Positions 1 to 64,000 of a DNA stretch of 64,000 nucleotides are shown here, in pieces. The first letter of the stretch is position 1; each line of letters begins with the position of its first letter. A program made the translations under genes and the position numbers. This DNA comes from Asticcacaulis sp. ZE23SCel15 (GTDB lineage Bacteria; Pseudomonadota; Alphaproteobacteria; Caulobacterales; Caulobacteraceae), in the NCBI RefSeq assembly GCF_030505395.1, contig NZ_CP130044.1:1597001-1661000 (forward strand). The letters are read 5' to 3'. The notes under the pieces are model-generated. The model saw only the letters and a program-made list of their open reading frames with translations. It did no database searches and had not been told where the DNA came from.

Positions 1-635
1 GCCAAATCGCGCACCTGCGGCTTTGGGATGCGCGCCAGCGGAAAGCGCAGGTAGTCAAGCTGTTCTTGAGTGGTGGCAAACAGGAAATAGCTCTGGTCGC
101 GGGCCTTATCGGCGGCGCGACGCATCTGTACCTGATTGCCGCGCAACTCACGCTCGACATAGTGGCCGGTGGCCATGGCTTCGGCCCCCAGATCGCGGGC
201 GACATCAAGCAAATCACGGAATTTGACCGTCTGATTGCAGCGGATGCACGGCACAGGGGTTTCCCCGCGCAGGTAAGAGTCCGCAAATTCCTCGATCACG
301 CTGTCTTTGAAGCGGCTTTCGTAATCCAGCACATAGTGCGGGATGCCAATTTTCTCAGCCGCCACGCGGGCGTCGTGAATATCCTGACCGGCACAGCAGG
401 CACCGCTTTTCTTGAGCGCCGCGCCATGGTCATAGAGTTGCAGGGTAACCCCAATGACCTCATAGCCCGCCTGATGCAGCAGGGCGGCGACCACGGTCGA
501 ATCGACCCCGCCCGACATGGCCGCGACAATGCGGCTGCCCACGGGCAAGCCCACGCTGTCGCGCACGGCAGCGATGGCAGCGGCCATATCGGCATCTTCG
601 ATTACGGGTACAGGACACGGTGTCATCGGCTCCAT
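1..635 (-). CDS. mnmA: tRNA-specific 2-thiouridylase MnmA (partial, 5' part)
   Basis: MnmA thiolates U34 of tRNAs for Lys, Glu and Gln in the cytoplasm, using ATP and a persulfide relay. The minus strand reads an ATP-pyrophosphatase P-loop (AMSGGVDST, about residue 40), then a first cysteine segment (SGACCAGQD) and the second cysteine motif ([11 protein letters not shown]), followed by ATGHY and the RDQSYFLF segment. All are family hallmarks. About 211 codons are present; the rest lies beyond the left edge. The ATG at 635 or the in-frame ATG at 626 could be the start; the strong homology begins later, so the choice is open. It diverges from the polyamine genes to its right. Confidence 0.93.
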
Positions 636-700
636 ATAATTCAAGTGATACTAAAATTACAGGGGGTGGTTGCTTTAAGCTGCAAACTTATGACTGCCGC

Positions 701-729
701 TTGACAGGCGGGGTCGCAGGTGGCCTAAT
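701..729 (+). promoter_or_regulatory. Candidate promoter of the puuC-gabD unit
   Basis: A TTGACA -35 hexamer (701-706) is followed, after a 17-bp spacer, by CCTAAT (724-729), a four-of-six match to the -10 consensus. A start site near 736 would fall inside the palindrome at 729-740, the classic layout for repression. Inferred from sequence only. Confidence 0.4.
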
Positions 730-740
730 TGTGATCACAA
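729..740. promoter_or_regulatory. Palindromic operator, copy 1 (TTGTGATCACAA)
   Basis: Perfect 12-bp palindrome directly before the puuC-like gene and overlapping the predicted transcription start. The same TGTGATCACA core recurs before puuA and the transporter and, with one changed base, before spuC. This points to one regulator for the polyamine genes. That regulator is not encoded in the window. Confidence 0.7.
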
Positions 741-753
741 ATTCAAGCTCTTA

Positions 754-2310
754 ATGCGTGGTGCGATCTCCATGAGCCTGACGTCCCCCCTGATCCCGAT
801 AACCGCTGTGGCTGACAATAAAGCCAGCGTTATCGCCGCCCTGAAAACCGTGTTTAAGCCCGATAAAGGTTTTGTCGATGGGCAATGGAGGGCGGCAGCG
901 TCTGGCGCGACCTTCGATAATATTGCCCCGCGCGACGGGACGCTGACCAATCAGATATCAGCCTTTGATGGCTCCGATGTCGATGGGGCGGTGAGGTCGG
1001 CTCGGGCTGCGTTCGAGGATGGCCGCTGGAACGGCATAGCCCCGAAAGCGAAAAAGAAAATCCTGCATAGACTGGCCGATCTGATGGCCGAACATGCCGA
1101 AAATCTGGCGCTGTTGGAGACGCTCGATACCGGCAAGCCGATCCGCGATGCGCGCGCGGTCGATATCCCGCTGGCCATCAATTCCGTGCGCTATTACGCC
1201 GAAGCGCTTGATAAAATTTATGGCGAAGTGGCCCCATCGCCGGATACGCGCCTGTCCTATGCCGTCCATGAACCTTTGGGGGTGATAGGGGCTATCGTGC
1301 CGTGGAACTTCCCTCTGCATATGGCCATGTGGAAGGTCGCCCCGGCGCTGGCCATGGGCAATTCGATCGTGCTGAAGCCAGCGGAAAATTCATCCATGAC
1401 CGCGCTCTATACGGCGGCCTTGGCGATTGAGGCGGGCGTGCCCGCAGGTGTGTTCAATGTCATTCCGGGGCTTGGCCACATTGCGGGCGAGGCTCTGGCG
1501 CGCCACATGGAGGTCGATATGATCGCCTTCACCGGCTCTGGCCCGGTCGGTAGGCGGCTGATGGTGGCGTCGGCGGAATCCAACCTCAAGCGCGTATCAC
1601 TCGAACTGGGCGGTAAGTCGCCGCAGATCGTGTTTGCCGATTGCCCTGATCTGGAGGCCGCCGCGCAAAACGCCGCTTGGGGCGTATTCTACAATCAGGG
1701 GCAGGTCTGTACCGCCGCCTCACGTCTGCTGGTCGAAGAGTCCATCCGCGATGAATTTGTGGCAAAGGTCATGGCGGTGGCCAAATCGATCCGTGTTGGT
1801 GACCCCTACGATCCGGACACCCAGTTCGGGGCCATGGTTTCTGAGCGCCAGATGAACACCGCGCTTGATTACATCGCCAAGGGTCAGGCCGGTGGCGGGC
1901 AGGTGCTGATGGGTGGTGGGCGTGTTCAGTCCGGCTTTGATAGTTCTGGGGGAGGTTTCTATGTCGAGCCGACCCTGATCGACAATATCACCCCCGACAA
2001 TATTTTGGCGCGCGAAGAAGTGTTTGGGCCGGTCCTGTCAGTGCTGACATTTAAGGACGAAGCGGAGGCTTTCCGCATCGCCAATGACACCATCTATGGG
2101 CTGGCATCCGGCGTTTGGACCGCCGATATAGGCCGGGCGATGCGCTCGGCGAAGGTGCTTAAGGCCGGTCTGGTGTGGATCAATGGCTGGGATGCCTGCG
2201 ATATCACCCTGCCGTTCGGGGGCTTTAAGCAGTCGGGCTTTGGCCGCGATCGCAGCCTTCATGCGCTTTATAAATATGCCGACTTCAAGTCCGTCTCGAT
2301 CAGTTTTTAG
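754..2310 (+). CDS. puuC: Aldehyde dehydrogenase, PuuC-like (gamma-glutamyl-gamma-aminobutyraldehyde dehydrogenase)
   Basis: NAD(P)-dependent aldehyde dehydrogenase of 518 residues, the usual family length. Visible motifs are the PWNFPLH segment, the nucleotide-binding FTGSGPVGR, the catalytic glutamate region LELGGKSPQ and the catalytic cysteine in NQGQVCTAASR. The C-terminal LPFGGFKQSGFGRD segment is also typical. In this neighbourhood, with puuA and puuD, the likely substrate is gamma-glutamyl-gamma-aminobutyraldehyde or 4-aminobutyraldehyde. No good Shine-Dalgarno site marks the start; the ATG at 772 (MSLTSP) is a good alternative. The gene is first in a unit with gabD, 10 bp downstream, and lies under operator copy 1. 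Confidence 0.85.
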   Translation: MRGAISMSLTSPLIPITAVADNKASVIAALKTVFKPDKGFVDGQWRAAASGATFDNIAPRDGTLTNQISAFDGSDVDGAVRSARAAFEDGRWNGIAPKAKKKILHRLADLMAEHAENLALLETLDTGKPIRDARAVDIPLAINSVRYYAEALDKIYGEVAPSPDTRLSYAVHEPLGVIGAIVPWNFPLHMAMWKVAPALAMGNSIVLKPAENSSMTALYTAALAIEAGVPAGVFNVIPGLGHIAGEALARHMEVDMIAFTGSGPVGRRLMVASAESNLKRVSLELGGKSPQIVFADCPDLEAAAQNAAWGVFYNQGQVCTAASRLLVEESIRDEFVAKVMAVAKSIRVGDPYDPDTQFGAMVSERQMNTALDYIAKGQAGGGQVLMGGGRVQSGFDSSGGGFYVEPTLIDNITPDNILAREEVFGPVLSVLTFKDEAEAFRIANDTIYGLASGVWTADIGRAMRSAKVLKAGLVWINGWDACDITLPFGGFKQSGFGRDRSLHALYKYADFKSVSISF

Positions 2311-2320
2311 GGAGAGTTCG

Positions 2321-3766
2321 ATGTCCCTCACCGCCGCCCATAAGGCCCTGCTGGGCAAGCGTATCCTGACAAATGCCAATCATGATAGTTTTCCGGTCAC
2401 TAATCCGGCGAACGGCGAAGTCTTGTGTTATGTTCATAATGCGGGTTCAAAAGACACGCTAAAAGCCATTGATGCCGCCCATGCCGCCTTTAACGACTGG
2501 GGCCAGCAGCCGCAAAAGCTGCGTTCGGATATTCTCAAAAAATGGTTTGCCCTGATCCTAGAGCATACCGAAGATCTGGCGCAGATCGTCACGCTGGAGC
2601 AGGGGCGAGCCATTAAGGAAACCCGCGGCGAAGTGGCTTATGGGGCCGGCTTTGTCGAGTGGTTCGCCGAAGAGGGCCGCAGGGCTTATGGCCGCACCAT
2701 CCCCGCCAATGTGCCGGGTAAGCAATTGGTGACCATCCAGCAGCCGGTTGGGGTGGTTGCCGCTATTACCCCGTGGAACTTTCCGATTTCGATGATCACC
2801 CGTAAAGTCGCACCGGCTTTAGCGGCCGGCTGTACGGTGGTGCTGAAACCGTCCGAAGAGACGCCGTTGTCGGCGCTGGCTCTGGCGGAACTGGCCAAGC
2901 AGGCGGGTTTGCCGGACGGCGTTCTGCACATCATCTGCACCACCAAGGCGGCCGAGGTCGGAGAAATCCTGACCTCCGACCCGCTGGTCAAGAAGTTCTC
3001 CTTCACCGGATCGACGCCGGTCGGCAAAAAGCTTTATGCTCAGTGCGCTTCGACCATCAAAAAGATTTCGCTCGAACTGGGTGGCAATGCGCCGGTGCTG
3101 GTATTCGATGATGCCGATATCGAGGTAGCGGTGGCGGGTGCTATGGCCTCGAAATACCGCAATGCCGGTCAAACCTGCGTGTGCGCCAACCGGATATTAG
3201 TGCAGGCCGGAATTTATGACGCCTTTGCCGCTAAACTCGCTGAGGCCGTGCGGGCGTTGAAACTGGCCGACGGCATGGATGAATCGACGCAAATCGGGCC
3301 GCTGATCAACCAAAAAGCCGTCGATAAGGTCGATGCGCTGGTTAAGGACGCCACTGCTAAGGGGGCTAAACTGACCGTCGGTGGGGGTGTCGATGCCGAT
3401 CAGGGGCCGCTGTTTTATAAGCCCACTGTGCTGACGGGGGTGACCCAGGACATGCGCATCTTTGACGAAGAAATCTTCGGGCCGGTTGCATCGCTGATCA
3501 AATTCAAGGATGAGGCCGAAGGGATCAAACTGGCCAATGACACGCCGTTTGGTCTGGCGGCCTATGCCTTCACTAAGGACGTGTCGCGGGCCTGGCGGGT
3601 GGGTAAGGCGCTTGATTACGGCATGGTCGGCTTAAACGACGGCGTGATGTCAACGGAGGTCGCACCCTTTGGCGGCGTCAAGGAATCCGGCATTGGCCGA
3701 GAGGGCGCGATAGAGGGCCTTGAAGAATATATGGAAACCAAGTTCCTGAGCTTTGGGGCGCTGTGA
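2321..3766 (+). CDS. gabD: Succinate-semialdehyde dehydrogenase GabD-like
   Basis: Oxidises succinate semialdehyde to succinate, the last step from GABA into the TCA cycle. The 481-residue protein shows PWNFPISMITRK, FTGSTPVGKK, LELGGNAPV and the active-site GQTCVCANR, whose paired cysteines are typical of GabD. The ATG at 2321 is preferred over the longer open frame that begins at 2183 inside puuC, because GGAGAG (2311-2316) sits at the right distance and the N-terminus then matches the family. It overlaps the next gene by four bases (GTGA at 3763-3766), so the two are probably translationally coupled. Confidence 0.9.
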   Translation: MSLTAAHKALLGKRILTNANHDSFPVTNPANGEVLCYVHNAGSKDTLKAIDAAHAAFNDWGQQPQKLRSDILKKWFALILEHTEDLAQIVTLEQGRAIKETRGEVAYGAGFVEWFAEEGRRAYGRTIPANVPGKQLVTIQQPVGVVAAITPWNFPISMITRKVAPALAAGCTVVLKPSEETPLSALALAELAKQAGLPDGVLHIICTTKAAEVGEILTSDPLVKKFSFTGSTPVGKKLYAQCASTIKKISLELGGNAPVLVFDDADIEVAVAGAMASKYRNAGQTCVCANRILVQAGIYDAFAAKLAEAVRALKLADGMDESTQIGPLINQKAVDKVDALVKDATAKGAKLTVGGGVDADQGPLFYKPTVLTGVTQDMRIFDEEIFGPVASLIKFKDEAEGIKLANDTPFGLAAYAFTKDVSRAWRVGKALDYGMVGLNDGVMSTEVAPFGGVKESGIGREGAIEGLEEYMETKFLSFGAL

Positions 3767-5139
3767 TGATGCCGTTGCCCGCCGGGGCACACGCGCTGAA
3801 CACGCCGATGATGGATTTCATCCTGTTGGAAACGGCCCGCTTTCTGGACGTTCGCCCCAAGACGAAGGCTTTGGCCGAAAGATCCGGCATGGTCTGGCGG
3901 GGCGGGGCACCGATGCACTGGATGACGGACTGGGCCTCCCCCATCCCTATATATGCCGCCCGCGCCGAAGGCGCAAAATTGTGGGATGTTGATGGCTTTG
4001 AATATGATGATTTCTGCCTGGGCGACACCCCGTCAATGTTTGGCCATGCCCGTACGGAAATCGCCCGTGCCATAGCTGAACAAGCCCAAAATGGCATGGG
4101 CTTTATGCTACCGAGTGAGACAGCGGTTGAGGTCGGTGAATTGCTGACTGAGCGATTTGGCCTGACGAAATGGCAGGTGGCCACCACGGCGTCTGATGCC
4201 AATCGTGCCGTCATCCGATGGGCGCGCGCGATCACCCACCGACCGAAAATACTGATCTTTGACGGCTGTTATCATGGCGTGGTCGATGACGCCTTTGTGG
4301 TACTTGAGGACGGCACACCGGTCATGAAAAAAGGCCTGATCGGCCAGGTGGCGGATTTCACGCACACAACGACCGTCATACCTTTCAATGACCTTGATGC
4401 CCTCGAAGACGCCCTGAAATATTGTGATATCGCCTGCGTGCTGTGTGAGCCGGTTATGACCAACTGCGGCATGATCGCGCCTGATGATGGGTTCCATGAG
4501 GCCCTGCGCCGCCTGACGCGAAAATACGGCACCCTCCTGGCGATTGATGAGACCCATACACTTTCTTCGGGATACGGCGGCTATACCCGCACTCACGGCC
4601 TTGAGCCGGATATGTTTGTGGTCGGCAAGGCGATTGCCGGTGGCGTGCCGGCTGCCGTCTGGGGCGTGACGGATGAGGTCTCCGCCCGCATGGATCAGGC
4701 GCTGAGTATAATCGGCGCAGGCTCCAGCGGCATCGGCACCACCCTTTCCGGCAATGCTCTGGCCATGTCCGCCATGAAGGTCATGCTGACCGAAGTGATG
4801 ACGGAGGCAGCCTTTGCGCACATGACCAAAGGGGCTGAAAACCTTGTGTCGCAATTGCAGGCGGTTATCGCTGAACAGGGCCTTAACTGGAGCGTCATTC
4901 ATGTCGGCGCACGGGTGGAACTAGTGTTCGGCGGTAATTCCCCGCAAAATGCCGCGCAGATGCGTGACGCCATGAACCCTCTGGAACTTAAGGCCTTTCA
5001 TCTTTACCTGATTAACCAAGGCCTGTTGATTGCGCCCTTTCACAATATGATGCTGATATCCCCGTTGACATCGTCTGAGGCTGTCGCCCGTCTGGTCGCG
5101 GCGATATCCGAATTTGGCCGCATCATCCGGCCAAATTAA
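3763..5139 (+). CDS. Class III PLP-dependent aminotransferase (glutamate-1-semialdehyde-aminotransferase-like)
   Basis: A 458-residue fold-type I PLP enzyme. Cofactor motifs include the aspartate in LAIDETHT and the Schiff-base lysine in VVGKAIAGGVP. Sequence style is that of the glutamate-1-semialdehyde aminomutase-like branch rather than GabT. Tight coupling to gabD suggests that it makes succinate semialdehyde from GABA, or acts on another amine in the pathway; this is inference from position. Three start codons stand in a row (GTG 3763, ATG 3766, ATG 3769). The last codons form a perfect 10-bp inverted repeat (5111-5120 with 5128-5137). Confidence 0.8.
   Translation: MMMPLPAGAHALNTPMMDFILLETARFLDVRPKTKALAERSGMVWRGGAPMHWMTDWASPIPIYAARAEGAKLWDVDGFEYDDFCLGDTPSMFGHARTEIARAIAEQAQNGMGFMLPSETAVEVGELLTERFGLTKWQVATTASDANRAVIRWARAITHRPKILIFDGCYHGVVDDAFVVLEDGTPVMKKGLIGQVADFTHTTTVIPFNDLDALEDALKYCDIACVLCEPVMTNCGMIAPDDGFHEALRRLTRKYGTLLAIDETHTLSSGYGGYTRTHGLEPDMFVVGKAIAGGVPAAVWGVTDEVSARMDQALSIIGAGSSGIGTTLSGNALAMSAMKVMLTEVMTEAAFAHMTKGAENLVSQLQAVIAEQGLNWSVIHVGARVELVFGGNSPQNAAQMRDAMNPLELKAFHLYLINQGLLIAPFHNMMLISPLTSSEAVARLVAAISEFGRIIRPN
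5111..5137 (+). terminator. Inverted repeat at the 3' end of the aminotransferase gene
   Basis: AATTTGGCCG (5111-5120) and CGGCCAAATT (5128-5137) form a perfect 10-bp stem with a 7-base loop, overlapping the stop codon. On the plus strand it is followed by A residues rather than T, so it is not a textbook intrinsic terminator. It may protect the mRNA end. Confidence 0.4.
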
Positions 5140-5141
5140 AA

Positions 5142-5155
5142 AATGTGATCACATT
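5142..5155. promoter_or_regulatory. Palindromic operator, copy 2 (AATGTGATCACATT)
   Basis: Perfect 14-bp palindrome, three bases after the aminotransferase stop codon and 92 bp before the puuA start. It shares the TGTGATCACA core with copies 1 and 3. Its place shows that puuA starts its own transcription unit. Confidence 0.7.
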
Positions 5156-5211
5156 GCGAATAACGCGTGACGGCGGTGCGGGTTCGATCTTAAGGTGTAG
5201 CTTGCAACCGC

Positions 5212-5251
5212 GCCAGCCTTTGGGCTGGCCGAACACATGAGCATAGCATGA
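5212..5251 (+). promoter_or_regulatory. puuA leader: hairpin and possible four-codon leader ORF
   Basis: GCCAGCC (5212-5218) pairs with GGCTGGC (5223-5229). Just after it, ATG at 5237 opens a four-codon frame (Met-Ser-Ile-Ala-stop) whose TGA overlaps the puuA ATG as ATGA (5248-5251). No clear Shine-Dalgarno site is seen for puuA, so coupling through this minigene is possible. The evidence is only the arrangement. Confidence 0.3.
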
Positions 5252-6651
5252 CCGAACCCTATTTGCCGCCGCATCCGATGGTCGCCACGCCTGATGAAGC
5301 CAAGGCCTTCCTTGAGGCCCATCCGCATATCAACTATTTCGAGATCCTGTTTACCTCGATGACCGGTGTGCCGCGCGGCAAGCGTCTGCGCCGCCATGAA
5401 TTGCTGCCGATCTTTGAATATGGCCGATTTCTGCCGGGCTCGATCCTCGTCGTCGATACGCTGGGGGCCGACTGCGAAGAGACTGGCCTTGTCTGGGAAG
5501 ACGGCGATGCCGACCGGATTGCGCGCCCTGTGCCGGGGACGCTGACGGAGGCGCCGTGGCTGGGCGATGATGTCGGTCAGGTCATGCTGTCGCTTTATGA
5601 GCTTGATGGCACACCCAATGACCTTGATCCGCGCCATGTGCTGCAACGGGTACTTGAGCGCTATGCCGCCGACGGCCTGACGCCGGTGGTGGCGTGCGAA
5701 CTGGAATATTATCTGGTGGACATCGAGCGCGGCCATGACGGTCAACTTATGCCGGCCAAGGGCTTTAATACGGGTGAGACCCCGCGCGGCATTCAGGTTT
5801 ACGGCCTGCCCGAAGTTGAGGCCCACGGCGAGTTTTTCCGCACCCTGTGGGAAACCGCCGATGTCATGAATATCCCTTTAGAGGGGGCAATTTCAGAATT
5901 TGCACCGGGGCAGGTTGAACTGACCCTAAAGCATAAGCCCGATGCTCTGCGCGCCTGCGACGATGCGGTACTATATAAGCGCATGGCCAAGGGCGTGGCC
6001 CTGTCACTTGGCATCGAGGCGACCTTTATGGCCAAGCCGTGGGCCGATCGCGCCGGGTCGGGCTTTCATGTCCATATCTCAGTGGCCGATAAAGACGGCA
6101 AAAATCTGTGCGCGTCCGATGATCCGCAGGGGTCTGATTTGCTCAAGACCATGATCGGCGGCATGAAAGATCATCTAGCCGACTGCATGGGCATTCTGGC
6201 CCCCGGTGCCAACAGCTTCAAGCGCTTTAAGGCTAATTCATACGCGCCGGTCGGCCTGACCTGGGGGGTGAATAACCGCACCGTATCTTTGCGTGTGACG
6301 GCAGGGCCATCGCACACCCGCCATGTTGAGCATCGAGTCGCCGGGGCCGATGCCAATCCGTATCTGGTTATGGCGGCTATTTTGGCCTGCGCTCACCACG
6401 GCCTGACTCATAAAACCGATCCCGGCCCTGCGGTGGTCGGCAATGGTTATGAGGTGGCGGCTAAGACGGGGGCGAACCTGCCGACCAACTGGTACGCGGC
6501 GGTTGATTATCTCGACAAATCCACAACCTTGCGCGACTATCTGGGTGACCGTTTCGTCGATATGTATGTCAAGGTCAAGCGCACCGAGCAGGCGCGTTTT
6601 TACGAAGAGGTCACGTCGCTCGATTACGACTGGTATTTGCGAAACGCTTAA
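5248..6651 (+). CDS. puuA: Glutamine synthetase-family ligase, PuuA-like (gamma-glutamylputrescine synthetase)
   Basis: Glutamine-synthetase fold protein of 467 residues. The N-terminal beta-grasp part carries FTSMTGVPRGKRL and the catalytic barrel carries the metal-binding ACELEYYLV, ISEFAPGQVELT and GSGFHVHIS, then the NNRTVSLRV segment. True GlnA has a different N-terminus and an adenylylation loop that is not visible here. With puuC, puuD and a polyamine transporter nearby, gamma-glutamylation of putrescine with ATP and glutamate is the most likely reaction. The gene stands between operator copies 2 and 3, so it may be a single-gene unit. Confidence 0.87.
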   Translation: MTEPYLPPHPMVATPDEAKAFLEAHPHINYFEILFTSMTGVPRGKRLRRHELLPIFEYGRFLPGSILVVDTLGADCEETGLVWEDGDADRIARPVPGTLTEAPWLGDDVGQVMLSLYELDGTPNDLDPRHVLQRVLERYAADGLTPVVACELEYYLVDIERGHDGQLMPAKGFNTGETPRGIQVYGLPEVEAHGEFFRTLWETADVMNIPLEGAISEFAPGQVELTLKHKPDALRACDDAVLYKRMAKGVALSLGIEATFMAKPWADRAGSGFHVHISVADKDGKNLCASDDPQGSDLLKTMIGGMKDHLADCMGILAPGANSFKRFKANSYAPVGLTWGVNNRTVSLRVTAGPSHTRHVEHRVAGADANPYLVMAAILACAHHGLTHKTDPGPAVVGNGYEVAAKTGANLPTNWYAAVDYLDKSTTLRDYLGDRFVDMYVKVKRTEQARFYEEVTSLDYDWYLRNA

Positions 6652-6670
6652 GATTGTGCGCTGCGGGCGC

Positions 6671-6680
6671 TGTGATCACA
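6671..6680. promoter_or_regulatory. Palindromic operator, copy 3 (TGTGATCACA)
   Basis: Perfect 10-bp palindrome 19 bp after the puuA stop. A TTGACA hexamer (6689-6694), a possible -35 element, follows it, but no good -10 is apparent. The site would control the transporter unit that starts at 6784. Confidence 0.65.
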
Positions 6681-6783
6681 CTTAGGAGTTGACAGAGTGT
6701 TAATCCCGTATTCTGTTACGATTATTACGGTTTCATGAAGGGGGTTTCATGATGAGGCCCGCGAATATCAAGGAGATCAGGAT

Positions 6784-7878
6784 ATGAGTTCATCTCGCCA
6801 TCTGGCTAATCGTCGTTCCTTACTCGCGGGGCTGGGGGCTGCGGCCGTCGGCATCAGCTTCTCGGCCTGTTCCAAGCCCGCCGAAAAGGCCATGACCGAC
6901 GGTGCCGAAGAACCCAAGCTGAACTTCTACAACTGGGACACCTATATCGGTGAGACAACTCTGGCGGACTTTAAGACCGCTACGGGCATCGACGTCAACA
7001 TGCAGTTGTTCGCCACCAATGACGAACTGTTCGCCAAGCTTAAGGCGGGCAATTCCGGTTTCGATGTGATCGTGCCGTCGAACGAATTTGTCACCCGCAT
7101 GGGGCAGGCCGGTCTACTGAAAGCGCTGGATCACGCTAAGATTCCTAACATGAAGAACATTGACCCGCAGTATCTGAACCCCAGCTTCGATCCGGGCAAT
7201 AAGTTCTCGGTGCCCTATACCTGGCTGGTGCTGGGGCTGGGTTACCGTAAATCCAAGTTCAAAACGGTGCCGGATAGCTGGAAATATGTCTTCGATAGCG
7301 CTGAATATAAGGGCAAGATCGCCCTGCTATCGGAATCCGCAGACTTGATCCGTCTGGCGGCGAAATATAAGGGCGTCAGCCTCAACAATATTTCGCCTGA
7401 AATGCTGACCCAGATCGAAGCTATGCTGGTCAAGCAAAAGCCCAATATCCGCGCTTTCCACGAAGATAACGGTCAGGACATGCTGCAAGGCGGCGACGTC
7501 GACATCGTGATCGAATATAACGGCGATATCGCGCAGGTTATGGCCGAAGACGACGACATCGGCTTTGTGGTGCCCAAAGAAGGCAGCCTGCTCAATTCCG
7601 ACACCCTGTGCATCCCGGTCGATGCGCCGCGTCCGAATAACGCCCATGCCTTTATCAACTATATCCTTGATGCACAGGTAGGGGCCGAAATCTATAAGAC
7701 CATCCTCTATCCGTCGCCGAACGCGGCCGCCAAGGCGCTGATGCCGGACGATTATAAGAACAACCCGGTTATCTTCCCGCCGGCGGATATTCTGGCTAAG
7801 TGCGAATACGGCAACTTTGAAGGGGCCGAAAAAGCGTCGCAGTACGAAGAAATGATTACCCGCGTTCGCGCGTCCTAA
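6784..7878 (+). CDS. potF: Polyamine ABC transporter, substrate-binding protein (PotF/PotD-like)
   Basis: Periplasmic polyamine-binding protein of 364 residues, the usual length. The N-terminus has a twin-arginine segment (NRRSLLAGLGAA) leading to FSAC, which reads like a lipobox, so export by Tat and lipid anchoring are both possible. The mature start LNFYNWDTYIG is the typical beginning of PotD/PotF proteins, and GFDVIVPSNEF and VDIVIEYNGDIAQV are ligand-pocket segments of the family. It is the first gene of the transporter unit. It is separated from the permease genes by a large symmetric hairpin, which may keep its mRNA level higher than theirs. Confidence 0.92.
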   Translation: MSSSRHLANRRSLLAGLGAAAVGISFSACSKPAEKAMTDGAEEPKLNFYNWDTYIGETTLADFKTATGIDVNMQLFATNDELFAKLKAGNSGFDVIVPSNEFVTRMGQAGLLKALDHAKIPNMKNIDPQYLNPSFDPGNKFSVPYTWLVLGLGYRKSKFKTVPDSWKYVFDSAEYKGKIALLSESADLIRLAAKYKGVSLNNISPEMLTQIEAMLVKQKPNIRAFHEDNGQDMLQGGDVDIVIEYNGDIAQVMAEDDDIGFVVPKEGSLLNSDTLCIPVDAPRPNNAHAFINYILDAQVGAEIYKTILYPSPNAAAKALMPDDYKNNPVIFPPADILAKCEYGNFEGAEKASQYEEMITRVRAS

Positions 7879-7882
7879 GCCT

Positions 7883-8001
7883 AACCCTACCTGTGAGGGG
7901 CTGCAAAGGCTCATCTTGGTGCGCTCCGATGCTCATGTACTTTAAGTACACTCCGCTTCGGTGCTCCCAAGCTAAACCTTTTCGCCGCCTCACAGCGGGT
8001 T
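7883..8001. repeat. 119-bp imperfect inverted repeat between binding protein and permease genes
   Basis: Nearly the whole gap is one long imperfect palindrome centred on GTACTTTAAGTAC (7937-7949). Arm pairs include AACCC/GGGTT at the ends, CTGTGAGG/CCTCACAG and CTTGG/CCAAG. The RNA would fold into a long hairpin. Such elements often stabilise the upstream mRNA end. Confidence 0.75.
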
Positions 8002-8035
8002 ATGCGTTTCGGGATTTTTGAGTAGGGGCAAGGCG

Positions 8036-8944
8036 ATGGAACAAAGCTGGCGGCAGGCGAAGTCAATTTTCGGGCTGCTGCTGAGTGCGCCCCTGTTCTG
8101 GCTGGCCTTTTTCTTTATTGTGCCCATGGGCATTGTCTGGCTCTACTCGTTCGGGGAAAACCGCGGGCTGGTCGATATAGCCTTTACCGGCACCTGGAAA
8201 AACTACGCCCGCGCGCTGGAACCGCTGTATCTCGGCATCTTCGTGAAATCGCTTTATGTGGCCGCACTCACCACCTTTCTGTGTCTGGTCGTGGGCTTTC
8301 CCGTGGCGCTGGCCATTACCTTTGCCGCCGATAAGTGGAAGCCGTGGCTGCTGCTGCTGATTATGCTGCCGTTCTGGACCAACCTTCTGATCCGCACCTA
8401 TGCGCTGATTGCGGTGTTGCGTACCGAAGGCTATGTCAATCAAACCTATGAGTTTTTATGGACGAACGCGGGTGGATTAATGACGCTGGTGGGCCTAGCC
8501 CCGCTGGGTGAGTTTCAGCCGCTCGATCTGCTGCACAATAATTTCGCGGTGATTTTCGGCCTGGTTTACGTCCACCTGCCGTTCATGATCCTGCCGCTCT
8601 ATTCGACGCTCGACCGTATGGACCGCTCGCTTTTGGAGGCGTCACTCGATCTGGGAGCTGGCCATTTTCGGACCCTGTGGTCGATCGTGGTGCCGATGTC
8701 GGCGGCGGGGATCGCGTCGGGTATTTTGATCACCTTCATTCCCGCACTGGGCGCGTACCTTACGCCGGATCTGCTCGGCGGGCCGGAATCGCAGATGATC
8801 GCCAATGTCATTGAGCGGCAATTCAAACGCGCCAATGACTGGCCGTTCGGGGCGGCTCTGTCGTTCCTGCTGGTCTATCTGACCTTCATCGGCATTGCCA
8901 TTCAGGGCATGCTCGACAAACAAAACCGGGGGAGGGCGGCCTGA
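8036..8944 (+). CDS. potH: Polyamine ABC transporter permease (PotH/PotB-like)
   Basis: Integral membrane subunit of about 302 residues with six predicted helices, beginning LLSAPLFWLAFFFIVPMG. The cytoplasmic coupling helix contains the EAA-type motif LLEASLDLGAGHFRTLWSIV. The PFWTNLLIRTYAL segment is typical of PotB/PotH. The ATG at 8036 is chosen because AGGGG (about 8024-8028) precedes it; a TTG at 8018 is possible but lacks a ribosome site. It overlaps the next permease gene (ATG within TGATG at 8942-8946). It would pair with the second permease to form the membrane channel. Confidence 0.9.
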   Translation: MEQSWRQAKSIFGLLLSAPLFWLAFFFIVPMGIVWLYSFGENRGLVDIAFTGTWKNYARALEPLYLGIFVKSLYVAALTTFLCLVVGFPVALAITFAADKWKPWLLLLIMLPFWTNLLIRTYALIAVLRTEGYVNQTYEFLWTNAGGLMTLVGLAPLGEFQPLDLLHNNFAVIFGLVYVHLPFMILPLYSTLDRMDRSLLEASLDLGAGHFRTLWSIVVPMSAAGIASGILITFIPALGAYLTPDLLGGPESQMIANVIERQFKRANDWPFGAALSFLLVYLTFIGIAIQGMLDKQNRGRAA

Positions 8945-9819
8945 TGACCCAGTCTGTTGCCAAGGTTAAAAAGACCCCGCCCGGCCCGCTCGAATATATG
9001 CGCCGCTGGCCGATGCAGGCCTGGCTGGTCGGGGTGACGGTGTTCCTGTATGCGCCGCTGATCACCCTGATGATCTTTTCGTTCAACGACAGTAAGCGCA
9101 ATATCGTCTGGCAGGGCTTTACCCTGAAATATTACGTCAAGGCACTGACAAATGAGAGCCTGATTCAGGCCTTCACCAATTCGCTGGTGATCGCGTTTTT
9201 CTCGACCATCATCAGCGTAGTCGTGGGGGCTATGGCCGCAATCCTGTTGTGGCGGTTCCGCTTTCCGGGCAAGACGGCCATGGACGGGGCCATGTCGATC
9301 CCGATCGTTGTGCCGGAAATCTGCATGGGTGTTGGGATGCTGGTGTTTTTCGCCAAGGTCTTTCCGTGGCCGCAAGGCTTGCCGTGGCCGCTCAATCTGG
9401 GGGCTATCATCATTGCCCACGTCTCGTTCTCCTTTCCGTTCGTAGCGGTGGTGGTGCGCGCCCGACTGGCCTCATTTAACCGCGAACTGGAAGAGGCGGC
9501 CAAGGATCTGGGGGCGTCAGAAATACGAACCCTGCTGGATGTGCTGGTGCCGCATATCAAGCCGTCTTTGCTGGCGGGCGGGCTTCTGGCCTTTACCCTG
9601 TCGCTCGATGACTTTGTGATTACCTTCTTCACCGCCGGGCCCGATACGGTCACCTTCCCGGTCAAGGTCTATTCGATGGTGCGGTTCTCCGTCACCCCCG
9701 AAGTCAACGCCGCCTCGACCATACTGATTGTGGTGACGGTGATTCTGACCTTCTTTGCGCTGAAATTCCAAGGCTCCGATGCCCTGACCGCCGGTCATGG
9801 TGCGGCTGACAAAAAGTGA
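8944..9819 (+). CDS. potI: Polyamine ABC transporter permease (PotI/PotC-like)
   Basis: Second inner-membrane subunit, 291 residues, with predicted helices from WLVGVTVFLYAPLITLM onward. The motif LEEAAKDLGASEIRTLLDVLVP is the ATPase-coupling EAA loop, and LSLDDFVITFFTAGPD is a family signature of PotC/PotI. The start codon overlaps the stop of the previous permease, which implies translational coupling. The ATPase gene follows 9 bp downstream, completing a standard SBP-permease-permease-ATPase transporter unit. Confidence 0.92.
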   Translation: MTQSVAKVKKTPPGPLEYMRRWPMQAWLVGVTVFLYAPLITLMIFSFNDSKRNIVWQGFTLKYYVKALTNESLIQAFTNSLVIAFFSTIISVVVGAMAAILLWRFRFPGKTAMDGAMSIPIVVPEICMGVGMLVFFAKVFPWPQGLPWPLNLGAIIIAHVSFSFPFVAVVVRARLASFNRELEEAAKDLGASEIRTLLDVLVPHIKPSLLAGGLLAFTLSLDDFVITFFTAGPDTVTFPVKVYSMVRFSVTPEVNAASTILIVVTVILTFFALKFQGSDALTAGHGAADKK

Positions 9820-9828
9820 GGCTGAACA

Positions 9829-10974
9829 ATGTTTGACCAAGACCCCAAGCCCGCCGACGCCCAGGGCAAAACCATCATCAGCTTTAAAAACGTCTCCAAA
9901 CGCTTCGGCAAAAACGTCGCGGTCGATAATGTCTCGCTCGACATCAAGGAGGGCGAGTTCTTTTCGCTGCTGGGGCCGTCGGGCTGCGGCAAGACGACCT
10001 TGCTGCGGATGCTAGCCGGGTTTGAAATGCCGTCCGATGGGCAGATTTTTATCGATGGCCATGATGTGTCGCAGGTCTCGCCCAACAAGCGGCCGGTGAA
10101 CATGGTGTTTCAGTCCTATGCCGTCTTTCCGCATATGACCGTGCTGGATAACGTCGCTTACGGCCTGAAAATGGACGGGGTGCCCAAAGGGGAACGTCTG
10201 GCGCGCGCTCAGGAAGCGCTGGAGCTGGTCAAGCTCGGCGGGTTCGGGGAGCGCAAGCCCGATCAGATGTCGGGCGGTCAGCGTCAGCGGGTGGCGCTGG
10301 CGCGCGCTCTGGTCAAAAAACCGCGCGTGCTGTTGTTGGATGAGCCGCTATCGGCGCTCGATGCCAAGCTGCGCGATCAGATGCGCACCGAACTGACCCT
10401 GCTTCAGGAAAAGGTCGGCATCACCTTTATCATGGTCACCCACGATCAGGATGAGGCGCTGGCGATGGCGACGCGTTGTGCGGTCATGAACCGCGGCCTG
10501 CTGCAACAGGTGGCGACACCGTTTGATCTTTATGAGTTTCCCAATTCGCGTTTTGTGGCCGACTTTATCGGCAGCGTGAACCTGTTTGAAGGCACGCTTG
10601 ATGTCGATGAGCCGGATCACGCCATCATCAATACGACCGATATTGGGCCGATCTATCTTGACCACGGCGTGACGGGGGCGACGGGGGCGACCGTCTGGGC
10701 AGCGGTGCGGCCGGAAAAGATTGAGATCGATAAATGGGATGCCAAGCCGCTTAAGATGGAAGACGCGCCGGAAGGCTACAACATCATCGCCGGTGAGATT
10801 AAGCATCTGGTCTATCTGGGGTCAGAGACCGTCTATGAGGTTGAGGTGGCGGGCGGACGCATGGTCAAGGTGTTGCGCTCAAATCTGACCCGCTGGGATC
10901 AGGAAGACTTCACCTGGGACGAAAAGGTGTGGCTGTCATTCAATGCCTGCGCGCCGGCGGCGCTTCTCAGCTAA
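9829..10974 (+). CDS. potG: Polyamine ABC transporter ATP-binding protein (PotG/PotA-like)
   Basis: Cytoplasmic ATPase of 381 residues that powers polyamine import. It has Walker A (GPSGCGKTT), a Q-loop (VFQSYAVFPHMTV), the ABC signature (MSGGQRQRVALARAL), Walker B (VLLLDEPLSALD) and the switch histidine (MVTHDQDEA). The C-terminal third carries a TOBE-type regulatory domain (AAVRPEKIEI), as in PotA and PotG. It is the last transporter gene; a GC-rich repeat region of about 150 bp follows before puuD. Confidence 0.94.
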   Translation: MFDQDPKPADAQGKTIISFKNVSKRFGKNVAVDNVSLDIKEGEFFSLLGPSGCGKTTLLRMLAGFEMPSDGQIFIDGHDVSQVSPNKRPVNMVFQSYAVFPHMTVLDNVAYGLKMDGVPKGERLARAQEALELVKLGGFGERKPDQMSGGQRQRVALARALVKKPRVLLLDEPLSALDAKLRDQMRTELTLLQEKVGITFIMVTHDQDEALAMATRCAVMNRGLLQQVATPFDLYEFPNSRFVADFIGSVNLFEGTLDVDEPDHAIINTTDIGPIYLDHGVTGATGATVWAAVRPEKIEIDKWDAKPLKMEDAPEGYNIIAGEIKHLVYLGSETVYEVEVAGGRMVKVLRSNLTRWDQEDFTWDEKVWLSFNACAPAALLS

Positions 10975-10976
10975 TC

Positions 10977-11110
10977 TATACTCCCCCGGCGTGCCGGGGG
11001 AGGTGGCAGGCGCGCAGCGTCTGACGGAGGGGGGATTAGCCCCCACCACCACATCTCGCGCTCTAAGGGCGCTCGTGCGGTCCCCCTCCCCGGTACACCG
11101 GGGAGGTATT
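10977..11110. repeat. GC-rich dispersed intergenic repeat, copy A
   Basis: This contains two perfect hairpins: CTCCCCCGGC-GT-GCCGGGGGAG (10981-11002) and CCTCCCCGGT-AC-ACCGGGGAGG (11085-11106). Between them, 11039-11057 is identical to 13434-13452 of copy B. A variable stem-loop and then CGTGCGGTCCCCCTCCCC follow in both copies. The element lies between potG and puuD. Confidence 0.75.
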
Positions 11111-11129
11111 CATAAACTGGGAGCTTCCA

Positions 11130-11858
11130 GTGACTAAACCCCTGATCGGTATTTCTTGCTGTAACCGCGACGTTGGCGGTGAAAACGCTCAGACCGTCAA
11201 GGATCGCTACGTCAAGGGCGTGATAGAATATGCCGATTGTCTGGCGGTGCTGATCCCGGCTATCACGACCGGATTTGAAGCTAAAACTCTGACCGGTAAA
11301 CTGGATGGCTTGATGCTGACCGGCTCGACCTCCAACATCGACACGCGGTTTTATGATCCGGATACGCCCGCCGGAGAGGGGCCGTTTGATATCGATCGCG
11401 ACAGTGTGTCCTTTGCCATGATCGAAGCCATGATCGACACGCAAAAACCGGTGTTCGGCATTTGCCGCGGCTTTCAGGAGATCAATGTCGCCTTGGGCGG
11501 CACGCTGCGGCGCGATCTGGGGCCTAAACACCATGCGCCTGACACGGTTAGTTTTAACGACATGTTCGAGTTTGGTCACGATGTGACCCTGATAGACGGC
11601 GGTTTTTTTGAGGAACGTCTCGGCGGAAACCTCTGGGTCAACTCGGTCCATTTTCAGGGCGTGGCGCGGCTGGCGGATGGCCTGACGATGGAGGCCGTAG
11701 CCCCCGATGGCATCATCGAAGCGTTCAGCGCCAACCTTGGCGGATCGCAGGTCGTGGCCGTTCAGTGGCATCCTGAATGGCGACCCAAAGACTATCCAGA
11801 CCGGCAGGCGTTTTTTCAGTGGCTAGGGCAGGCGGCCCGCGGTGAAGGGGTGGTTTAA
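11130..11858 (+). CDS. puuD: Gamma-glutamyl-GABA hydrolase, PuuD-like (class I glutamine amidotransferase fold)
   Basis: Releases GABA and glutamate from gamma-glutamyl-GABA in the cytoplasm. The 242-residue protein has the peptidase C26 layout: nucleophile cysteine in FGICRGFQEIN (about residue 114) and the His-Glu pair in VQWHPEWRP (about residue 213). The early segments IGISCCNRD and LMLTGSTSNI are typical of PuuD. It starts with GTG at 11130 after GGGAG (11119-11123). It supplies the step that links the puuA and puuC reactions to the gabD branch. Confidence 0.9.
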   Translation: MTKPLIGISCCNRDVGGENAQTVKDRYVKGVIEYADCLAVLIPAITTGFEAKTLTGKLDGLMLTGSTSNIDTRFYDPDTPAGEGPFDIDRDSVSFAMIEAMIDTQKPVFGICRGFQEINVALGGTLRRDLGPKHHAPDTVSFNDMFEFGHDVTLIDGGFFEERLGGNLWVNSVHFQGVARLADGLTMEAVAPDGIIEAFSANLGGSQVVAVQWHPEWRPKDYPDRQAFFQWLGQAARGEGVV

Positions 11859-11865
11859 ACAGGTA

Positions 11866-11893
11866 CAATAAAATCGTGATCACAATTTTATTG
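11866..11893. promoter_or_regulatory. Palindromic operator, copy 4 (extended 28-bp form)
   Basis: The core GTGATCAC sits inside a 28-bp palindrome running from CAATAAAAT to ATTTTATTG, with one mismatched pair (11875 and 11884). It begins eight bases after the puuD stop and precedes the spuC-like gene. It is the most extended of the four operator copies. Confidence 0.65.
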
Positions 11894-11955
11894 GCGCGGG
11901 CGTAAATTTCTGGCAGACCTGTGCAACCTTATTCATTCCGGGAGCTACAGCGACC

Positions 11956-11995
11956 GGCAAGGCCGACTGGCCGTCCGAGCTTGTTGCGAGGAGCC
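11956..11995 (-). repeat. REP-like module in the spuC leader
   Basis: Read on the minus strand, this segment starts GGCTCCTCGCA and ends GTCGGCCTTGCC. It resembles the core of the inverted-repeat element at 53145-53183 (GGCTCGTCGCA ... GTCGCCCTTGCC). The match is by eye and partial. Confidence 0.4.
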
Positions 11996-12031
11996 ATGCG
12001 GCGCTTGAGCTCTAAAAGACGGAGTAAACCC

Positions 12032-13423
12032 ATGAACCGGCCGCTGAAAAACTACGATATTGCCGAACTGAAACGCCTTGATCTGGCGCATCATCTGCCG
12101 GCGCAGGCCGACTATAAGCTGCTCGAAGATATCGGCGGATCACGCATTATTACCCGCGCCGAAGGCTCGACCATCTATGACGGCGAAGGCCACAGCCTGC
12201 TGGACGGTATGGCAGGGCTGTGGTGCGTCAATGTCGGTTATGGACGCGATGAACTGGCGCGCGCGGCCTATGAGCAGATGCTGGAACTGCCTTATTACAA
12301 CACGTTTTTCAAGACCGTGACGCCGCCGCCGGTCAGGCTGGCCACCAAGATCGCGGAGAAAATGTCGGTCGGCAATCCTGATCTTCAGCATGTGTTTTTC
12401 AATTCGTCCGGGTCCGAGGCCAATGACACGGTGCTGCGGCTGGTGCGCTATTACTGGCAGCTTAAGGGCGAGCCGGAACGCAATATCATCATCAGCCGTC
12501 GCAACGCCTATCATGGCTCAACGGTGGCCGGGATGTCGCTGGGCGGCATGACCTTCATGCATGCTCAGGGCGGGCCGATGGTGCCGGGCATTGAGCATGT
12601 CCGCCAGCCCTATGCGTTTAACGAAGGCTTCGGGCAAGATCCGGCTGCCTTTGCGCAGGCTTGCGTTGACGATATCGAAGCCCGTATTCTGGCGGTCGGC
12701 CCGGATAAGGTCGCGGCCTTTATCGGTGAGCCGGTGCAGGGGGCGGGCGGGGTGATTATTCCGCCGGAAGGCTACTGGCCCAAGGTTGAGGCCCTGTGCC
12801 GTAAGTATGGCATCCTGCTGATCTGCGATGAAGTCATCTGCGGCTTTGGTCGTTTGGGGCAATGGTTCGGCCATCAGCACTACGGCATCAAACCGGATAT
12901 CATTGCAATGGCCAAGGGCCTGTCGTCGGGTTATTTGCCGATATCCGCGGTCGGCGTGTCGTCAAAGATTGTTGATGTGCTGAAAACTGGCGGCGATTTC
13001 GTCCACGGCTATACCTATTCCGGACATCCGGCGGCGGCGGCCGTAGCACTTGCTAATATCGAGATTATCGAACGCGAGGGCCTGGTTGAACGCACGCGTA
13101 ACGACACCGGCCCTTATCTCGCCAAGGCGTTGAAGCGATTGGATGCGCATCCATTAGTCGGTGAAGCGCGCTCGCTCGGCCTGATCGGGGCGGTCGAGAT
13201 CGTATCTGAAAAAGGCACTAACCATCGCTTTGGTGGCAAGGAAGGCACCGCCGGGCCGCTGGTGCGCGACCTGTGTATCAAGAATGGCCTGATGGTGCGT
13301 GGTATTCGCGACAGCATCGTCATGTGTCCGCCGCTGATTATTACCCATGAGGAAATCGACCGGATCGTCGACATCATCGAACAGTCGCTGAATGAGGCAG
13401 AGCCGAAGCTGCGGGCGCTTTAA
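12032..13423 (+). CDS. spuC: Class III aminotransferase, SpuC-like (polyamine transaminase)
   Basis: PLP-dependent omega-aminotransferase of 463 residues. Motifs: the HVFFNSSGSEANDT phosphate-binding segment, AYHGSTVAG, the aspartate in LLICDEVICGFGR, the Schiff-base lysine in MAKGLSSGYLP and the HGYTYSGHP segment. SpuC of Pseudomonas transfers the amino group of putrescine to pyruvate; here gamma-glutamylputrescine is also a possible substrate because no PuuB oxidase is present. The ATG at 12032 with GGAG (12021-12024) is chosen; the longer open frame from 11921 runs through a repeat module. Operator copy 4 lies about 140 bp upstream. Confidence 0.86.
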   Translation: MNRPLKNYDIAELKRLDLAHHLPAQADYKLLEDIGGSRIITRAEGSTIYDGEGHSLLDGMAGLWCVNVGYGRDELARAAYEQMLELPYYNTFFKTVTPPPVRLATKIAEKMSVGNPDLQHVFFNSSGSEANDTVLRLVRYYWQLKGEPERNIIISRRNAYHGSTVAGMSLGGMTFMHAQGGPMVPGIEHVRQPYAFNEGFGQDPAAFAQACVDDIEARILAVGPDKVAAFIGEPVQGAGGVIIPPEGYWPKVEALCRKYGILLICDEVICGFGRLGQWFGHQHYGIKPDIIAMAKGLSSGYLPISAVGVSSKIVDVLKTGGDFVHGYTYSGHPAAAAVALANIEIIEREGLVERTRNDTGPYLAKALKRLDAHPLVGEARSLGLIGAVEIVSEKGTNHRFGGKEGTAGPLVRDLCIKNGLMVRGIRDSIVMCPPLIITHEEIDRIVDIIEQSLNEAEPKLRAL

Positions 13424-13433
13424 GCGTTTAAAG

Positions 13434-13536
13434 GCCCCCACCACCACATCTCAAGGCTAAAGCCTTTCGTGCGGTCCCCCTCCCCAGTGCATTTTAGTGC
13501 GCTACCGCTGCGCTGCTTGAGCGCAGTTGGGGAGGT
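13434..13536. repeat. GC-rich dispersed intergenic repeat, copy B
   Basis: Shares GCCCCCACCACCACATCTC (13434-13452) exactly with copy A, and then CGTGCGGTCCCCCTCCCC and GGGGAGGTAT. Between these blocks the 6-bp stem is AAGGCT/AGCCTT here and GCGCTC/GGGCGC in copy A, so pairing is kept while sequence changes. The last hairpin is enlarged by an inserted arm (about 13486-13525). Confidence 0.75.
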
Positions 13537-13599
13537 ATAAGGTGTTGGTTTCTGTCCACCCATCAGTATTTTCGCGCAGCGAAAAACTTATGGGTGAGC

Positions 13600-14019
13600 C
13601 TAATCCAGCGGCGGCTTGGCCACCGGTAGGCGCTGAAACACCGAACGCGTCAGGCACGAAAACACCAGCCGTCCGGCCTCATCCAGCAAGTCGTGCTGGG
13701 CAATGACCACGCCCTTGGTGTCGCCGACCGCGTCCTTACCCATCACGGTCAGGCGTCCGCGCAGCAGTTCCCCCGGCGGCGGATTGCGTGACCAGCGCAG
13801 GGCATCGACCGCCAGCCGCTTGGTTTGCGGCCAGCCCTGCGAGGCTTCGGTTTCAAGACGCGACCACAGCGTAAAGATCAGGGCATCGGGTATGCCGTCC
13901 TTTAAGTCCCAGGTCGGCGCGTAGGTCTTACAAAACGCCGCAAGGTCCTCCTGACTGATGACGCCAGCACCGATTGAGGCGACCTGACCGATCCATAAGT
14001 CATCAAAGGCTGCAGGCAT
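13600..14019 (-). CDS. MaoC-like hotdog-fold protein
   Basis: A 139-residue protein whose second half (GELLRGRLTVMGKD ... GVVIAQHDLLDEAGRLVFSC) resembles the strand pattern of MaoC-type hotdog proteins, and whose first half has the usual FDDLWIGQ and ISQEDLAAFCKTYAP segments. The Asp...His dyad that MaoC hydratases use after the helix is not seen at the expected place, so it may bind acyl-CoA without hydratase activity. Identification rests on pattern only. It faces the spuC gene tail to tail, with repeat copy B between them. Confidence 0.5.
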   Translation of the reverse strand: MPAAFDDLWIGQVASIGAGVISQEDLAAFCKTYAPTWDLKDGIPDALIFTLWSRLETEASQGWPQTKRLAVDALRWSRNPPPGELLRGRLTVMGKDAVGDTKGVVIAQHDLLDEAGRLVFSCLTRSVFQRLPVAKPPLD

Positions 14020-14187
14020 AGGTAAAACTCCGTCGTGTTCGTATCAAAAACCTCAAATCATGATTTGTCTTTAAGCTGAGTTTTGGCGCGCGGCAATGGC
14101 TGTTATGCACAGGTCGTCTGTCGGATAAGGGCAATATCCGTCATAAATCTGCGCTAATATACGGCGCAGGGCATTAAGCGTAAAAAA

Positions 14188-14202
14188 CCGGTTTCAAACC
14201 GG
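14188..14202. promoter_or_regulatory. Palindrome CCGGTTTCAAACCGG upstream of rodZ
   Basis: Seven-base perfect arms about one odd base, in the 258-bp gap between the divergent MaoC-like gene and rodZ. It could be an operator for either gene. Nothing else clear was seen in this gap. Confidence 0.35.
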
Positions 14203-14277
14203 TGCAATCATGTCATCGTTGATGAGGTTGTATTGATTCTGAAAACGGCCTGTGTTTCAGTCGGGAGTATCGGACAG

Positions 14278-15537
14278 ATGAATGCGCGGTCTTTAGGTAT
14301 GGACGCCGTTAATGTCGGAAGCGAGTATCAGGGTAATATGACGCAGGATCAGTATCAGGACTATGACGCCGTAGAGGCCGCGGCCGCCGCGGATTCGCTG
14401 GCCGGTGAGCCTCTGGCGTCCGATCTTCACGCCTCATATGGTCACAGCGATCCGCATCACGGGGTGGTGCTGGGGGATATCCTGCGCTCAGCGCGCGAAG
14501 CCTCAAACCTCAGCCTTGAACACGTTGCCGACATTACCCGTGTCCGGCGCAGCTATCTCGAAGCGTTTGAAACCGGGGCGCTTGATCTCATGCCGGCGCG
14601 ACCGTTTGCCATCGGCTATGTCAAGGCCTATGCCAAGGCGCTGGGGCTTGACGAAGAAACCATGGCCGATTTGCTCAAGCGTGATCTGGCCGATCCGGGT
14701 CCGGCCTTACGTGCGCCTACTGGGGCCGCGATGGATGAGGTCAAGCCGTCCTATGGTCGCTATATTGCCGGTGCGGTTGTGGTGGTGGGGGCCATCATTG
14801 TGTGGAACGTCGTCCAGCGTCAGCCTGAGATGTTTAAGTCAAAGCCTGAAGCGCCGACCGTGACCACGCAGGGCTGGTCCCAAGGCGTGCCGATCGTGCG
14901 CGACGGCGTGGTCTATGTGTCTAAACCCGGTGCGCCGCCAATGGATCAGGATGTTCCGGTGCCCTATGTCACGCCGGGTCTGGAGGTCGGTTTTGCCGAA
15001 ATTGAGGACGAAAAGGCCCGTAACGGAACGGGAGCCGCATCGCCTTCGGACAGTCTTCAGATGCGCAAGGCCTTTAACCCGAAAGGGGCGGTCTTTGGGG
15101 CCCCGCCGGAGCAATCGAGCGTGGTCATTCAGGCCAGACGCAGTGTCAATCTGGTGCTGCGCTCTAACGAAGGTCAGGTCTATTTTGCCCGTCAGTTAGG
15201 GGCCGGCGAATCTTATCGCGTCCCCAATGCCACGGCGGTGCCGATGCTGGTCGATGTGTCGGATGCTACGGCGTTTGAAGTTTATTACGACGGCGAATAT
15301 GCCGGTGGGCTGGAGGGCAATACCACGCCCACCGCCCGTATTAATGCCCGCGCTCAGCAGACCGCCAAGCTGATGGACGCCCAGCAGGTCGAGGCCCGTC
15401 CGGTAGCCACGCCGCGGCCCAAGATCGAAAAGCCAAGGGCGCGACCGATGCCGACCGAGCCGATCCCCTATCAGCCCGCCCAGCCCGTACAGGCTCCACC
15501 GGCGCAACAGCCGGCAGATCAGACCATACCTTATTAA
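14278..15537 (+). CDS. rodZ: RodZ-like cytoskeletal protein (HTH - TM - DUF4115)
   Basis: RodZ links MreB to the wall-building machinery in the inner membrane. About 419 residues: an N-terminal HTH_25 domain ([20 protein letters not shown] to [19 protein letters not shown]), a single transmembrane helix ([15 protein letters not shown]), a periplasmic linker, a DUF4115-type domain ([26 protein letters not shown] region) and a proline-rich tail. ATG 14278 follows GGGAG (14263-14267); ATG 14299 and 14338 are also possible, and an earlier TTG opens the frame at 14233. The gene precedes ispG, as in many proteobacteria, which supports the call. Confidence 0.85.
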
Positions 15538-15604
15538 GCCTCAGCCCCCTTTTATTGCGGGGCAAAAAGCCTTAAGTAGGGGAGGCTGGTTACAGAGGTG
15601 GTCT

Positions 15605-16747
15605 ATGAGTTCTCACCAACATGTTCGTCCGTGGCGCATGATCGAGCGCCGCAAAAGCCGTAAAGTCCGCGTAGGCTCGGTTGAGGTCGGGGGCGATGCC
15701 CCGATCACCGTGCAGTCCATGACTAATACCCTGACGTCGGATGCGCAGGCGACCCTGCGCCAGATCGCGGCCCTCGAAGAAGCCGGTGCCGATATTGTGC
15801 GGGTGTCGTGCCCGGATGTGGAATCAACTCAGGCGCTAAAGACCATTGTCGACAACACTTCGATTCCCATCGTGGCGGACATCCATTTCCACTATAAGCG
15901 CGCCATCGAGGCCGCTAAGGCCGGGGCGGCCTGTCTGCGCATCAATCCCGGCAATATCGGTTCTGCTGACCGGGTGCGTGAAGTGGTGCAGGCGGCCAAG
16001 GACTATGGCTGCTCCATGCGTATCGGCGTCAATGCCGGATCGCTGGAGAAAGAACTGCTGGAACGCTACGGCGAGCCATGCCCCGAAGCCATGGTCGAAA
16101 GCGCTTTGTTCCACGCCAATATACTGCGCGACCACGATTTTCATGAATTCAAGATTTCGGTCAAGGCGTCGGATGTGTTCCTGACGGTGGCTGCCTATCA
16201 GGCGCTGGCCGATGCCATTGACTGCCCGCTGCATATTGGGGTGACTGAGGCGGGGCCGTTGCGCACCGGCACCATCAAATCGTCAATCGGTCTCGGTAAT
16301 CTGCTGTGGGCAGGTATTGGTGATACCATTCGCGTCTCGCTGGCCGCCGACCCGGTAGAAGAAATCAAGGTCGGCTTTGATATCCTCAAAAGCCTCGGCC
16401 TGCGTCACCGCGGTATCAATATCATCGCCTGCCCGTCGTGCGCGCGGCAGGGGTTCAATGTCATCGACACCGTCGCCAAACTCGAAGAACGCCTCGCTCA
16501 TATCTCAACGCCTATGTCGCTCTCGATCATCGGGTGCGTCGTCAACGGGCCGGGTGAGGCGCTGTTTACCGATGTCGGCTTTACCGGCGGCGGGGCGGGG
16601 GCTGGTATGGTCTATATGGCCGGCAAGCCCGATCATAAATTAGCCAATGTTGATATGATCGAACACATCGTTGAACTCGTAGAACGTAAGGCTGAGGAAC
16701 TGAAGGCGCAGCAGGATGCCCTGATGCCGGTTGCCGCCGCAGAGTAA
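15605..16747 (+). CDS. ispG: 4-hydroxy-3-methylbut-2-enyl diphosphate synthase IspG (GcpE)
   Basis: Iron-sulfur enzyme of the MEP isoprenoid pathway that turns the cyclic diphosphate MEcPP into HMBPP. The 380-residue protein has the VQSMTNTLT start of the TIM barrel, LRINPGNIG, and the cluster-binding cysteines in [11 protein letters not shown] and [12 protein letters not shown]. Length and motifs are standard for the shorter bacterial form. It lies 67 bp after rodZ and 8 bp before the DsbD-type gene, so the three may be cotranscribed. Confidence 0.96.
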
Positions 16748-16755
16748 AGATCACC

Positions 16756-18831
16756 ATGAAATCCGCATCTGCCATAAGAGCTTTTGTCCTGTGCCTTATG
16801 GCGTTTTGGAGTGGCTGTGCGTTCGCCCAGTCGGTGAAAACCGCGCACCTGACGACCGAATTGGTGGCCGAACATAAGGCGGTGGCCAAAGGCGGCGATA
16901 TCTGGATCGCCATCCGCCATGAGCCGCTTAAGGGCTGGCATACCTACTGGCAAAATCCCGGCGATACAGGGCTGGCACCTGTGGTCACCTGGTCGTTGCC
17001 GGATAAGGTGACGGTCGGTGAGCCGCAGTGGAAAACGCCGGAGCGTCAGCCCTATATGGGTCTGGTCAATTATGGCTATAGCGGTGAAACCTACCTTTTT
17101 TACAAACTGACCAATAGCACAGCTCTTAATGATGGCGATATTTTGCCGCTTAAGGCCCGCGTTGATTTTCTGGTGTGCGAAAAAGTCTGTGTGCCGGAAA
17201 CGGTCAATGTTAGCCTGAATTTGCCGGTTGGGACGCCGGGTGGGGCTGACCGGGCCTTTCAGAAAGCGTTTGAGGCACTGCCGAAACCGGCACCGGCGGG
17301 ATATTTCCAAAAAACCGGCAATGTCATCGAATTGGGCTTTCCGTCGCCTGATAATTCCGAAATGTTTGAAAAGCCAAGCGGCGCCTATTTTTTTCCCATT
17401 ACGTCCAATGCCGTCCCGCCCGCCGCGCATCAGACGCTCGATACCGGGGCCGACGGCTTTACGCTCAAGGCGACAACGGCAGACGATAAACCGCTGCCCG
17501 GCCCCATATCCGGGGTGGTCGCCTTTCCGAATGGCAATAGCTATCAGGTCACCCTAAATGAAGGCAATGTCCCGCTTTCTTTGCGCGGTTTGGGTGGCTT
17601 AAGCGCGGCGTCGGGCGAGGTGTCAGTAGTGGGCGTGATCATCGCGGCCGGGCTGGCCTTTGTCGGCGGGATTATCCTCAACCTGATGCCGTGCGTGTTC
17701 CCGATCCTGTCCATGAAGATACTGGCGGTGTCGCGGGCCGGACATGACCACAAACTGGCCCGCAAAGAATCCTTGTTGTACGGGGCCGGTGTCATCATAA
17801 GCTTTGTGGCGCTGGCCGTGATGATCAGCGTGGCGCAGGCCTTAGGATCCGCGCTCGGCTGGGGCTTTCAGCTACAGTCGCCGTTTGTGACGGCCGCCTT
17901 AAGTATCGTTATGTTGTTGGTGGCGCTCAACCTGTCAGGCCTGTTTAATATTGGCTCCAGTGTGCAAGGCCTTGGTGCGGGCGTGGCGGTGAAAAACCCC
18001 TACATCGGTGCGTTCCTGACCGGTGTGCTGGCGGTGGTGGTGGCCGCCCCCTGTACCGCGCCGTTTATGGCGACCGCGATTGGCGTCGCACTTGCGCAGG
18101 GCGGCTTCGTCAGCTTTGTGATCTTTCTGGCGCTGGGTATCGGCTTTGCCCTGCCGATCGTGGGGCTTACCTATGCCATCACCTACCTGCCCGGACTGGC
18201 CAAGCGCCTGCCTAAGCCCGGCCCGTGGATGGATAGGTTCAAGCATATTCTGGCCGTGCCGATGTATCTGGCGGCGCTTTGGATGGTGTGGGTATTTGCC
18301 CAGCAGGTATCCGGCCTTGGCCTGTTTGCGCTGATCATAGCGCTGGGGCTGATCGTGCTAGGCGTGGCGCGCACGCTTATTCCCGCCGTCACGCGCCCGG
18401 TGCTGCTGGGGTTAGGTATAGTGCTGGCGGTCGCGTCCGCGGCTCAAACCCGCGCCGTGACCACGCCCGCCGCAATAAAAGCTGATGTGCCCTATGAAAC
18501 CTTTTCGGTCGAGCGCATCGCCCAGCTGCGCGCGGAGGGTAAGAACGTCATGGTCGACCTGACCGCCGCCTGGTGCGTGTCCTGTAAGGTCAATGAGCGG
18601 CTGGTGTTTCATACTGATGATTTCGCCAAGGCATTGAAGGCCACCAACACGGTCTATATGGTTGGGGACTGGACTAATCAGGACGCGCGCATTTCGCAGT
18701 ACCTCAGCCGCTATGGCCGCTCCGGCGTGCCGCTCTATGTCTGGTATGGCCCGAACGGCGCAGAGCCGGTCATCCTGCCGCAACTGCTGAACAAGGGCGA
18801 CGTTATAAAAATGATGGGTTCAGGTGCCTGA
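16756..18831 (+). CDS. dsbD: DsbD/ScsB-type protein-disulfide reductase
   Basis: Inner-membrane reductase that carries electrons from cytoplasmic thioredoxin to periplasmic thiols. A signal peptide (to about residue 24, ending FAQ) is followed by a DsbD-alpha-like N-terminal domain with a cysteine pair (CEKVC). Then comes an eight-helix core with one cysteine in NLMPCVFPILSMK and its partner in APCTAPFMAT, and last a C-terminal thioredoxin-like domain with WCVSCK. At 691 residues it is longer than E. coli DsbD and closer to the ScsB style. The stop codon abuts the end of the convergent lipoprotein gene. Confidence 0.87.
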   Translation: MKSASAIRAFVLCLMAFWSGCAFAQSVKTAHLTTELVAEHKAVAKGGDIWIAIRHEPLKGWHTYWQNPGDTGLAPVVTWSLPDKVTVGEPQWKTPERQPYMGLVNYGYSGETYLFYKLTNSTALNDGDILPLKARVDFLVCEKVCVPETVNVSLNLPVGTPGGADRAFQKAFEALPKPAPAGYFQKTGNVIELGFPSPDNSEMFEKPSGAYFFPITSNAVPPAAHQTLDTGADGFTLKATTADDKPLPGPISGVVAFPNGNSYQVTLNEGNVPLSLRGLGGLSAASGEVSVVGVIIAAGLAFVGGIILNLMPCVFPILSMKILAVSRAGHDHKLARKESLLYGAGVIISFVALAVMISVAQALGSALGWGFQLQSPFVTAALSIVMLLVALNLSGLFNIGSSVQGLGAGVAVKNPYIGAFLTGVLAVVVAAPCTAPFMATAIGVALAQGGFVSFVIFLALGIGFALPIVGLTYAITYLPGLAKRLPKPGPWMDRFKHILAVPMYLAALWMVWVFAQQVSGLGLFALIIALGLIVLGVARTLIPAVTRPVLLGLGIVLAVASAAQTRAVTTPAAIKADVPYETFSVERIAQLRAEGKNVMVDLTAAWCVSCKVNERLVFHTDDFAKALKATNTVYMVGDWTNQDARISQYLSRYGRSGVPLYVWYGPNGAEPVILPQLLNKGDVIKMMGSGA

Positions 18832-19317
18832 TTAGTTGCCGGAAGGCCCAAACTCCAGCACGCAGTCCATGCCCGACTGAACCGTGGCAGGCGTGGTGAT
18901 CACGTCGATATTGTCGCTGAGTAAGGCCGATAGCTCGTCGAGCGTGTGTTTCAATTCGGCGTCGGTTTTGGCGGTGATCAGGGCGTCGTGTTTGAGTTTT
19001 AAATCAATCGACACGCCCTTGAGCACGCATTTCAGATCGTTGTCCGTCCCGCGCGCCTTCATGTCGAAGTGCGCTTTCAGGTTCTGTTCGGACAAGCTGC
19101 CGACGTCCGCTGTGAATGCTTGAAATTTCTCATTTTTTAGAAGTGTCAGCGATGGGGCTTTGGCGTAACTATCCGACCGCACTTTCAGCTTGCCCGCCTG
19201 TTTGATAATCCCGGCATAGGGCTGTGCTTTGGCGATGGCATTTACCGGCGCAGGCGTGGTCGCGCAGGCGCTGAGCGGCAGGGCAATAAGTGTCAGGGCA
19301 AGCAGGGCATATCTCAT
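18832..19317 (-). CDS. Small predicted lipoprotein, function unknown
   Basis: About 161 residues. The N-terminus is a lipoprotein signal (MRYALLALTLIALPLSAC) with LSAC as lipobox, so the cysteine at about residue 18 is likely lipidated. The rest is a soluble, lysine-rich domain with two further cysteines (CVLKG and MDCVLEFG), which could form a disulfide. No family was recognised. The ATG at 19317 is preferred over an upstream start at 19344, since it begins directly at the signal peptide. It ends against dsbD and precedes nothing in its own unit; the efflux operon on the same strand ends 41 bp upstream. Confidence 0.7.
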   Translation of the reverse strand: MRYALLALTLIALPLSACATTPAPVNAIAKAQPYAGIIKQAGKLKVRSDSYAKAPSLTLLKNEKFQAFTADVGSLSEQNLKAHFDMKARGTDNDLKCVLKGVSIDLKLKHDALITAKTDAELKHTLDELSALLSDNIDVITTPATVQSGMDCVLEFGPSGN

Positions 19318-19357
19318 GACTTTGATATGCCCCAATCCGCCCAATAATGGGTTAACG

Positions 19358-20713
19358 CTATGCGCCGCCGCCTAAAGCCTGATAAAGCGTCGCCTGCGTG
19401 ATCAGCCGGTTCAGCCGGTTGGCATCGACGGCCTGTTGCGCTGACCGCAAACTTTCCTGCGCATCCAGCCAGATACGCAGGCTGACCGCACCGGTACGAT
19501 AACGCAAAGCATAAAGCGCTTCGGCCTTTTGCGCGGCGGCCAGACTTTGCTCCAGACGTGCGCCTTGAATGGCCAGTTGGGTCTGGGCTGACAGAGTGTT
19601 GTCAACATCGCTGAAGGCCTCAAGCAATGTCTGGCGGAAGTCGATGACGGCGATCTCATAGTCGGCCTTGGCGACTTTGATGTTAAGGCGGTTCTGGGCG
19701 AAATTCAGGAACGGCAGGGTCAGCCCCGCGCCCAACGTGCCGATCGGGTTTTTTAGAACGTCCGATAAGGCCGCCGATGATCCGCCCGCAGAGCCGGTCA
19801 GGGACAGCGTCGGATAGTAGGACGCGCGGGTGGCATCCACGCCGGACAGCGTCGATCTGAGGCGATATTCGGCGGCCTTAAGGTCAGGTCGCCTGCCCAA
19901 TAATTCGGCGGGCAATCCGGGGGCAATGGCGGGCAGGTTAGCGGTGGGCAGGGTCGTGGCCTCCTGTTCCGGTGCCACAGCATCACCGTTCATCAAAAGT
20001 GCCAGCGCGGCGCGATATTCGACCTGTTGCTGCTGAAGCTCGCTTAAGGCCGCGATCTGGGCATTGACGGTCTGTTCAGCCTCACTGACCTCAATGCCGG
20101 ATACTGATCCGGCGTCATGCTGGACATTGATCATGGCCCGCACGCGCTGGGCGTAGTCAAGGCTGGCCTGAGCGTTACGGATACGCTCATGGGTATAGGC
20201 GATCTGCCAGTAGAAGGTCGCCGCCGTCCCGATCAGGCTGAGGCGGGTGGCCTCAAGGTCTTCGGCGGTGGCTTCGGCCTCCCACTTTGCGGCATCGGTT
20301 TGCGAGGCCAATCGGCCCCACAGATCGGCCTCATAGCTCACCCCGACACGGGCGCTGTAGGATTCGCCGTTATCGCCGGGTGCTGTGTCATTAAGCTGCT
20401 TTGAGGCATCGAGGTTACCGGAGGCTTGCGGGAACTGGTTAAGGCGGTAAACGTCCGTTCGCAGTCTGGCCTGACGCAGGCGAATGGCGGCGGCGGCAAG
20501 GTCATTATTGCTGGCCACTACCTTATCAATCACGGCATTGAGTTTCGGGTCGCCAAAGCTTTCCCACCAGCGCTCGGAGGCCGCATAGGTGCCTGATGAG
20601 GCCGCGTACTGAAACGCAGACGGTGTCTTGACCGCCGGAGTGTCATAAGGCGTGTGCAGGCAGGCGCTTAAACTTACCGACGCGAGTAGCACAGTAATAA
20701 GGTTTTTTTTCAT
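19358..20713 (-). CDS. NodT-type outer membrane efflux lipoprotein
   Basis: Outer-membrane factor of a tripartite efflux pump, 451 residues. A lipobox (LSAC, cysteine at about residue 18) follows the signal peptide. Two TolC-like repeats are visible, with the coiled-coil segments LAAAAIRLRQARLRTDVYRL and QTQLAIQGARLEQSLAAAQK, and the typical GRRPDLKAAEYRLRS segment at the start of the second repeat. It lies 3 bp after the MacB-like gene and is the last gene of the operon, so the pump has its own outer-membrane exit. Confidence 0.92.
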   Translation of the reverse strand: MKKNLITVLLASVSLSACLHTPYDTPAVKTPSAFQYAASSGTYAASERWWESFGDPKLNAVIDKVVASNNDLAAAAIRLRQARLRTDVYRLNQFPQASGNLDASKQLNDTAPGDNGESYSARVGVSYEADLWGRLASQTDAAKWEAEATAEDLEATRLSLIGTAATFYWQIAYTHERIRNAQASLDYAQRVRAMINVQHDAGSVSGIEVSEAEQTVNAQIAALSELQQQQVEYRAALALLMNGDAVAPEQEATTLPTANLPAIAPGLPAELLGRRPDLKAAEYRLRSTLSGVDATRASYYPTLSLTGSAGGSSAALSDVLKNPIGTLGAGLTLPFLNFAQNRLNIKVAKADYEIAVIDFRQTLLEAFSDVDNTLSAQTQLAIQGARLEQSLAAAQKAEALYALRYRTGAVSLRIWLDAQESLRSAQQAVDANRLNRLITQATLYQALGGGA

Positions 20714-20716
20714 AAT

Positions 20717-22672
20717 CTAATCCCTCGCTAAGGCCGCGACCGGATCAAGCCGCGCGGCATTGCGCGCCGGCAGGAAGCCGAAGATGACCCCGATCAGGGT
20801 GGAACAGCCAAAGGCCGCAAGTATGGATGACATCGAATAGACCAGCCGGAAATCGGTCGAAAACTGCGCAAAAATCACCCCGAACAGCAGGGCGACCACA
20901 ATCCCCAGTATCCCGCCGATCAGGCAGACCAAAATCGCCTCGATCAGGAATTGTTGCAATATATCGCGCTGACGCGCACCCACGGCCATGCGCACGCCAA
21001 TTTCCGACGTGCGCTCAGTCACGGAGACCAGCATGATGTTCATCACCCCGATGCCGCCCACGATCAGAGAAATCACCGCAATCGCCGAAATCAGCACCGT
21101 CAGGGTCTGGGTGGTGGCGGTGATGGTTTTACGAATCTCATCGGTATTGATGATGAAGAAATCCTTGGTGCCATGGCGCTGGGTCAAAAGGTTCGTTACC
21201 CCGGCTTCGGCAATGCTGGATTCGGTGTCATCGTTTACCCGTACGGTAATGCTGCGCAAGGTGGTGGTGCCCAGCATGCGGGCGTTGACGGCGGTATAGG
21301 GCATGTAAATGTTCATCTGGTCCCCGCCACCGCCAAAGCCCGAGCTTGAGGCTTCGACCACGCCGATAATGCGGGCGGGCGTTGAACCCAGCAATATGAC
21401 TTCTCCGATCGGGTCGCCCGCAAATTTGAGCGTAGTGACCGTGTTCTGATCAATGACCACATCCTGGGCGGTGGTGGCAATTTCCTCGTCCCCGAACAGT
21501 CGTCCACTGGACAGTTTCACGCCCTTGACGCGGAAATATTGCGCCCCGACACCGTTGACCTGACCGGTATTGGCAACGGCCCCGTAGCGCACCGTGACCG
21601 AGGAACGCACGGTCGGCGTCACGCTATCGACATAGGGTTGTCGGCTTAGCGCATCGGCATCGGCGACCACCAAGGTGCGGATCGCGCCCGACCTTCGGTC
21701 GCCAAAGCCTGAGCCCGGCATAATCTCCAGCGTATTGGTGCCGATGGAGGAGATCTGCTCCAGCACTTTTTGGCGCGATCCGGTGCCTAACGCGACCACG
21801 CACACCACGGACGCAATGCCGATGATGATACCGAGCATGGTCAGAAAGGTACGCATACGGTGGGCGTTCATGGCCAGCAGCGCCATCTGAAAGGCTTCGC
21901 GGAAGCTGTCGATCAGGGCGCCGATGCCGTCACGCCCCTGCGCGGTCAGGGCGGGCAAGGGCTCGTGATCGGTTTCGCCGCGCCCTGCACCGGGGCGGTC
22001 GTCAATGATTTCGCCGTCGCGGATTTCAATGACCCTTTGGCAGTGTTCGGCCACTTCGCGGTCGTGGGTGACGATGATGACGGTGTGGCCATCGGCGTGC
22101 AGTCCTTTAAGGATGCGCATGACCTCTTCGCCCGATTTGGTGTCGAGCGCGCCGGTCGGCTCATCGGCCAGCACGATCTCACCGCCGTTCATCAGGGCGC
22201 GGGCAATCGATACGCGCTGCTGCTGACCGCCGGATAACTGACCGGGCCGGTGCTGAGTGCGGTCGCCCAGGCCTAAGCGTTCCAGCAAGGCACGGGCGCG
22301 GTCTTTGCGGGCCTCGACCGGCACACCGGCATAGATCGACGGCACCTCGACATTGCCGAGCGCGCTCAAATCGCCCAGCAGGTGATAGCGCTGAAAGATA
22401 AAACCAAAATGCTCACGTCGCAGTTCGGCCAGTTCATCGGGCTCCAGAGCTGCCGTTTCGCGCTCGCCGACCCGGTAAACGCCCGAAGTAGGGCGATCAA
22501 GGCAGCCCAGTATGTTCATCAGGGTCGATTTACCCGAACCGGACTGACCGACAATGGCGACCATCTCCCCGGCCTCAATGGTCAGGTCGATATCTTTCAG
22601 GACGGTGATCGTCCCTTCCCCGGCCGGAAATTCGCGCCGGAGTTTTTCAACTTTTAAGACGGGCGGTTTCAT
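20717..22672 (-). CDS. macB: MacB-type ABC transporter (ATPase fused to permease)
   Basis: Efflux ABC half-transporter of 651 residues. The N-terminal ATPase shows Walker A (GQSGSGKST), the signature ([15 protein letters not shown]), Walker B ([12 protein letters not shown]) and the switch histidine (IVTHDREVA). The membrane part has one helix near residue 280 ([19 protein letters not shown]), a large periplasmic MacB_PCD domain, then three C-terminal helices in the FtsX-like domain ([19 protein letters not shown] onward). MacB uses mechanotransmission to push macrolides, peptides or siderophores through the outer-membrane factor. The substrate here is unknown. Confidence 0.92.
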
Positions 22673-22684
22673 GATCAGCGCCCT

Positions 22685-23893
22685 TTACAGTCCGCCCTGC
22701 GGGCCGCGCCGCATGCGTTGTGAGGTATCGCTGGGGCCGGAGGCGGCCTGCGCGGTTACGACCCGTTCCCCGGCTTTCAGGCCCGACTTGACCTCGACAT
22801 TATTCCCGTCATTGAGGCCGATGGTGATCTTACGCGGCGTGATTTTCTCATCGGCCCCCAGAACCTGTACCGTGTAATTGCCGTTGCGGTCAGGTTTGCC
22901 AAGCGCCGTTGAGGGGATGGTCAGGACGTTGCGGACGCTGCCCAAAACGATGGTGACATTGGCGGTCATGAAGGTGCGCAGGGCCCCGTCGGCATTATCG
23001 ACATCAAAAATGCCGTAATAATAGATGGCGTTGGAGGCGGTCGAGGTATCGACGCTGTCGCTTTCCTTGATCGAATCCGGCGCCGGCGCGATCGAGCGCA
23101 GGGTGGCCTTATAGCGCCTGCGCGAATCGCCCAGGGTGGTGAAATAAACCTCCATGCCTTCGCGGACATTGATGACATCGGCCTCGGAGATTTCGGCCTT
23201 GATCGTCATGCGGTCAAGCTGACCCATCTTAACGATGGTCGGGGTCGTCTGGTTGGCGTTGATGGTCTGGCCTTCCTTGGTGACGATGGCCAAAACGGTG
23301 CCGTCGATGGGGGCGGTGATGCGGGTATAGCCGAGATTAACTTCGGCGGTATTGCGTGAGACCTGGGCGGACGCGATCTGGGCATCAATGGCTTTCAGGC
23401 TGGCCTGAGCGCTTTTGTACTCGGTCTCGGCCGCCTCAAAATCGGCTTTCGATCCGGCGTCAGCCTTATAGAGTGTGGCCTGACGGTCATAGTTCAGTTT
23501 GGCCGCCGCCAGCCGCGCTTCACCTTCGGCCCGCTGGGCGCGGACATTGTTGATATTGGCCAACGCCGTTTGCAGGGCGTTAGTCTGCGTGGCGGAATCA
23601 ATTTCGGCAATCAGGTCGCCTTTTTTGACCTGATCGCCTAGATCGACTTTCAGCGACGTCACCCGCCCGGATGTCTGGGCCCCGACGCTGACCAGAGTGT
23701 AGGGCTCCAGCGATCCGGTCGCCAGAACGGTCTTTTTGATATCGCCCATCTGGGCCGGTGCCGATATGACCGGTGCGGCCTTGGGCTTGGAAAAGAAGGC
23801 GGCCTTGAGGCCCCATCCGGTCAGAACCAGAGCCAAAACCCCCAGCCCGATCATCAGGGCTTTATTATCTTTGCGGAAAAATTTCGACGCCAT
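22685..23893 (-). CDS. macA: MacA-type periplasmic adaptor protein
   Basis: Membrane-fusion protein of 402 residues. One N-terminal transmembrane anchor (ALMIGLGVLALVLTGWGLK) is followed by the beta-barrel/lipoyl half-motifs (VSVGAQTSGRVTSLKVDLGD and VNLGYTRITAPIDGTVLAI), a coiled-coil hairpin between them and a C-terminal barrel domain. This is the standard MacA order. It is first in the macA-macB-NodT operon, 12 bp before macB. A 256-bp gap divides it from the divergent hisS gene; no operator was recognised there. Confidence 0.92.
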   Translation of the reverse strand: MASKFFRKDNKALMIGLGVLALVLTGWGLKAAFFSKPKAAPVISAPAQMGDIKKTVLATGSLEPYTLVSVGAQTSGRVTSLKVDLGDQVKKGDLIAEIDSATQTNALQTALANINNVRAQRAEGEARLAAAKLNYDRQATLYKADAGSKADFEAAETEYKSAQASLKAIDAQIASAQVSRNTAEVNLGYTRITAPIDGTVLAIVTKEGQTINANQTTPTIVKMGQLDRMTIKAEISEADVINVREGMEVYFTTLGDSRRRYKATLRSIAPAPDSIKESDSVDTSTASNAIYYYGIFDVDNADGALRTFMTANVTIVLGSVRNVLTIPSTALGKPDRNGNYTVQVLGADEKITPRKITIGLNDGNNVEVKSGLKAGERVVTAQAASGPSDTSQRMRRGPQGGL

Positions 23894-24149
23894 AACTCTA
23901 TTGCCTCATCAGACGGCCCCCGCAAGGCAACGGGCGCACACACTTCAGTTTTTTAGGAACTATGGATAGGCCGCGCTTTGTAAGGTTGCCATTATAAGTT
24001 CCGCCCGCCAGAGCAGGTTTATGTAAGGGGCTTAACATGCGAATACGCTCAGCTTATGTCGTCTGATTTTACAAACCGCACGTTTGGCGATAGTTGTTGT
24101 GGCGAGCCTTCAGATGAGAGCTTTGAAAAAACTTGTCTCTTAAGGCCGG

Positions 24150-25685
24150 ATGTTCTATCGCCACGGCATGACCGATAAAGCCCCAAAATCCACAGAAACC
24201 GATCCCAAAGACTTCCGCCCCGAAGCCCGCGCCCCACGCGGCTTTGCCGATAAGCGCGCATCACAGATCGCGGCCGAGCGCCGCCTGATCACGGCGGTGT
24301 CTAAGGTCTATGAGGATTTTGGCTTTGAGGCCCTGCAAACCTCGGCCTTTGAATATGCTGATGCGTTGGGGAAATTCCTGCCGGACGCCGACCGCCCCAA
24401 TGTCGGGGTATTCGCGGTCGAAGATGATGATGAGCAGTGGATGGCGCTGCGCTATGATCACACCGCCCCGCTGGCACGCTTTGCCGCTCAAAATTGGGAC
24501 AGCCTGCCCAAGCCGTTTCGTCGTTATGCCTTTGGGCCGGTTTGGCGCAATGAAAAGCCGGGGCCGGGTCGTCTGCGTGAGTTTATGCAGTGCGATGCCG
24601 ACACGGTTGGCACCGATCGCCCCGAAGCCGATGCTGAGATCATCGCCCTGGCCGTGGCCGGTTTCAAGGCCGCAGGACTGCCGGCGAGCTCGACCGTGCT
24701 TAAGGTCAATAACCGCAAGCTGCTGAACGGCCTGCTGACCAGCCTTGGCGTAGTTGATTCGGCTCAGCAGATGGGCGTGTTGCGCGCTATCGATAAGCTG
24801 GACCGGCTGGGCCTGACCGGCGTCGAGTTGTTGCTGGGCGGCGGACGCAAGGATGAGTTGGGTGACTTCACCAAGGGCGCTAATCTTAAGGACGACGCTA
24901 TTTTTGCGGTTATGAACTTTGTAGCTGCGGGTATTAATCTCGACGGCGAACAGGCGTCTCGCGATGAGGTTTTGGCACGATTATCAAGTGTTCTGCGTAA
25001 TTCATCAGAAGGAATGTCCGGCGTTGAAGATCTCAGCCGCATTGGGGCGACCCTTAACGGTTTAGGTGTCAGCGAAGCGGATGCCATCTTTGATCCGTCG
25101 ATTGTGCGCGGTCTGGAATACTACACCGGTGCGGTATTCGAAGCCGAACTGCTGCTGGAAACCCGCGACGAAAAGGGTGAACTGGTTAAATTCGGCTCGG
25201 TCGGTGGCGGTGGTCGCTACGACGATCTGGTGGCCCGCTTTACCGGTGAGCGCGTGCCCGCGACCGGTTTTTCGTTCGGTGTGTCGCGTTTAGCTGCGGC
25301 TTTGGCACTGACCGAAGGCGGGAAAGCCACCCCTGTACGTGGGCCGGTGGTGATCATTGCCTTTTCTGATTCGGATATGGGCGAATATTTCAAACTGGCG
25401 TCAGAAATCCGCGCCGCGGGCATTCCGGCGGAGGTTTATCTGGGCCGGTCGGGCATGAAGGCGCAGATGAAATATGCTGACCGTCGTTTATCCCCAGCCG
25501 TGGCCATGATTGGCGGCGACGAGTTGGCTAATGGTACGGTTACCATCAAAGATCTTGATCTTGGGCGCGAAATGGCTGCGGAAATTTCAGATAACAAAGC
25601 CTGGCGTGAAGGTCGTCCCGGGCAGGTTACGCTGCCGCGTCAGGACGCTATTAACCATTTGAAAACTATTGTTAAATCTTTGTAA
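24150..25685 (+). CDS. hisS: Histidine-tRNA ligase
   Basis: Class II aminoacyl-tRNA synthetase of 511 residues that charges tRNA-His. Motif 2 is FGPVWRNEKPGPGRLREFMQCDADTVG-like, the histidine-A loop is VRGLEYYTGAVFE, and motif 3 contains GGGRYDDLV. The C-terminal anticodon-binding domain follows (VVIIAFSDSDMGEYFKLA region). The frame begins at ATG 24150 with AAGG just upstream; ATG 24168 (MTDKAPK) is a close alternative without a visible ribosome site. The gene stands alone and is followed by a 389-bp gap holding a candidate small RNA. Confidence 0.93.
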   Translation: MFYRHGMTDKAPKSTETDPKDFRPEARAPRGFADKRASQIAAERRLITAVSKVYEDFGFEALQTSAFEYADALGKFLPDADRPNVGVFAVEDDDEQWMALRYDHTAPLARFAAQNWDSLPKPFRRYAFGPVWRNEKPGPGRLREFMQCDADTVGTDRPEADAEIIALAVAGFKAAGLPASSTVLKVNNRKLLNGLLTSLGVVDSAQQMGVLRAIDKLDRLGLTGVELLLGGGRKDELGDFTKGANLKDDAIFAVMNFVAAGINLDGEQASRDEVLARLSSVLRNSSEGMSGVEDLSRIGATLNGLGVSEADAIFDPSIVRGLEYYTGAVFEAELLLETRDEKGELVKFGSVGGGGRYDDLVARFTGERVPATGFSFGVSRLAAALALTEGGKATPVRGPVVIIAFSDSDMGEYFKLASEIRAAGIPAEVYLGRSGMKAQMKYADRRLSPAVAMIGGDELANGTVTIKDLDLGREMAAEISDNKAWREGRPGQVTLPRQDAINHLKTIVKSL

Positions 25686-25689
25686 ATTC

Positions 25690-25707
25690 TTTGACAGCGT
25701 TGTCAAA
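25690..25707. promoter_or_regulatory. Palindrome TTTGACAGCGTTGTCAAA after hisS
   Basis: Fits TTTGAC-N6-GTCAAA, with seven-base perfect arms. The same architecture occurs at 26018-26043, on the other side of the candidate small RNA. It begins four bases after the hisS stop and is not followed by a T tract, so an operator is more likely than a terminator. Confidence 0.5.
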
Positions 25708-25732
25708 TGCTGCGCAGTATAGACTGCGTAAC

Positions 25733-25751
25733 AATGTTACGCGTTGTAATT
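25733..25751. promoter_or_regulatory. Palindrome GCGTAACAATGTTACGC upstream of the small RNA
   Basis: Seven-base arms GCGTAAC and GTTACGC about AAT, about 60 bp before the predicted start of the small RNA. It could be a regulator site. No partner copy was noticed in the window. Confidence 0.35.
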
Positions 25752-25791
25752 ATGTCGCAAGCCCAAAAAGGCCACTTTATTTTTGACATAA

Positions 25792-25800
25792 TGTTATAAA
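25792..25800 (+). promoter_or_regulatory. Candidate extended -10 promoter of the small RNA
   Basis: TGtTATAAA is an extended -10 element. It would start transcription near 25807, about 10 bases before the first hairpin. No good -35 hexamer is at the right distance. Confidence 0.35.
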
Positions 25801-25806
25801 ATCTAT

Positions 25807-25961
25807 TGACACCGCCGCCGAAAAACTGTTTTGTCGGTCTCAAGAGAACGGAACTTTCCCCGAAGAGGAAAGTCGGTTCCCGGCGTTTCGGGGAGGAAAC
25901 GCCTGCATAACAAAGAAGGGCCTGTCAGAGATTATCCCCCTCAGACAGGCCCTTACTTTTT
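25807..25961 (+). ncRNA. Candidate four-hairpin small RNA
   Basis: Four successive hairpins are visible. The first is CCGA...TCGG (25818-25837). The second is GGAACTTTCC...GGAAAG..TTCC (25850-25880). The third is a perfect GGCGTTTC-GGGGAG-GAAACGCC (25882-25903). The fourth, AAGGGCCTGTC...GACAGGCCCTT (25916-25954), is followed by ACTTTTT and reads as an intrinsic terminator. Loop sequences include GGGGAG and a C-rich ATCCCCCTC, which could pair with ribosome-binding sites. No real protein-coding frame explains the segment. The family was not recognised; it does not look like 6S RNA, SRP RNA, tmRNA or RNase P RNA. Confidence 0.65.
25916..25961 (+). terminator. Intrinsic terminator of the small RNA
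   Basis: An 11-bp stem, AAGGGCCTGTC with GACAGGCCCTT, is followed by a T-rich run ending at 25961. It is too far from hisS (over 230 bp) to be its obvious terminator, which supports a separate transcript. Confidence 0.8.
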
Positions 25962-26017
25962 GTACCTAAAAGCCCGTTTTCAGCATCAATTGAATATCAA
26001 AAATAAGCCCGCCGCGA

Positions 26018-26043
26018 ACATTTTGACAAATGCGTCAAAATGT
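26018..26043. promoter_or_regulatory. Palindrome ACATTTTGAC-N6-GTCAAAATGT
   Basis: Perfect 10-base arms with a 6-base spacer. The core TTTGAC-N6-GTCAAA equals that at 25690-25707. It lies between the small-RNA terminator and the 3' end of the minus-strand DUF6445 gene, so it does not sit in an obvious promoter. Confidence 0.55.
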
Positions 26044-26074
26044 GATTGCGTTTGCTTGATTGTGTAATGACGCA

Positions 26075-26779
26075 TCAGGCCGGTGAGATAAAGGTATTGA
26101 CCGTAAGGCGCCCGGTGCGTGGGTCATCGCTCAGGGGGCTGCCGCCGAGCAGGGCCGAGTGCAGGCAGTTATTGCGATAGACAATCAGGCGATCAAAGAC
26201 GGCGTCGACGGCGGCAATCATCTCATAGGCCGGGGTTTGGGCGCTGGTATAATGGTCGGGGACGCCGCGTCTCAGGTCGTCTGCGGCGTGCTGGTCGAAC
26301 TGGCTCATCTGATTTGGGCTCACCGTTTCAAAGCCGGTGGCGCGTTGCCGGAAAAAGCCGGTGCCGCCGTGAGAGCCATCGCAAAAATAATGCACAACCG
26401 CCAGCCGGAACGGATCAGTTGAATCGAAGTGCGGGATGCGCTGATAGGGTTTGAGTTCCGAGGCGGCCAGAGTTGCCAGCGCCAAAAAGCTGTGGAATTG
26501 CAGCGGTGCTGATTTGGGTAGCCCAAATCCCTGATGCAGGATGGGTTGCAAGGCCATGGCCAGGGCCTGACCGTAAGCCACCGGCATGGGCGCGTTCAGC
26601 CCCGGATAGGCAGAGTTGTCGGGCCGGGTGAACGGGGTTTGGGTGGCCAGTGCCAGAACACCCTGCGGGTTTTTCAGCACATTATCGATAACCAGCAGAG
26701 GCTGTCGCTCCCGGCCGATGTGACGGGCCTCAAGGCGCGCCGCCGGATTGAATTCGGGGGTAAAATCAGGCGTCGTCAT
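26075..26779 (-). CDS. DUF6445-like protein (possible 2-oxoglutarate/iron oxygenase fold)
   Basis: About 234 residues. The segment RIPHFDSTDPFRLAVVHYFC, with a distal NNCLHSALLGG and R-L-T-V-N-T-F at the end, recalls the His-X-Asp...His iron triad of 2OG-Fe(II) oxygenases. Similar genes sit beside TonB-dependent receptors in Caulobacterales and sphingomonads, often with cupin/JmjC-like 'pass1' genes, as here. The role is unknown. Start: ATG 26779, or GTG 26785 overlapping the TetR stop; either implies coupling to the TetR gene upstream on the same strand. Confidence 0.6.
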   Translation of the reverse strand: MTTPDFTPEFNPAARLEARHIGRERQPLLVIDNVLKNPQGVLALATQTPFTRPDNSAYPGLNAPMPVAYGQALAMALQPILHQGFGLPKSAPLQFHSFLALATLAASELKPYQRIPHFDSTDPFRLAVVHYFCDGSHGGTGFFRQRATGFETVSPNQMSQFDQHAADDLRRGVPDHYTSAQTPAYEMIAAVDAVFDRLIVYRNNCLHSALLGGSPLSDDPRTGRLTVNTFISPA

Positions 26780-26781
26780 AA

Positions 26782-27414
26782 TCACAGGCTTTTGCAGGTG
26801 GCGCGCATCAGCCAGCTTATCTGGTCTTCGACGGCGTGGCTGGGGATGGCGATGATGCGTTCCTCCAACGCAATGACCACAATGCCGTGGACCGCTGAAA
26901 ACAAGGTGCGAGCGGTAACCGTCACGGCCATATCGTCGGCATCCGGCATCAGACGCTTAAGCGGGGCGGCGACATGGCCAAACAGGCCCAGTTGGGCGCT
27001 GATGTTCCATTCGGGCAGGGGGCGGCTTTTCAATCGCATCTCGAACAGGGCGCGCCACAGCAGCAGATTGCCGCGCGCAAACCGGTAATAGGCATGGGCC
27101 ACGGCCTCAAGCCGCGCCACAGCGTCTTCTGAGGTGACCATGGTTGATCCGGCGGCTTCCGTCAGGGCCTGATCAAGGCGGATCATGGTGCGCTGGGCTA
27201 CCCGCAGATACAGCATCTCCATATCTTCGACCAGATTATATAGCCCCCCCAGAGCAATGCCGACATCGGCGGCCAGATCGCGGGCCTTGAGACTGTCTAT
27301 GCCCTCAGCGGCAATGCGCTTTTCGGCGGAATTGATCAGGGCGTCTAGCTGAGCCTGACGGCGGGCGGTGGTCGCTGTGGACGGGGTCGGGGCGGTATGG
27401 GCAGCGGGCGGCAT
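26782..27414 (-). CDS. TetR-family transcriptional regulator
   Basis: About 210 residues. The N-terminal helix-turn-helix reads ALINSAEKRIAAEGIDSLKARDLAADVGIALGGLYNLVEDME-like, a standard TetR pattern; the C-terminal part is a helical TetR_C-type ligand domain. The ATG at 27414 with AGGA before it is preferred over an ATG at 27447, which would place coding sequence across the first operator. Three copies of TGAAC-N3-GTTCA stand just upstream, so autoregulation is likely. It is followed directly by the DUF6445 gene. Confidence 0.88.
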   Translation of the reverse strand: MPPAAHTAPTPSTATTARRQAQLDALINSAEKRIAAEGIDSLKARDLAADVGIALGGLYNLVEDMEMLYLRVAQRTMIRLDQALTEAAGSTMVTSEDAVARLEAVAHAYYRFARGNLLLWRALFEMRLKSRPLPEWNISAQLGLFGHVAAPLKRLMPDADDMAVTVTARTLFSAVHGIVVIALEERIIAIPSHAVEDQISWLMRATCKSL

Positions 27415-27433
27415 GAGCACATCCTGATAAAAA

Positions 27434-27505
27434 TGAACTATGTTCAAAATATCTATTGAACAATGTTCAAATATATTCTACATATCAATTCGTGAACGGC
27501 GTTCA
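27434..27505. promoter_or_regulatory. Three tandem operators TGAAC-N3-GTTCA upstream of tetR
   Basis: The copies are TGAACTATGTTCA (27434-27446), TGAACAATGTTCA (27457-27469, extended by one pair) and TGAACGGCGTTCA (27493-27505). Centres are 23 and 36 bp apart. Their place between tetR and a divergent small membrane gene suggests control in both directions by the TetR protein. Confidence 0.75.
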
Positions 27506-27716
27506 TAACACATCGTATCCCCGTGTTAAAGCGTCCATTCATGTTTCTGCCTATGGGTTGGCCCGCATAATCCTTTTGAGGGTGGCGGGGCAGATCGGGG
27601 GCGGGCGGCAGTTTGCCAATGGCTGCCGCCCGAAGCCCTGAACCTATTGCAGTAACGTCCGGCTTACCGTGCGCGCGGCACCGCGTGGGGATATTCAGGT
27701 TTCAAAGAGCAAACAC
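27506..27716. other. Rest of the gap between tetR and the small membrane gene
   Basis: Apart from the operators, this stretch holds one clear structure: GGGCGGCAG (27603-27611) pairs perfectly with CTGCCGCCC (27623-27631) across an 11-base loop. It has no T tract. It could be a leader hairpin of the downstream gene. No further gene was seen. Confidence 0.4.
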
Positions 27717-27956
27717 ATGGCTCGCTTTAAATTTTCGGCTCGCACCACTATGATTCTGGGTTCGGCCCTGATGATCGCGCCGGTCGGCATATTGCTGGCG
27801 GTTTTCATGAGCGCGGGGCAATTGCCGTCCGACACCTATGATATGTCCGGTCACTTTGGGCGCTATCAGGCGCAGGCGGAAATCGGTGCCGGTGTTCTGA
27901 CCGCAGGTGTGTTGCTGCGTCTGTTCGGCCTTCTGTGGTCGGATCGTCGCTGGTAG
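27717..27956 (+). CDS. Small membrane protein, function unknown
   Basis: Seventy-nine residues from the ATG at 27717 (MARFKFSARTTM). Two hydrophobic helices are visible, TMILGSALMIAPVGILLAVFM and AGVLTAGVLLRLFGLLW, with a short polar loop between them, and an arginine-rich end. An upstream GTG at 27669 keeps the frame open but adds a segment without membrane or family character. It diverges from tetR, so the TetR operators may control it. No family recognised; its placement and codon use make a real gene likely. Confidence 0.6.
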   Translation: MARFKFSARTTMILGSALMIAPVGILLAVFMSAGQLPSDTYDMSGHFGRYQAQAEIGAGVLTAGVLLRLFGLLWSDRRW

Positions 27957-27959
27957 GGA

Positions 27960-28948
27960 CTAAGATAACGCCCGGACTATGGCCGTCTTTAACCGGCGGA
28001 TCAGTCCGGGCGTCAGATTGCCTAACACGCCTTTGTCGTGGGGGCGCAGATGGGCGGTCGGGTCGCCATGACTGCCGAAGATGTAGTAGTCGAACATTGT
28101 CTTCCACAGGCCGCGCTGATCCTTCGGTAGGTCACGTATGGCCAGCATGGCATGATACAGCGCCTCATAGGGAGCGGCGGGCTGGGCGGCTTCGTTCCAC
28201 CAGTAATTGACCATGATATTGACCGCACTCAGCGAATGAACCTGATGCCACCAGCCGTAAGGTATATAGAGCGCATCCCCCGGTTCCAGCTCAACCGTGA
28301 TCATCTGTGCCTTTGCCTCGGCAAAGCGCGGATGGCGCTCCAGGTCAGGGTTTTCGATATCGACCATGCTGACCGGTACGCCGCCAATGGTGCGGTCGAA
28401 AGGGCCGGGATAGAGATTAACCACCTGTTCCGGCGGGAACAAGTGAAAGCGGCGCTGGCCCGCCACCACGCAGGCGACATTATAATTCAGATCGTTATGG
28501 GCCCGCGTCACCACGCCGTTACCGATCCAGATGCGCGGCTCCACGTCTGGCAGGATGTCGAGGCGGTTTTCCACGCCAAAGCCCGGCATGTGCTTTGAAA
28601 TGATCGCGGACTGAAGGCTGATGCCCTGCGGGTGAGGATTATCGCGCGCCTTAAGGATTTCAGCCAGGATTTGCGGGATCGGCGCTGGGCCATGGCTGAA
28701 ATTATAGGACTGAGTGTCCATGCCATAAAATAGCCGCCCCTGCGCCTGCGGTGGTGCCACATACACCCCGGCGGGTTCGCCGGTGTCGTGGCGGTTTATA
28801 TAGTCAATGACGGCCTCATCTGAGTGTTGCGCCCTCTGAACGGCGGGCCAGTGCGCGACCTGCGCCCTGAGCACGGCCGGGTCGCCTCACGCCGAATTTG
28901 GTTGAACCGGTCCGGTGTAACGTCACGATATTCTTTTAGATCCGGCAT
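27960..28948 (-). pseudogene. Frameshifted cupin-like (JmjC/Cupin_8, 'pass1'-type) gene
   Basis: The main frame (27960-28874) encodes a Cupin_8/JmjC-like iron oxygenase: TRAHNDLNYNVACVVAG holds the His-X-Asp pair, and GDALYIPYGWWHQVHSL holds the distal histidine. Its normal N-terminus (MPDLKEYRDVTPDRFNQIRRE) is found in the next frame from ATG 28948, which has a good AGGA site. The two join at about 28883-28890; adding one G to a GG run there restores a continuous protein. A TGA lies in frame just before the GTG at 28874. Either a one-base deletion or a sequencing error explains this. Confidence 0.75.
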
Positions 28949-29035
28949 GAAATCCTGTCCGTTGAGGCGCGGGGCGGTCGAATTACCGTAACACCTATGT
29001 TGGCAAAAATGCATCAGTTTGGCACAACACGAATA

Positions 29036-29051
29036 ATTGTATATGTTATGA
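29036..29051. promoter_or_regulatory. ATTGTATACGGTATA-like site upstream of the TonB receptor
   Basis: ATTGTATATGTTATGA matches the site at 36544-36560 at 13 of 16 positions. It lies about 130 bp before the receptor gene. It is the weakest of the four copies. Confidence 0.4.
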
Positions 29052-29179
29052 AGCAAGATCGTATAATTTATAATTGACGTGTCGCCAATACGGTGGTTCT
29101 GTCCCGATTGTGTCAGAAATATTGCACCCTCGCTTTGGGCGACGGGTAGCGTATCGCCTATAAGCATAAGGGGATTTTT

Positions 29180-32140
29180 ATGCAAATCAGTAAGAAACGT
29201 GCCTTAATGTTAGCCGGAGCGGCCTTTTCGGCCCTGCTCACCGGCCTTTCGGCGGCTCCTGTGTTTGCGCAGGATGCCCCTGCGGAACCGGCCGCCGAAG
29301 AGGCAGTCCAGGAAGTGGTTGTCACGGGTACGCGTATCCGCCGTCCGAACCTCAAGAGCGCCTCACCGATCACCACGGTCGATGCTGCCGAAGTCAAGCT
29401 TCAAGGCGCCACCGGCGTTGATAGCTTCCTCGCCAAGCTGCCGCAGATCGAAGCCGGCAATAACGAAAACCAGTCGAATAACTCCGATGGCACCGCAGGC
29501 GTTAACCTGCGTAGCCTGGGCGGCAACCGTGCGCTGGTGCTGATCGATGGTCAGCGTTTCTTGCCCACCCTGGGTGTCGACCTGAACTTTGTGCCGTCAA
29601 CTCTGGTTGAGCGCACGGACGTGCTGACCGGTGGTGCGTCATCGGTTTACGGCTCTGACGCCATGTCGGGTGTTGTCAACTTCATCATGCGCAAGAAGCT
29701 GAACGGCGTGCGCGTCGATGCGCAATACAGCATCTATAACCACCATAACGACAACGACGGCCTGCGAACAATTCAGGCCAATAAAGGCATTGAACTGGCT
29801 GACAATCACGTTTGGGATGGTGAAAAGTACGACTTCAACATTGCGGCCGGTGGCGACGTCGACGACGGCAAGGGTAATATCACCGGCTACTTCGGCTACC
29901 GCAAGATGGAAGCTGTCCGGCAGGATTCCCGCGACTATTCTAACTGCGCCCTCGAATTCAACGATCCGGCGGGCGGCTCGTTCCGCTGCGGTGGGTCGGG
30001 TACGCACGCTTATGGTTGGTTCGCACCGCAAAGCGGTCCGAGCAACGGTCTGCAACTGGCTAACGCCAAGGATGGCTCCAAGGCCTGGGTCACCAATGAT
30101 TTGTCGTTTGCCTATAACTATGCGCCGGACAATTACACCCTGCGTAACTCCGAGCGTTATCAGGCCGGTGCATTCGCCAACTATATGTTCAATGATCATG
30201 CCGAAGTCTATGGCAGCTTCATGTTCATGGATGATCACTCGATCAGCCAGGTGGCTCCTTCGGCTATCTGGTCGGGCCGTGACTTCACCATTAACTGCGC
30301 CAACCCGTTCATGAGCGCCCAGCAGGGTAACCTGTTGTGTGGTTCCAATTACGGAAATGCCGGTGTGGATATGACCACCTGGGCGTCCTACCGTGCCGCC
30401 ACCGGTGAGCCGCGCCGCAATGATATGCGTCACACCAACTACCGCTTCACGGCAGGCCTGCGTGGCGATATCGTAGAAGGCTGGAGATACGACGCCAACT
30501 ACATGCACGCGACCACGATCGGTCAGTTCAACTACCAGAACGACATCAATCAGGACAAGGCTGAGCAGGCCCTGAACGCTGTGACGCGCAATGGTCAAAC
30601 CGTCTGTTTTGATGAGTTGAATAACTGTAAGCCTTTCGATATTTTCAGCGCCAATGGCCCATCAGCCGAAGCCTATGCCTTCGTTTATGCGCCGACCTTT
30701 ACGCGCAATGAGCAGACTATCGACGTCTTCAACGCCTATGTCAGCGGTGATCTGGGCCAGTATGGCATCACCTCGCCTTGGGCAGAAGATGGTCTGGCGA
30801 TCGTTCTGGGGGCTGAGCACCGCAAGGAATTGCTTGATGAACGCCGTGACGAAAGCCAGCTTTCCTATGCGTCTAACGCGGATGGTAAGGTGTCTGCCGA
30901 TGAATGGTTCACTGAAATCGAAGTGCCGATCGTGTCGGATAAGCCTTTTATCCGCTCTTTGAACGCCTCTGTTGGCTATCGTAGTTCGACCTATAATGTT
31001 TCGTCGTCGACCTCGGAAGGCAGCGAAAAGAAGACTGAGACCTCCAAGTTCGAAGTCCGCTACGCCCCGACCAGCGATATCCTGTTCCGCGCCAGCTACA
31101 ATAAAGCCATGCGCGCTGCGAATATCACCGAACTGTTCGCCTCTCAGGCGGTCGGCAACGTCGCTCTGATCGATCCATGTTCGGTTAGCCAGATTGGGGC
31201 ATTGGGCGCCAATGCTGCGACCTTGTGTGCCCGTACGGGGGCGACCCCGGCACAACTGGCTGTCGGCATCATCGATACGCAGGCTGACGTCGGTACGGCA
31301 CTGGGCGGCGGTAACCCTGACCTGAGCCCAGAAGAAGCCGAAACCACGACTTATGGTTTCGTCTTTACGCCGGGCTTCGTTCCGGGACTGGCGCTGAGCG
31401 TGGACTATTATGAAATCCATATCGATGGCTATATCGGTTCGGTTCAGGCCCAAACAGCGGTTTCCCAGTGTCTGAACACAGGCGATGCCTTCTACTGTGG
31501 TCTGATCCGTCGTAACCCGAACAATGGCGCACTGTATGGCAGCGATACCAGCGGCGGCTATGTGATCTCGACGAACGTCAACACCGGCTATCTGGAAACC
31601 AAAGGCATCGACTTTTCGGGTAGCTACCTTTGGACGGCGGGTTTCGGCAACGTAAACTTCTCGTTCGTGGGCACGCTGCTTGATTCCCTCGAAACTGAAG
31701 TGCTGCCGGGTCTGGGTTCCTATGACTGTAAGGGTTACTACGGTGCCACCTGCGGTCAGCCGTCTCCGGAATGGCGTCACAATCTGCGCGCCACCTGGAC
31801 CGTGCCGGGCGACAAGATCTGGGCCCCGACCACCGTGTCGATCAACTGGCGTCACTTTGGTGAGACCAAGCTGTCTACCAACAGCGACGATCAGTACCTG
31901 ACCGGCACCAAGTCGACCCTCAATGCCGAGATTAAGCCGTACAACTACATTGATATCGCTGTGACCAAGGACCTGCCTTACGGTCTGGTGGCCCGCGCCG
32001 GTATCAACAACCTGTTCGACAAGGACCCGCCTTCGATCATGGGTGGTCTGCTGGCTGAAAACGGCAACGGCAACACCTTCCCCAGCACCTACGACCCATT
32101 GGGCCGTATGCTGTTCATCGGGATTTCGTCCAAGTTCTAA
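29180..32140 (+). CDS. TonB-dependent outer membrane receptor
   Basis: A 986-residue receptor for active uptake across the outer membrane. A signal peptide ends near PVFAQ (about residue 31). The TonB box region is EVVVTGTRIRR; the plug domain follows (VNLRSLGGNRALVLIDGQRFLP to GASSVYGSDAMSGVVNFIMRKK), then a long beta barrel ending in the aromatic tail LFIGISSKF. The type is that of the large carbohydrate-linked receptors of Caulobacterales and xanthomonads. AAGGGGA stands before the ATG. The neighbouring glycosidases and peptidases suggest that it imports glycan or glycopeptide pieces. Confidence 0.95.
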   Translation: MQISKKRALMLAGAAFSALLTGLSAAPVFAQDAPAEPAAEEAVQEVVVTGTRIRRPNLKSASPITTVDAAEVKLQGATGVDSFLAKLPQIEAGNNENQSNNSDGTAGVNLRSLGGNRALVLIDGQRFLPTLGVDLNFVPSTLVERTDVLTGGASSVYGSDAMSGVVNFIMRKKLNGVRVDAQYSIYNHHNDNDGLRTIQANKGIELADNHVWDGEKYDFNIAAGGDVDDGKGNITGYFGYRKMEAVRQDSRDYSNCALEFNDPAGGSFRCGGSGTHAYGWFAPQSGPSNGLQLANAKDGSKAWVTNDLSFAYNYAPDNYTLRNSERYQAGAFANYMFNDHAEVYGSFMFMDDHSISQVAPSAIWSGRDFTINCANPFMSAQQGNLLCGSNYGNAGVDMTTWASYRAATGEPRRNDMRHTNYRFTAGLRGDIVEGWRYDANYMHATTIGQFNYQNDINQDKAEQALNAVTRNGQTVCFDELNNCKPFDIFSANGPSAEAYAFVYAPTFTRNEQTIDVFNAYVSGDLGQYGITSPWAEDGLAIVLGAEHRKELLDERRDESQLSYASNADGKVSADEWFTEIEVPIVSDKPFIRSLNASVGYRSSTYNVSSSTSEGSEKKTETSKFEVRYAPTSDILFRASYNKAMRAANITELFASQAVGNVALIDPCSVSQIGALGANAATLCARTGATPAQLAVGIIDTQADVGTALGGGNPDLSPEEAETTTYGFVFTPGFVPGLALSVDYYEIHIDGYIGSVQAQTAVSQCLNTGDAFYCGLIRRNPNNGALYGSDTSGGYVISTNVNTGYLETKGIDFSGSYLWTAGFGNVNFSFVGTLLDSLETEVLPGLGSYDCKGYYGATCGQPSPEWRHNLRATWTVPGDKIWAPTTVSINWRHFGETKLSTNSDDQYLTGTKSTLNAEIKPYNYIDIAVTKDLPYGLVARAGINNLFDKDPPSIMGGLLAENGNGNTFPSTYDPLGRMLFIGISSKF

Positions 32141-32153
32141 TCTAATCCCCCGG

Positions 32154-32187
32154 AACGGGCGGGTAGCTTTGGCTACCTGCCCGTTTT
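32154..32187 (+). terminator. Terminator after the TonB receptor gene
   Basis: AACGGGCGGGTAGC pairs with GCTACCTGCCCGTT around a short TTTG loop, followed by TTTT. A second hairpin, TTTCAG-CCATC-TTT-GATGG-CTGAAA (32191-32218), follows at once and falls in the leader of the next gene. Confidence 0.85.
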
Positions 32188-32299
32188 ACGTTTCAGTCCA
32201 TCTTTGATGGGCCTGAAATCAAAGCGTCGGCATGCCAAAACGATTGAGGCACGTCCGGCGCTTTTTTATTTGCATCAGCATCAAACGTCGGAGGCCGGT

Positions 32300-34642
32300 A
32301 TGCCAGGCAGCTTTAATCGCCGCAGCTTTCTCAAAGGATCAACGCTGGCAGGGGTAGGCGTTGCCGCCGCAGCCCCTGTCGCCATCGCCGCCCCTAAGCT
32401 GTGGCCGGTTGATCAGGTATCGACGCAGGGGCAATCGCGCCTGTCGTCTTTCACGTCGGACGGTACGCAATGGACGGTCTATGAGGATCAGAGTTGCCGC
32501 GACGGCCCGATCAGCTTTGTCTCAACGAAGGGCGCATTTGCCCTCGATAAACGTCTGGCGGCCTGTTTTGACGATATAAAGCCGTCCTATCTGGGGCTGA
32601 CGCTCAAGGATATCTGTCTGGCGGATGCCGATCTTTTGGCCGATAAGCTGCTGGAAAGCGGTGATCCTGATCCGGAGCAGGTGCGTCGTGCCGCCCCGCC
32701 GCTGGGGTGGAACTATACGCGCGAATCCCTGTGGTGGCGGATGCCGTGGACCAATTTTGTCGGCACCCGCCAGCAGGGCGACACCATGCCGATCTTCCCC
32801 AACGGGCGCACCCGCGGCTACCGGCCGGAGCATGATTTTCCGGAACTGGAGGGCGATGACGGCGTGAAAACCCGCTGGGAAGGGTTGCTCGGCGGCTGGC
32901 TGCCCGCGATCCATAAGATCATTCAGGTGTCCGACACGCGCTATTACGACCTGCTGGTGTTTGCCGATGTTAAGGCCCCCGATGAGCTGTTGGTGCAAAC
33001 CTGGCACCGCACCGTGCAGTACGATAACGGTAAGGCCGTCAAGACCAGCTTTGGCTATTCGTACGCGCCGTTCCCGCCGCGCCGCACGCTGCCGAGCGCA
33101 GAAGACTTTTATGCGGCTCTGTTGGCTTTTGCCGGTTACTGGCAGAATGAGGTCAAGGATCAGGCGGCGGTGACCCTGCCGGATAAAGCCTTGGCGGATA
33201 TGGTCAGCCATGCCTTTGCCAAGGAACTGATCACCCGTCCGCGCGGGGTCTATCCCAAATACGGTGTCGTTGACCGCGACTACTTCGGGCCCGAATATGA
33301 CGGATTTCAGGATATTCTGACCTCATCGCTGTACGCCAATCTGGAGTGGGGTCGCTTCGATCAGGCCAAAGCCGTGTTGGAAAACTATTTCGATCAGTTT
33401 GTCTATGATGACGGCATGATCAATATGCGCGGACCGGAAGTGGCCCAGTTTGGCCTGACGTTGAGCTTGCTGGCGCGCTATCTGCATTACACCGGTGATC
33501 TGGCGACCCTTAAAAAATATGCCGGTAAGATCAGCAATACCGCCGTCCTGCTGACGGAAATGCATGATCTGAGCCTTAAGAAACCGGTGACTGATGCGGG
33601 TTTTGGCCTGATCGATGGCTGGAGCGAGTCCGATGCCTGCCTGCATCCGGACCCCAGCCTGTGGTGGAAGCCGTACTGGAACAATTCTTCGTTCACGATC
33701 CGGGGCTGGCGCGACATTGCGCGCGTCTGGGCGCTGATCAGCCCGGATCAGGCGGGGCAGGCCGCAGGCTGGAGCCAACGCGCCGATCAGTTGCAGGCCC
33801 AGTTGGTAAAGTCAGTGCGCGCCAATATCCGTCATGATCTGAAACCGGCCTATCTGGGTGTTTTGCCGGGCCTCAAGCAGACCCACCGTGAGGCCTTGGC
33901 CGAAGCGCGCGCTAAGAAACAACGCACAGAGCAAGGCTGGGCCCACCGGGTCTATGCTGAGTTGCTGCACGCAGATGTGCTGCCGGATGATCTTGCCAGC
34001 GTAGTCATCGACGCGGTGCGCGGTCATGGCGGCACTTCGATTGGTGTGCTGGCCAACTTCTCGCCAGCCAATGAAACCAACCGCGACCAGTTGGGCTTTA
34101 TATCCTATGGTTATGCCCAGCAATTGCTGCGCTCAGACCGTATCGAGGAATATCTGCTGTTCTTACATTCGCACCGCTATCATTCTCATACGCCGGGCAC
34201 CTGGGTGGCCGGTGAGGTGTCGGATATTGACGGTGGCCTGCCGCTCTATTGCGTACCGGCACAACTGACGATCCCAAAGCTGGTGCGTTGGGCGCTGGTG
34301 TTCGAGGCCTCCGATACCGACACGCTTTATCTGGGACGGGCGATCGCCCGTGACTGGATCGCATCGGGAGAACCTGTAGCCATAACGGGCGCGCCGACCC
34401 GCTGGGGTGCGGTTGATTTCAGTGTACAGGGGCAGGGGGCATCGATCCGCGGACGGGTGGCGTTTGCCGGTCAGTCGCGACCGAAAGAGGTTCATCTGCG
34501 GTTGCGGGTGCCCAAGGGTAAGACGCTGCGGCGGGTGCTGATTAACGGCAAATCCGCCCGTATCGTCGGGCGCGAAAAGGATACGGTGGTATTCTCACCG
34601 GCGGGTGTTGCGGCGTTTACGATTGAGGCGGAATTGGCCTAA
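32300..34642 (+). CDS. Tat-exported six-hairpin glycosidase-like protein
   Basis: About 780 residues. The N-terminus is a clear twin-arginine signal (NRRSFLKGSTLAG, ending near AIAAP). The middle part (about residues 270-620) has the repeated helical, tryptophan-rich look of an (alpha/alpha)6 barrel, with segments such as YDGFQDILTSSLYANLEWG, DGWSESDACLHPDPSLWWK and SPANETNRDQLGFISYGYAQ. Beta-rich regions stand on both sides. No family was named with certainty; a link to GH154-type beta-glucuronidases is only a guess. GGAGG (32290-32294) supports the ATG at 32300 over a longer frame from 32204. Confidence 0.6.
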   Translation: MPGSFNRRSFLKGSTLAGVGVAAAAPVAIAAPKLWPVDQVSTQGQSRLSSFTSDGTQWTVYEDQSCRDGPISFVSTKGAFALDKRLAACFDDIKPSYLGLTLKDICLADADLLADKLLESGDPDPEQVRRAAPPLGWNYTRESLWWRMPWTNFVGTRQQGDTMPIFPNGRTRGYRPEHDFPELEGDDGVKTRWEGLLGGWLPAIHKIIQVSDTRYYDLLVFADVKAPDELLVQTWHRTVQYDNGKAVKTSFGYSYAPFPPRRTLPSAEDFYAALLAFAGYWQNEVKDQAAVTLPDKALADMVSHAFAKELITRPRGVYPKYGVVDRDYFGPEYDGFQDILTSSLYANLEWGRFDQAKAVLENYFDQFVYDDGMINMRGPEVAQFGLTLSLLARYLHYTGDLATLKKYAGKISNTAVLLTEMHDLSLKKPVTDAGFGLIDGWSESDACLHPDPSLWWKPYWNNSSFTIRGWRDIARVWALISPDQAGQAAGWSQRADQLQAQLVKSVRANIRHDLKPAYLGVLPGLKQTHREALAEARAKKQRTEQGWAHRVYAELLHADVLPDDLASVVIDAVRGHGGTSIGVLANFSPANETNRDQLGFISYGYAQQLLRSDRIEEYLLFLHSHRYHSHTPGTWVAGEVSDIDGGLPLYCVPAQLTIPKLVRWALVFEASDTDTLYLGRAIARDWIASGEPVAITGAPTRWGAVDFSVQGQGASIRGRVAFAGQSRPKEVHLRLRVPKGKTLRRVLINGKSARIVGREKDTVVFSPAGVAAFTIEAELA

Positions 34643-34686
34643 AGCGCATCCCCAAAAGTGTCAGCGGTTTTGGGATCAAGATGCGC
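34641..34686. repeat. Dispersed palindromic repeat, copy 1
   Basis: GCGCATCCCCAAAA...TTTTGGGATCAAGATGCGC folds into a long hairpin. The core CAAAAGTG..AGCGGTTTT is shared with 42719-42771. It sits directly after the glycosidase-like gene. Confidence 0.6.
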
Positions 34687-34694
34687 GTTTATCT

Positions 34695-34727
34695 AAAAAA
34701 AAGAGGGGCTTTTCGGCCCCTCTTTTC
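34695..34727. terminator. Bidirectional terminator between convergent genes
   Basis: AAGAGGGGC pairs with GCCCCTCTT; A residues precede and T residues follow, so the element can end transcripts from both strands. It serves the glycosidase-like gene (plus) and the DUF885 gene (minus). Confidence 0.85.
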
Positions 34728-36504
34728 ATTTGTCATCGCTGTACGGACTTTTGCCGCCGTCCGCGATAAACTGATCGGTGCGCGTTTCAATCACCTGCAA
34801 AGGCACCGACCCCAGATCGAGCATGGCGTCGTGGAAATTGCGGATGTCGAACCTATTGCCCAGCGCGGCTTCGGCCCGGTGGCGGGCCTTCCAGATAGCC
34901 AGTTCGCCCATATAGTAGCTGAGCGCCTGACCCGGCGTATTGATATAACGATCCGTCTCGGTGGTGATCTCATGCTCACTAAGTGCGGTATTGTCGCGCA
35001 GGAAGACCAGGGCCTGATCACGCGTCCAGCCCTTGGCGTGCATGCCGGTATCGACCACCAGACGGCAGGCGCGCCACATCTGATAAGTCAGCATGCCGAA
35101 ATGTTCATAAGGGGTGTGGTACATGCCCATCTCGACCCCCAGCCGTTCGGCATACAGCGCCCAGCCTTCGCCATAAGCCGAGATATAGCCGTTCTGACGG
35201 AACTCCGGCAGGGTCTTGTTTTCCAGCGCGAATGGCATCTGCATGGCGTGGCCCGGTGCGCCTTCGTGCAACACCAAAGCGGGCAGGGTATAGAGCGGCC
35301 GGGACTTGAGATTATAGGTGTTGAGGATCAGAACCCCCGGCCCGCCATTGCCGCCGGTATTATAGGGGGCGATGGCTTCCGGCGTCGGGATAACGGCAAA
35401 GCGCTGACGCGGCAGACGGCCGAACCATGTGGCGGATTTGCCGTCAAATTCCTTTGAAATCCACGCGCCGCGATCAAGGAATTGCTGCGGCGTATCGACA
35501 TAGAACTGCGGGTCAGTGCGCAGGAAATCGTTGAATTCCTGTAACGTGCCGGAGAACTTGACCTGCTTCATGACCTCAAGCATTTCGGCCCTGATCTTGG
35601 CCACTTCGTCGAGTCCGATCCGATGTATCTGATCGGGTGCCATATCCAGGGTAACATATTCGCGGATCAGAGCCTGATAATAGTTTTTACCATCGGGCAG
35701 ATCATAGGCGGCAATGGTGGTGCGCGCCTTGGGCATATATTCGCGGCGCAAGAAAACCAGCAGTTTTTTGTGCGCAGGGATAACCTTATCGGTGATGGCC
35801 TGCACCCCCAGACGGCGTAATTCAGCCTGTGTCTCTGCGGAGATCGAGGCGGGCAGGGTTTTGAACGGCGCATAGAAATTAGTGTCCTCGACCGCCTTAC
35901 CCTCATAAGGGATGGATACCGACGAGTCGCGGCCATGAATAGAAATGCGCGACGGCGTAAAGCCGCGTTTCAGTCCCGCCTTGAGATTGTCCGTGCTCTG
36001 ATCAAAGAAGCGCGGCACGTCGTTCAGCCAGGCGATATAGCGCCGATACTCGGCTTCGGTGCGCAGGTTTTTGGGGATGCCCCAGCTCAGGCCGTTCCAG
36101 AAGCCGAAGTTCATCTCAAAATTGCGAAAATTCTGATCCGATAATTGCGTCTCTATTTGATGGCGGTAAACGATATAGTTGATCTGTTGTTCGTCGGACA
36201 GTGCCTTCGGATCGATGCGATCAAGGGCGGTCTTAACCTCACGCCACTTTTTCAGTTTGGCGTCCTGCGCCGCCTTTGAGACGTCGGGCAGGCGGTCCGG
36301 CGTTTCGTCATCTTCGCGCGGGCCAAGGCTTTTCCGCCATTCCCATTCGGCTTCATAAATGGCGGTGAAGGCTGCGTCAGGCGATACGGCGGCTGCCGTG
36401 TTTTCGGCAGCCGCAACCGTGGCCATCGTGCCTGAAAACAAACTGGTGGTCAGGTACAGGCTCATCAGCAGTGGGCGCACCGGTGTCGGGGGAACTAACG
36501 GCAT
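34726..36504 (-). CDS. DUF885-family protein, paralogue 1 (zinc metallopeptidase-like, exported)
   Basis: About 592 residues from the ATG at 36504; an N-terminal hydrophobic segment (PLLMSLYLTTSLFSGTMATVAAA) looks like a signal peptide. The key motif is LVLHEGAPGHAMQ, the HExxPGH zinc site of DUF885 proteins, followed by YGEGWALYAERLG with a further glutamate. These suggest gluzincin-like metallopeptidase activity, which is inferred. A longer frame to 36576 would cross the site at 36544-36560. A related gene is at 44003-45805; the two share most segments around the zinc site and the 'YRRYIAWLNDVPRFFDQ' type helix. Confidence 0.85.
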   Translation of the reverse strand: MPLVPPTPVRPLLMSLYLTTSLFSGTMATVAAAENTAAAVSPDAAFTAIYEAEWEWRKSLGPREDDETPDRLPDVSKAAQDAKLKKWREVKTALDRIDPKALSDEQQINYIVYRHQIETQLSDQNFRNFEMNFGFWNGLSWGIPKNLRTEAEYRRYIAWLNDVPRFFDQSTDNLKAGLKRGFTPSRISIHGRDSSVSIPYEGKAVEDTNFYAPFKTLPASISAETQAELRRLGVQAITDKVIPAHKKLLVFLRREYMPKARTTIAAYDLPDGKNYYQALIREYVTLDMAPDQIHRIGLDEVAKIRAEMLEVMKQVKFSGTLQEFNDFLRTDPQFYVDTPQQFLDRGAWISKEFDGKSATWFGRLPRQRFAVIPTPEAIAPYNTGGNGGPGVLILNTYNLKSRPLYTLPALVLHEGAPGHAMQMPFALENKTLPEFRQNGYISAYGEGWALYAERLGVEMGMYHTPYEHFGMLTYQMWRACRLVVDTGMHAKGWTRDQALVFLRDNTALSEHEITTETDRYINTPGQALSYYMGELAIWKARHRAEAALGNRFDIRNFHDAMLDLGSVPLQVIETRTDQFIADGGKSPYSDDK

Positions 36505-36543
36505 CTTTAGACTTGCCTCATGAAATATTACAGCTATGTTGAA

Positions 36544-36560
36544 ATTGTATACGGTATAAT
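36544..36560. promoter_or_regulatory. ATTGTATACGGTATAAT site between divergent DUF885 and GH127 genes
   Basis: A near-palindrome, with GTATAC followed by GGTATA. It stands midway between two divergent starts (36504 and 36600). Close relatives occur at 43951-43965, 56860-56877 and, weaker, at 29036-29051. The shape is like operators of GntR-family sugar regulators, but no such regulator is in the window. Confidence 0.6.
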
Positions 36561-36599
36561 TAATCCTGTGCAACATCCTTTGTCCGTGAGAGGCTTGCC

Positions 36600-42145
<5,546 letters not shown>

Positions 42146-42210
42146 GCGGAGGTCACAGCGGCGACACATTGCGGCCTGATGCTATGTTCCAAAGCTTCAT
42201 GAGGTCTGAG

Positions 42211-42720
42211 ATGATTAAGCTAGTGGCGGTTATGGGTGTGGCGGCGCTGGTTTTGGGTGGGTGCGCGGCCATGCCGATGGGTGGTGCGGCTCCTGATGCC
42301 ACCGAGACCTTGTCCGTATCGGTCGGGCCCTGCTTTGGGTTCTGCCCGGTCTATAAGGTGTCGGTGACGCCACAAGGTCTGGTTAGCTATGACGGTGAAC
42401 GTCACACAGCGGTTTTGGGGGCGCGCACCTTGGATAAGGGGCCGCGCGGTTATCGTGCTGTCAGTGAAAAGCTGTCGGCGTTCAAACCGGCCAGCGGACA
42501 CACGGCGGATACCCAGTGCGAGCAGCGCATCAGCGACCAGCAGCATTACCGCATTGTCTGGACCGCGGCCGATGGCACTGAAACCGTGCTTCAGCACGAC
42601 AAAGGCTGCCGCTCGCCCGCCAATGATCAGCTTAACAAGGTGCTGGAAAGCCTGCCGCAAACTCTGGGCATCAGCGACTGGGCCAAGCAGGAAACCCGCC
42701 CCGGTGTTTCACGCGGGTAA
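42211..42720 (+). CDS. DUF6438-like small lipoprotein
   Basis: About 169 residues with a lipobox (VLGGC). The mature part opens with GPCFGFCPVYKVSV, the typical cysteine-rich start of DUF6438 proteins, and has two more cysteines (DTQCEQR and DKGCRSP), so two disulfides are possible. Function unknown. The ATG at 42211 puts the signal peptide first and has GAGG upstream; the frame is open from 42169. It follows the GH2 gene by 65 bp and could be cotranscribed. Confidence 0.7.
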   Translation: MIKLVAVMGVAALVLGGCAAMPMGGAAPDATETLSVSVGPCFGFCPVYKVSVTPQGLVSYDGERHTAVLGARTLDKGPRGYRAVSEKLSAFKPASGHTADTQCEQRISDQQHYRIVWTAADGTETVLQHDKGCRSPANDQLNKVLESLPQTLGISDWAKQETRPGVSRG

Positions 42721-42771
42721 GCACTTTCCAAAAAGTGCGAAGCGGTTTTTGGACTCAAAAGTGCGACAAAA
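42719..42771. repeat. Dispersed palindromic repeat, copy 2
   Basis: GCACTTTCCAAAAAGTGCGAAGCGGTTTTTGG...AAAAGTGCG aligns with copy 1 at 34641-34686. Here it lies between the tail-to-tail DUF6438 and hydrolase genes. No T tract is present. Confidence 0.6.
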
Positions 42772-42780
42772 TAATCCTGA

Positions 42781-43881
42781 TTATTTCTGCGTCTTTTGCA
42801 GCAGGGCGGTCAGGTCATCTTTCCAGAACTTCGCCCAGGTATGGGTGCCGTGGCCGCGTGTGTCCGGTGACGACGGTATCAGGCGGTAGGTAACGCTGCT
42901 CAGGCGCGGCAGGGCTTTTTCCGGTATGCCCAACTCCGGCGGATTGATGAAGTCATCGCCGGAATTGATCCACACGGTTGGGGCTGTGATTTTTTCCAGC
43001 CCCGGCCACGGATTATAGGTGCGTGACGCGTCGAACTGATAGATGAAATCATTGGCATCGCGCGACGCAATATCCTTTTCAATCCGTTCACGGATATTGA
43101 CCTCAGCCTGCGCGCGCATCGGGAACTGGGCCTGAAGATATTCAGGCGCGCTGCCCGCCATGACCGATAGGGCCGCTGCGGTGCGCAGGCCCTGAATTGG
43201 CTGGGTTGTATAGTTGCCACCCTGCCAGGCGGGATCAGCGCGGATGGCATCCATGGCGGCGACGCGCCACATGCGGTTGCGGCCAGCGATCTCAACGGGC
43301 TGACACGCCATGGGCATGAGCGCTTCGGCAAAATCAGGGTGCGCCTCGGCCCACACAAAAATATGCATGCAGCCCATGGACGTGCCAAAGATCAGCCGCA
43401 GATGGTCGATCTTAAGCGCGCTTTTCAGCATCTGGCGCTGGGCTTCGACCATGTCGTCATAGTCATATTTCGGGAACGCCATGCGCAACCCGTCGCTGGG
43501 TTTAGACGACGCGCCATGACCGATATTGTCGGGTAGGATGATGAAATAGCGGCTGATATCGAGCGGCTGACCGGGGCCATATAACTCATCAGCAAACTGC
43601 GGCACCAGAAACTGCGCGCCTGAGCCGCCGGTGCCGTGCAGGATCATAACCGCATTATCGACCTGACCTTTGGCATCATAGTGCGGCGTACCTAGGGTGC
43701 GGTAATTCATTTTAAGTTCGGCTAAGGTTTCACCGGACTTGAAGCGGAAATCTTTCAGGGTCACGCTGGCCTGCTTGGCGGCACTGGCATCAAAGGCCAT
43801 GACGGGTGTGGTGACCAAAACGGCCCCGATCAGAGCGGTAGCCAGATGTACTTTGAAGGATTTCAACCTCAGTTTGGTCAT
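42781..43881 (-). CDS. Exported alpha/beta hydrolase of the MetX-like type
   Basis: A 366-residue alpha/beta-hydrolase. The signal peptide (HLATALIGAVLVTTPVMAF) puts it in the periplasm, unlike cytoplasmic homoserine acetyltransferase, whose fold it shares. The nucleophile elbow is FGTSMGCMH, the oxyanion region ILHGTGGSGAQFL, the late aspartate is near NSGDDFINPP and the histidine in RGHGTHTW. The natural reaction is unknown; an esterase or deacetylase role on the locus substrate is a guess. It diverges from the second DUF885 gene across the GTATAC-type site. Confidence 0.78.
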   Translation of the reverse strand: MTKLRLKSFKVHLATALIGAVLVTTPVMAFDASAAKQASVTLKDFRFKSGETLAELKMNYRTLGTPHYDAKGQVDNAVMILHGTGGSGAQFLVPQFADELYGPGQPLDISRYFIILPDNIGHGASSKPSDGLRMAFPKYDYDDMVEAQRQMLKSALKIDHLRLIFGTSMGCMHIFVWAEAHPDFAEALMPMACQPVEIAGRNRMWRVAAMDAIRADPAWQGGNYTTQPIQGLRTAAALSVMAGSAPEYLQAQFPMRAQAEVNIRERIEKDIASRDANDFIYQFDASRTYNPWPGLEKITAPTVWINSGDDFINPPELGIPEKALPRLSSVTYRLIPSSPDTRGHGTHTWAKFWKDDLTALLQKTQK

Positions 43882-43950
43882 GACAGGCTCCGGTAAGCGG
43901 TTGCGTGATAAAAGACGCGTGAACGGGCGGGCTAAGTGTTGACATCAAAG

Positions 43951-43965
43951 TATATCGTATACAAC
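43951..43965. promoter_or_regulatory. GTTGTATACGATATA site (minus orientation)
   Basis: Read on the minus strand it matches the 36544-36560 site closely. An extra ATTGTATG half follows in the same orientation, at 43966-43973. It stands between the divergent MetX-like (43881) and DUF885 (44003) genes. Confidence 0.6.
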
Positions 43966-44002
43966 ATACAATTCAGTGATGTTCAAACAGGTGGCAGGGA
44001 TT

Positions 44003-45805
44003 ATGGCGCGATCAGCAGTTTCACTTTTTCTGGGTTTGGTGTGCGCGGTCTCTCCGCTAGTCCTATCTCAGCCCGCTTTGGCGCAGATAGCAAGCCCGCC
44101 AACGGCTCAAGCGGGGCAAACCGCCGATCAGCGCCTGAAAGCGCTCTATGAGGCCGAGTGGACCTGGCGTCAGGCGGAGTATGGCCGGTCCGGGCCGGGC
44201 AGGGGCGCAAGTTCGGATAAACTGCCCAGCGTCACGCCACAAACCTATGCCCGCCGTCTGGCCTATTGGGATAAGGTGCTGGCCGAACTGAACACTATGC
44301 CGGTGGCGCAGTTGTCGCATGATGAAAAGATCAATTACGATGTGTTTCTGGCGTCGGTATCCGCCGAAGCCAATCAGATCCGCTTCAAGACCTATGAGGC
44401 GCCGTTCAATTCCGACAGCTTTTTCTGGACCGGCATGAACCCGCGCACGCCGTACCGTACGGCGGAGGACTATCGCAAATACTTAAGCCGCATGAAGGAC
44501 ATCCCGCGCTATTTCGATGAGAACAACGTCAATATGAAGGCGGGCCTCAAGCGTGGCTGGACCGTGCCCTATGTTTCGACCATCGGCCGCGAAAAGACGA
44601 TGGAAGCCTACACCAAGGCTGACACGACCAATCCGTTTTATGAAGCCTTTGCCCAAATGCCGGACACGGTGCCTGCTGCTGAGGCCGCCGCGTTGAAGGC
44701 TGAAGCCCAGACCGTCATTCGCGATACGGTCGCCCCCGCCTATGTCAAGCTGCATACCTTTTTCACCAAGGAATATCAGCCCAAGGCGCGGCGTGATATC
44801 GCGGCCTACAGCCTGCCGGACGGCAAGGCCTTTTACAAAGCGCGGATGCAGGAGTTCATTACCCTCGACCTGACGCCCGATGAGGTACACCAGATCGGCC
44901 TGAAAGAAGTCGCCCGTATCCGCGCCGACATGGAACAGACCATGAAGGATTCAGGCTTTACCGGCACCTTCCCGGAGTTTCTGGTGTTCATGCGTACCGA
45001 TCCGCAATTCTATGCCAAAACCCCGCGTGAACTGTTGTCCTATTCGGCCTATGTGTCGAAAAAAGCCGATGGAAAACTAAAGGATTTCTTCAACGTCCTG
45101 CCGCGTTATCGCCATGCCATTTTGCCGGTGCCGGATGCGGTCGCCCCCATCTATACGTCGGGTCGTGGCGGTCTCGATAGCTGCCTGATGAACACCTACG
45201 ACCTGCCGTCGCGACCGCTTTATAACCTTGCGGCCCTTACCCTGCATGAATGTACGCCGGGCCACAGCTATCAGGCGGCGGCTGCTTTGGAAGCCCCGCC
45301 ACGGCCTGATTTTAGGCGCGGCACCGGCTTTTCCGGCTATGGCGAAGGCTGGGGGCTCTATACCGAATGGCTGGGCACCAAGATGGGCATTTACGAAACC
45401 CCCTATGAGGAGTTTGGCCGTCAGACCTTTGAGATGTGGCGCGCCGTGCGTCTGGTGATCGACACCGGTATGCACACCAAGGGCTGGACCCGTCAGCAGG
45501 CGATGGATTACCTGACCGAAAATACCGCTCTGGCCCCGCTTGATATCAAAAACGAGATCGATCGCTATATCGCCTGGCCCGCGCAGGCTCTGGCTTACAA
45601 GCTGGGCGAGCTTAAGATGCGTGAGATGCGTAGTTTAGCTGAGGCCGAGCTGGGCACCGATTTCGATCAGCGCACCTTCCACGACACGATCCTCAATATG
45701 GGCTCAGTGCCGCTGACGACCTTTGAGGCGGAAATGAAAGCCTATATCGCCGCTGAAAAAGTTCGTGTGCAAACTAAAGCCACGACAACACCTGTGGCCA
45801 ACTGA
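44003..45805 (+). CDS. DUF885-family protein, paralogue 2 (zinc metallopeptidase-like, exported)
   Basis: About 600 residues. A signal peptide runs from MARSAVSLFLGLVCAV to about ALAQ. The zinc motif is LTLHECTPGHSYQ, followed by YGEGWGLYTEWLG, in the same layout as the paralogue at 34726-36504. The ATG at 44003 has AGGGA before it; GTG 43976 and ATG 43979 extend the frame. Its stop overlaps the start of the S9 peptidase gene, so two peptidase-type proteins are made as a pair. Peptidase activity is inferred from the motif. Confidence 0.86.
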   Translation: MARSAVSLFLGLVCAVSPLVLSQPALAQIASPPTAQAGQTADQRLKALYEAEWTWRQAEYGRSGPGRGASSDKLPSVTPQTYARRLAYWDKVLAELNTMPVAQLSHDEKINYDVFLASVSAEANQIRFKTYEAPFNSDSFFWTGMNPRTPYRTAEDYRKYLSRMKDIPRYFDENNVNMKAGLKRGWTVPYVSTIGREKTMEAYTKADTTNPFYEAFAQMPDTVPAAEAAALKAEAQTVIRDTVAPAYVKLHTFFTKEYQPKARRDIAAYSLPDGKAFYKARMQEFITLDLTPDEVHQIGLKEVARIRADMEQTMKDSGFTGTFPEFLVFMRTDPQFYAKTPRELLSYSAYVSKKADGKLKDFFNVLPRYRHAILPVPDAVAPIYTSGRGGLDSCLMNTYDLPSRPLYNLAALTLHECTPGHSYQAAAALEAPPRPDFRRGTGFSGYGEGWGLYTEWLGTKMGIYETPYEEFGRQTFEMWRAVRLVIDTGMHTKGWTRQQAMDYLTENTALAPLDIKNEIDRYIAWPAQALAYKLGELKMREMRSLAEAELGTDFDQRTFHDTILNMGSVPLTTFEAEMKAYIAAEKVRVQTKATTTPVAN

Positions 45806-45819
45806 TGTCTGGATCATCC

Positions 45820-48153
45820 ATGAAAAAATACTTGGGCGCGGTGGCTGTGGCCGCCTTAACGCTGGCGTTTGCAGCCCCTGTCATGGCCGCAGCCCCGACG
45901 GTCAGCGATTACGAACGCTCGATCGGCCTACGCGAAGCCTGGGTCGGTTTTGCGCAAAATATCGCCGAACCCGGTCACTGGATTGAGGGGACGCACAAGT
46001 ACGTCTACCGCCGTACCGTTCCGGGCGGATTTGAATTTGTCATGCTGGATGCCGATACCCAAACCAAGGCTCCGGCCTTTGATCATAACCGGCTGGCGGC
46101 AGCGTACACTAAGGCGATGGGTAAAACCTATAGCGGACTAAAACTGCCGTTCACTGAGAACTTCACCTCCATGCAGATGACCGATGCGCAGACGGTGAGC
46201 GCGCGGATCAGCGAAGTGACCTGGATATGCACGCTGTCGGATTATGTCTGCGCGCCGCAGGTCGATAAGCGTCAGCCGCGCGGCTTTGGGGTCGTCCGCG
46301 ACCTGAAAGTGCCTGCTGATAATACCCCCAAGCCGTCGCCCGATGGTCAGTTGCTGGCCTTTGTTCAGGGCTATAATATCGCGGTGCGGCCTGCTGCGGG
46401 TGGTGCAGTTACCGTCCTGTCGACCGATGGCTCAGAGGGTAATTTCTATGATCCGGAATTGATCGTCTGGTCGCCGGATTCGGGTAAGCTTGCGGCGTAT
46501 CGCGTCACCCCCGGTTTCCGCCGCGAAGTGACACGGGTGATCTCATCGCCGACTGATCAGGTTCAGCCCAAGGTCGATGTCCAGCTTTACCCCAAGCCCG
46601 GTGATGCCATCGATATCGACCGGCCGGTTCTGTTTGATGTGGCCGCCAAACGCCAGATCAATGTGCCGTTTGAGCTGTTTGCCAATCCCATGCAGATGGG
46701 CGACCTTAAGTGGCTGAAAAACAGCTCCGGCGTGCGTTTTGAGTTCGATCAGCGCGGTCATCAGGTTTACCGCCTGATTGAGATCGACGCCGCGTCGGGT
46801 AAGCCGCGCGTGGTCGCCGAAGACACCAGCAAAACCTTCATCAACAGCTATAGCCGCAGTTTGGCGCTGGATGTCGGCGGTGAGGGCAAAGAAGTCATCT
46901 GGATGTCAGAGCGCGATGGCTGGAACCATCTTTATCTTTATGACGCCAGGACGGGTAAGGTCAAAAACCAGATCACCAAGGGCGAATTTGTGGTGCGTCA
47001 GGTCATCAAGGTCGATGAGAAAACGCGCCAGATCTGGTTCGCCGCCAACGGGATGCGCACAGGTGAAGACCCGTATTTTCAGCACTATTACCGCATCGAT
47101 TTTGATGGCCGTAATCTGACGCCGATCACCAAAACCGACGCCTTTCACGATGTCGCGTTTTCATCGGACATGCAGTTCTATGTCGATACCTATTCGCGTG
47201 TGGATCAGGCCAATATTGCCAAGCTGCATAAGGTTGACGGAACGGAACTGGCGCAGCTTGAAACGCCCGATATTGCCCGGTTGCTGGCGGCTGGTTTCAA
47301 GCCACCGGAAGTGTTCGCCGCCAAGGGCCGTGACGGAAAAACCGATATCTGGGGGGTGATCGTCCGCCCGACCAATTTCGACCCTACTAAAAAATATCCG
47401 GTTATTGAAAACATCTATGCTGGCCCTCATTCGTCGTTTGTGCCCAAGACCTTCTGGCCGTTCGGGCCGCACTCCAGCGGCGATAAGGTCGTGGGGATGC
47501 AGGGATTGGCCGACATGGGCTTTATCGTCGTGCAGATCGACGGCATGGGCACGCTTAATCGTTCCAAAGCTTTCCACGATAAGGCGTGGAAAGACATTGG
47601 CGACACCGGCTTTCCTGACCGGATCGCGTGGCACAAGGCGGCCGCGGCTAAATACGCCTATTACGACATCAGCCGTGTTGGCATCTATGGTGGCTCGGCT
47701 GGCGGTCAGAACTCTTTAAGCGCGCTGGTGTTCCAGCCCGATTTCTATAAGGTCGCAGTTGCCTATGCCGGGTGCTTTGATAACCGCATGGACAAGATCG
47801 GCTGGAACGAAGCGTGGATGGGCTGGCCGATCGACGACAGCTATTCGCGCTCATCCGGCGTTGATAATGCCAAGAACATGACCGGCAATATCCTGCTGGT
47901 CACGGGCGAACTGGATATGAATGTCGATCCGGCCTCAACCCTGCAGGTCGTCAATGCCCTTATCAAGGCGCGTAAGGATTTTGATCTGCTGATCGTGCCG
48001 AACGACGGTCATGGCGCGCTTAGAACGACAGGCGATGTGTCCTACGGCCTGCGCCGCCAGTACGATTTCTTCATCCGCCACCTTCAGGGCGAGGTCACCC
48101 CGGACTGGAATGCCTTGCCGCAAACTGCCGCTAAACCGGCGATGGGAAAATAG
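45820..48153 (+). CDS. S9 family serine peptidase (dipeptidyl peptidase IV-like)
   Basis: About 777 residues with a signal peptide (KKYLGAVAVAALTLAFAAPVMAA). The N-terminal two thirds form a DPP-IV-type beta-propeller; the C-terminal alpha/beta-hydrolase domain holds the catalytic serine in YGGSAGGQ (about residue 626), the aspartate in TGELDMNVDP and the histidine in PNDGHGA. DPP-IV relatives cut after proline near the N-terminus of peptides. ATG 45805 overlaps the DUF885 stop; ATG 45820 begins at the signal peptide and has GGA upstream. Specificity is not proved by sequence. Confidence 0.9.
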   Translation: MKKYLGAVAVAALTLAFAAPVMAAAPTVSDYERSIGLREAWVGFAQNIAEPGHWIEGTHKYVYRRTVPGGFEFVMLDADTQTKAPAFDHNRLAAAYTKAMGKTYSGLKLPFTENFTSMQMTDAQTVSARISEVTWICTLSDYVCAPQVDKRQPRGFGVVRDLKVPADNTPKPSPDGQLLAFVQGYNIAVRPAAGGAVTVLSTDGSEGNFYDPELIVWSPDSGKLAAYRVTPGFRREVTRVISSPTDQVQPKVDVQLYPKPGDAIDIDRPVLFDVAAKRQINVPFELFANPMQMGDLKWLKNSSGVRFEFDQRGHQVYRLIEIDAASGKPRVVAEDTSKTFINSYSRSLALDVGGEGKEVIWMSERDGWNHLYLYDARTGKVKNQITKGEFVVRQVIKVDEKTRQIWFAANGMRTGEDPYFQHYYRIDFDGRNLTPITKTDAFHDVAFSSDMQFYVDTYSRVDQANIAKLHKVDGTELAQLETPDIARLLAAGFKPPEVFAAKGRDGKTDIWGVIVRPTNFDPTKKYPVIENIYAGPHSSFVPKTFWPFGPHSSGDKVVGMQGLADMGFIVVQIDGMGTLNRSKAFHDKAWKDIGDTGFPDRIAWHKAAAAKYAYYDISRVGIYGGSAGGQNSLSALVFQPDFYKVAVAYAGCFDNRMDKIGWNEAWMGWPIDDSYSRSSGVDNAKNMTGNILLVTGELDMNVDPASTLQVVNALIKARKDFDLLIVPNDGHGALRTTGDVSYGLRRQYDFFIRHLQGEVTPDWNALPQTAAKPAMGK

Positions 48154-48301
48154 GTTAAGGCGGGCTTCCCTGTATTGCTTGTGACGAGTGTGGATTATTT
48201 TCGCTTGATTTTGATCTAATTTGCGCGTTAATTTGTCCTATAATTAACGGCGATAATCGCTCAAAAAGGTAACAGGGATTCAGGAGATGATCAGGAAAGC
48301 T

Positions 48302-49723
48302 ATGCGCCATATGGCGCTGGCGGTAACGCTTTGTGCCGCCGTCATCACCGCTTCGACCGCACACGCGCAAACCAGCGCCCGTCAGCAAGAGCGCGAACGT
48401 CAGGCCGCTCTGATACGCGAACGCGATGCCGCCGAGGCGCTTAAGGTGACTGCCCGCCTGATCGAACAGAACCAGATGCCGTGTGAAATCACCGAGGCGG
48501 GTACCTTGCCCGCCGTCGAGATCGTGCAGGACGGTAAATCCGTGGCGGCGGATGTCTATGAGGTGGTCTGTAAGGATCAGCGCGGTTATGTGTTGCTGAG
48601 CGCGAAATCAAAACTGGTCGGCGATCCTATGGGCTGCCTGCAGGCCGCAGAACTGGCTAAGGCGTCGCCCGGCAGTCCGGTCTGTAAGCTTAAGGCCAAC
48701 CGCGCCGCCCATTACTGGCTGACGGATACGGCCAAAGCCAAAATCCCAAACTGTCAGATTGCCGGGGCGCGCTTCATCAGCCACAGCCCCGCCACCAATA
48801 CCGAAGTCTATGAGATCAGTTGCAAGGGCGTGTCTGGCGGCATTTTCACCGTCCCGACTCATAAGGCCACGGATAAAACCGTCGGCTATCTGAACTGCCT
48901 CAAAACCGCTGATACGGCGCTCAAATGCGAACTGACGACACAGGAACTGGCTACCCAGACCCTGAACCCTCTGGTCAAAAAGAACGTACCCGACTGTACG
49001 GTTGCCAATGCGCGCTTTGTGGGCGCCACCAAGGACGCCGAATATTATGAAATCGGCTGTCAGGGTAAGGCCGGTTTTGTGATGGTGACCGACCTTGACG
49101 CCGGTTTCAAGGCGACGGTCGGCTGCGATAAGGCGGCCTCGATCGGCGGCTGCAAATTCACCGATACGGCGGCTCTGGCGGCGGCGGGTAAGGCGAAGGC
49201 CGATGAAGCCAAGGCCAAATATCAGACGGCCTATACGCAGGCGCTGACGCAAAATAACGTCGCCTGTACCTTCAGCGATTTCCGTCGCGTCGGGCGCGAC
49301 AGCGCCACCAACCGCGATGTGGCAGAGTTCAAATGCCCGGAGGTCGCCCATGGCCTGATGGCGTTTATTCCTGATGCGGGCAAGTCGGAAAAGTTTGAGA
49401 GTTTCGACTGCTATGTGGCGACCGTCAATAAGCTCGACTGCGCGCTTACGACCGCCGATGAGCTTAAGGCCCATCTGCAAACCCTGTCGGTAGGTCACAA
49501 GTCGATCAAACCCGACTGCGTGATCGGTGAGGCCCGCTATGCCTTTGAAAACGCCGGGCAGGTGGTGATAGAAATCGCCTGCGTCAACACCCGTGGCTAT
49601 ATCGCTGTGCTGAACAAGGCGCGCACAGCGCTTAATCCGGCGGTGCCCTGCCATATCGCCGCCACCAATCCGGGCGTACCGGAAAAGTGCTCGATCAAGG
49701 GCAATGGTACTAAACAGGATTAA
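48302..49723 (+). CDS. Secreted protein with five cysteine-bearing repeats, function unknown
   Basis: About 473 residues, with a signal peptide (to THAQ). An alanine/arginine-rich helix follows, and then about five units of 80-90 residues, each with the pattern C-x-I/V-x-x-AR-F ... Y-E-I-x-C-x-x-x-x-G-x, then C-x-x-A ... C-x-L/F. Examples of the unit start are NCQIAGARFI, DCTVANARFV and DCVIGEARYA. The cysteines come in regular pairs, so a disulfide-bonded repeat protein is likely. No family recognised. ATG 48302 has AGGA at a good distance; ATG 48287 is also possible. It ends in a 4-bp tail-to-tail overlap with the antiporter gene. Confidence 0.75.
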   Translation: MRHMALAVTLCAAVITASTAHAQTSARQQERERQAALIRERDAAEALKVTARLIEQNQMPCEITEAGTLPAVEIVQDGKSVAADVYEVVCKDQRGYVLLSAKSKLVGDPMGCLQAAELAKASPGSPVCKLKANRAAHYWLTDTAKAKIPNCQIAGARFISHSPATNTEVYEISCKGVSGGIFTVPTHKATDKTVGYLNCLKTADTALKCELTTQELATQTLNPLVKKNVPDCTVANARFVGATKDAEYYEIGCQGKAGFVMVTDLDAGFKATVGCDKAASIGGCKFTDTAALAAAGKAKADEAKAKYQTAYTQALTQNNVACTFSDFRRVGRDSATNRDVAEFKCPEVAHGLMAFIPDAGKSEKFESFDCYVATVNKLDCALTTADELKAHLQTLSVGHKSIKPDCVIGEARYAFENAGQVVIEIACVNTRGYIAVLNKARTALNPAVPCHIAATNPGVPEKCSIKGNGTKQD

Positions 49724-51519
49724 TTCGGGGTTTCAGTTATAATTCCGGCCTCGGCCTCCGCTTTACGGCGGCGGCTGAGGTAGTCCGCCCCGCCGTAGAA
49801 GATGCGCTTACCGGCATCAAGCCCGCCGGTCAGTTCAATCTCAAAGCGCATTTCATCGCGTTCCCGCACCGTGCGCTCCATTTCAGATATGGCCTCGTCA
49901 TCTTCGCCCAGGGTTTCCAGCGCTTTTGCGCCCAGAACCAGCGCGGATTCAAAGGTATCGCGGACCTGATAATCGACCCCGGCGGCGACCAGCTTGAGCG
50001 CCTGATAGCGATCAAAGGCACGGGTTAGGACGGGGATCAGCGGAAACTCCGCCTTGATAAGCTCGACAATTTTTAAGGTCTCATCAGGCTTATCGACGCA
50101 GACCAGTATGGCCTGGGCATGATGGGCGCCCGCGGCATGTAGGATATCGAGACGGGCTCCGTCACCGTAATAGACCTTGAAGCCATATTCACCGGCCCTG
50201 CGGATCATTTCGACATCATTATCGATGGTTGAAACCTTATATCCGGCGGCCATGACCATCTGGCTGGCGACCTGTCCGACGCGGCCAAAGCCGATAATCA
50301 GGACATGGCCTTCGTTGTCCTGCGGGGCATCCAGACCATCGGTATCTTCGATGGCCTTGGGCATGATATATTTCAAGCCGATGATGGTAAGTGGCGTCAG
50401 CACCATCGACAGGATAACGATAGCGGTCAGTATGGCGTTTTGCTCATCCGTAATGATCCCGGCAGACGTCGCCGCCGCATAGAGCACAAAGGCAAATTCC
50501 CCGCCCTGCGCCATGAAGACCGCGCGTTCCAGCGCCTGACCGTGGTTGGATTTCATAAGGCGCGCCACCGCATAGATGGCACCGGCCTTTACGATCATGT
50601 AGGCGGCGACATAAAAGGCAATCATCTGCCAGTTGGCGGCGACGATATTAAGATCAAGCGACATGCCGACCGCTAGAAAAAACAGCCCTAGCAAAATGCC
50701 TCTGAACGGTTCGATATCGGCCTCTAGCTGGTGGCGGAAATGCGATTCCGACAAAAGCACACCGGCCAGAAACGCCCCCATAGCCATAGACAATCCGCCC
50801 AACTGCATGACGTAAGCTGATCCCAACACGACCAGCAGGGCCGCGGCGGTCATAACTTCACGCGCCTGTGCATTAGCGAGCAGGGCAAACATGGGATTGA
50901 GCAGATACCGCCCCGCCACAAACAGGCCGATCAGGCAGCCAAGCCCTATCCCGATCGCTGCCCAGTCTATGCCGCCCGCATGACCTGGCACGACCGGCGC
51001 CAGAAAGGTCACCAGAATAAGCAGAGGCACGATGGCGAGGTCTTCGAGCAGCAGGATAGAGACCATCTTCTGGCCCGCCGGTTCATTGATGGTTTTGCGC
51101 TCCTGCAACAACTGCATGACGATAGCGGTCGAGGTCAGCACAAAACCGGCCCCAGCCACAAAGGAGGCGGCGATCGGAAAGCCGGTGGCGACGCCGATCG
51201 CCGTCAGCAGCAGGGCGCACAGGCCCACCTGCGCCACGCCCAATCCAAATATCTCGCCCCTCAGCGCCCACAATCTGGCGGGCCGCATCTCAAGCCCGAT
51301 GATGAACAGGAACATCACCACGCCCAGTTCCGCGACATGCAGGGCCGTGGCCGGTTCTGAAATGATCTTAAGGCCAAACGGGCCGATCAGTATGCCCGCC
51401 GCCAGATAGCCCAGCACCGAGCCGAGCCCCAGCCGTTTAAACAACGGCACGGCGATGACGCCTGCCCCTAACAAGGCGACTACCGGTAACAGGTCAACAG
51501 CGTGCGCGGCTTCGGACAT
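49720..51519 (-). CDS. Kef-type monovalent cation:proton antiporter (CPA2)
   Basis: A 599-residue protein with about 12 predicted helices (from LLPVVALLGAGVIAVPLF to LTPLTIIGLKYIM), then a TrkA-N/RCK domain with a nucleotide-binding loop (HVLIIGFGRVGQVASQ). The segments VLGYLAAGILIGPFGL, IIGLEMRPARLW and LLEDLAIVPLL are those of KefB/KefC. It would exchange potassium for protons across the inner membrane, gated through the RCK domain. Glutathione control as in E. coli cannot be told from this sequence. Confidence 0.92.
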   Translation of the reverse strand: MSEAAHAVDLLPVVALLGAGVIAVPLFKRLGLGSVLGYLAAGILIGPFGLKIISEPATALHVAELGVVMFLFIIGLEMRPARLWALRGEIFGLGVAQVGLCALLLTAIGVATGFPIAASFVAGAGFVLTSTAIVMQLLQERKTINEPAGQKMVSILLLEDLAIVPLLILVTFLAPVVPGHAGGIDWAAIGIGLGCLIGLFVAGRYLLNPMFALLANAQAREVMTAAALLVVLGSAYVMQLGGLSMAMGAFLAGVLLSESHFRHQLEADIEPFRGILLGLFFLAVGMSLDLNIVAANWQMIAFYVAAYMIVKAGAIYAVARLMKSNHGQALERAVFMAQGGEFAFVLYAAATSAGIITDEQNAILTAIVILSMVLTPLTIIGLKYIMPKAIEDTDGLDAPQDNEGHVLIIGFGRVGQVASQMVMAAGYKVSTIDNDVEMIRRAGEYGFKVYYGDGARLDILHAAGAHHAQAILVCVDKPDETLKIVELIKAEFPLIPVLTRAFDRYQALKLVAAGVDYQVRDTFESALVLGAKALETLGEDDEAISEMERTVRERDEMRFEIELTGGLDAGKRIFYGGADYLSRRRKAEAEAGIITETPN

Positions 51520-51594
51520 GTCAAACTCCCCTGATTAGTGCGGTCACATCAGACGGGAATTGGCCGGACATGCCAAGGTTTAATTTGCTATGGC

Positions 51595-53070
51595 TTACTT
51601 GAATTGGGGGCGATTCCAGATGTGCATGACCGCATAGGCCCGCCACGGCCGCCAGTTTTGCGAGGCCGCTTCCGCCTGTTTCGGTGTCAGGCGTTTAGGC
51701 AGGTCGCGACTGAGATTGTTGAGGACGGCGATGTCCTCCTTGGGGAAGGCGTCCGGCCATCTTAAGGCGCGCATGGCGATGTAATGGGCCGTCCATGGGC
51801 CGATGCCGGGGATGGTGGTGAGCTGTGCCACGACCGTTTCCGGCTTGATGCCAGCCTCCAGACTGAGTTCGCCGGAGGATACCTTTTGAGCGATCGCAAT
51901 CATGCTTTTGGCGCGGCTGCTGATAATGCCTAAGCGGGCAATGTCATCGACCGTGGCGGCAGCGATCCGTTCCGGGCGCGGACTAAGGCGCGTCAGGCCC
52001 TCAATAGGGGTGGTAACCGGCGCACCGAAGGCTTCGGCAAAGCGGCAGGACAATGTTGTGGCGGCTTTTACGGTAACTTGCTGGCCCAATATGGCGCGCA
52101 TCGTCATTTCAAAGCCATCGAAAGCACCGGGTACGCGCTGGCCGGGGTTAGCCTCGACCCACGCTTTGAGTAAGGCGTCTTCCGACAGGCGGGCGGCAAT
52201 AATATCGGGGCGGGCCTGAAGGTCGAACAGGTTTTTTAACCGTCCCAAAAGCGCGGGCAGGACAGGCAAAAGGCTGGGGGCAATATCAACGGTCAGGGCG
52301 TTTTTGTGCGCAGCATTTTGCACCCGCACCCAGCCGGTGTGGCCGCCCAGCTCAATCGTGCGAGCGTAAGAATGGTCCGTCACTAAGTCGACGCCGGTCA
52401 TGACACGGCCCTTCAGAAAGGCCAGTAGGCCCTCCCAGTCATAGGGCGGGCGGTAGCTCAGTTGCAGCGACAGACTATCTGAATCCGCAGAACTGGCCGA
52501 ATCCGAAGACCCGGCGGTTTTGCGCAAGGCCGAAGGGGTCAGGGCATAGTGTTTCTGAAACGCGTCATTGAATTGGCGCAGGCTGGAAAATCCGCTGGCA
52601 AAGGCAATCTCGGTCACCGGTAACCGTGTTTCGGTCAGCAACTGCTTGGCCAGCAGCAGCCGCCGCGTCTGGATCAGTTCGATTGGGGACACCCCCAGTT
52701 CCGCCTGCACAATGCGCCGAATTTGACGGGCGCTCAGGTCGAACTGATCGGCGATGTCTTCAAGTCCGCTGTCGCCCGCGATAGTGCCTTCTTCGAGGCG
52801 GTGGGCAATCAGGCTGGCGATGCGTCCGGCGTCATCGATGGGGGCCAAACCCGGTGCCAGTTCGGGGCGGCAACGCAGACAGGGCCGGAACGCGGCTTTT
52901 TCGGCGGCTTCGGCGCTGTCAAAAAAGCGGCAATTATCGGGCTTGGGCTTTTTGGCCGGACATATCGGACGGCAGTAGATGCCGGTCGAGGTCACGCCCA
53001 TGAAGAACACGCCGTCAAAGCGCACGTCGCGGGCCAGTGAGGCGTTGTAATAGGTATCTTCGCGGGTCAT
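51595..53070 (-). CDS. alkA: Ada-type regulator fused to AlkA 3-methyladenine DNA glycosylase
   Basis: A 491-residue fusion. The N-terminal Ada zinc domain has the four cysteines (YCRPICPA, PDNC omitted second set, PCLRCRPE); the methyl-accepting cysteine is in TGIYCRP. An AraC-type helix-turn-helix follows (about 90-180; ISLIAHRL-like to LRQFNDAFQKHYALTPSALRK). Then come the AlkA N-terminal domain and the HhH-GPD glycosylase core with IPGIGPWTAHYIAMRALRWPDAFP, whose aspartate is catalytic. The start at 53070 matches the Ada domain; a longer frame to 53346 runs through the inverted-repeat element. It would sense methyl-phosphotriesters and cut out alkylated bases. Confidence 0.93.
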   Translation of the reverse strand: MTREDTYYNASLARDVRFDGVFFMGVTSTGIYCRPICPAKKPKPDNCRFFDSAEAAEKAAFRPCLRCRPELAPGLAPIDDAGRIASLIAHRLEEGTIAGDSGLEDIADQFDLSARQIRRIVQAELGVSPIELIQTRRLLLAKQLLTETRLPVTEIAFASGFSSLRQFNDAFQKHYALTPSALRKTAGSSDSASSADSDSLSLQLSYRPPYDWEGLLAFLKGRVMTGVDLVTDHSYARTIELGGHTGWVRVQNAAHKNALTVDIAPSLLPVLPALLGRLKNLFDLQARPDIIAARLSEDALLKAWVEANPGQRVPGAFDGFEMTMRAILGQQVTVKAATTLSCRFAEAFGAPVTTPIEGLTRLSPRPERIAAATVDDIARLGIISSRAKSMIAIAQKVSSGELSLEAGIKPETVVAQLTTIPGIGPWTAHYIAMRALRWPDAFPKEDIAVLNNLSRDLPKRLTPKQAEAASQNWRPWRAYAVMHIWNRPQFK

Positions 53071-53101
53071 GGGGAAAAGACTAGCATGTTTTGGCGTGCG
53101 T

Positions 53102-53256
53102 ACCGGCCATTTTCGGACACTATATTTACGCTCATGCGCCGCGAGGCTCGTCGCAGGGGCGACGGCGGGCGGTCGCCCTTGCCAAGCCAAAGATTGGCTT
53201 GGAGGTATAATTTCACACATGGGAGAACGTAAATATAATGTCCGAAAATGGCCGGT
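53102..53256. repeat. MITE-like inverted-repeat element between alkA and ogt
   Basis: Terminal arms at 53102-53130 and 53228-53256 match at 28 of 29 positions (starting ACCGGCCATTTTCGGACA). The inside holds GGGCGAC...GTCGCCC (53157-53177) and AAGCCAA..TTGGCTT (53184-53200), so the transcript would be highly folded. No target-site duplication was found. Confidence 0.8.
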
Positions 53257-53291
53257 GTCAGAATTCATTATTCGCCATAATCGACCTCTGA

Positions 53292-53297
53292 TATAAT
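53292..53297 (+). promoter_or_regulatory. Candidate -10 box (TATAAT) of ogt
   Basis: A perfect -10 hexamer 17 bp before the ogt ATG; a start near 53304 would leave a short leader with GGAG. The -35 region is weak (around 53269-53274), as expected for a promoter needing an activator such as Ada. Confidence 0.5.
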
Positions 53298-53314
53298 CCT
53301 GCCCGGAGGCGCTT

Positions 53315-53848
53315 ATGCCCAAAAGTTCACCACCTGCCGAAACCATCCATTATGCCACAGGCCCGTCCAGTCTGGGGTCGGTGCTGGTTGCCCAAAGCAC
53401 AGCCGGTCTGTGCAGCCTGATGATCGATGACGATCCGAAAGCCTTGCGGGATCAGTTGGCCCTCAGATTTCCCGATGCGGAACTGATCGAAGACGTACCT
53501 GGGCTTAGATCCGTTCTGGCACAAGCCATCGCCCTGATCGATGCGCCCGATGCGGCTTATGACGGGCCACTCGATCTGCGCGGCACGGCGTTTCAGCAAA
53601 GCGTGTGGCAGGCCCTGATGACGGTGCCTGCGGGCCAGACCCTGACCTATTCCGAATTGGCGCAGCGTGTCGGCAACCCCAAGGCCGTGCGCGCGGTCGC
53701 CGCCGCCTGTGGTGCCAATCGCATCGCCGTCGTCATCCCCTGCCACCGCATCATTGGCCGCAAAGGATCGCTTACCGGTTATCGCTGGGGGGTTAAGCGT
53801 AAACAAGCCCTGCTGCAACGTGAGGAGAGAGGTCATGGACACGCTTGA
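53315..53848 (+). CDS. ogt: Methylated-DNA-[protein]-cysteine S-methyltransferase
   Basis: Suicide repair enzyme that takes the methyl group from O6-methylguanine. The 177-residue protein has a short N-terminal domain and the conserved C-terminal domain, with LTYSELAQRVGNPKAVRAV (DNA-binding helices) and the acceptor cysteine in VVIPCHRIIGRKGSLTGYRWG. It equals the part of E. coli Ada that the upstream fusion lacks: here the sensing and methyltransferase activities are in separate divergent genes. It overlaps the next gene by 14 bp. Confidence 0.95.
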   Translation: MPKSSPPAETIHYATGPSSLGSVLVAQSTAGLCSLMIDDDPKALRDQLALRFPDAELIEDVPGLRSVLAQAIALIDAPDAAYDGPLDLRGTAFQQSVWQALMTVPAGQTLTYSELAQRVGNPKAVRAVAAACGANRIAVVIPCHRIIGRKGSLTGYRWGVKRKQALLQREERGHGHA

Positions 53849-54560
53849 TCTTTCCATAATGCGCGACAATCCGCGTCTGGCCGATACACCGCGTCTGATG
53901 CGGGAACTGGACGCGCAGGGCTGGGGCCTGCTGCCGGGCCTGATCAGTGCCGAAGATTGCGCTGATCTCAAAAACCTGTGGGCGGCCGATCCGGCGTTTC
54001 GCAGCCACATCCATATGGCACGCCACGGCTTCGGCAAGGGCGAGTATAAATACTTCACCTATCCCCTGCCGCCGCTGATCTCGAACCTGCGTCATGAGCT
54101 TTATGAAATGCTGGCCCCCCTCGCTAATCGCTGGAATGCCTATATGGATATCGCCACGCGCTATCCTTTGCGTCTTGATGAGTTTCTGGCGCGCTGCCAT
54201 GACGCAGGGCAGGGGCGGCCAACCCCGTTGCTGCTGCGCTATCATGACGGTGATTATAACTGCCTGCATCAGGATCTGTACGGAGAGCATGTCTTTCCGT
54301 TGCAGGTGGTTGTGTTGCTGTCGGAGCCGGATGAGGATTTCACCGGCGGGGAGCTGGTGCTGACCGAACAGAGGCCGCGCATGCAGTCGCGGACTGAGGT
54401 TGTGCCACTGCATCGGGGCGACGGCGCGGTTATCGCCGTACATCACCGGCCGGTCAGGGGGACGCGCGGCCCTTACCGCGTCACCATGCGCCACGGCGTC
54501 AGCCCGATCCGGTCGGGGGAGCGCTTTGCCGCCGGTATCATTTTCCACGATGCGGCCTGA
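53835..54560 (+). CDS. 2OG-Fe(II) oxygenase of the alkylation-repair cluster
   Basis: About 241 residues. The iron triad can be read as His-X-Asp in NCLHQDLYGEHVFPLQ and a distal histidine in TMRHGVSPI; the following arginine in SGERFAAGIIFHDA would bind 2-oxoglutarate. It is not AlkB, whose gene is next. Similar proteins stand in ada operons of other alphaproteobacteria; the substrate is unknown. The ATG at 53835 has GGAGAGAGG before it and overlaps ogt; the longer open frame from 53667 is inside ogt. Its stop is directly followed by the alkB ATG. Confidence 0.85.
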   Translation: MDTLDLSIMRDNPRLADTPRLMRELDAQGWGLLPGLISAEDCADLKNLWAADPAFRSHIHMARHGFGKGEYKYFTYPLPPLISNLRHELYEMLAPLANRWNAYMDIATRYPLRLDEFLARCHDAGQGRPTPLLLRYHDGDYNCLHQDLYGEHVFPLQVVVLLSEPDEDFTGGELVLTEQRPRMQSRTEVVPLHRGDGAVIAVHHRPVRGTRGPYRVTMRHGVSPIRSGERFAAGIIFHDAA

Positions 54561-55205
54561 ATGGCGGATACTCTGGATTTATTTGGGCAGAGTGGCCCGC
54601 AAGCCCTAAGCGACGGCGCGGTGCTGATGCGCGGATTTGCTCTGGCGCAGGCCGATGCCCTGATCGCCGGCATTGACACCGCGGCCGCACAGGCTCCGTT
54701 TCGCCGCCTGATGACACCGGGGGGCAAGCCGATGTCGGCCGCCATGACCAATTGCGGGGCTGCGGGCTGGGTGTCTGACCGGCGCGGATATCGCTATGAG
54801 GCCTGCGATCCGCAGACCGGCAGGCCGTGGCCTGAGATGTCGCACGGGTTTCGTGATCTGGCGGGAGGGGCGGCGCAGGCGGCGGGGTTTGAGGGGTTCA
54901 ATCCGGACGCCTGCATGATCAATCTCTATGAACCGGGGGCGCGTATGTCGCTGCATCAGGACCGCGATGAAACCGATCTCAGCCAGCCGATCGTTTCGGT
55001 ATCTCTGGGCCTTGAGGCAGTATTTTTGTGGGGCGGTGTGGCGCGGGCTGATCCGACACAAAAGATCATCTTGCGGCATGGCGATGTGGTGGTGTTCGGT
55101 GGGGCGTCTCGGCTCAGGTTTCATGGCATCGCCCCGCTGAAACCCGGTCGCTGTCCGGGCATCGGCGCGCGACGGTACAACCTGACCTTTCGGCGGGCTA
55201 TTTAA
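54561..55205 (+). CDS. alkB: AlkB-type DNA dioxygenase
   Basis: Removes methyl groups from 1-methyladenine and 3-methylcytosine by oxidation with 2-oxoglutarate and iron. The 214-residue protein has the substrate-lid region (SAAMTNCGAAGWVSD and RRGYRYEA), the His-X-Asp in SLHQDRDE (about residue 131), the distal histidine in RFHGIAP and the 2OG arginine in GARRYNLTFRR. These match E. coli AlkB closely. It is the last gene of the ogt-oxygenase-alkB unit and overlaps the end of the luxR-type gene by 8 bp tail to tail. Confidence 0.95.
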   Translation: MADTLDLFGQSGPQALSDGAVLMRGFALAQADALIAGIDTAAAQAPFRRLMTPGGKPMSAAMTNCGAAGWVSDRRGYRYEACDPQTGRPWPEMSHGFRDLAGGAAQAAGFEGFNPDACMINLYEPGARMSLHQDRDETDLSQPIVSVSLGLEAVFLWGGVARADPTQKIILRHGDVVVFGGASRLRFHGIAPLKPGRCPGIGARRYNLTFRRAI

Positions 55206-55953
55206 GAATACCGGCCCCGACGCCGTAAATAGCGGCGGCCACCCGGTCGGTGACATTCAGCTTGGCATAGATCCGGCGCATGTGAGTATCGATGGTGTGG
55301 GTCGAGACCTCAAGGATGTTGGCGATGACGCTGTTGGACTTTCCCCGCGCCACCCAACTGAGGATTTCGACCTCACGCGGCGACAGGTCGGCCTGCTTTG
55401 ACTGGCTTTGCAGGATGATGTCGCAGTAGCGTAAGTGCGCCCCCTGAAAGATGATCTGCAATTCCTGCCGTAAAACTGCAGGGATAGCCATTTTGATTTC
55501 AGGCAGTCCGACCGAACACAGAGCGCGCCGCCCCATCGGCCCATAAAGTGGAAACGCCAGACCGTCACCCACATTATAAGCCAGATAATTCGTCACATAC
55601 TTACGGATTTCCGGTGATGTCGTGGTATCGCGCAGGTCTTCGTTCATAATCTCAGACCAGCAGAATGGGGTTATGGCGGTGCGCGCATACTCCATAACCG
55701 GCGAGATGCTGATGTAATCATTTTCAATGAAGTGCGCGACCCAGTCCTGCGCGAAGCCTTCAGAGGCGATCAGGGGCTTTTCCTGATCAAGCGCACCCAG
55801 CGGGGGGATATGCATGTAGGTCAGGCTGGTGAAGCCCTTGTGGGCGCGAAACTGATTGAGTAACGCCCATATGTCATCGAAATTTTCGGCATGGTGAATC
55901 CGGTCCAGATAGTCCTGAAGACCCGGTTCATCACTCTTTGTTGCCCGGCCCAT
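55198..55953 (-). CDS. LuxR-type regulator with autoinducer-binding-like domain (orphan)
   Basis: A 251-residue protein with an N-terminal autoinducer-binding-like domain (about 20-165; includes GFTSLTYMH, DYISISPVMEYA and GDGLAFPLYGPMGRRA) and a C-terminal LuxR helix-turn-helix (LSPREVEILSWVARGKSNSVIANILEVS to IYAKLNVTDRVAA). This is the architecture of acyl-homoserine-lactone receptors. No LuxI-type synthase is in the window, so it may be a solo receptor that reads signals made elsewhere or by other cells. GGGAG precedes the ATG at 55953. Ligand identity cannot be told from sequence. Confidence 0.87.
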   Translation of the reverse strand: MGRATKSDEPGLQDYLDRIHHAENFDDIWALLNQFRAHKGFTSLTYMHIPPLGALDQEKPLIASEGFAQDWVAHFIENDYISISPVMEYARTAITPFCWSEIMNEDLRDTTTSPEIRKYVTNYLAYNVGDGLAFPLYGPMGRRALCSVGLPEIKMAIPAVLRQELQIIFQGAHLRYCDIILQSQSKQADLSPREVEILSWVARGKSNSVIANILEVSTHTIDTHMRRIYAKLNVTDRVAAAIYGVGAGILK

Positions 55954-56114
55954 GACTCCCGCCCCATGTTTCGGTCACGCGCTATCGGGATTCGATTGGC
56001 GTCGAACCCTGTCTAGCCCATGCGGGCGGCGGACACCACATCAAAACAAGACTATCCCTTTCAAGACAGCGTTATCAGCGGTGGAATGTATTCGGCTCCG
56101 GTTATCCGGCCAAG

Positions 56115-56540
56115 TTACCCGGCCAGAGCCAGACCGTCCGTGCGGCCAAACAGCATGTCGGGGATAAGCCGGCATAAGGCGTTGGCGCTCAGCGGACGGT
56201 GGAGGAAATGATCGCAGCCAGCATCAAACAGACGCTGGATGATCTGACGCGACGGATCGGTTGTGGTCACAAGCGCCCTCGGTTTGACCTCAAGGCCGCT
56301 CATCCAGTCGAGGAGTCCCAGAGCATTGATCCGCGACGGCTGATGGTCGATCAGCACGGCACCATACGATTCGCCAGCCAGTAAGGCCTTGGCTTCGGTT
56401 TCGGAGCGGGCAATATCGAAATCTGCCCCAAGGGCTGTCATCATATAGCGCACGAACACCAGATTGGCGTCGCAGTCATCAATGATCAGCAGTCGTGGAA
56501 GAGGGGCAGTGGTCACAGCCGTAATCCTTATGGGGAACAA
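56115..56540 (-). CDS. Single-domain response regulator-like protein (divergent)
   Basis: A 141-residue receiver domain without an output domain. The acidic pair is in LLIIDDCDA, the phospho-acceptor aspartate in AVLIDHQPS and the switch threonine region in ALVTTTDPS. At the usual K-P motif the sequence is FLHRPLS, with arginine in place of the invariant lysine, so switching may differ from normal. No histidine kinase is beside it. The first ten residues are less conserved, and a later start is possible. Confidence 0.78.
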   Translation of the reverse strand: MFPIRITAVTTAPLPRLLIIDDCDANLVFVRYMMTALGADFDIARSETEAKALLAGESYGAVLIDHQPSRINALGLLDWMSGLEVKPRALVTTTDPSRQIIQRLFDAGCDHFLHRPLSANALCRLIPDMLFGRTDGLALAG

Positions 56541-56859
56541 AAGGTACGCTTGAACTGATCGTGATGTATTCCAGAAAAATTAGCGGTTTTTATGGAAAGC
56601 CTGCACGCGATAAACAACATCCGTTGCACGGGGCCATGTACTCAGGGGGGGAGCGGTACATTGACCCCGCACAGGAACAAAGAAAAACGCCCTTTGCTCC
56701 ATCAGAGACGCGCACTCATAACGCCTCAAACCGGATGCTCGCTTTATGAGGGAATTATCCGTGAACGTCATGTCACGTAGTTACGGGACAGGGAATTGTT
56801 AAAGCATTTTTAACCGGTTACGCGGGCTGTGGTATGATGTTAAATATGTCGCGCGTGTG
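56541..56859. other. Non-coding stretch upstream of the thioesterase gene
   Basis: No convincing gene was seen. The short open frames on both strands here lack ribosome sites and family character. There is a G7 run near 56646 and a weak hairpin GTTAAA...TTTTAAC (56798-56814). It probably holds the promoter of the response-regulator gene. Confidence 0.4.
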
Positions 56860-56877
56860 AATGTATACGGTATATCG
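56860..56877. promoter_or_regulatory. AATGTATACGGTATATCG site upstream of the thioesterase
   Basis: Shares TGTATACGGTATA with the site at 36544-36560. It lies about 105 bp before the thioesterase start and far from the glycan locus. It may tie this gene to the same regulator, or be chance. Confidence 0.45.
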
Positions 56878-56981
56878 CAGATAAGGTTTTGTTTTTATGA
56901 GTATCTTGCCCTCAAGGTATGTGCTCGCTATTTTGGCCAATCACTGGGTAAACTATGGTTTGTCCTTTACCGGAGACAGGT

Positions 56982-57380
56982 ATGACCACTCACGACGCCG
57001 CACCGTTTGTTATCGAAATGAAGGTGCGTGATTCGGAATGTGACGCCCAAGGGGTGGTCAATAACGCCAATTATCTGGTCTATTGCGAACATGCCCGTCA
57101 TGAATTTCTGGAGGCGCACGGGGTGCATTTCAAGGATCTGGTGGCGCGTCAGATATTTCTGATGGTGGCGCACATGGATCTGACGTTTCTGTCGCCACTC
57201 ACCGGCGGGGAGCGGTTTGAAGTAGCCTCAACCGTTCAGCGCCACGGCCCGCGGGCACGGTTTGAGCACATCATCACGCGGCTGCCGGAACGAACCGTGT
57301 GTCTCAAAGCCCATGTCGATGTCATCTGCAAGATCGATGGCAAGCTTACGCGCGGAACATTTTTTGAGGCGTTTGGCTGA
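56982..57380 (+). CDS. Acyl-CoA thioesterase of the 4-hydroxybenzoyl-CoA / YbgC hotdog type
   Basis: A 132-residue hotdog-fold protein. The catalytic-loop pattern RDSECDAQGVVNNANYLVYCEHARHEFLE matches the YbgC/4HBT family, except that the usual D-x-x-G-H-V-N appears as D-A-Q-G-V-V-N, which keeps the aspartate. The ATG at 56982 has GGAG upstream; a frame from 56955 lacks one. Its last 35 bp overlap the 3' end of the GGDEF-EAL gene on the other strand. It presumably cleaves an acyl-CoA in the cytoplasm; the substrate is unknown. Confidence 0.85.
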   Translation: MTTHDAAPFVIEMKVRDSECDAQGVVNNANYLVYCEHARHEFLEAHGVHFKDLVARQIFLMVAHMDLTFLSPLTGGERFEVASTVQRHGPRARFEHIITRLPERTVCLKAHVDVICKIDGKLTRGTFFEAFG

Positions 57381-59604
57381 GCGACGTTGAGGCGGGGTGG
57401 GCCCACAGCGACAGGTAGGACGCAATCGAAGCCTGCGGCATCGGTCGCCCGATCAGAAAGCCTTGGGCCTCGTCGCAGCCATTGCTGCGCAAAATCTCAA
57501 GCTGGCTTTCGGTTTCGACCCCTTCGGCCAGTACCGGCACCCCGATAGCATGACCCAGACCGATGACGGCGCGCACAATGGCCTTGGCGTGGCCGTTGCG
57601 CTCAAGGTCGCTGATGAAGGCGCGGTCGATCTTGATCTTGTCGAACGGGAAAATCTGAAGGTAGCTGAGCGAGGAATAGCCGGTGCCGAAATCGTCCATG
57701 GCAATGCTGACGCCCAGCATCTTAAGGCGCCGTAGAATGTGCAGCGCCCGGTCGGTATTCTGGATCAGCACGCCTTCGGTGACCTCCAGTTCCAGCCGTG
57801 AAGGCGCAAGCCCTGTGCGAACCAGCACATCATGGACGTGATGGGCCAGATCGCCGTCAAATATCTGTAGCGGCGACAGGTTGACGGCGATGGTTAGCGG
57901 CATGTCCCATGTGGCGGCTGTGGTGCAGGCTTCTTTTAGTATCCACTCGCCCAGAGGCACAATCAGCCCAGCCTCCTCGGCGATGGGGATGAAAATGTCG
58001 GGGGTGATGGCCCCAAATTGCGGGTGGTTCCAGCGCGCCAGCGCTTCAAACCCGATCAGGCTCTGATCACTCAGGCGCAGTTGCGGCTGATAGGCCAGAG
58101 ACAGGCCCAGAGGTGCCGCCTGATCGTCGCGACTTAAGGCTTCGCGCAGGTCGTGCTCAAGGCGCCGACGGTGGTTGACGGCATCGGCCATGCTGGCGGC
58201 AAAGGCGCAGGCCCGGTTGCGGCCTTCGCTCTTGGCACGGTACAGCGCCATGTCGGCATGGCGGATCAGAAGGTCGATATTGGCGGCGTCCTGTGGGTAG
58301 AGCGCATAGCCCAGACTGGCGCTGACGATGCCGGCCGTCAGCGGGACATGGTCCATGATCGCGTTACGCACGGCATGGATCAGGTGCTCGGCGCGCAGTC
58401 TGGCGTCTTCGGCAGACTTTACGCCGGTCTGGAGCAGCATGAACTCATCCCCGCCAAGGCGAGCGATGACATCTGTCTTGCTGGAATGTTCGATCAGGGT
58501 GCGCGCCACGATTTTGAGCACATCATCACCGACCGGATGGCCCAGAGTGTCATTGACCTCCTTAAAGCGGTCGAGGTCGATGACATGCAGCGCCAGGGCT
58601 GATTTACGGCGGCGGGCGCGAATGGCCTCTTCGCTCAGGCGGCGCTGAAAAAAGGTGCGGTTGGGCAGGGCGGTCAGGGCGTCATGGTGGGCCAGAAACT
58701 GCAAGCGGTCTTCATAGTCACGCTTTTCAAACGCCAGCGCACACAGGCGGGTGCAGATATCGACCATGCTCTGTATGAACGGTGTCAGGGTGATGGCGCT
58801 ATGGCTATAAAAGGCAAAGGTGCCTGCCACGCGGCCGCACCTGTCCTTAACCGGTGTCGACCAGCAGGCATTGAAGCCCAGCGGCGCGACCAGTTGGGTA
58901 TAGCCTTCCCATAACGGGTCGGTGGCGATGTCGTTGACCAGAACCGGCTCCCCGCGATAGGCCGAGGTACCGCACGATCCGACTGACGGGCCGATTGCGG
59001 CACCGTTGAGGGCCTGTTTATAGCTGTCGGGCAAGTGCGGCCCGGCCAGAGGGCGGATGCGGCCATCTTGGTCAATCCGCTGGATCGACATGGTAATACC
59101 AGGCAGCAGCTCTTCGGCCTCAAGACAGATCAGGGTCAGGATGTCGCTTAAGGCCTTGTCCTGAATCAGGGCCTCCAGCACCTTTTGTTGCAGGCTCTCG
59201 TACAACTTGCCATAGGTGATGTCGGTAACGGTGGCCACCAGCCACAGCTTGCCTGCGTCATCGCGAACCTTAGTGACGGAAAAGCCGCCCCAGATCGGGT
59301 GATGATCGCGGTTATAAAGCAGGACTTCGCCATCACATGAGGATTTGCGGCGCAGGGTTTTTAGAGCACTTTCAATCGCCCCGCGTGAGGCCAACTGATC
59401 ACGGCACAGATCATAGATTGAGCGCTTAAGCAGGGTGCGTTGGTCAAGTCCGGTTAGGGCAGAAAAGGCATTATTGGCGTAAATAAACCGTCCGCGCACA
59501 TCCATGACTATAACCGCCACATGGGTCTGGTGGATCGCACCGGCTATGAGGGCGGAGATACTGGCGGGAATAGTGTCGTGCGTATTCTGGCTCTGTCCGG
59601 TCAT
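57346..59604 (-). CDS. PAS-GAF-GGDEF-EAL protein (cyclic-di-GMP turnover)
   Basis: A 752-residue signalling protein with four domains in order. They are PAS (about 20-135; VIVMDVRGRFIYANNAFSAL), GAF (about 145-295; including GSCGTSAYRGEPVLVNDIA), GGDEF (about 310-470; active motif ARLGGDEFMLL intact, with the RHADMALYRAKSEGRN end) and EAL (about 490-745; GFEALARW, VTEGVLIQN and MDDFGTGYSSL). Both catalytic signatures look complete, so it could make or degrade cyclic-di-GMP, as in the DosP type. No transmembrane segment was seen. Confidence 0.93.
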   Translation of the reverse strand: MTGQSQNTHDTIPASISALIAGAIHQTHVAVIVMDVRGRFIYANNAFSALTGLDQRTLLKRSIYDLCRDQLASRGAIESALKTLRRKSSCDGEVLLYNRDHHPIWGGFSVTKVRDDAGKLWLVATVTDITYGKLYESLQQKVLEALIQDKALSDILTLICLEAEELLPGITMSIQRIDQDGRIRPLAGPHLPDSYKQALNGAAIGPSVGSCGTSAYRGEPVLVNDIATDPLWEGYTQLVAPLGFNACWSTPVKDRCGRVAGTFAFYSHSAITLTPFIQSMVDICTRLCALAFEKRDYEDRLQFLAHHDALTALPNRTFFQRRLSEEAIRARRRKSALALHVIDLDRFKEVNDTLGHPVGDDVLKIVARTLIEHSSKTDVIARLGGDEFMLLQTGVKSAEDARLRAEHLIHAVRNAIMDHVPLTAGIVSASLGYALYPQDAANIDLLIRHADMALYRAKSEGRNRACAFAASMADAVNHRRRLEHDLREALSRDDQAAPLGLSLAYQPQLRLSDQSLIGFEALARWNHPQFGAITPDIFIPIAEEAGLIVPLGEWILKEACTTAATWDMPLTIAVNLSPLQIFDGDLAHHVHDVLVRTGLAPSRLELEVTEGVLIQNTDRALHILRRLKMLGVSIAMDDFGTGYSSLSYLQIFPFDKIKIDRAFISDLERNGHAKAIVRAVIGLGHAIGVPVLAEGVETESQLEILRSNGCDEAQGFLIGRPMPQASIASYLSLWAHPASTSLSQTPQKMFRA

Positions 59605-59792
59605 CGTCCCTGCCTGCTCAATCTGGTGTTCAGTATGCCATGACAGGTTGAATAAAATGATAAATGTTAAGCTTAACGGCCTTGGTGAAGCCGTACGTGC
59701 CCTTATGTCGCAGACGCGGATTGCGGCTTTCTTTCGCTTGGGACTCTGCTAAGGTGTGAGAATGAGTTGCACAAAGGGCGCTAAGGTTTGTC
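59605..59792. other. Divergent gap before the DUF454 gene
   Basis: Contains the perfect 12-bp palindrome GTTAAGCTTAAC (59666-59677), a possible operator between the divergent GGDEF-EAL and DUF454 genes. No gene was seen. Confidence 0.3.
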
Positions 59793-60197
59793 ATGAGCGC
59801 TGATGATCCCACAAATCCGGCGGATAAGTACCGTATGACGCCTGCGCGCCTGATCTGGCTGGTGGCCGGGTTGGTCATGGTCGGGCTGGGGATTGTCGGC
59901 GCGTTTTTGCCGCTGATGCCGTCGACCATCTTTCTGATTATGGCGGTGTGGTGTTTCGGCAAATCCTCGCCGCGTCTTGAGGCGTGGCTGCTCAATCACC
60001 CACGCTTTGGGCCGACCTTGCGTAACTGGCAGGATCGTAAGGCCATATCCCGCCCGGCCAAGGTCATGGCGCTGGGGGGTATGGCTGTGGGCTACGGCCT
60101 GTTCTACTGGGGCGCGCGGCCAAATATCTATGCGGCGGTGGGTGTCTTGGTGGCGATTGCGGCTTGTGCGGTCTATGTGGCGACGCGGCCAGAGTAA
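59793..60197 (+). CDS. DUF454 (YbaN-type) inner membrane protein
   Basis: A 134-residue membrane protein with three or four predicted helices (LIWLVAGLVMVGLGIVGAFLP, STIFLIMAVWCF, MALGGMAVGYGLFYW and NIYAAVGVLVAIAACAVYV). The segment GAFLPLMPSTIFLIMAVWCFGKSSPR with the later HPRFGPTLRNWQDRKAI is the DUF454 signature. Function unknown; YbaN is its E. coli relative. It ends 6 bp from the end of the convergent isoaspartyl peptidase gene. Confidence 0.88.
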   Translation: MSADDPTNPADKYRMTPARLIWLVAGLVMVGLGIVGAFLPLMPSTIFLIMAVWCFGKSSPRLEAWLLNHPRFGPTLRNWQDRKAISRPAKVMALGGMAVGYGLFYWGARPNIYAAVGVLVAIAACAVYVATRPE

Positions 60198-60203
60198 AAT
60201 AAA

Positions 60204-61067
60204 CTAAAACGCTTCGGATTGAATGTCGGTATCACCGTTAAACCATGCCCGTTTCATCCCGGCTGAGCGGAACGGCACCTTTACTTCGCCCGTTCGGCTG
60301 ACACTGATCAGCCCGCCTTCGCCGCCAAAATCTACGACCTCTTGCAGGGCCGCCGCGGTGGCATCGCTGAGTGATTGCCCAGCTTTCAAGCGATAGCCAA
60401 CTTGCGCGGCGACTTGCGCGCGGATGAAATATTCGCCCTGACCGGTGCAGGAGACCGCAACCTCTGCGTCGGCCCAGGTGCCGGAGCCAATGACCGGTGT
60501 GTCCCCGATCCGACCCGGTAATTTGCCGAACACGCCTGCGGTTGAGGTACCCGCCGCCAGATGGCCGAACCTGTCCAGACACACGCAACCGACCGTGCCG
60601 TGGGCTAGAGTCCCCGGTGGGTGGTTGGATTCAAACAATCCGGCGCGGGTGAAATAGGATTCGGGATCGCTCAGCGCCTCAAAGCCTTGCGTTTTCGCAA
60701 ACCGGCGTGCGCCGTCTCCGGCCAAAAAGACATGGGGCGTGCGCTCCATTACCGCGCGGGCGACATCGATCGGGTTGGCATAGCCCTGCAAGGCGGCCAC
60801 CGCCCCGCAGCGCTTATCCTTGCCGTCCATCAGGCTGGCATCCAGTTCAAATTCGCCGTTAAGGTTGGGCGAGGCCCCCTTACCCGCCACATAAAGTCCT
60901 GAGTCTTCAAGGGCGTGCACGGTGTCGGTGACGACATCGAGCGCGGTCGCCCCGCCCATAAGCGCCGTTCGGGCGGCCTCAGCGATACGGCGCATATCGG
61001 CGATTTCGGCGCTGTAGTCGCGGCCAGCCTTGGCACCGGCACCGCCGTGAAGGGCAAAAGCGATCAT
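60204..61067 (-). CDS. iaaA: Isoaspartyl peptidase / type III asparaginase (Ntn hydrolase)
   Basis: Cleaves isoaspartyl dipeptides and L-asparagine. About 287 residues, close to the family length. The threonine that becomes the new N-terminus after self-cleavage is in HGTVGCVCLD (about residue 157 region), followed by GTSTAGVFGKLPGRIGDTPVIGSGTWAD, which forms the substrate pocket. The ATG at 61067 (MIAFALHGGAGA) with CCGGAG upstream is chosen; the frame is open from 61127. It follows cydC on the same strand after 56 bp and may be carried on the cydDC mRNA. Confidence 0.92.
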   Translation of the reverse strand: MIAFALHGGAGAKAGRDYSAEIADMRRIAEAARTALMGGATALDVVTDTVHALEDSGLYVAGKGASPNLNGEFELDASLMDGKDKRCGAVAALQGYANPIDVARAVMERTPHVFLAGDGARRFAKTQGFEALSDPESYFTRAGLFESNHPPGTLAHGTVGCVCLDRFGHLAAGTSTAGVFGKLPGRIGDTPVIGSGTWADAEVAVSCTGQGEYFIRAQVAAQVGYRLKAGQSLSDATAAALQEVVDFGGEGGLISVSRTGEVKVPFRSAGMKRAWFNGDTDIQSEAF

Positions 61068-61123
61068 GTTTTCTCCGGAATAGTCTCTGGTGAAACTGCC
61101 CTTATCCCCGCGTCTATGCGCGG

Positions 61124-62695
61124 TCAATCCATATTCAAAACCTCACGGCACAGACGGCGGGGCGCAGGCTTATGGCTGATCAGTATCAGGCCGCGATGGT
61201 CAGCTATTAGGCGGGCCTCTAACGAGGCGATCAGGCGGGCTTCGGTCGCCGCATCCAGTCCCTCGGTGGGTTCATCAAGGATCAGTATGGCTGCGTCCCG
61301 CAACAGGGCACGGGCGATGCCCAAGCGCTTTTTCTCGCCGCCCGATAGGGAGACACCGCCATCGCCAATCCATAGATCAAGCGGTTTTGAGGTCAGTTGC
61401 GCATCGCTAAGGGCCGCGATCATCATCGCGTCAAGCTCGGCTTTAGAGCGGGTTTTGAGGGACTCGGCTGAGAACGCCATCTTGAGATTATCGCGGATGG
61501 TGCCGTTGAGCGGCGTCGCATCCTGCGGGCTTGGGGCGAACAGGCTGCGGTCAAATTGGCCAAGGTTTGCATCGGCTGGTCGCAAGCCCATCAGCATCTC
61601 AATCAGCCGGGTTTTGCCCGCACCTGACGCGCCGGAAATCAGCAGGCGGGTATCGCGATCCAGCCGGAAACTTTGATGACCCCCAACGGTGAGCCAACCG
61701 TCGGTAAGGGGGGCATGGGTATCGGTGGTGCGCGGCATAGCCTGATCATAGAGGTCAGCTACGCGGCTTTCGGCCTCATCAAAAATACGCTTTTGGGCAA
61801 AGGCCTTTAGCAAAGGCGCGGAACTTTCAAACCCGACCGTGACCGCCAGCACCGCCAGCGCCAGCAGGGGAAGATCATGGCCGCGATGAGTCAGAAACAG
61901 CACGGCTAAGGTCACCCCCATGACCACCAGCGACACACTCTGAATCAGGCCATCCAGCGATATCTGACCGGATTTTGCGGCGGCCAGATCGCCTTCCCGC
62001 GCGGCCATGTCGGCCAGCAGGCGCTCACTTAAGTCATAGGCGGCAATATCCGGCGTGAGGGGCAGAATCTCAAAGAACCGCTGTTTCAGACCGCCCAGAA
62101 TGGCCTGCTCGCGCTGGGCCTGATCGTTGCGGGCGGTTTTCTGACCCAGCCACATACTGACCCCAAGTGTCGCCCCCAGACCGGCGATGAAAATAACGGC
62201 GGCCCACGGTGACAAAAATAGACTTAAACCCAGCGCCGCGATAATCCCGCCGATGGCCGATGCCGGGGCGCTACCCGCCACTAGCCGGTTTTCCAGCACG
62301 GTAATATCCTGCACAAAACGGGCGGAGGTCTCACCGCGGCTGAGTTTGAGGGTGTGTTGCGGATCGGCGGCGGCGATGCGTGCAAACAGGTGCGGGCGCA
62401 CAACGGCCAGCGCCCGCAAAGCGGCGGCATGACCGCTGTAGCGTTCGACATAGCGCAACAGGGTACGGGCAATGGCCAGAAAACGGATGGCCGCACTGGG
62501 CAGAAGATAGTTGAACATTTGCACGGCCACCCCGCCGGCAGCACCCGCGATGGCCGCCCCGGCCAGAAACCAGCCCGATACCCCCAGCAGGCAAACGGCG
62601 GCGACGCTGACGGCGGCCGCACTGAATGCTGCGGTCAACAGATCGCTGCGGAACGGGCGGGTGGCTTGTCTGAAATAGGTTTTAAATTCGCTCAT
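61124..62695 (-). CDS. cydC: Cytochrome bd assembly ABC exporter subunit CydC
   Basis: A 523-residue ABC half-exporter needed for haem insertion into cytochrome bd; with CydD it also exports glutathione or cysteine to the periplasm. An N-terminal six-helix membrane domain (from LLTAAFSAAAVSVAAVCLLGVSGW) is followed by the ATPase: Walker A GASGAGKT, signature LSGGEKKRLGIARAL, Walker B ILILDEPTEG and switch histidine ISHKP. The GVSGWFLAGAAIAG start is typical of CydC. It overlaps cydD by 4 bp (ATGA at 62692-62695). Confidence 0.92.
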   Translation of the reverse strand: MSEFKTYFRQATRPFRSDLLTAAFSAAAVSVAAVCLLGVSGWFLAGAAIAGAAGGVAVQMFNYLLPSAAIRFLAIARTLLRYVERYSGHAAALRALAVVRPHLFARIAAADPQHTLKLSRGETSARFVQDITVLENRLVAGSAPASAIGGIIAALGLSLFLSPWAAVIFIAGLGATLGVSMWLGQKTARNDQAQREQAILGGLKQRFFEILPLTPDIAAYDLSERLLADMAAREGDLAAAKSGQISLDGLIQSVSLVVMGVTLAVLFLTHRGHDLPLLALAVLAVTVGFESSAPLLKAFAQKRIFDEAESRVADLYDQAMPRTTDTHAPLTDGWLTVGGHQSFRLDRDTRLLISGASGAGKTRLIEMLMGLRPADANLGQFDRSLFAPSPQDATPLNGTIRDNLKMAFSAESLKTRSKAELDAMMIAALSDAQLTSKPLDLWIGDGGVSLSGGEKKRLGIARALLRDAAILILDEPTEGLDAATEARLIASLEARLIADHRGLILISHKPAPRRLCREVLNMD

Positions 62696-64000
62696 AGCCG
62701 CACGACCTTATCTGCTAAGGCTTGCAAGGCCTCAGAGTGGGTCGCCATGACCACGGTGCGGCCTGTGAAGCCCCACGTCAGGGCCTTTAAAATATCCACT
62801 TCGGCCTGGGCATCCAGATCGGCGGTCGGTTCATCCAGTATCAAAATCGGCGCGGGTTTAAGTAATGCACGCGCGAGGCCAATCCGGCGGCGCTCACCGC
62901 CCGACAGGCCCGATCCGCGCTCATCCAGCAGGTGATCCAGTCCATCGGTGCGCGCAGCAATGATGGCCGACACGCCGGTGATATCAAGCACCGCCTGCAT
63001 ATCGGCATCCGTTAGCGCGGTGTTTGATAGCCGCAGATTATCGCGGATCGTCCCGGCCAACATCGGTGTGTGCTGCGACATCCACGCAATCGACGGGGCG
63101 ATGGTCATGCCAGCGGTCAGCGGCGCTCCGTCGATCAAAATCTGACCATCAAAGGCCTCAGACGGATTGAGCAGGCGGCGCAGCAGGGTCGATTTACCGG
63201 AGCCTGTATCGCCGGTTATGGCGATGACCTCACCGGGTGCGGCCTCAGAGCTAACCGGCCCGATGCGGTAATCGGGATCGTCCTCAAAACGGGCGACGAC
63301 CTGATCAAATATAATCGCAGGAGCGGCTGTGATCGGCATCGCCGTGGCCGCATCACTCAGGCGCGGGGTAAGCTGCATCAGCCGCTCGGTCGCCGCGACC
63401 GCCGTTTGCTGGTCATGATAGGCGGCGCTCAGACGGCGCATGGGGGCATAGACTTCGGGGCTTAGGGCCAAAGCGAAAAACGCGGCGGTAAAGGCATCTC
63501 CGCCCTTGAAATCCAGAACCTCCGCTACCGGAAACGGCAGGAGGCCGAGCAGGGCAAAACCACAATAGACAGCGACCAACGCCACGCCCAGTGCGCTGAA
63601 AAACTCCAGAATCCCGGACGCCGTAAAGGCGATTTTCAGCACGCTTAAGGTGCGTTCGGACACTTCGCGGGCGGCGCGATTGACGGCGGCGGTCTGGGCG
63701 GGGCCGTTGTCGAAGCTCAAGATCAGGGGCAAGGCGCGCATCCGGTCGGCAAACAGACTGGACAGGCGCGACAAAGCATCAAGCTGCTGGCGTGACTGGG
63801 CCGAAGTCGTCAGGCCCGACAGCGCCATCAGTGCGACAAAGGGAAGCAGCGTGCCCATCAGGATCAGGGCCGACAGCGGGCTCATCACCGCCACGACCGC
63901 AATCAGGATCAGGGGCGTGATCGCCGCCAGTGTGCGCGCAGGCAGAAAACGGGCATAGTATCCCCCCAGCGCTTCGGTATCTTCAAACAGTGACGTAAGT
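62692..64000 (-). CDS. cydD: Cytochrome bd assembly ABC exporter subunit CydD (partial, 3' part)
   Basis: The frame runs without a stop from 62692 to the right edge, so the gene starts outside the window. The visible 436 codons hold the last membrane helices (FTASGILEFFSALGVALVAVYCGF and the L-G-Y-Y-A-R-F segment near the edge) and the whole ATPase: Walker A GDTGSGKST, signature LSGGERRRIGLARAL, Walker B ILILDEPTADLD and switch histidine ATHSE. It is the partner of CydC. A shorter start near 63894 is only an internal GTG. Confidence 0.93.
   Translation of the reverse strand, partial: LTSLFEDTEALGGYYARFLPARTLAAITPLILIAVVAVMSPLSALILMGTLLPFVALMALSGLTTSAQSRQQLDALSRLSSLFADRMRALPLILSFDNGPAQTAAVNRAAREVSERTLSVLKIAFTASGILEFFSALGVALVAVYCGFALLGLLPFPVAEVLDFKGGDAFTAAFFALALSPEVYAPMRRLSAAYHDQQTAVAATERLMQLTPRLSDAATAMPITAAPAIIFDQVVARFEDDPDYRIGPVSSEAAPGEVIAITGDTGSGKSTLLRRLLNPSEAFDGQILIDGAPLTAGMTIAPSIAWMSQHTPMLAGTIRDNLRLSNTALTDADMQAVLDITGVSAIIAARTDGLDHLLDERGSGLSGGERRRIGLARALLKPAPILILDEPTADLDAQAEVDILKALTWGFTGRTVVMATHSEALQALADKVVRL

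Follow-up and report, generated by a model that had tools for sequence, protein, structure and literature searches.

What is the purpose of a locus in which a TonB-dependent receptor and exported glycosidases lie together with exported peptidases? All genes that the original prediction had named between positions 29180 and 48153 of the window (the whole 64-kb stretch of DNA, from an Asticcacaulis-type bacterium, analysed here) were recovered by ORF and Pfam/NCBIfam profile searches. We consider it probable (roughly 0.8) that the locus forms, together with a second one, a two-part regulon directed at hydroxyproline (Hyp)-rich plant glycoproteins, extensins and/or arabinogalactan proteins (AGPs), of which both the glycan and the peptide would be consumed. 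The arabinose of extensins and AGPs is held to protect the peptide beneath it from attack. Their whole recycling by bacteria has hardly been described, the characterised systems taking the arabinose. If the proposed regulon is real, deglycosylation, proteolysis and hydroxyproline catabolism would be joined in one conserved unit of regulation.

Gene content and layout

The genes run in the order TBDR, TatX, DUF885a, GH146, GH2, DUF6438, alpha/beta-hydrolase, DUF885b and S9 peptidase (Table 1), and such a combination of a receptor with exported degradative enzymes is the gene content of a TonB-dependent utilisation locus (PUL/CUT). The receptor possesses both barrel and plug domains. Several transcription units are present, with DUF885a and the alpha/beta-hydrolase on the minus strand and the rest of the locus on the plus strand; the start of GH2 overlaps the stop of GH146 by 4 nt, and the start of the S9 gene overlaps the stop of DUF885b. 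The DUF6438 gene (42169-42720) and the minus-strand placing of DUF885a and the hydrolase had been left out of the original prediction. Synteny of the cupin gene with TBDR-TatX is kept throughout the genus Asticcacaulis. The 478-aa protein downstream gave no match in the Pfam search, and its upstream region contains no copy of the operator described below. Export signals, predicted for all of the named proteins, are visible by eye at the N-termini, in DUF885a only with the start moved to M25 or M38, one of which is probably the true start.

Table 1. Genes and operator sites of the locus, in window positions
Feature	Position	Strand	Evidence or remark
Cupin_8/JmjC-like protein	27960..28874	-	PF13621 1.6e-60; divergent from TBDR
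Two weak operator-like sites, TBDR promoter	29040..29072	.	Starts 29040 and 29062, 22 bp apart
TonB-dependent receptor (TBDR), predicted outer-membrane uptake	29180..32140	+	PF00593 barrel, PF07715 plug
TatX, (alpha/alpha)6 glycosidase-like, predicted Tat export	32300..34642	+	Predicted fold
DUF885a putative metallopeptidase, predicted exported	34726..36576	-	PF05960 4e-152
Operator TATACGGTATA	36548..36558	.	Divergent DUF885a/GH146 promoter; one of 13 exact sites
GH146-type beta-L-arabinofuranosidase, export signal	36600..39020	+	PF07944 2e-118
GH2 LacZ-type beta-galactosidase, predicted exported	39017..42145	+	PF02836 and others
DUF6438 small lipoprotein-like protein	42169..42720	+	PF20033 2e-20
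Alpha/beta-hydrolase (abH), PRK06489-like, predicted exported	42781..43881	-	NF005071 504 bits
Operator TATATCGTATA and overlapping second copy	43951..43968	.	Divergent abH/DUF885b promoter, ahead of DUF885b-S9
DUF885b putative metallopeptidase, predicted exported	43976..45805	+	PF05960 1.6e-143
S9 family DPPIV-like peptidase, predicted exported	45805..48153	+	PF00930/PF00326
478-aa exported protein downstream	48287..49723	+	No family; locus membership uncertain

Glycosidases and peptidases of the locus

The anticipated GH127/GH146 enzyme belongs to the GH127 superfamily, and its structure-sequence matches (5opj/6yqh, 1.5e-136; Bll3HypBA1, 2e-53; HypBA1, 1e-13) assign it to the GH146 type, because 5opj/6yqh is far closer than HypBA1. 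We take 5opj/6yqh to be a pectic-arabinan enzyme. Residues E338, E356, C358, C425 and C426 are invariant in the family alignment and presumably correspond to the Zn(Cys)3 site, Cys nucleophile and Glu acid/base of HypBA1. GH146 members also attack pectic arabinan. The galactosidase-like GH2 enzyme was likewise found and is of the LacZ type (NF052611, 939 bits, under the curated cut-off of 999), which is not diagnostic. Elsewhere in the genome a GH43 gene (C1:70454-72094) forms, with the GH146 of the window, a GH127/GH146 plus GH43 set as in the HypBA1/BA2/AA system for HRGP arabinosides.

The predicted Tat-exported glycosidase-like protein, TatX, bears the twin-arginine motif FNRRSFLKG in an ORF of 812 aa; the TTG codon listed first (32204) probably lies upstream of the true start, which is likely MPGSFNRRSFLKG. 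Its sequence matched nothing in Pfam, the NCBIfam GH profiles or the PDB. The AF2 model (pLDDT 89.3, pTM 0.90) has a six-hairpin glycosidase fold by structure comparison (Z about 25), a fold common to many six-hairpin families. Divergent GH146, GH121 and DUF5695 were tried as its identity and rejected, with hhalign probabilities of only 26%, 0.6% and 0.1%, respectively. Judged by its modelled structure, TatX has a six-hairpin glycosidase fold and lies outside the Pfam families, and we nominate it as a possible new glycosidase family.

Both expected DUF885 proteins match PF05960 (E of 4e-152 and 2e-143; 508.9 and 480.6 bits against a cut-off of 32.4). An HExxH motif is absent from them and HExxPGH is conserved instead, appearing in DUF885a as the invariant H437-E438-x-x-P-G-H443 in the alignment, together with E470/E477. 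The conserved motif and Glu are suggestive of a metallopeptidase; peptidase activity was not evident from the papers listed for DUF885. The third peptidase had been called DPP-IV-like. Its S9/DPPIV_N assignment stands, and the triad S631, D704 and H736 aligns with that of DPPIV and is invariant in 42 sequences. A double-Glu motif is tied to dipeptidyl peptidase specificity for a free N-terminus; EE occurs nowhere in this protein, which reads FYDPEL where 2ecf reads ADEEMD. For lack of this motif the name DPP-IV was dropped, and 'S9, DPPIV-like' is kept.

Hydroxyproline catabolism and a shared operator

Hydroxyproline genes are absent from the unit in the window; the hydroxyproline module of this genome lies at C1:77.8-82.4 kb, 1.5 Mb away. 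In relatives the locus genes are contiguous with those for 4-hydroxyproline epimerase, LhpC-type deaminase, D-amino-acid-type oxidoreductase, M24 prolidase and an amino-acid permease. For instance, a 33-kb run in genome G015 comprises GntR, Hyp epimerase, LhpC, oxidoreductase, prolidase, DUF885a, GH146, GH2, DUF6438, abH, DUF885b, S9, cupin, TBDR, TatX and permease; its genes are 58-86% identical to those of the window and 64-92% identical to those of C1:77.8-82.4 kb. Within 27 kb of TatX, Hyp epimerase was found in 9/16 genomes and S9 in 12/16 (expected about 1.3% each), and the S9 orthologue is present in 16/17 genomes with TatX versus 1/8 without it, counts within the genus that are not independent since the genomes share ancestry. 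Hyp epimerase also occurs without TatX (G007, G009, G014 and G017). On a broader scale, TatX homologues lie repeatedly near GH146, DUF885, S9 and 4-hydroxyproline catabolism in Asticcacaulis, Sphingomonas, Xanthomonadaceae and Acidobacteria. In a set of 80 TatX loci spanning Alphaproteobacteria, Gammaproteobacteria and Acidobacteria, with neighbours called by conservation scoring and tblastn, 44 of the 56 full-length ones have DPP/DUF885 homologues, and 13 of all 80 have at least two Hyp-catabolism genes. In Xanthomonas, TatX and its TBDR directly adjoin GH121 and GH43 (order TatX-TBDR-GH121-GH43; GH121 matching 6m5a at 1.4e-205).

The palindrome TATACNRTATA has 13 exact sites in the 3.77-Mb genome, versus 3 for the reversed control pattern. 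Scored with a matrix trained only on sites outside the 64-kb window, the copy between DUF885a and GH146 is the top position of the window (24.9) and recurs in the same promoter of G015. The overlapping pair before DUF885b, an exact site genome-wide, ranks second and fourth and is conserved in G015 (369164). Ahead of TBDR-TatX nothing stronger than two weak operator-like sites is present, ranked fifth and sixth (5.9 and 5.5, below the mean best score of shuffled sequences, 8.0). Elsewhere in the genome the operator, with C1 sites that include 74512 and 80302, precedes the hydroxyproline operon and a GH146/DUF885 pair as well as genes for an Ldh_2 enzyme and a peptide transporter (POT); copies lie before LhpC and upstream of GntR genes (82510, 83410). 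The sites at 56864, 878319, 3492488 and 3639003 lack a convincing regulon gene, and chance may account for them; in relatives, many of the unlinked sites examined lacked a recognised regulon gene. Within the genus the operator is found in the promoters of DUF885a (8/8), DUF885i (11/11), DUF885b (4/4) and GH146 (21/23), versus none before the distant paralogues (DUF885 0/13, GH146x 0/11, DPP2 0/11). It is retained where the peptidases sit on other contigs (G003, G016 and G022), and is present in Stakelama too.

The operator is likely read by a GntR/FCD repressor of the HypR type encoded beside the epimerase, and a GntR/FCD gene does lie at C1:82597, next to Hyp catabolism with shared operators. 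It is improbable that an arabinose-responsive regulator reads it instead, the peptidases being a minor appendage: GH146 promoters are among its commonest carriers, but it also precedes the LhpC-epimerase operon in 11/11 genomes, besides the GntR, Ldh_2 and POT genes. We regard as slightly less probable still an ordinary pectin/arabinan or galactan locus (GH146, GH2 and TBDR) with unrelated housekeeping peptidases. It would agree with 5opj/6yqh as the nearest solved GH146 homologue, with separate transcription units on opposite strands and with the variable presence of GH146, which is absent from the cluster in two close relatives; yet peptidases, GH146 and Hyp catabolism co-occur across phyla, all three share a rare operator that distant paralogues lack, and arabinan has no need of a hydroxyproline epimerase. 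The layout suggests that the peptidases may be expressed apart from the glycosidases, which the shared operator counters. A view of the peptidases as unrelated, founded on synteny in the genus being limited to cupin-TBDR-TatX, was overturned by linkage and operator. The least probable reading is scavenging of hydroxyproline or proline peptides from sources other than plant glycoproteins (collagen-like proteins, free peptides), the glycosidases having been taken on for other arabinosides. It has parallels in known HypR regulons, which include collagenases, prolidases and peptide permeases (PMC5343134, PMC6608401), but is opposed by several operator-linked beta-L-arabinofuranosidase-type genes (GH146 twice, GH127-type and GH43, carrying or downstream of the operator) and by the added GH121 of Xanthomonas; nor did we notice a collagenase in any of the loci.

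Glycosidases and peptidases thus seem to belong together, because of their linkage, the shared rare operator and the position of Xanthomonas TatX beside GH121/GH43, families known for their Hyp-arabinoside enzymes. That they would jointly serve Hyp-rich glycoproteins, as originally predicted, appears largely supported at the sequence level by Hyp-gene contiguity, cross-phylum recurrence and the common operator.

Proposed route and comparison with known systems

The route that we infer would provide carbon and nitrogen from glycan and peptide alike. Glycopeptide fragments would be taken in by the TonB receptor, and GH146, TatX and GH2 would remove arabinose and galactose in the periplasm, helped by GH43, GH127-type and GH27-type enzymes of the second locus. 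The bared peptide would then be cut by the DUF885 and S9 peptidases; di/tripeptides and hydroxyproline would enter via the POT transporter and an amino-acid permease, and the M24 prolidase would free hydroxyproline, to be converted by 4-Hyp epimerase, D-amino-acid-type oxidoreductase, LhpC-type deaminase and aldehyde dehydrogenase to 2-oxoglutarate. More tentatively, and with rather less than even confidence, we propose that TatX is an unclassified (alpha/alpha)6 GH family acting on a linkage found only in Hyp-linked plant glycans, that the operator-linked DUF885 clades are Hyp/Pro-directed metallopeptidases, and that both the sugar and the protein of a plant structural glycoprotein are fully broken down by a HypR-like regulon whose gene sets recur in Alphaproteobacteria, Gammaproteobacteria and Acidobacteria. 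The regulon would suggest a role for DUF885 proteins, and the operator offers a DNA signature for finding further regulon members.

In Xanthomonas euvesicatoria, xehypBA1, xehypBA2 and xehypAA encode GH127, GH121 and GH43 enzymes, characterised GH121 members cut Ara3-Hyp of plant Hyp-rich glycoproteins (HRGPs), and an adjoining prolyl oligopeptidase gene has already been remarked (PMC6085000). The Xanthomonas enzymes have so far had no evident role, and the regulon, if true, would give them a nutritional purpose. HypR regulons of Sinorhizobium, Shewanella and Streptomyces include proteases, prolidases and a di/tripeptide permease (PMC5343134, PMC6608401). These precedents qualify the newness originally ascribed to the combined use of glycan and peptide. 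Regulons of proteases with hydroxyproline catabolism are known for collagen, and we found no description of a plant-glycoprotein version; in the mostly open-access literature searched, nothing joined hydroxyproline epimerase with extensin. HRGP degradation was proposed in silico for Latescibacteria from GH127, other glycosidases and cell-wall proteases; that study is a genome inventory, with no locus or regulatory link, and a hydroxyproline route is not evident from it (PMC4454575).

As in the HypR regulons, a GntR-family regulator adjoins hydroxyproline catabolism here and the regulon seems to extend to peptidases, whereas those described target collagen or proline, none with beta-L-arabinofuranosidases, and the Streptomyces HypR site, CTNTGC(A/C)ATGTCAC, differs from TATACNRTATA. 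The locus shares with the X. euvesicatoria hyp genes and Bifidobacterium longum HypBA1/BA2/AA the beta-L-arabinofuranosidase-family enzymes for Hyp-arabinosides. In contrast to the HypBA1/BA2/AA systems, this genome has no GH121 catalytic domain, only matches to C-terminal accessory domains, while two DUF885 proteins, S9, prolidase, Hyp catabolism and a peptide transporter are joined by the operator. A TBDR with exported glycosidases is likewise typical of PUL/CUT loci, but here the peptidases and an amino-acid catabolic pathway appear as members of the regulon.

Composition and split arrangement of the locus

The best reading of the sequence is that the genes at window 29180-48153 form part of a regulon dismantling hydroxyproline-rich glycoproteins (HRGPs) of plants, with extensin and arabinogalactan protein as the candidate main targets. 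Uptake would take place through the TonB-dependent receptor (TBDR), the sugars would be removed by GH146, TatX (a Tat-exported glycosidase-like protein), GH2, GH43, GH127-type and GH27-type enzymes, and proteolysis would be carried out by DUF885 and S9 peptidases; import by a POT transporter and a permease would then lead to prolidase and lastly to 2-oxoglutarate by an epimerase route. Every gene named in the original prediction is present according to ORFs and Pfam/NCBIfam scans, in the order cupin_8 (-), TBDR (+), TatX (+), DUF885a (-), GH146 (+), GH2 (+), DUF6438 (+), alpha/beta-hydrolase (-), DUF885b (+), S9 peptidase (+) and a 478-aa protein without family. GH146 overlaps GH2 and DUF885b overlaps S9, while the mixed strands and gene order indicate that glycosidases and peptidases are not one operon.

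A second cluster lies elsewhere on the single 3.77-Mb contig of this genome, of which the window spans C1:1597001-1661000 (see table), and also holds two GntR-type genes, a permease, DUF885, two GH146, GH43, a GH127-type enzyme and DUF5695. Both parts are joined in one relative (G015) in a run of ~33 kb with all window genes from cupin through S9. Of 16 genus genomes, 9 have the single-copy epimerase at most 27 kb from TatX and 12 have the S9 orthologue within that distance (chance expectation ~1.3% each); the orthologue is present in 16/17 genomes with TatX versus 1/8 without. Since the genomes share ancestry, the p-values within the genus overstate the evidence, and more weight falls on the recurrence in other classes and phyla. 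In two genomes, G009 (which has no TatX) and G013, an internal stop and split frame break the S9 gene, which points to decay of the system.

Coordinates of features in the window, in contig C1 of the same genome and in relatives
Feature	Coordinates	Strand	Content
TatX	window 32300-34642	+	
DUF885a	window 34726-36576	-	
Alpha/beta-hydrolase	window 42781-43881	-	
DUF885b	window 43976-45805	+	
DNA alkylation repair cluster	window 51595-55205		Ada/AlkA fusion protein, two 2OG-Fe(II) oxygenases (one AlkB-like)
Second cluster	C1:52-106 kb		
302-aa exported protein	C1:76328-77233 (L131:6328-7233)		HEFSH (HExxH) motif
Hydroxyproline module	C1:77.8-82.4 kb		M24 prolidase, FAD oxidoreductase, LhpC-type, epimerase
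LhpC-type gene	C1:80345-81256		
Epimerase	C1:81431-82444		
DUF5695 protein	C1:85744-88515; L050:7155-10007		~950 aa
Melibiase-type alpha-galactosidase	C1:90838-92340		
Divergent TatX paralogue	G008:C27 (L043) 11272-15252		30-32% identity
Broken S9 genes	G009:C1:1645438-1647783; G013:C1:1890124-1892470		

TatX, its neighbours and the other enzymes

Of 25 genomes of the genus, Asticcacaulis, 17 carry TatX, and all 36 further genomes searched from the same family or order lack it. Beyond the genus, a scan of GTDB genomes recovers it in Sphingomonas/Stakelama, Xanthomonas, Pseudoxanthomonas, Stenotrophomonas, Dyella, Rhodanobacter, Luteibacter and Acidobacteria. Besides TonB receptors, the top neighbours in 80 TatX loci are homologues of the window S9 (39), DUF885 (38) and GH146 (34), followed by 4-hydroxyproline epimerase (PRK13971, scoring 552 bits where the cut-off is 376), a DapA-type (LhpC-like) enzyme, FAD oxidoreductases, aldehyde dehydrogenase, M24 prolidase, amino-acid permeases, GH35 and GH43. 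By sensitive search, DPP/DUF885 homologues occur in 44 and a beta-L-arabinofuranosidase-type gene in 46 of 56 full-length loci, and at least two hydroxyproline genes in 13 of the 80. The DUF5695 protein recurs beside TatX in 16 loci of Sphingomonads and Acidobacteria.

No match to TatX was obtained in Pfam, NCBIfam glycosidase profiles or PDB sequences. Its AlphaFold model (44 sequences; pLDDT 89.3, pTM 0.90) is confident and predicts a six-hairpin (alpha/alpha)6 glycosidase fold with beta domains (best Z ~25, over ~310 residues of the catalytic part); Foldseek matches of the model include GH94, rhamnosidases, GH127, GH121 and GH146. Profile comparison does not support placement in GH146, GH121 or DUF5695. 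A search of this genome for a GH121 catalytic domain gave none; TatX is a candidate for cutting Ara3-Hyp there, although it co-occurs with GH121 in Xanthomonas, where a 1464-aa neighbour belongs to that family (6m5a, 1.4e-205). The divergent paralogue in G008 is immediately adjacent to a DUF885 homologue (30%), on a different contig from the main TatX.

By sequence, the GH127-clan enzyme of the window is of GH146 type (5opj/6yqh 1.5e-136; HypBA1 1e-13), with invariant E/E/C/CC residues of the clan, and GH2 is of LacZ type (Pfam/NCBIfam). Extensin carries serine-linked alpha-galactose, which the melibiase-type enzyme would suit. In the S9 protein the Ser-Asp-His triad is invariant, and sequence comparison finds the Glu-Glu motif of DPP-IV absent from it. 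The HExxPGH motif and Glu residues are kept in the DUF885 proteins, for which the literature searched records no activity. The 302-aa protein, without Pfam family, adjoins DUF885 near prolidase, has homologues beside DUF885 or prolidase in G015, G018, G021 and G024, and is possibly a further metallopeptidase.

A shared operator

Promoter comparison of both clusters yielded the palindrome TATACNRTATA, found in 13 places of the genome against 3 hits for the pattern read backwards; with at most one mismatch the window has 8 matches (1.6 expected), a number reached by 0/100 shuffles. Sites occur in the DUF885a/GH146 and alpha/beta-hydrolase/DUF885b promoters of the window, in the GH146/DUF885, oxidoreductase/LhpC and 103-kb GH146 promoters of the second cluster, 41 bp before a gene for an Ldh_2 enzyme, a kind also present in loci of relatives, and 37 bp before the POT peptide transporter gene. 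When all window positions were scored with a matrix trained on sites outside it, 36548 and 43951 ranked first and second. Fifth and sixth came two weak sites in the TBDR promoter (29040 and 29062), whose scores fall short of the average best score in shuffled sequence. The third-best position, a perfect TATACGGTATA site at 56864-56874, lies upstream of a small thioesterase-like frame (~56982, +) and has no evident link to the regulon.

Across the genus, the operator precedes DUF885a in 8/8 cases, the locus-I DUF885 in 11/11, DUF885b in 4/4, GH146 (three clades) in 21/23 and the LhpC-epimerase operon in 11/11. Promoters of the distant DUF885 (0/13), of GH146x (0/11) and of the second S9 (0/11) lack it. 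The S9 gene has its own operator in 6/10 cases, and stands behind DUF885b in the window genome, G013 and G015. Some peptidase genes on other contigs or far off retain the operator (G003, G016, G022). Among the sites listed, genomes with epimerase have 5-15 distinct ones, and those without it have 1-2 (G010, G012, G020) or three strand hits (G005). In Stakelama and one Sphingomonas locus the operator occurs at GH146, DUF885, S9/DUF5695 and LhpC; the DUF5695 promoter carries it in Stakelama. Moreover, a GntR/FCD gene adjoins the epimerase and has an operator site upstream, and the operator core GTATAC fits the FadR-subfamily GntR pattern TKGT/ACMA (PMC6608401). The GntR/FCD protein is probably the one binding the operator.

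Relation to known systems

Xanthomonas enzymes of three families, including GH121 and GH43, were characterised on Hyp-arabinosides by Nakamura et al., who also report a single adjacent prolyl oligopeptidase gene (PMC6085000); these two families neighbour Xanthomonas TatX as well. Published HRGP systems are glycan-only (PMC6085000), and published HypR regulons combine hydroxyproline catabolism with collagenases, prolidases and peptide permeases (PMC5343134, PMC6608401). In the literature searched, which was largely open-access, we found no account of beta-L-arabinofuranosidases, peptidases and hydroxyproline catabolism combined in a single regulon.
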